DNA from: a virus
IMG/VR virus record: IMGVR_UViG_3300022857_000066
Coordinates: 1-24,464 of that record
Reading direction: 5' to 3' (one strand)
DNA length: 24,464 nucleotides
Below are positions 1 to 24,464 of this stretch, in pieces; positions within the stretch are counted from its first letter, which is position 1, and the number at the start of each line of letters is the position of its first letter. A model generated the notes under the pieces. The model made no database searches and was not told the DNA's origin. It saw only the letters and a program-made list of their open reading frames with translations. The translations under genes and the position numbers were made by a program.

Positions 1-3000
1 AATAGAATCTCTAAAATAGAAATCTCCATGTATCATTAAAGAGTGATTAGATGTGTGATTAGCTGTTATACCAATAAGTTTTAAACCTGTCATATTACGT
101 TCAAATACTTCTCTACCTGTAGATAATCTAAGAATATTAAGATCTTTTTTAGTATTACTTGGTTGATTAAATAATACAGCATCTTTAGCACTTTTGTAAG
201 TATCAAAGTTACCAACTGATAATTGTTGTTGCATAGTATATTCACTTGATAATACAGCCCAAGCAATATCAATTATCATATTATCACGAGATTCTTTAGT
301 TTCTGGTCCAGATACTACAGCTTTAATTTCAGTTTCTTTTCTAAAACTACCAGCTTCATCATCCCACTCTAATTCATTACGTTTAGCATAATCAATACGC
401 CCTCTCTCAGGATCATAACCAGATATATTAGACTTAGTAAAAGTTCTACCAGTTTTAGTATTTATTTGAGGAGTATTATCAGCAGTTTCCCACTTAGCAT
501 ATTCATCAGGTAATAATTCACCTTCAGCTTTTTCAAGATTATATAGTAATCCATAAAGTTTATCAATATCAAAATCCAATCCTGCAATAGTAGTAATTTC
601 ATCAGGTAGAATAATCATTCCTGAAGGTGTATAACCTATTACTTTAATGTGAAACATTGAATAATAACTTTCTGTAGGAATACGATAAAATATACCCATA
701 AGTAGTTTTTGATCTACTTTATTAAGTCTTTCAATATCTATAGTACCATCACTATTCATATACTTTTGAATAACACGTTTAGATGTTATAGGCATAATTG
801 CCTCAAAGTAATTAATACTTTTATCTTCGTTAAACTTTATTTCAGGCTTTCTAAGACCTTTATCGTTAGTTTTTTCAAGTCCATGAGATGAAGCATTATA
901 TAATGAAGCTCCATTGATAGGTTGTTTAGTTATACCATTCTTATAGAATGAATTAAACATCTTCTCAACCATATCAACAATTGTAGGATGCCACAATGGT
1001 AATACAGTTTTAGTTTTAGAATCATCTAACCAATCAAGTGCTTCTAATAAATAATCACCATATTCTTTATCTTTAATTTCTTCTCTAAGACGATTTACAA
1101 ACTTTTCTTTATTAAATGTACCACTTTCATCGTGCCATTCAGCTTTAAGTTTATCAGCAGATGCTTGTAAGTTAAGTTGTATATATTCTTGATATTGATT
1201 AAATAAATCTTTACCTGTAATACTTGTACCATCTGGATAAAAATAATCTTTATCCATTTCAATACCTTGCATTAATAGTTTTCTAAATTGACTGCCATAT
1301 AAATTCTTAGCATCTAAATGGTGTTGTGGAGTAGCCATCTGAATACTGTAATCAGCATTAGAGAATGTATGTTTATTAAGATTAGTTACTTCATTGATAT
1401 TACCAAGTACATCATATTGCCCTACTTTAACAGCAGAAGTGTACATTAAAGCATCAATTACACGCTTTTTAGTATCAAATGTAAAACTACCATCTTTCTT
1501 AAATGTATAACCCATTTTTTCAAGAATAGCTTGCATTTGAGGATTACCTTTAGCCATTTGTGGTAAAAGTAAAAATTCAGCATTCTTATGTTGAAATGGT
1601 ATTATTAAGTTATTATCTTTATTGATATTAACTTTAGTATGTCCATATACAAAAGGTTTAATAGGATTCATAATTATAGCAGCATTAGCAGGTATTGACT
1701 TACCTTCCATAATACTGTTATAAATATCATTATGAGCATCTGTCCATTGTTCAGTACCTAAATATATCTCTCTAAGTCTGAATATATCAATCCAAGTAGC
1801 CGCATCAGTATTATTAAGACCATCACCTTTAGTACCAAGACCAAAAGCAGCTCTTACATTTTTATTAGCTTCTCCAGGAAATGTTTTTTCAATAATAGCT
1901 TTATGTTCAGTAACTATTTTATTTTGTTCAGTAGCATCTCTTACATAAGCAATATGGTATTCAGGTCTTACATTTACTCCATTAAATGTATTATTAATAT
2001 CAACACCTAAACGCTCACCAGGTGAATATATTTGTTTAACACGTTTAAATACATCTTCCATATTAACATTACCTTTACCTTTGTAATAAGCAATATCACC
2101 TGTAAAAACAGTCATTAATTGAAAGTTCATATACATACTATTGTATATATATTTTTCAAGATTATTAGTATTTTTAAAGAATCTACTATCAACTGTATTA
2201 GATGTATCAGTAATAAAACCTTTATCGTTTTTACTTAATATATTTTCATCAAACATAGATTGTAACTCTTCTTCATATTTTTGCTTAGTAAACTTATCTA
2301 CTAAATCATTAAATCCATCTTCATCATCAAATGTTTCTTCGTTAAAGATAGTAAATGTATTATACTTTCTACCGTTAATAAGTAATTGAGTAGGTATTTT
2401 TTGAAGTTCTATAGGTAAAGGTCTAATGTCTTTAACATCAACTTTTTCATCAAGTACATCTTTTAACCAATTATCAAACTTTTCTTGAACAGGTTCTATT
2501 TGTTTGTTAACCCATTGTATCATACTACGTTCTTGTTTAGCAGAAGATCTAAGACGTTCTGTAACTTCTTCCATAGTAAATTTCTTATGATATAATGTCA
2601 TCATAGTACCAACATCTGCTAATACAGGAAATTGATAATAACCATATGGGTCTTCTACTTTTCTATCAGGATGTCGATTAAACCACAAATTCATTTTAGT
2701 AGATTCTAGCTGTTGTTTACTCATTTCTGAATATACACTTGCTTTTTTCTTACCATCTTCGTTAACACCGTCAAATATAGCAATACGAGTTTTAAGATTT
2801 ATACTGGGGTTATTAGCCATATCATCTAAAAATGATGAATACTTAAAGTAAGGATCACTTTTGTATTCTTTAAAGAAAGCTATGGTTTCTTTATTTGCAA
2901 TACCTTTCATACGATTTAAATGATCTGTAGCAAACCTAGCTTGTAAAGTAGGATATACCATTTTACCTTCACTGCTAACAAAAGCTACTTGAGACATTGA

Positions 3001-3880
3001 AGGTTGAAACTCAGCTATTGCTTTAGCTATAGTAGTAAGTGCGTTACGATCATTCTGACTACCTTGTGCATAAGGATCAACACCTCTTTGCATAGTACTT
3101 ACTACATTAATAAGCCCTAAACTATTAGGATTACCTAAGAACACAGCTAATTTACTACGTCCAGATGTACCTTCAGCAAACATATGAGATAATTCAGCTT
3201 CTGTAATAGGTATATGAATATAATTCATTATATTTGATACAGTTTTTATAGCACTCTCTTCAGCATTTTCAAAAGCATCAGAAGTGTTAGATGCTTTATT
3301 ATAATCCTTTTGTATAGCTGTTAGTTTTTCAATTGCTTTATCAAGATGTTTTATACTTACTGTATTACTTTCTGCATTAAAGTCTTTAGAAGTATATAAT
3401 TGATTTTGCCATTGAGCAATAATATCTTTATGTATAGATTGTCTGTTAGATTCAAATACAGAAGTTTCTACATTAAAAGTTTTTTCACCAGTTGTTTTAT
3501 TTGTATTAGTGTACCTTTTAATTTGTGCAGTAACAAATGATGTATTACTTCGTTGTCCAATAGCTCTCCAAACTTCACGCAACATACCTTTATCATTCTC
3601 AAGTTCAGATTGAAGTATTTCATAATTAGGAAATTTAACTACAAGGTCTTTTACTCGTTGAAGCATTTCAGCTTCAGTTTTAGAACCTGGCAATACAGTA
3701 AGTAAAGTATTTCTTGTAGTATTTGTAGGTTCATATGTTGCGAACCCACCAAATTTTCCTTCTTTAGTAGGTATCTTAGCAAGTAATGCTTTAAACTTTT
3801 GAGAAAATTTATCTATCGCAGAATCAAATCTACCTTTATCTTGCCAACCTTCACGAACTGTACTTTCTTCTTCTGCTTGA
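1..3880 (-). other. RNA polymerase region of the giant protein with DxDxD motif (3' partial)
   Basis: This is the part of the giant frame, roughly residues 1760-3060, that resembles crAss-like single-chain RNA polymerases; the left domain boundary is approximate. The D-F-D-I-D at 562-576 supplies the three aspartates expected to hold catalytic magnesium in the second double-psi beta-barrel. It sits in the context A-G-L-DFDID-K-L-Y-G. The basic S-A-V-K-V-G and G-S-Q-F-R-K stretches upstream are candidates for the lysine-bearing partner barrel, which is inference. About 187 residues follow the motif before the window ends, so the polymerase C terminus is not seen. Confidence 0.85.
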
Positions 3881-6800
3881 GTGTCATCTTCAATACTTTC
3901 AAATGAATCAACAGCTTTGTTTTCAGATGTAATTTTAATACCATGTATTTTAAGACCATTTACTACTCTTTCCATAAAAGGAGTAAATTCTATCATACTA
4001 GTAGTAGCATTAGGTTTTCCTAAAGTAAGTAATAATTTATCAAGTTCTTTTATAGTATTTTCATCAGCAAGTTCTTCCGTAAGAACTTCATGTTCTTCTT
4101 TGACAAAATCATATACTCTTGAGTACATACCTTCAAGACTATAATCATTATATTTAGTATTCTTACCGTGTGCTATAACTTTCTTAATAACAGTTAAATC
4201 ATCAGCATTAGGTATATTAAGTTCATCACGATACTCATTAAGAACATCATTTAATAATATACCATTTAGTAATGCTATAGATAAAGTCTTTTCTCTAGGG
4301 TTTAAGTAACCTTGTTTTTGTGTAGGTTTAACGCTAAATCTAGTTACATTTTTAGTAAATGCAGGAACTTTAAATTTACCATAACTACCTCTATCAATAC
4401 GATAAAAATAACTATTTAATGAAGGAGCATTTTTAAGACCTACTCTTTCTGCTGCAATTTGGATAAGATGATATAACCTTTTAAAGAAGTCCAATACTTT
4501 AGCTGTAAGACCCTCAGTAGCATTACCTTCTGTAAGTTTGTATTCCATAAAAAGATCTGCCAGCTCTTCTTCTTTATTAATAAGACCTTTAGTTTTATCT
4601 TTAGTATTAGTAAGAATATCTTTACGTTCATTTGGTGTTAATAAAGTGTTAAATACTACGTGAAATGCTTCGTGGTATGCTGTACCTGTTTTAGCATTTT
4701 TAGAGATATATACAGAACTGTTTGTAAATAAACCCCATAAATCAACTCCACCAGCTACACCAATAGATTTCATATCATCTAATACTGTAAGTGGTGTATT
4801 AGGATAAGTTTCTTTAAACCATTTAGTTTCAGTCTTTTCATCCCAAACTTCATAAACGTCTTCAGTTACTTCTCGATTTCTTCTAAGTGTAGAACGTCCT
4901 CTTTTAGGTCTTTCTGTAGGTGTAGGTGATACTTCTATTTCTTCTTTTTGAGGTTCAGCAGCTATAATAGCATTTATTTCTGATGTTTTATCAGTAAACA
5001 TTTCCATCTCTCTAGAAGATAAAGTTGCGTTATTTTTTACTTTTTGAACTAAAGAATTAATACGTTCTTTAGTTACTTCGCCTTTATCAATAAAATTATT
5101 ATACTCAATATCCTTCACCTCACTTACAGAAGCAGCTTCTGTTTTAGTAACTTTTTCAGAAGTAACTTTAGTATTTTTAAATACTTTAGGTACTTTAAGA
5201 TGTACCATAGAAGCATAAGTATGATTACCTTTAGGTAAGTTACTTTTTAACCAACCGTTTTGTGATACTTTTTCATTATAATTTCCAGTGTTAAGTTGGT
5301 CAAGGTCAATATTCATAACCTTAGTTTCAAGTTTAGTTTTAAACTCTTCTAAAGTCATAGCTTCAGATACAACTCTTACTTCACCAGTTTTTTTATCAAT
5401 ATCTAATGTATGATATTTACCTTTTTCATATTTAAATTTTAAGTAAATATTCTTTGAAACTTTAATTTCTGCATCAGCAATAAGTTTAGCTATTTCATCA
5501 ACATTAGTAGTAGAAGTAATTTTCTCATCTAACTTATCTAAGATGTCATATACTTCAGCTTGTTCTTTAGGATGCTCACTAAGGTTAGTTGTATATAACT
5601 TAACAGCATGATACATACCACTCACCATCTTAACAAACATTACAATAGCACCTTTTCTATCTGCAAGTTCTGATTCTCCTCTATAAAGTATATTTTCACG
5701 AGGTATTCTAAATTTAACTTCTCCACTATTAGTGTGTATATCTACTTCACCTTTTTCAGTAGTATCTACAGCACCAAAAAACAAAGGTTCTCCTTCATTA
5801 AGAATAGTGTGGGGTGACTGCCAATTTTGAGTAATAGCAAAGTCACCTACTTCTCTACTGTGTATAATAACATCAGTTACACCAGAAGTATATTCACCAG
5901 TAGTTTCTCCACTAGCTTTCCAATCATCATAAACAGCTTGTCTTAATCGTTTAGCATCTTGATTATCAGAACTATCATTTGTATTTTTAGTAGTCCTAAG
6001 AGTACCTATACGTACTAATTTACCATCAATAACAGTATTAGTAATAATAGTAAAATCATCTTTACTTACTTTAGTAGGTGAGTATGTAGAATCTAAAAAC
6101 ATTGTAAATGTAATTGGATTACCAATAAGTTTAGTATTTACATCATCTAATGCTAGAAAAGTTTCATCAGATACAAGTTCTATAGTTTCAGAAGTTGATT
6201 CATTTAAAGCAGCTAATTCAGTATCGTATTTAGAGTTAATTTTACTTTCTTTTTGTTTTACTTGTTCTTTGAGGTTTTTAAGATATTTTTCACCAGCTTC
6301 CTTAGAATCAAAATGCCCAACTAAAACTTCAGCTCCTTGTGTCATTACACCATCAGTATTTATCTGTGGTTTTCTGACATTTATTATCATCATGTAAGGG
6401 TCTTCTTCAAATCCTTTTGACGTATGGTCTTGAAAAGAAGCTTTATACTGATTTCCTTTGGAATGTTTTTTACCAATCATTTTCACAACTTCAACATTAG
6501 AAGTCGCATCTTTTTGAAAAGATTCTTCTATTTGAAAACGGTCTCTCTTACTTAATTTATCTAATTCTTCTGTTCTTCTTTTCTCAATATTAGTTTTAGC
6601 ACTTGTATTGTCAGTTCCTTCAATTTCAATAGTATTAAGCTCACTTCTAATAGGTTCTCCATCATTATCGTATAGTACATGGGGACCACCTTCTTCAAGA
6701 TTTTCAAATGTACTTGGGTCAGCTTTAGTAATAGATACATCTTTTGTTTGAAGGAATTTAATTTTTCCATCCTTCATTGTATACATTACATAAGGATTAC

Positions 6801-9180
6801 TTTGTACATTTAATTTATTAGCAAAACTAATCTCTCTAGCTTGATTATTATTACCGTTATCTGGAGTTGGAGAAGCTTGATTAGCTTCAACATCAATATC
6901 TGGTAATGGTTCTTGATTAAAAGATTCAAGTATTTTATTTTCAAAATACCTATCTACAATATCTTTAAAATTTTTATTACTATTATACTTATCTACAAAA
7001 GATTGTGCATCAGTAATACCACTTACATTAAGTCCTTTTTTAGCAAATGCTGCTAATTCACGTTTAAGTAATGGTTTACTAGCATACCTTTCTAAGAAGT
7101 CTTCTGTTGTAGTAGGATTTGTTATTACTCCTTTACTAGCAGCATTAGCTAATATTGTAAGTTTAGCTTTAACAGCAGCACCTACAGTTTCATCATTAAG
7201 AAGTTTTTCTTGTTCTTCTAAAGATGTTTCATTATTTACAGTAGCAAGTACTCTATTTTTAAAAGCTTCTGCTTTTCTTAATGGTTCATCAGCATCAAAA
7301 ACTTCTTGTCCTTTTTTAGTAGATAGTTTATTAAGGATATTATCCGTCATACCTATCTGTACTTCATTTTCAACCTTTTGCATAACTTGTTTATCAAGTT
7401 CTGATTCTTCAGCAAATGATGGAGCTATTGGTAATTTACCTATGTCAGTAAGTGATTTTTTTATTTCTGCTATCTTTTTAGAACTATCTTTAATCTTAAA
7501 ATTAAGTTCCGTGTTTAAAGCATCATTTTCAGAACTGTCTTCTGTATCGTTATATTGTCTTTTTCCTTCAATATAATGCTTATTAAGAGCTAATTGCTCC
7601 ATAAGATCTATATGTAAAGAATCTGTTCCTATAGAAGCTTCTGTTTTAAGTTTTGAAGTTCTAGCTTCAATATCTTTCATAGTTCGTCCTAAAAGACGTT
7701 TAGTATAAAAACTTGCAAGTTGTTCTTTTTTAACAGCTTCAGAAGTAGTTTTATCACTAAATATATTTACATACTGTTCTCCAATATATTCAAGGTCTTC
7801 TGCTATTTGTTTATCTGCTACTTTTTTATCTGCTATAGCTTCTTTAGTCCAACCATCAGCTTCAAGGTCTGCATCAGATACTTCAGCAACTTGTTTGTAA
7901 TGTTCTTTAAGGTCATTTAATTTACCTTCACTTGCATATTTATATATTTCGTTTAAAAGTAAACCACCTTTTGCTTTTGCTACAGTATTTAAGTCATGCT
8001 TATCTATACCTGCATATATAGCTAATGCAGCATCTTGTAATCTTTCTGTTCTGTCACCAACAGTATCTGATATTTGTTGTGCGCCTGAAAAGAAACCTCC
8101 ACCAACTGCACCAAGTGTTACAGCAGCTTTAAATTCTGGGTCTTCAATATAATCACTTAAACGACCTCCTAAACCTTCTAATTCAAAGTAACTAGCTTTT
8201 TTATCTAATGCTGTACGTTCTGCTTCTTTAGATATTGTAAATTGACCACCTTCTTCAAGACCTTCAGCAGTTACATCTCTAGCAAACTTAAATGCTCTAT
8301 CTCCTAAACCTTCACGAAACTCTTTAGAAGCTTGTGTAGCCATATTAGAACCTTTGCTAAGTACGTTATATTGTATAACGTCTGTTGCTAAGTTTACCCA
8401 ATTGGTATTCCACGCTTTAGAAGCTGCTTCACCTGCTCTCATACGAGCTTCTTCATCACCTACACCTTGCTGTAATAATTGCTGATATGAACTATTAAAG
8501 GTTTCATTAGCTTCCATAGTGTTTTCAGCATATCGTGAAAATACAGCACTCGAAATACCTTTTATACGAGCAGGTGTAGCTATAGTCTTTAATGCTTTAT
8601 TTATTTTCATTAGCTTACTAGCTCCAGAAGCTAATGCAGTCATACCATAAGCAGGAATCATCAATGATAAACTTGTTGCTATACTTTCTGCATTATAAGC
8701 CCACCAACTAGCATCTCCAGGTGCAAAACCTGTTTGTGCAGCTTCACTACGATATATAGGTGCAAACTCTTTAACAGATTCTTGAGCTTGCTTCATAGAT
8801 TCAGCAAACCAGTTAGTATACTCTTGTTCAGTACCTTTAACTATACCTATTGCTTGGTCAGCATCAACAAAATAAGATAATCCTTCTAAACCTCCTAAAA
8901 CAACTGTAGAAGCTCCTTGTGCTAAAGCATTAGCGGTTTGTTGCCATCCTGATTGTGTGGCAGATAATACAGCTTCTCTATTTTGTCCTGGAGAAAATTG
9001 TATAGCATCATCAAATGATGTTTCGTAATTTGAAAATGTATCTATACGTCCACCTGAAACAGCACTGCCTATTTGCTCATTAGGGACTTGAAATATATCA
9101 TTAGATGATTTTCTTCTCTTTATAGGTTGATTATTACGATCTAACTCCCCATTCTCTACTATAGGATCAAATATACCCAT
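1..9180 (-). CDS. Giant virion protein: internal-protein-like N terminus, zincin peptidase and crAss-type RNA polymerase (3' partial)
   Basis: The frame is open from the ATG at 9178-9180 to base 1, at least 3060 residues, with its stop outside the window; an in-frame TAA at 9196-9198 fixes the 5' limit. Residues 1-400 are Ala/Gly-rich with hydrophobic stretches (about 85-115, 161-190, 345-365) and resemble internal or ejected virion proteins. Residues 400-700 are charged and probably helical. HEAFH at 1503-1507, followed by E1538-x-x-A-D, is a zincin zinc site. From about 1760 the sequence follows crAss-like RNA polymerases: YYQFPVLAD (2181-2189), GDIAYYKGK (2361-2369), SAVKVG (2582-2587), GSQFRK (2629-2634), YRIPTESYYSM (2832-2842) and the catalytic D-F-D-I-D at 2869-2873. 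The family comparison is from memory (phi14:2 gp66 is the characterised virion polymerase). It is the last visible gene of the cargo operon, 18 bases after the lysozyme gene. Inferred role: packaged, injected, and transcribes early genes. The polymerase call is strong; the N-terminal role is inference. Confidence 0.9.
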   Translation of the reverse strand, partial: MGIFDPIVENGELDRNNQPIKRRKSSNDIFQVPNEQIGSAVSGGRIDTFSNYETSFDDAIQFSPGQNREAVLSATQSGWQQTANALAQGASTVVLGGLEGLSYFVDADQAIGIVKGTEQEYTNWFAESMKQAQESVKEFAPIYRSEAAQTGFAPGDASWWAYNAESIATSLSLMIPAYGMTALASGASKLMKINKALKTIATPARIKGISSAVFSRYAENTMEANETFNSSYQQLLQQGVGDEEARMRAGEAASKAWNTNWVNLATDVIQYNVLSKGSNMATQASKEFREGLGDRAFKFARDVTAEGLEEGGQFTISKEAERTALDKKASYFELEGLGGRLSDYIEDPEFKAAVTLGAVGGGFFSGAQQISDTVGDRTERLQDAALAIYAGIDKHDLNTVAKAKGGLLLNEIYKYASEGKLNDLKEHYKQVAEVSDADLEADGWTKEAIADKKVADKQIAEDLEYIGEQYVNIFSDKTTSEAVKKEQLASFYTKRLLGRTMKDIEARTSKLKTEASIGTDSLHIDLMEQLALNKHYIEGKRQYNDTEDSSENDALNTELNFKIKDSSKKIAEIKKSLTDIGKLPIAPSFAEESELDKQVMQKVENEVQIGMTDNILNKLSTKKGQEVFDADEPLRKAEAFKNRVLATVNNETSLEEQEKLLNDETVGAAVKAKLTILANAASKGVITNPTTTEDFLERYASKPLLKRELAAFAKKGLNVSGITDAQSFVDKYNSNKNFKDIVDRYFENKILESFNQEPLPDIDVEANQASPTPDNGNNNQAREISFANKLNVQSNPYVMYTMKDGKIKFLQTKDVSITKADPSTFENLEEGGPHVLYDNDGEPIRSELNTIEIEGTDNTSAKTNIEKRRTEELDKLSKRDRFQIEESFQKDATSNVEVVKMIGKKHSKGNQYKASFQDHTSKGFEEDPYMMIINVRKPQINTDGVMTQGAEVLVGHFDSKEAGEKYLKNLKEQVKQKESKINSKYDTELAALNESTSETIELVSDETFLALDDVNTKLIGNPITFTMFLDSTYSPTKVSKDDFTIITNTVIDGKLVRIGTLRTTKNTNDSSDNQDAKRLRQAVYDDWKASGETTGEYTSGVTDVIIHSREVGDFAITQNWQSPHTILNEGEPLFFGAVDTTEKGEVDIHTNSGEVKFRIPRENILYRGESELADRKGAIVMFVKMVSGMYHAVKLYTTNLSEHPKEQAEVYDILDKLDEKITSTTNVDEIAKLIADAEIKVSKNIYLKFKYEKGKYHTLDIDKKTGEVRVVSEAMTLEEFKTKLETKVMNIDLDQLNTGNYNEKVSQNGWLKSNLPKGNHTYASMVHLKVPKVFKNTKVTSEKVTKTEAASVSEVKDIEYNNFIDKGEVTKERINSLVQKVKNNATLSSREMEMFTDKTSEINAIIAAEPQKEEIEVSPTPTERPKRGRSTLRRNREVTEDVYEVWDEKTETKWFKETYPNTPLTVLDDMKSIGVAGGVDLWGLFTNSSVYISKNAKTGTAYHEAFHVVFNTLLTPNERKDILTNTKDKTKGLINKEEELADLFMEYKLTEGNATEGLTAKVLDFFKRLYHLIQIAAERVGLKNAPSLNSYFYRIDRGSYGKFKVPAFTKNVTRFSVKPTQKQGYLNPREKTLSIALLNGILLNDVLNEYRDELNIPNADDLTVIKKVIAHGKNTKYNDYSLEGMYSRVYDFVKEEHEVLTEELADENTIKELDKLLLTLGKPNATTSMIEFTPFMERVVNGLKIHGIKITSENKAVDSFESIEDDTQAEEESTVREGWQDKGRFDSAIDKFSQKFKALLAKIPTKEGKFGGFATYEPTNTTRNTLLTVLPGSKTEAEMLQRVKDLVVKFPNYEILQSELENDKGMLREVWRAIGQRSNTSFVTAQIKRYTNTNKTTGEKTFNVETSVFESNRQSIHKDIIAQWQNQLYTSKDFNAESNTVSIKHLDKAIEKLTAIQKDYNKASNTSDAFENAEESAIKTVSNIMNYIHIPITEAELSHMFAEGTSGRSKLAVFLGNPNSLGLINVVSTMQRGVDPYAQGSQNDRNALTTIAKAIAEFQPSMSQVAFVSSEGKMVYPTLQARFATDHLNRMKGIANKETIAFFKEYKSDPYFKYSSFLDDMANNPSINLKTRIAIFDGVNEDGKKKASVYSEMSKQQLESTKMNLWFNRHPDRKVEDPYGYYQFPVLADVGTMMTLYHKKFTMEEVTERLRSSAKQERSMIQWVNKQIEPVQEKFDNWLKDVLDEKVDVKDIRPLPIELQKIPTQLLINGRKYNTFTIFNEETFDDEDGFNDLVDKFTKQKYEEELQSMFDENILSKNDKGFITDTSNTVDSRFFKNTNNLEKYIYNSMYMNFQLMTVFTGDIAYYKGKGNVNMEDVFKRVKQIYSPGERLGVDINNTFNGVNVRPEYHIAYVRDATEQNKIVTEHKAIIEKTFPGEANKNVRAAFGLGTKGDGLNNTDAATWIDIFRLREIYLGTEQWTDAHNDIYNSIMEGKSIPANAAIIMNPIKPFVYGHTKVNINKDNNLIIPFQHKNAEFLLLPQMAKGNPQMQAILEKMGYTFKKDGSFTFDTKKRVIDALMYTSAVKVGQYDVLGNINEVTNLNKHTFSNADYSIQMATPQHHLDAKNLYGSQFRKLLMQGIEMDKDYFYPDGTSITGKDLFNQYQEYIQLNLQASADKLKAEWHDESGTFNKEKFVNRLREEIKDKEYGDYLLEALDWLDDSKTKTVLPLWHPTIVDMVEKMFNSFYKNGITKQPINGASLYNASSHGLEKTNDKGLRKPEIKFNEDKSINYFEAIMPITSKRVIQKYMNSDGTIDIERLNKVDQKLLMGIFYRIPTESYYSMFHIKVIGYTPSGMIILPDEITTIAGLDFDIDKLYGLLYNLEKAEGELLPDEYAKWETADNTPQINTKTGRTFTKSNISGYDPERGRIDYAKRNELEWDDEAGSFRKETEIKAVVSGPETKESRDNMIIDIAWAVLSSEYTMQQQLSVGNFDTYKSAKDAVLFNQPSNTKKDLNILRLSTGREVFERNMTGLKLIGITANHTSNHSLMIHGDFYFRDSI
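4567..4674 (-). other. Zincin metallopeptidase active site inside the giant protein
   Basis: Within the giant frame, residues 1502-1507 read Y-H-E-A-F-H, the zinc-binding and catalytic HExxH motif of zincin metallopeptidases. About 31 residues further on, E1538-E-L-A-D-L-F gives an E-x-x-A-D third-ligand motif as in gluzincin-like enzymes. The preceding stretch contains W-G-L-F and S-K-N-A-K-T-G-T-A, which reads like the strand and turn before the helix. Zincin-like domains are, from memory, known in giant crAss-like phage proteins. The target is unknown: self-cleavage of the giant chain, other virion proteins or a host protein are all possible. Confidence 0.8.
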
Positions 9181-9198
9181 TAAATTATTTTTATGTTA

Positions 9199-12171
9199 TT
9201 ATAGGTTATTACCTATTGCAAATGCACTATCAATAAGCTTTTCTAATTCAGCATCAGAAGCTTTTTCTAATCCAACCCATCTAATTTTAAGACGTTCTTT
9301 TAGTTTACTCCTTGATGTAGTACGTTTGGCTTCATCTTTTATAAGCTCTAATGCCATTCTTTGTTGTACTTCAGGAGTTACTTTTGAATCATAAGGAATG
9401 TTCAATTTATCAGCATACTCTTTGAAAGTATCTTTTGTAAATTGAAATTTACCAACCGCATGAATCCTATCTCCACTATCCTTACTGTCTTTTGGTATGT
9501 TTTGACGTTTCATTACGTCTGATATAGTCATGTCTACGACACGTTTACCAATAATGTTATAACTATTTCCCCCATTGAAAACCTCACGTCCCTCATCAGC
9601 ACCTCCTTGGTTCATTGCATTGTACTCACCTGTGTTACCCTCACTTTCATAATTACCTATAGTATTGAATGCATAATCGACATCTGCTTTAAATTCTTTT
9701 GGGATGTTTAAAGATGTAGTACCTACTTTTTCTTGTTCACCATAATACATTTGATTTTTAAATATAGAAGATAAATGTTCTTTAGCATCTACTTTATTCA
9801 TTTTTAAAGGGTTTTCTCCTGCCTCTACTAGCATTTCAGTAATACTCCTTACAGTACCTTTTTCAGGGTCAAATACTTTTCCTGATATTGAATAACTTCC
9901 AGTAGGTGTTACAGATACAACAATATCTCCATATGATCCTGTAACATCATCGGGTCTTCCAAATTTAGCCACTGTAGAAGTACCTTTGTAAGTACCTTCG
10001 ATAATATCAACGGCTCTGTCTGTCGCAATAACTTCTTTCATTTGAGGATTTGTCATAAATTGCCGCATATTATCTGTAACATCAACATCATATTCGGAAC
10101 TTTTAATTATTTCTCCATCTTTAGTTGTAGAGAATAACCCTCTTACCATCCACTTATCGTTAATATTATCAAAGTAAAAACTTCTAGGAACGTAATTACC
10201 ATTACTAAAATCATGAGTGTCATTATCAGTACCTGCTACGTATAAACTTTTTATATTTTGACCGTCTTCCCCATCAGGTTGTGTCATAGCATTCAAAGGT
10301 GAGCCTTTATAGTAAACACCTGTACCTCCTTGCATACGAGCAATCGCAGCATCGTTGATAATTTTATGAGACATTGGTATTTCCTTAGATGTAAGATCTC
10401 CATCTGTCTTTGTCAATAAATATCCTGTAGTAGTAAACTCTTCTTGTCCAAAGTTAGACTCAATAGCTTCGTTTAAATTAGAATAATACTTTTCGTATTT
10501 TTTAGGAATGAGTTGATCATTTTGAATAATAAAATCATCTCTCAACTTATGTTTAACAAGCTTGACTCTAGAAGCTCTATCCATTTCATCGCTTAATCTT
10601 GTAGTTTCTTCAGCCCATTTTTTATAAGAAATTCCATTACTTTTTTCTGAAATATAAAAACCACCATGTTTATCAGTAAAATCTTTAGTTTCATCCAAAA
10701 GGTTTTTATAATCAATAGTAGCATCATAAACAGCTCTTATTCCAGGAGTTAACTTATTTAATTCTTCTTTTATTTTTTCCTCGGTAGGTACTTCATCCCC
10801 TTCAGAAAGAGTTTTAAGTGCGGCATCATTAGTTGATTTTGAAGCTTTACGTCTTTTTAACAGCATAGCATCTGTATCTTGACGAGCTTGTTCTTCAACT
10901 TCTGAAGGCTCTGTTTTATATTGCCAATTTCCGTCAGGCATTTGAACAGGTTTATTATTTTCTTTTAATTTATTATGAATAACATCAAAAGTACTTGCAT
11001 ATATATTTCTTTGTTTTTCTATAAATGTTGTATCATAATCTCTACGTTCTTGAGGATTAAATGTTCTACTTGGAGCATAACTCATATCATTCAATGAATA
11101 TCCAGTTTCCGAATCTATACCTGTAAGTGCGTTTGTACCAATGGCTTTTGACATATTGGCTATATTAGTAATTTCTCCAGCAGGTGTATTTGTAGCGTTA
11201 ACAACATTATAATCTATTTCCCCGATAGGTCTAAGTGGTATTGATGATTCTTGTCCGTATTCACTAGACCCATCAGCACCAGCACCAGTAAGATTTTGCT
11301 TACCTTCTGTAAAGAATGATAATTCTGCAATATTCATATAATTATCAAATAAAGAATCCCATTTATATTGCCCTTCTCTACCTTCTCTTTTTAAAGACTC
11401 CATTTTCCAAGCTGCATTTTGAGCCATTTCAGGATCTAAAGCAGTTAATGCTTCCATATTAATAGTACCATCATCATTCCTAAATGAACTAAGAAACTTT
11501 ATAGAGTGGTTCTTTACACCTTCATAATCTAATATTTTATCTGTTTGTTTATGTCTATACTCAGGTTTACCAGTTTCAGGATTATTTACTAAAGTATATT
11601 GATCATCTATAATAGGTTTTATTTTTTCAATATAAGGAGAGTATGTTTTAAGGTCTGATACGTTTTCTTGAAAATTATAATGAGCACCAGTAATCATTTC
11701 GTTTCTACCAGCCATAGCTTCTAAATCACCAACATTCCATTGTCCAGTTTTATCATCATGAGCACCAAAACGACTGCTAACACCATAACCTTTTGCATTT
11801 ATACGGTCATCAACAAATTTCTTTGTATCATAATCAGACTGTATTAGTTTGATTCTAGGGTCAGCAGCTCTTTCTTGAGAAAACTTAGATAATCCTCTTG
11901 CGGCAGCTCTATAATTTCCATCTGTAGCATATGCATCAGATATAGCATTAAATTTTGTTTGATAGTCTTGTTCAACTTTGTTAGCATACTCTCCTTGTGT
12001 AGCATAACCTGCATTTAAACCTAAACCAGCTTCAGCTTTACCTAAGGCTATATTCATAGCATCATTACGTCCTTGATTTATTTGACCCATTTGCATCATA
12101 GCTCCAATAGGTAATGGGTCTATTGTATCTTGAAATTCTTTTGCTGAAAATTGAGTAAATCTGTTAGCCAC
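9199..12171 (-). CDS. Internal virion protein with C-terminal lysozyme-like (peptidoglycan-cleaving) domain
   Basis: This 990-residue protein starts at a GTG (12169-12171) three bases after the preceding stop; no ATG lies close to that position. The N terminus (FTQFSAKEFQDTIDPLPIGAMM) has the look of phage internal or tail-associated proteins that begin with a short aromatic/proline motif. The middle is charged and mostly helical with no recognised fold. Residues about 827-920 look like a goose-type lysozyme or transglycosylase: Y-E842-S-E844-G-N followed by YNAMNQGG gives the E-S-x-G context of a catalytic glutamate, and G-K-F-Q-F at 907-911 matches the G-x-x-Q-F substrate-cleft motif. Inferred role: local wall digestion during DNA entry, since it sits in the cargo operon and not in a lysis cassette. 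The upstream neighbour carries a peptidoglycan-binding-like repeat. Which glutamate is catalytic is uncertain. Confidence 0.8.
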   Translation of the reverse strand: MANRFTQFSAKEFQDTIDPLPIGAMMQMGQINQGRNDAMNIALGKAEAGLGLNAGYATQGEYANKVEQDYQTKFNAISDAYATDGNYRAAARGLSKFSQERAADPRIKLIQSDYDTKKFVDDRINAKGYGVSSRFGAHDDKTGQWNVGDLEAMAGRNEMITGAHYNFQENVSDLKTYSPYIEKIKPIIDDQYTLVNNPETGKPEYRHKQTDKILDYEGVKNHSIKFLSSFRNDDGTINMEALTALDPEMAQNAAWKMESLKREGREGQYKWDSLFDNYMNIAELSFFTEGKQNLTGAGADGSSEYGQESSIPLRPIGEIDYNVVNATNTPAGEITNIANMSKAIGTNALTGIDSETGYSLNDMSYAPSRTFNPQERRDYDTTFIEKQRNIYASTFDVIHNKLKENNKPVQMPDGNWQYKTEPSEVEEQARQDTDAMLLKRRKASKSTNDAALKTLSEGDEVPTEEKIKEELNKLTPGIRAVYDATIDYKNLLDETKDFTDKHGGFYISEKSNGISYKKWAEETTRLSDEMDRASRVKLVKHKLRDDFIIQNDQLIPKKYEKYYSNLNEAIESNFGQEEFTTTGYLLTKTDGDLTSKEIPMSHKIINDAAIARMQGGTGVYYKGSPLNAMTQPDGEDGQNIKSLYVAGTDNDTHDFSNGNYVPRSFYFDNINDKWMVRGLFSTTKDGEIIKSSEYDVDVTDNMRQFMTNPQMKEVIATDRAVDIIEGTYKGTSTVAKFGRPDDVTGSYGDIVVSVTPTGSYSISGKVFDPEKGTVRSITEMLVEAGENPLKMNKVDAKEHLSSIFKNQMYYGEQEKVGTTSLNIPKEFKADVDYAFNTIGNYESEGNTGEYNAMNQGGADEGREVFNGGNSYNIIGKRVVDMTISDVMKRQNIPKDSKDSGDRIHAVGKFQFTKDTFKEYADKLNIPYDSKVTPEVQQRMALELIKDEAKRTTSRSKLKERLKIRWVGLEKASDAELEKLIDSAFAIGNNL

Positions 12172-12174
12172 TTG

Positions 12175-13941
12175 TTATTTGTTTAAGTAAGGTTTAAGCA
12201 TCATCTCATCAAATGTTTCTGATATGTTAGCTCTATTTATATTGTGTATACCTCCGTTATGGAAGTTAGGTTTCTCTATTTGTTTATATCCTTGTAACCA
12301 ATCTTCAGTATAGAATTTAGAATTATTATCTATAGGAATTGGAGATTCTGAATATCCATAAATTCTTTTTTTACTTGGGCTTTCTAATAATGAACCTTTA
12401 TATTCTACAAAATCAGGTCCTTTATAACCCATATATAAAGATTTATCAATCCTTTCATTCATAGGAATACCTTTATTGAACCATACTTTATTAGCATTAT
12501 CAGTATTATCCATCATCCAATTATTACTTGTTCCTTTGGGTGCAGCCCTTAAAACACCACTCTCAGCAGCATCTTTATAACCAGTATTTCCAAGCATTCT
12601 ATAATAAGATTCTGAATCTGGTTTAAAAGCTAAAGGATTATATTTATAAGTATTTTTTAAGGGAGTTTCTTCTGTCAGATATTTACCAGCTTGTTGTACT
12701 GTATTTTTTATTTGAGGTAATTTTTCAATACCTTTCATAACACCTAAACCTAATAGTTCACCACCTATAATATCTCTATGATAAGCTTCAGCATCAGCTC
12801 TTTGCTTACCAGTCATATTAGGTGCTGCAAATGCCCAATTAGGATTACCTACATAATTAGCTGATCTATTATCTGTATTAGGAAAATCTATTTTGTCATT
12901 ATTAATAGGTTGTTGTACAACACTATTAGGATTAGCTTTAGCATAATTAGATGCTAATCTATTATTTTCTTGTATTAATAAATCTTCATTAATAATGTTA
13001 TTTAAATAATTATCAGGTAAAACCCCTAAATTATTAATACCTGTATTTCCATTGTTTAACGGTTTAGTAGGATCTGTAGGATCACTTCTTAACCCACCAT
13101 CTTCAAAACTAGTTTTTACTGCATATTTTTTAGCTGAAGTATCACCTTCTTGGCTACCAAATAATTGAGCCACATTTCTTACAAAGCCATATGGACTACT
13201 TGCTTTTCCAACCGATTCTTTTATTTTATCAGTAGATGTTCCATTTCTATTCAAATGTGTGTATGCATCATTGTTAAAATCATAATTATCGAGAACTAAA
13301 GTATCTGGTTCAGATGTAAATGTTTGAGGTGTTGTCACTATAGATGCTCTACCTAATACAGATTGAGTTTGAAATGCAGGGTCTGTAAGTAATGATACCG
13401 CAGTTTTTACTCCAGAATTTGAACTGTAGGCTTTACTTGGTCTAACCGTTTCATAATCTTTATAATCTATGTATGATTTTCCAGCAGCTAAATTTTTTCT
13501 AGTTATATCCCGTAAAACACCAACTTGATCTTCTGTAAAATCTCCTTCGGTTCTAATTGGATTTTTATCATTAGAACCATAATCCATAAATTGCTTTCTG
13601 AAAATATCATCAGTAATGGCAGATATAGTAGTCATTGCTCCAGGAAAAGCAGCCTCTAAAAACCCTGTAACTGGTGCGCCCTCTCTTATATTTCTTCTGT
13701 TTTCTCCGTCACTTTTAGGATTATCACTTTTAAATTTTTGATAGAGATTATGGGTATTTTCTCCCCACTTACCGTCTTCAGCAATAGCCTCTCCTAATTT
13801 ACCCAATTCAGGATAAGATTCGTTTAAAAATTTTTGTAGAACACGAATGTTAGTCCCTTCTTCGATAGTAGGAGAATAGACCTTAGAGACATCTTTAGTA
13901 TCTTCCTCACCACCTAAAGGCTTTTTAGTAGGATCTGGCAT
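12175..13941 (-). CDS. Virion-associated protein with peptidoglycan-binding-like N terminus
   Basis: This 588-residue protein starts at an ATG one base after the TAG of the upstream gene. Residues 31-72 carry the pattern of a PG_binding_1 repeat: N-I-R-V-L-Q-K-F-L, then E-D-G-K-W-G-E-N-T and Y-Q-K-F, matching LQ..L, DG.WG..T and a closing aromatic. Residues 195-232 (VLGRASIV, then L-D218-N-Y220-D221-F-N-N) form a compact module with a D-x-Y-D motif; colicin M-type lipid II hydrolases have a similar motif but the later H and R spacing differs. Residues 446-560 (YYRMLGNTGYKDAAESGVL, VWFNKGIP, GYKQIEKPNFHNGG) look like a separate globular domain that I cannot name. The middle is Asn-rich and low in complexity. 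The gene sits between two other cargo-type genes. A wall-related virion function is inferred; only the peptidoglycan-binding call is reasonably supported. Confidence 0.7.
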   Translation of the reverse strand: MPDPTKKPLGGEEDTKDVSKVYSPTIEEGTNIRVLQKFLNESYPELGKLGEAIAEDGKWGENTHNLYQKFKSDNPKSDGENRRNIREGAPVTGFLEAAFPGAMTTISAITDDIFRKQFMDYGSNDKNPIRTEGDFTEDQVGVLRDITRKNLAAGKSYIDYKDYETVRPSKAYSSNSGVKTAVSLLTDPAFQTQSVLGRASIVTTPQTFTSEPDTLVLDNYDFNNDAYTHLNRNGTSTDKIKESVGKASSPYGFVRNVAQLFGSQEGDTSAKKYAVKTSFEDGGLRSDPTDPTKPLNNGNTGINNLGVLPDNYLNNIINEDLLIQENNRLASNYAKANPNSVVQQPINNDKIDFPNTDNRSANYVGNPNWAFAAPNMTGKQRADAEAYHRDIIGGELLGLGVMKGIEKLPQIKNTVQQAGKYLTEETPLKNTYKYNPLAFKPDSESYYRMLGNTGYKDAAESGVLRAAPKGTSNNWMMDNTDNANKVWFNKGIPMNERIDKSLYMGYKGPDFVEYKGSLLESPSKKRIYGYSESPIPIDNNSKFYTEDWLQGYKQIEKPNFHNGGIHNINRANISETFDEMMLKPYLNK

Positions 13942-13942
13942 A

Positions 13943-16006
13943 CTATGCTGTTTTAGCTACTCCAAATGTATTTTCATACATCTCTCTAAGCATTGCGTTA
14001 GTATCCATAGTATTCATTTGTCTTGTTGTACCAGCACCTGCTCTACCTAAACCATCAATAGCTTCATAATAATTAGATTGTGCTACACCTTTATTAGCAG
14101 CTTCATCTTGCATAGCTCTCATTATAGTACCATTGTTAATTTGATCTTCTTGTGCTTGAAGTGATATATTAGTATTAGCTACACTTTCACGTATACCTGC
14201 AACATTTTGAGAACCACTTGTAGCTAAAGTTGCTAATGTACTAGGGTCAGCTCTACCTGATTGTCTAGCTACTTCCATTGCAGTAGCTCCCATATCTCTA
14301 GCTGCTCTTAATTGATGTTGTGCAGACATTCTACCACTTTTAAATGTAGGGTAATTTACTGGATCACCATCTTTAGGTTCTTTTGCTAAATAAGCCAATG
14401 AACTTGCTGCATTACCTCCAAAACTTAATACTCCTTGATACAATTGTTTAATTTGTTCAGGAGTCATACCTTCTTTTTTAGGTGGAGGTATAGCAGCTTC
14501 ATCTGTAGGTATATTAGAGTATTCATCTAAATTAACAGCATTATTAGCATTATCAAACATAGATTTATAATCTACTTGTGGTAATTTATTAGTAGAAAGT
14601 CTATCTTGCCCTGTACCACCACTAACTTTTAATCTATCTAAAAAAGCTGTTTGAAGTTCATCTCCTGATAATCCTTCTACACCAGTAGTATTATATAGAG
14701 GATTCATAGTAGGTGTACTATCAAATTCAGTACTCCAAGGGTCGTTAGATGGGTCATTAGGATCAGTAGGTCTTACAGAACCATAGTTACCTGCATATTT
14801 CTTTTTCATACCACCATTCTTAAATTCTGTTGTATCATTATATCTTGTTCTAGGAACTTCAGCTTCACCTTGAAATCTACCTCTAGCAGCCCTACTTTTT
14901 TCGTTTTTTATAAAAGCATTTGCATCTGATAATGCTGTTTTTTCTTCTTTATCTAATGCTGCTGTACCTACACCCCCTGCAATAGCTGTACCTGCGCCTA
15001 CAACGGCAGATGCAATTTGTCCAAATACGGGCACTGCGTTTAATGCTACTGCTGTTGTACCTGCTATAGCAGTTCCTGTAGTAAGGTCTTTTCTTTTTTT
15101 TGCAATCTTAGCCATTGTGTCGATGTAATCTTTATTTTGCATTGCATCTTGATTTACAGTATTTGGTTTTTTGAATGTGTCATACATAGTACTAGCCGCA
15201 TTAATTGCTGCAGTAGCCGTATTGAAACCAGTTGATGCTTTTGCTGTAGTCGAAGGTACTGCTGTATCGGATTTTATAGGTGCAGACGTATTAGGCATTA
15301 CAGAAGCTTCATTATATCTTTGAGGGTCTGCAAATAAAGGATCTTCATTAGGCAAAAACGAATTTTCATTTGTAAAATCTTCGCCAGCATTGAATGATTC
15401 GTTTCCAAATTGCTTTGGAGCACTAAAAAAATTATTAAGCTGTGTGGGATTTTCTTGTGTTGTACCAAGACCAACATTATTAGTATTGGTGTTAAGATTA
15501 GATCCTGGGTTTATCGTTGTTGGGCTTGATGTAGGAGTAAATCCTATGTTTTCATTTGCGTAATTAGGGTCTATATTATTAGTATTAGCATCGTCACTTA
15601 TAGTAGGTGTGCTGTATCTAGGTCTATTAGTACCGCCAGTAGCATAATTAACACCACCAGTTTTAAACTCATTTTGGTCTTGATTACCTTCTACATTAAA
15701 AGGATCTATACCTTCAGAGACTAAATCATTAACTTCTTTAAGTATAATCTCTGTAGCAGCAGCATCAAATGATATATCTGAAATTCTATCTCCTACAGGT
15801 CTATTTTGACGTTTATTATCTTCAGCTTTAAGTTCCTTAATGTGCTTAGATATTTTACGAAATATAAATTCATTCTTAGAACCTCTAGGAGTATAAGCTT
15901 TTTCACCACCTTCTACTTCAGCATCATCAGTATAATCTAATCCTTTTAACGCATGAGGTAATCCCTCAAAGTCTTTTATTCGTGTTTGTTTATTAAAAGT
16001 TCCCAT
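13943..16006 (-). CDS. Internal virion (cargo/ejection-type) protein with hydrophobic Gly/Ala segment
   Basis: This 687-residue protein starts at an ATG (16004-16006); an in-frame TAA at 16025-16027 and no nearby alternative start fix it. It ends with TAG, the only amber stop I saw in the set. Residues 130-260 are Asn/Thr/Pro-rich and probably disordered. Residues 309-351 form a long Gly/Ala/Val-rich hydrophobic stretch (TGTAIAGTTAVALNAVPVFG and onward) that could insert in a membrane. The C-terminal 170 residues are Ala/Gln/Asn-rich and helical, like internal proteins of Bacteroidota phages. Two F-K-x-G-G motifs occur at 114-118 and 395-399. It is the first gene after promoter 16015-16045 and heads the cargo operon. 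No enzymatic motif is visible. Assignment as a packaged protein rests on composition and position. Confidence 0.7.
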   Translation of the reverse strand: MGTFNKQTRIKDFEGLPHALKGLDYTDDAEVEGGEKAYTPRGSKNEFIFRKISKHIKELKAEDNKRQNRPVGDRISDISFDAAATEIILKEVNDLVSEGIDPFNVEGNQDQNEFKTGGVNYATGGTNRPRYSTPTISDDANTNNIDPNYANENIGFTPTSSPTTINPGSNLNTNTNNVGLGTTQENPTQLNNFFSAPKQFGNESFNAGEDFTNENSFLPNEDPLFADPQRYNEASVMPNTSAPIKSDTAVPSTTAKASTGFNTATAAINAASTMYDTFKKPNTVNQDAMQNKDYIDTMAKIAKKRKDLTTGTAIAGTTAVALNAVPVFGQIASAVVGAGTAIAGGVGTAALDKEEKTALSDANAFIKNEKSRAARGRFQGEAEVPRTRYNDTTEFKNGGMKKKYAGNYGSVRPTDPNDPSNDPWSTEFDSTPTMNPLYNTTGVEGLSGDELQTAFLDRLKVSGGTGQDRLSTNKLPQVDYKSMFDNANNAVNLDEYSNIPTDEAAIPPPKKEGMTPEQIKQLYQGVLSFGGNAASSLAYLAKEPKDGDPVNYPTFKSGRMSAQHQLRAARDMGATAMEVARQSGRADPSTLATLATSGSQNVAGIRESVANTNISLQAQEDQINNGTIMRAMQDEAANKGVAQSNYYEAIDGLGRAGAGTTRQMNTMDTNAMLREMYENTFGVAKTA

Positions 16007-16014
16007 ATTGTTTA

Positions 16015-16045
16015 CAAAGATACATTATTTAAAGTCATTTGTCAA
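16015..16045 (-). promoter_or_regulatory. Bacteroidota-type promoter for the cargo operon
   Basis: On the minus strand the gap reads TTG (16043-16045), 20 bases, then TATCTTTG (16015-16022), matching the Bacteroidota housekeeping consensus TTG, 17-23 bases, TAnnTTTG. Initiation 4-7 bases after the -7 box would fall at about 16008-16011, leaving only 2-5 bases before the ATG at 16006. The promoter fits use by the host RNA polymerase. It lies in one of only two gaps longer than 50 bases in the window. Confidence 0.8.
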
Positions 16046-16061
16046 GTATTATTTTCTAATA

Positions 16062-19000
16062 TTATTTATCACCTTTTCTAAAATAGTTTATTATGTGATA
16101 AAGCTTGAACTCTTTATTGTTATTATTAAGGAATGAAAACTTTTGTTTCATCCAATGGGAACGTATTCTATTACGTGTACCAAATTCATAAGTAATAGCA
16201 TGTCTCCAATTACGTAAAGTACGTTTAATATCAGCACGTATGCCAGTTGTTTGATAAGAATTACTAGATGTAACACTATCAAATGTTTCATCCGTAACTT
16301 CTACACCATTAGTATCTATAACATCAGTAAGAAATTCAGTATTATCAAATATCTTAGTTATAGTAGCCATAGGGTTAACTGTAATTGTTATACTAGATTC
16401 CGTAGGAACATTATCATAAAATACACCTCTCTCGCCTATATCGTGTAGATATAAATCATTTAAGTCGCTAGGATTAGCTGTAAGGACATATCTTCCATCA
16501 TTGATATAAGTAGTAGGCTTAAAGCTTCTATAGCTCACAAAACGATCCTTAGTGTCATTGTAGGCTATTGTAAAGGAACGTCCAACCATATCAAATAATC
16601 CATTGTTATTAATGTTACTATCATTATCATAGAAAGTAATGAGGTATTCTTTATTACGTATGTCATACGTACCACAGACACCCATAGGAGTTATATTACC
16701 ACTTTGTGCAGGACTATCTACTTTTAGTATGTTACCTCTTGTATTAGAGTATAACCATCCTTTAATCTTATCGGCAGAGATATCCTTTAATCCTTCAGAA
16801 TTATATACATAAAGTCCTGCATCTTTAGAATCCCAAAACATAATCCCATTAGGAGATTTTATAAATGAAAACTGATGCCATGAACCTATACTTTCTGATA
16901 TATAATTAAATCTAGGTAATACACCTGATTGACCTAATACAATACCTCCACCAGTATTATCATTTACTACAGATCGTTCATTAACAGATGCTACACCAAA
17001 ACCTCTTTGTTGCCAAGCTACTATATTATCACTTGCTTTCATAAGTTGACGTATTTCACCTAAATCACCTTGTATATCAATATATTTTTCAGAATCAAAT
17101 ATTCTCCAAGCATCAGCAAGTTCACCATATACTTTAGGAGCTGAAGCCCATATTCTTACAGGATGTCTTAAAACTTCAGTAGTATTTAATGGTATTGGAA
17201 ATGAACGTTGTGTGTCCATTTGTTCAGAAAATACATAATTGTATTTAAAATCTTCTCCGTAATCTAATGGGTACTGTTCCGCATCAGGTGCTTGGTCGTC
17301 AGTACCATACATATATCCGATAGGATTTTGAGTCCCATTAATTGAATAACCATGTCTCATATCAGTATTAACAAATGATTCGCATGGGTAGTATAATCCT
17401 ACTGCTATTCTTTTATCCCCGTTTCCCTTGGGTTCATTGTTTCCAGTAAAATCATCAAAACTTTTGGTCATTTTTAAAGTGTCAAATACATTGACATAAG
17501 TATCTCCACCGTAAACCTTAACTGTATGTTGTAAAGTATTGCTATTTAAAATAACATGTGCTCCTGTGTTAATATAAACATTTTGAGAACGTGCTGAATA
17601 TCCTGGACCTCCGTATTGTCCATCGTTTTCACGCTCGTAATTTACTAGGTATTTATCAGCATGGAAATCAACATCGCCACCTCTAGGATAAAAATTACTT
17701 GTAGAACCCATCATATTTATATAGAAATCATAAGGTATTCCTCTGTCTAATACAACAGCAGCAGTATCTGTACCTCTTGAACGTCTACCATCAGGACTTG
17801 TTATAAAAGGACTACGATTCTCAAATTGATAAGTATCTATTAAAAAATCATCATCAAAAGCAGCATTTCTAATCTCTTTAACATCAAACGTATTACTGGT
17901 TCCTGCTGGGTCTTCATAAGGTATATTATGATATATTTTAGAGTATACGGTTTTAATTGCTGGCTGTAAAGCATTATCTTTTGTGGTTTGATAAGTACCT
18001 AATCCTTGTACAATCCTTATTTTATCATTGGTTTTTTTATTAATGTCTCTACCAAATAATAAATCTGGAGAATGAAATGTTACTATCGGATATGATTCTA
18101 AATTACCAGAAAAAGAATTACTAGGATTCAATGTAGAATCTGGCAAACTACTTATATTATTAAGATAATGATTTTCACCTAAAGTAGGATGATAAGTAGC
18201 GGGAATATGCGAATTATCTCTTACACACATATGAATAATACCTTGTGCCAAAACAGTTCTATCTTCAGGCTCTAATTTGACACGTTTAATAACCCAACTA
18301 TCTATTTGATCTGCAATATTGGCAGGAATATTTACAGTAAATTCTACACCTAATGTATTTACATACCATACGTTATTTGCTTTTGACATAAGTGGAAATA
18401 CTTTACCTTCATTTTCAGCAGCATCTACTGCAAATCCACTTTGAAAATCTTCAAATATATCGGGCATACGAATATCTCCTATCCACTTAGCATAACCTTC
18501 ATTACTGGCTTTTGTAGGTACTAATGAAAATCTATACGTTTCTCCTCTACGGTATCCTTTATAGGTATGATCTATATAAGGAGATTTAAAATCAGTAAAA
18601 TAGTTACCTTCCGTATATAATGTACCATCTCCTAAATTAACAGTAGCATTACCTCTCCAAGGTAATCTATAAGGGTATACATAACCTGGGTCTGTTCTTG
18701 CATCTGCTAATAATTTTTGATTAACAAATTTATATTTAATATTTGGACCCTCACCACCTAAAGTAACACCATCAGCTTGGTATTTGTAAATCTTTTGATT
18801 AGGATTAATAGCATCAGAAGTTTCATCAAGACCTGTTAAATCTAATACAGAATTATATGGTGCGCTAGGAGTAGCACTTACATCATTTAAAATTACTTCT
18901 TGTGTATTATCAAATCTATAAGCTCTAGCATCAAAATTTAAGTTAAAAGGGTCTCTTTTAGTGTTAGCTGCAAATAAGATATTATCTTTTTGAGCTATCG

Positions 19001-20252
19001 CATGACATTTATCAAATAAGTTATTACGTCTATTAAAAGCATCTTCTGTAATGATTACAGCAGGTTCACTTCCTGTATAAGTGTATTCAACTGTAGAGCT
19101 AGTAATAGTAAGTTCTGCTACTTTTGCTATTAAAGGACTTGCATCAGCTCCTTCAGTTTTTATTATTACTATATCAATACTATTAAATGATGTATCTACA
19201 TCTGGTATCGTTATAGTAAACGATTTAGAAGTAATAATACCACTTTCTCCACCTTGGTACTCTGGATACCCACTCGATAAAGAATCTTCATTTATATATA
19301 TACTATTAGATGCATGTGCGTAATTAGTTATTCCTCCACCAGCAGTTCTTAAAGCATAAGAAACTTCATAATGCCCTAATGTAATAGAACCTCCATTTTG
19401 TATACTTTTTAATACTGGTTTTTTTAAATCTACAATAGGTTTAATACCTAATTGTAAAGGTGGTACAGCCATTATATTAGGGTCAGCAAGATTCATAGAC
19501 CTAAAATCATTAGCATCTAAACCATCTGTCCAATATGTACGTACAAATTCATCATTTTCTTTAACAGACTCAATACCTCCAGGATTAGCTACTGGAAATC
19601 TAGTTGACATACTAAGGTCATCTGAGTATATAAGTGTTATATTAGGTACTAATGATACCTTATCGTATGTTACTTTGTAAAAAGCTGCAATACCTCCTAT
19701 AGCAGTATCGTTATTTGTAGAAATAATATATATATCGTCATCAATACGTGTCCAACCAATAGGTATTTGAGCAGCTTGATTAATTTGTAATGCAGTAGTT
19801 GTAAGTGTAGCACTAGTATTAAAAGTAAGTATGTCTGTTGTAACAGACCATATTCTAATAGTATTACCACTACGAGCTACATTAAGCTGTAATGGTACGA
19901 ATGCATTACCTGTACGTAATTCATTTTCAATAGCATCCATTAATCCATCAGGACTATTTGTACTGCCATTAATAGAGTTACCAAAGCTGTTACCTCCAGT
20001 ATGCCCTACAATTATGTTTGTTGCCCAGCTAGTAGGTATTGTATCAGGCGTAATAGTTAATATGTTAGGAATATCAGGTACACTAAAAGAAAATTTATTA
20101 CCTTTAATATTTACTATAACATTATCAGAATCTGAACTATTAGAATTTAATCTAACATCTAGAGCATCTTCATAAGTAGAAGGTTCTTTCATTTTATCAG
20201 AAAGATCTTTTACCATACCTTTAAAAAACCCATTTTCAATACGTTCAGCCAT
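16062..20252 (-). CDS. Tail stabilisation protein (P22 gp10-like, crAss-like family)
   Basis: This 1396-residue protein starts in a TAATG stop/start overlap with the upstream connector gene, a sign of translational coupling. The N terminus (MAERIENGFFKGMVKDL, then YEDALDVRLN) is the family's typical opening. Residues about 280-400 hold a beta-sandwich-like stretch (GGSITLGHYEVSYALRTAGG, later SKSFTITIPDVDTSFNSIDI). The later half has the beta-propeller-like signature seen in P22 gp10 relatives: G-E-I-R-Q-L, V-L-G-Q-S-G-V-L, G-S-W-H-Q-F-S-F and I-M-F-W-D-S-K-D. A basic end (TLRNWRHAITYEFGTRNRIR) closes it. P22 gp10 itself is about 470 residues; crAss-like homologues are much longer. Inferred role: forms the distal part of the short tail that closes the DNA channel. 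It is the last gene before the cargo promoter. Confidence 0.85.
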   Translation of the reverse strand: MAERIENGFFKGMVKDLSDKMKEPSTYEDALDVRLNSNSSDSDNVIVNIKGNKFSFSVPDIPNILTITPDTIPTSWATNIIVGHTGGNSFGNSINGSTNSPDGLMDAIENELRTGNAFVPLQLNVARSGNTIRIWSVTTDILTFNTSATLTTTALQINQAAQIPIGWTRIDDDIYIISTNNDTAIGGIAAFYKVTYDKVSLVPNITLIYSDDLSMSTRFPVANPGGIESVKENDEFVRTYWTDGLDANDFRSMNLADPNIMAVPPLQLGIKPIVDLKKPVLKSIQNGGSITLGHYEVSYALRTAGGGITNYAHASNSIYINEDSLSSGYPEYQGGESGIITSKSFTITIPDVDTSFNSIDIVIIKTEGADASPLIAKVAELTITSSTVEYTYTGSEPAVIITEDAFNRRNNLFDKCHAIAQKDNILFAANTKRDPFNLNFDARAYRFDNTQEVILNDVSATPSAPYNSVLDLTGLDETSDAINPNQKIYKYQADGVTLGGEGPNIKYKFVNQKLLADARTDPGYVYPYRLPWRGNATVNLGDGTLYTEGNYFTDFKSPYIDHTYKGYRRGETYRFSLVPTKASNEGYAKWIGDIRMPDIFEDFQSGFAVDAAENEGKVFPLMSKANNVWYVNTLGVEFTVNIPANIADQIDSWVIKRVKLEPEDRTVLAQGIIHMCVRDNSHIPATYHPTLGENHYLNNISSLPDSTLNPSNSFSGNLESYPIVTFHSPDLLFGRDINKKTNDKIRIVQGLGTYQTTKDNALQPAIKTVYSKIYHNIPYEDPAGTSNTFDVKEIRNAAFDDDFLIDTYQFENRSPFITSPDGRRSRGTDTAAVVLDRGIPYDFYINMMGSTSNFYPRGGDVDFHADKYLVNYERENDGQYGGPGYSARSQNVYINTGAHVILNSNTLQHTVKVYGGDTYVNVFDTLKMTKSFDDFTGNNEPKGNGDKRIAVGLYYPCESFVNTDMRHGYSINGTQNPIGYMYGTDDQAPDAEQYPLDYGEDFKYNYVFSEQMDTQRSFPIPLNTTEVLRHPVRIWASAPKVYGELADAWRIFDSEKYIDIQGDLGEIRQLMKASDNIVAWQQRGFGVASVNERSVVNDNTGGGIVLGQSGVLPRFNYISESIGSWHQFSFIKSPNGIMFWDSKDAGLYVYNSEGLKDISADKIKGWLYSNTRGNILKVDSPAQSGNITPMGVCGTYDIRNKEYLITFYDNDSNINNNGLFDMVGRSFTIAYNDTKDRFVSYRSFKPTTYINDGRYVLTANPSDLNDLYLHDIGERGVFYDNVPTESSITITVNPMATITKIFDNTEFLTDVIDTNGVEVTDETFDSVTSSNSYQTTGIRADIKRTLRNWRHAITYEFGTRNRIRSHWMKQKFSFLNNNNKEFKLYHIINYFRKGDK

Positions 20253-21007
20253 TATCTTCTGGAGTTTGTATTATTTCTAAAATTTGTTTGATTTCTCAAT
20301 ACTTGCATCTTACCTGAATTAGCATGTCCTCCAGCATGTTCATCTTCAAAAGATACTATACGTCTAAATTGGTTAGCAATACTTCTAGTTTTATCTCTAT
20401 TGGGTATTAATGCTTTATTTTGTGCAGCACCAATATAATACATTCTTTCTGTTTTTATATCATCGTATACATCTTTAGCCATTTTACCTCTAATCCTGAG
20501 TTTCATTGCTATACGTTCAGCTACATAAGCTGTAGCAGCTTGTTTAAACTTTTCATCATCAGGTACTGTTGGGTAACCCCTTTCATCAGTAGGAAATGCC
20601 ATGTAAGCCATTTCAAGTTTACCTTCTTTAAAGTTAGTCCATATGTAATTATCATTAACTTTATAAGTCAAATCAGAACTACATATTAAGTCTGGGCATT
20701 GTGCCGAATGCATACGTTTATGAAAACTATCCGTAGAATATCTCATAGGTGTACCTTCACATGTACGTGTTTGTACAATAATTATAAGATCACATGGTAG
20801 CTCTCCTCTACCATTAATAATCTCTATATAAGGCTTATCATGTCCATCAGTAATACGTTCAGTATACTGCATAGGAGCGTTAATAAGATCAATGACACTA
20901 CCAATCCATTCAGCAATATCTGTCCAATCAGTATCTACGGTAAAACCATAGTCTCTGTGTACACGTTCAACAATTGTTTCTAAACTTACGCTTTTACCTG
21001 AGAGCAT
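20252..21007 (-). CDS. Connector/ring-type tail protein (P22 gp4-like, crAss-like)
   Basis: This 251-residue protein starts at an ATG after a 22-base AT-rich gap, and its stop overlaps the next start by one base (TAATG). The N terminus (LETIVERVHRDYGF, then DIAEWIGSVIDLI) is a helix pair followed by an acidic/aromatic beta region (ELPCDLIIIVQT). A helical C-terminal half (EKFKQAATAYVAERIAMKLR) follows, which is the general plan of head-to-tail adaptor proteins. The tail is Asn/Arg-rich. Placed directly before the tail-stabilisation gene, it probably forms one of the rings under the portal. Which ring is not determinable by eye, and the P22 gp4 comparison is from family knowledge, not alignment. 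Confidence 0.65.
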   Translation of the reverse strand: MLSGKSVSLETIVERVHRDYGFTVDTDWTDIAEWIGSVIDLINAPMQYTERITDGHDKPYIEIINGRGELPCDLIIIVQTRTCEGTPMRYSTDSFHKRMHSAQCPDLICSSDLTYKVNDNYIWTNFKEGKLEMAYMAFPTDERGYPTVPDDEKFKQAATAYVAERIAMKLRIRGKMAKDVYDDIKTERMYYIGAAQNKALIPNRDKTRSIANQFRRIVSFEDEHAGGHANSGKMQVLRNQTNFRNNTNSRR

Positions 21008-21029
21008 TTATAGAGGGTTTTTAAATTAT

Positions 21030-21311
21030 TTATACAATATCTCCATCAAGAAAACTAAACATTTCTTCTTTGGACATTGGTGATTTTATGTTTTCTTTTT
21101 TACCTTCTAAAGGATTTTTAGTAGAAATATATTTTTTAGTTTCATCAATATGTTTATCTTCATCTTCTACATACCCATATTTATTTTTGGTTATAATAAA
21201 ACCATTTTCTGCTTCTTCTACTTTAAGTGATTTGGTAACTCCGTCTTTTTCTTCGGTAATTGACCAATGTTTGTTTTTATCCATTGTTCTTATTGATTTT
21301 AGTTCGTACAT
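21030..21311 (-). CDS. Small conserved phage protein of unknown function (93 aa)
   Basis: This 93-residue acidic and lysine-rich protein is translated from a TAATG overlap with the upstream 174-aa gene. It shows a short beta pattern (HWSITEEKDG, then VEEAENGFIITK) followed by a KNPLEGK turn and a helical C terminus ending FLDGDIV. There is no signal peptide, membrane segment or catalytic motif. The shape resembles small proteins found in tail regions of other Bacteroidota phages, but no role is known to me. The position inside the tail operon suggests a chaperone, assembly factor or minor structural part; this is inference only. Confidence 0.65.
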   Translation of the reverse strand: MYELKSIRTMDKNKHWSITEEKDGVTKSLKVEEAENGFIITKNKYGYVEDEDKHIDETKKYISTKNPLEGKKENIKSPMSKEEMFSFLDGDIV

Positions 21312-21835
21312 TATATTTTTTTAGTTATTACTTTTTCATAAAAGTCTACTTTTACCGATGTATCTTTTAATGCAGCTACTAACTCTCGTTTAGCACCTTT
21401 TACAGGACTAAAACGGTATCCTTTAATGTTACGTACATTTGTACCTGATTTAACCCATTTAAAGTGCATTAAATAACCTCCTGTATGTAAGTTTCTATGA
21501 TATACAAATTTTCTATTTTCTTTAGCTACAGCATCATCTTTCCAAAGCTTATTAGTTGCTTTATAATCTATTGGTAATGATAATGTACCATTCTTTTTAA
21601 ATTTAGGTTCAGGTTTAAGTTTTAATATCATAATAGTACCTAATCTAAATGGTAGTTTAAAGAATCTATTATGGAGTATCATTTCCGTCATAATTTCTTT
21701 ATTAACATCTGCTACAGCATTATTAATAACACCTAAACCTAAATTAAAACCATCATTCCTTTCGATGTTATCTAAGTCTTTAACGTAACGTCTATGCAGT
21801 TCAGCAGAACTTATATCAATTTTGTTTCTCGCCAC
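21311..21835 (-). CDS. Conserved crAss-like tail-module protein of unknown function (174 aa)
   Basis: This 174-residue basic protein uses a GTG start (21833-21835) lying 20 bases inside the upstream gene; the first residues MARNKIDISSAELHRRY look natural and no better start lies nearby. The body has strands around RLGTIMILKLKPEPKFKKNG, a middle FVYHRNLHTGG, and a C-terminal helix/strand (GAKRELVAALKDTSVKVDFY). There are no catalytic motifs or membrane segments. It is placed between two connector-like genes and coupled to both neighbours, so a structural role in the connector or tail is likely; its ring or hub identity cannot be read from the sequence. Confidence 0.65.
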   Translation of the reverse strand: MARNKIDISSAELHRRYVKDLDNIERNDGFNLGLGVINNAVADVNKEIMTEMILHNRFFKLPFRLGTIMILKLKPEPKFKKNGTLSLPIDYKATNKLWKDDAVAKENRKFVYHRNLHTGGYLMHFKWVKSGTNVRNIKGYRFSPVKGAKRELVAALKDTSVKVDFYEKVITKKI

Positions 21836-22508
21836 TTACAGTATTGTTTGCATCATTCGTAGTATCATTAGCTAATTGATACTTTAATAGTATCTGCTTA
21901 ATGATATGTTCTTTCATATAGTTCCACATGTAATCTGATAAAGGATATTCAGTATCGTCTGTATAACAAGGATCTCCAGCACATGTATTAAATACTGCTG
22001 CTGAAGTAGGGTCACTAGCTACCATTCTAATATTAATAAACTCTGTAAGGTCTGCTAGAGAACCTTTAGAAGATAAATATATTCTATCGTTTCTATAGTA
22101 AGCTACAGTCATGTTATGGTTAAATCTACCATTACCAAAGAATATAGCTTCTTTGTAATCTTTAAGTGAATATGGTTTACTTGTAAAGTCAGATGGTCCT
22201 ACACGCTCAATAGATTCTCTATGATGTAATACAATAGGTACTGGTATTTTATTTACAGTACGTAGTATTTGACAATCAGAACTAAAGTCACAACATTCAG
22301 TTGTAGAAGCTAATTCCATTTCTACACACCCTAAGTCTTGTATAATAGACTCAGGGATGTCTCTATCTTTATTAAGCTCATTACGTATCCATAAAGCTCT
22401 TTGGTTGTGTATAAGGTCTTTAATATAACGTAAGTCAAGAACGTCATCATCGTGAAATTCAGGTCTTACAGCTTCTACTATTTGATATGTAAGTTCGTTA
22501 AGAGTCAT
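21816..22508 (-). CDS. Head-tail connector-like structural protein (crAss-like)
   Basis: This 230-residue protein starts at an ATG 11 bases inside the phosphoesterase gene and ends with TGA 20 bases inside the next gene. The N-terminal helices (MTLNELTYQIVEAVRPEFHD, then YIKDLIHNQRALWIRNELNK) are followed by a cysteine-containing beta region (C61, ECCDF, DCQILRTV) and an acidic loop with a second cysteine pair (NTCAGDPC, about 192-199). The C-terminal helix (HIIKQILLKYQLANDTTNDA) ends the fold. This arrangement recurs in Bacteroidota phages beside tail genes and resembles portal-adaptor proteins. Six cysteines in a cytoplasm-made virion protein are unusual and could bind metal or form disulfides in the virion; that is speculation. 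Confidence 0.65.
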   Translation of the reverse strand: MTLNELTYQIVEAVRPEFHDDDVLDLRYIKDLIHNQRALWIRNELNKDRDIPESIIQDLGCVEMELASTTECCDFSSDCQILRTVNKIPVPIVLHHRESIERVGPSDFTSKPYSLKDYKEAIFFGNGRFNHNMTVAYYRNDRIYLSSKGSLADLTEFINIRMVASDPTSAAVFNTCAGDPCYTDDTEYPLSDYMWNYMKEHIIKQILLKYQLANDTTNDANNTVSGEKQN

Positions 22509-23955
22509 GTCCGTATGTCATTCTAGTTTTATATACTTTAGGTGAGTTAAGTTCTGATACTTCATAATCAACACCTGCTTCTCCACTACCAAAGTTAGTA
22601 TGAATCCATTTAGAAGAACCATACATACTCATTACTTTTTTATATCTAAATCGTTTAGCAAATGTTTCTGCTGATTGATGTAAATCACCTGTTACTACAT
22701 GAATATATTTAGAACGTATTTTTTTACGGTCAATATAATCATTAATAAATCCTTCTGTCTTATCATTCAATACTACTGGCATTCCAAACTTCATATCAGA
22801 ATCATCTTTACCATGTCCAAAGATATATGTATGTTCTCCAAAAGTAATATGCTCTAACATCTTAGCAGTAACCAAAGTCTTAATTTGTGGATATTTCGCT
22901 TGTAAATACATTTGAATTGCTCTTACTGCACCATGACCAAAGCTACCTGAGTGATTGCAGTTAGTAGTAGCAATAAACCAAATTTCCTCTGCTATATCAG
23001 CATTAATAAGGGTTTCCATAGTTTTAATAGTAACTTCAATAAAAGTGTCTATTTGCTCACGAGAATCCATATTTTGAGGTAAATTATGTCCACCTCTAGT
23101 AGTTTGACCATTATTACCATCTAAAGCATCTCCTAGGTCATAAAATACAAGTTTTTTAAATTGTCCAAAAGTATCATGTTCATCAAGAATATTATCTACT
23201 AATTTCTCATGTCTGATAAATATTTCATCTCTATCATAATCATTACTGTAAATACTATTTCTAGCAGTCATAGCACCGATATGTTTGTCTGATGAAAAGA
23301 TAGAAATCATTTTATCGTTCTTACTTCTTGAAGCACGTACACCAAAAGGAGTTACACCATCTTCAATAATTTTTTGTAAAGATTCAATTACATCATTATC
23401 TTGTACTTCAGTTTTATCAAGTGCATAAGAAAACCCTTGTTTACCATTTGCTGTAATATGAGTTCTAACGAGTTTCATATTATCAGGTACTTTGGGAACA
23501 TCTTCTTTTTGATTGCAAATAGGAGGTAAATCTTCTAGTTTACAATTACCATCAATTACTTTTTGACAATCCTTAAATTCTTTGGAATCTTCAGAGAAAT
23601 TCTTTTGATACGCTCTTATTTTACTGTTTTCAACAATTTGCATAGCCCCCTTACTAATTAAATCTTCAGCATTATAAATGGGAAAATCGTTAAGTTCCTT
23701 AATTTCATCATTAAAAAATTGAGTGTTTTCAATAATGGTTTTTTGATATTCTTTTAAGTTGATATTGGATTTTTTAGCAAGTTCTAATGTTTCTGCTTGT
23801 GTAAAATATTCATTCTTAATATTAAATTTAATTTCTTTAATGTCAGAAATTGATACGTTAATACCTAATTTGTAAAGTCTTTCTTGTACTACTTTAGGAG
23901 ATTTCTTTAAATAACCTTTATGCTCACTTAGAAATTTGTATGCTTCTTCTTTCAT
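22498..23955 (-). CDS. Calcineurin-like metallophosphoesterase in the tail module
   Basis: This 485-residue protein starts at an ATG about 20 bases after a promoter -7 box, with an A-rich leader and no Shine-Dalgarno, as is usual in Bacteroidota. Residues 1-60 are helical and may form a small helix-turn-helix (VVQERLYKLGINVSISDIKE). From 218 the metallophosphoesterase motifs appear in order: S-S-D223-K-H225, L-G-D276-A-L-D279-G, T-N-C-N334-H335-S, F-G-H381-G-K-D, and G-D-L-H426-Q-S. They match DxH, GDxxD, GNH, GH and GxH, although the last is GDLH where GHxH is usual. The substrate is unknown; nucleic-acid or cyclic-nucleotide phosphodiesters are plausible. Family knowledge: enzymes of this type occur among crAss-like structural genes. 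It is the first gene of the tail operon visible here. Confidence 0.85.
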   Translation of the reverse strand: MKEEAYKFLSEHKGYLKKSPKVVQERLYKLGINVSISDIKEIKFNIKNEYFTQAETLELAKKSNINLKEYQKTIIENTQFFNDEIKELNDFPIYNAEDLISKGAMQIVENSKIRAYQKNFSEDSKEFKDCQKVIDGNCKLEDLPPICNQKEDVPKVPDNMKLVRTHITANGKQGFSYALDKTEVQDNDVIESLQKIIEDGVTPFGVRASRSKNDKMISIFSSDKHIGAMTARNSIYSNDYDRDEIFIRHEKLVDNILDEHDTFGQFKKLVFYDLGDALDGNNGQTTRGGHNLPQNMDSREQIDTFIEVTIKTMETLINADIAEEIWFIATTNCNHSGSFGHGAVRAIQMYLQAKYPQIKTLVTAKMLEHITFGEHTYIFGHGKDDSDMKFGMPVVLNDKTEGFINDYIDRKKIRSKYIHVVTGDLHQSAETFAKRFRYKKVMSMYGSSKWIHTNFGSGEAGVDYEVSELNSPKVYKTRMTYGHDS

Positions 23956-23976
23956 GTTTTAGTTTTTAGTTATAGA

Positions 23977-24008
23977 CAAAGGTACAAATAATAATTGTAA
24001 CCACCAAA
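23977..24008 (-). promoter_or_regulatory. Bacteroidota-type promoter for the tail operon
   Basis: The minus strand reads TTTG (24005-24008), 20 bases, then TACCTTTG (23977-23984), matching the TTG, 17-23 bases, TAnnTTTG consensus. The -33 element lies within two bases of the TAA of the upstream gene. The expected start at about 23970-23973 gives a leader of roughly 15 bases rich in A (CTAAAAACTAAAAC) before the ATG at 23955. The spacing is the same as in the promoter at 16015-16045. Confidence 0.78.
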
Positions 24009-24009
24009 T

Positions 24010-24464
24010 TTATTTTGTCTGACTAACTATTACGCCATATAATATACCTGCTATACCTACACCAATACCTACACCTCCTACAACTGTCATTATTTTACCT
24101 GCAAAAGCTTTTTTCTTATAATCTTTAAGTACTAGCTCAATATTTTCACTTTTAATAACTTCATTGTCAAATTTACCCACCATAGCATCAAACTTTACTT
24201 TTTGAGCTTCTGTAGCTTTATCAGCAAGCATAACTTCTTTATCGCAGTCTGCAAGTGCTAATTGTAGTATAACGTTCTTAGATTCAGCTAAAATACGCTT
24301 TTCATTAATTTCTCTAATGATATCCATACCGACACCATTAGTACGGAACATTTCACCGTGTTCTTTGCTAAAAATGATGTCATTATAAAATGCTCTACCA
24401 TCTGCTGTAGTATCTCTAATTGCTACTACTATGCTGTCTAAAGATACTATTGATTTCGCTGAAA
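24010..24464 (-). CDS. Coiled-coil protein with C-terminal membrane helix (5' partial)
   Basis: The frame is open from the right edge to the TAA at 24010-24012. An ATG exists at 24351, but the 37 codons upstream of it are also open and protein-like (SLDSIVVAIRDTTADGRAFY), so the true start probably lies outside the window. The central 80 residues are charged and helical, suggesting a coiled coil. The C terminus has a basic patch (KDYKKKAFAGK) and a Gly/Val/Ile membrane helix (IMTVVGGVGIGVGIAGILYG). No family was recognised. A spanin- or holin-like lysis role, or a membrane-anchored assembly protein, are candidates; both are inference. Confidence 0.7.
   Translation of the reverse strand, partial: SAKSIVSLDSIVVAIRDTTADGRAFYNDIIFSKEHGEMFRTNGVGMDIIREINEKRILAESKNVILQLALADCDKEVMLADKATEAQKVKFDAMVGKFDNEVIKSENIELVLKDYKKKAFAGKIMTVVGGVGIGVGIAGILYGVIVSQTK

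Follow-up and report, generated by a model that had tools for sequence, protein, structure and literature searches.

A fused internal virion protein and RNA polymerase in a crassvirus, and a cysteine rule suggestive of disulfide-joined cargo chains

The window analyzed here is a DNA stretch of 24,464 nucleotides (positions 1 to 24,464 of IMG/VR record IMGVR_UViG_3300022857_000066). ORF listing and translation showed a single ATG-started frame of 3060 codons on its minus strand, running from 9180 to 1 and open at the window edge. What is this chain made of, and why should its parts be made in one piece? The first-pass annotation had described at least 3060 uninterrupted codons joining internal-virion-like, zincin and RNA polymerase parts, perhaps as an unusually large ejected polyprotein with entry, processing and early-transcription functions. 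The frame was borne out without a stop, and HEAFH and DFDID lie together on the chain at the residues where that annotation had placed them. With GC near 30%, chance cannot, judging from composition, account for so long a frame without a stop. The features of the window are listed below.

1..9180, minus strand: A+B fusion ORF, residues 1-3060 of 3919 (no Cys codon in the window)
7888..9033, minus strand: A N-terminal domain, residues 50-431, homologous to p-crAssphage gp45, crAss001 gp47 and phi14:2 gp67 by iterated HMM
4369..4818, minus strand: C-terminal zincin-like domain of A, residues 1455-1604 (weak profile matches only, to zincin metallopeptidases in the PDB)
4660..4674, minus strand: HEAFH, residues 1503-1507 (EE..A at 1537-1541 may supply the third ligand)
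2137..4323, minus strand: B N-terminal half, residues 1620-2348
1..2226, minus strand: B catalytic half, residues 2319-3060 in the window, homologous to phi14:2 gp66 (PDB 6VR4)
562..576, minus strand: DFDID catalytic motif, residues 2869-2873, aligned with DFDID of 6VR4
9199..12171, minus strand: 990-aa ORF in cargo-protein position (no Cys, none at the termini)
12175..13941, minus strand: 588-aa ORF in cargo-protein position (no Cys)
13943..16006, minus strand: 687-aa ORF (no Cys)
16062..20252, minus strand: crassvirus muzzle protein (PF25731, 1.7e-140; 4 Cys)
20252..21007, minus strand: crassvirus tail ring protein 1 (PF24228)
21816..22508, minus strand: crassvirus tail ring protein 2 (PF25702)

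A search across viral contigs returned a second IMG/VR contig, IMGVR_UViG_3300023294_000015 (67,342 bp), which covers window positions 1-23626 at 99.99% identity, with 2 mismatches and 1 indel. This sole indel, an inserted base at 16010, is intergenic and outside the long frame. In the longer contig the frame has the identical start and extends to 3919 aa (P0002); the C terminus noted earlier as missing was thereby recovered. P0002 is followed by a 1675-aa frame (P0003), with an 11-base overlap between the two. No frameshift or assembly error was found, the second contig encoding the matching frame.

The modules were labeled A, B and C from profiles built and iterated within the present analysis; Pfam and PHROGs gave no match anywhere in the giant protein. 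By homology, the 3919-aa frame joins two known virion cargo proteins of Crassvirales end to end. A is assigned to the phi14:2 gp67/crAss001 gp47 family, an internal virion protein ending in a zincin-like domain, and B to the phi14:2 gp66/crAss001 gp50 family, the two-barrel virion RNA polymerase; P0003 is assigned to C, of the phi14:2 gp65/crAss001 gp49 type. Residues 2319-3160 matched phi14:2 gp66 (6VR4) in phmmer at 2.3e-30, with DFDID opposite DFDID, and the aspartates of this DxDxD catalytic motif are invariant in the alignment. On the A side, residues 73-365 match p-crAssphage gp45, an iterated profile unites the N-terminal domain with crAss001 gp47 and phi14:2 gp67, and the HEAFH domain in which crAss001 gp47 and its relatives end is matched by residues 1431-1616. 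The AlphaFold model of the A N-terminal domain was nearly all helical but too weak (mean pLDDT 59), and the fold search with it gave no match. The polymerase module begins near residue 1620, and the extra head of 84-138 residues found on stand-alone B is absent from the fusion. The 850 or more residues noted beyond the polymerase correspond to the A cargo protein, the length of about 2200 aa given for the phi14:2 polymerase is correct (2180 aa), and the two halves of the chain are homologous to separate known proteins, with the polymerase match around residue 2869 as anticipated.

Packaging in virions and transcription of early genes have been reported for the phi14:2 polymerase, and crAss001 gp47, gp49 and gp50 are virion proteins (PMC10172136). 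By analogy with these related phages, packaging, ejection and early transcription may be presumed for the window phage. Crassvirus muzzle and ring proteins adjoin the cargo genes (PF25731, PF25729, PF24228, PF25702), which places the window, on gene content, in Crassvirales. Elsewhere in the window, a 93-aa ORF at 21030-21311 had a sub-threshold Pfam match to the DnaJ-like C11 C-terminal domain, and genes for a Rieske-type and a ThiF-like protein lie on the early side of the long contig (L012:17801-18295 and L012:2578-3258).

A+B fusion proved to be routine in these phages. Among 73 non-redundant related contigs, 33 were fused, 32 separate and 8 unclear (33/65 of those classifiable). The 29 complete fused frames span 3093-5711 aa, the 3919-aa chain being the ninth smallest. 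Published genomes show the same architecture: the Suoliviridae cr50_1 (4774 aa) and cr118_1 (4946 aa), the recoded cr113_1, cr114_1, cr115_1 and cr4_1 (4272-4493 aa) and Flavobacterium phage Fpv1 (4401 aa). In p-crAssphage and crAss002, B and C are in one protein. A review gives proteins of up to about 6000 aa (PMC10136315). Consequently, contig census and published genomes led us to reject novelty for either size or fusion. The core of the first-pass proposal stands, namely a crAss-like virion RNA polymerase fused to an internal virion protein with a zincin-like motif, and "unusually large" has to be given up.

A more distinctive property emerged from the cysteines. A, B and C are nearly free of Cys, and those present are found at the boundaries between separately made chains: one Cys lies within a few residues of the upstream chain's C terminus and another just past the Met of the downstream chain. 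For all loci combined, internal ends carried a Cys in 298 of 310 cases, against 0/192 for outer ends; these raw counts are inflated by relatedness, and the tree-based figures given below are the fair ones. This rule was noticed first and tested afterwards on fresh contigs from another query (a query with an Intestiviridae alignment yielded one contig only). Counting cysteines up to about 8 residues from an end, the first set had one at 91/96 of the internal C-termini and 107/116 of the internal N-termini, and at none of the outer ends (0/43 C-termini, 0/69 N-termini). Six of the nine N-terminal exceptions are A+B fusions missed by the A profile (cr50_1, cr118_1, Fpv1, L057, L069, L074), so that the ends concerned are truly outer ones and the count becomes 107/110. 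The independent contigs gave 49/51 internal C-termini and 51/53 N-termini (100/104 in total), with 0/38 and 0/42 at the outer ends. For N-terminal counts any Met within the first 26 residues was accepted as start, and recoded Suoliviridae loci, whose frames are broken by table 11, were excluded.

Two independent loci were exceptional: in L143 the break lies inside B of a Cys-free chain, and in L106 it falls at the DxDxD codons. In both L106 (frames meeting at ALTGSDFD) and cr108_1 (L019:19464-19755), a fused A-B frame is broken exactly at these codons, as expected for a self-splicing intron.

Background Cys content of the chains was 0.08% in the first set and 0.02% in the independent contigs, and other ORFs at these loci, with 0.74% Cys overall, had a terminal Cys at 7% and 6% of ends. 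Moreover, the number of cysteines tracks the number of internal ends. A-B-C fusions (mean 5138 aa) had none in 7/7 cases, A had one in 19/21 and C one in 38/56; the modal count was two for B and one for AB. Some B and C proteins contain further cysteines. The offset is variable, mostly 0-3 residues from the C-terminal end and 2-5 after Met, and in A of L075 and L076 the nearest Cys, at -24 and -32, is not near-terminal. The window phage follows the rule closely. In the longer contig, the sole Cys of AB is residue 3916 (..IIECYGK) and that of C is residue 5 (MANNC..); the four window ORFs from 16006 down to 1 comprise 5325 codons with zero Cys, against 1.45% Cys in the early-side ORFs of this phage. 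The rule holds across the order. For phi14:2, the chains read A ..TIC / MACK.. B ..QECK / MSCK.. C, with end cysteines gp67 C1797, gp66 C3 and C2179, and gp65 C3. The crAss001 equivalents are gp47 C2339, gp50 C5 and C2404, and gp49 C5.

Fusion removes the Cys pair. Mapped on a tree built from 130 polymerases, no fewer than 18 changes of state are needed at A|B and no fewer than 9 at B|C, and independent pairs scored 9:0 at A|B (p 0.004) and 6:0 at B|C (p 0.03) for Cys loss with fusion. A Cys pair is also found at the cut when A or C is split elsewhere (L030, L034, L071, L094, L069). In crAss001, cr85 and DAC15 the A gene is on the opposite strand and the rule is still obeyed; a nucleotide-level cause, such as overlapping stop and start signals, is therefore excluded and the cause is at the protein level. 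Different subunits share end elements, one C-terminal family occurring on A, AB or B and one N-terminal family on B or C. The former resembles W/F-N-x-M-S/T-x-E-E..C and the latter C-I/V-N..F..L; at the AB and C ends of L008 and at many other loci they look like exchangeable couplers. No earlier report of the pattern was found in the open literature. The rule thus appears to be unreported, a claim of novelty that is provisional.

The cysteine pattern itself is solid. From it we infer that the terminal cysteines form disulfides, that these serve ejection and that reduction frees the parts. We consider it probable that the A-B-C order is maintained for ejection by either of two interchangeable means, gene fusion or end-to-end disulfide. 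We also incline, with slightly less assurance, to the fuller proposal that the polymerase is ejected as one covalent A-B-C thread, joined by peptide or disulfide bonds, nearly purged of other Cys and parted by reduction in the host. The A-B-C chain would be packed in the head and leave through the narrow tail in a partly unfolded state. With separate genes, the C-terminal Cys of the upstream chain would bond with the Cys just past the start of the downstream chain; in the window phage, AB Cys 3916 would be joined to C Cys 5. Once in the host cytoplasm, the disulfide would undergo reduction, the parts would refold and B would transcribe the early genes, the fixed thread ensuring ordered delivery. 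Inter-subunit disulfides are present among other crAss001 virion proteins, and crAss001 cargo, with several copies per subunit per virion, must pass constrictions of less than 50 Å partly unfolded (PMC10172136). A head-to-tail disulfide would fit both observations. Phage N4 (L185) ejects its vRNAP gp50, a chain of 3500 aa, along with gp51 and gp52; all three lack Cys entirely, which matches the prediction for a single chain needing no clip. Many crassvirus hosts are anaerobes, in which bond formation would call for some oxidizing route; among 20 early-side proteins of the long contig, no thioredoxin-type or oxidase domain was recognized.

The same cysteines could serve an otherwise ordinary A+B fusion as docking points, metal-bridged contacts or thiol switches between neighbors, with no disulfide. 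Fusion is indeed common, the head and tail elements that surround the Cys resemble small docking modules, and a Cys pair could sit in a non-covalent interface. However, only the Cys is near-universal while the surrounding residues and the offset vary, a better fit to a flexible covalent link, and a usual metal site would need more than one Cys per side. We therefore judge this explanation unlikely, with a real chance nonetheless of being right.

Self-processing, with the zincin between A and B cutting the chain either within the head or once injected, would be compatible with the cysteine link. HEAFH and the following EExxA are widely conserved among relatives, HExxH having been partly a selection criterion for the sequences compared. 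Against PDB profiles the region gave weak matches, all to zincins; its AlphaFold model was of low confidence (mean pLDDT 61) and the fold search gave no match. The zincin was intact in 34/60 fused proteins versus 2/29 co-directed split A genes, and in P1 the DdrB protein, with a similar domain, undergoes processing; cleavage by the zincin-like domain has been proposed for polyvalent proteins (PMC5512222). On the other hand, the N4 vRNAP, which has such a domain, is packaged uncleaved (PMC5512222), and the zincin is dead or undetected in 26/60 fused proteins, the largest among them. Moreover, the separate A of crAss001, cr85 and Dulem virus 41 ends in a zincin domain, so this domain belongs to A, fused or not. 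The link between zincin and fusion was not significant in a tree-aware test (p 0.22), with the raw counts leaning towards it. Given the dead zincins of large fusions and this test, self-processing is possible but not supported; we hold it to be unlikely, and the "processing" of the first-pass annotation was not retained. In some proteins the domain is still recognizable with WExxR (e.g. WEAFR) in place of HExxH, as in the A-B-C fusions of more than 5600 aa in L051, L053 and L073 and the contig-cut L091. C has an HExxH of its own in the window phage (P0003, L008:14970-19997; HEVGH at residue 451) and in phi14:2 gp65 (HEIMH at 245), possibly a second zincin-like domain near the B/C junction.

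A role of the terminal cysteines as signals for packaging or degradation of each protein, with no part in linking, is very unlikely: the cysteines do lie at extreme termini, like short sorting signals, but they occur on both sides of each internal boundary, are absent from all 192 outer ends and vanish on fusion. Finally, an assembly artefact has a negligible chance of explaining the joined frame, for although the contig is metagenomic and ends within the gene, which might invite the suspicion, the second assembly agrees with the first, and dozens of contigs and published genomes share the architecture.

No viruses in the human gut are more abundant than crassviruses. If true, the covalent thread would account for the ordered, fixed-ratio delivery of three proteins of 150-280 kDa through a channel of less than 50 Å, and would amount to a disulfide-built polyprotein disassembled by reduction inside the host. 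The rule points to fusing genes and linking by disulfides as interchangeable answers to one delivery problem, and it predicts exactly which cysteine bonds with which, in phages already cultured.

The closest known systems compare with the window phage as follows. Cellulophaga phage phi14:2 has a homologous catalytic core with DFDID, equivalents of A (gp67) and C (gp65) and an equal gene order, but as three separate proteins of 1797, 2180 and 1421 aa instead of the 3919-aa AB chain. In crAss001 (Steigviridae), gp47, gp50 and gp49 likewise correspond to A with its C-terminal HEAFH zincin, the B polymerase and the C partner, all of them virion proteins; they are also separate, with A on the opposite strand. 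The A+B fusions of cr50_1, cr118_1 and Fpv1 have the order found here, with about 25% local identity, and are longer than the window AB. In cr50_1 and cr118_1, HEAFH is followed by DFDID as in the window phage, whereas the A part of Fpv1 has no HExxH. The giant fused RNA polymerase cargo of p-crAssphage (gp44, 4070 aa) and crAss002 (gp33, 4245 aa) is joined at B|C instead, with A separate. N4-like giant vRNAPs (Schitoviridae gp50) are ejected single-chain polymerases with an HExxH domain and no Cys, but have a single-subunit, T7-like polymerase fold unrelated to the crAss-like B. Polyvalent proteins (Iyer et al. 2017, PMC5512222) are multidomain injected phage proteins with a zincin-like domain, as here; no conflict domain was recognized in the window AB protein. 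The virion two-barrel RNA polymerase of P23-45 (5002 aa) is likewise fused to another virion protein, although its partner is the tail tape measure protein of a long-tailed phage (PMC10770324).
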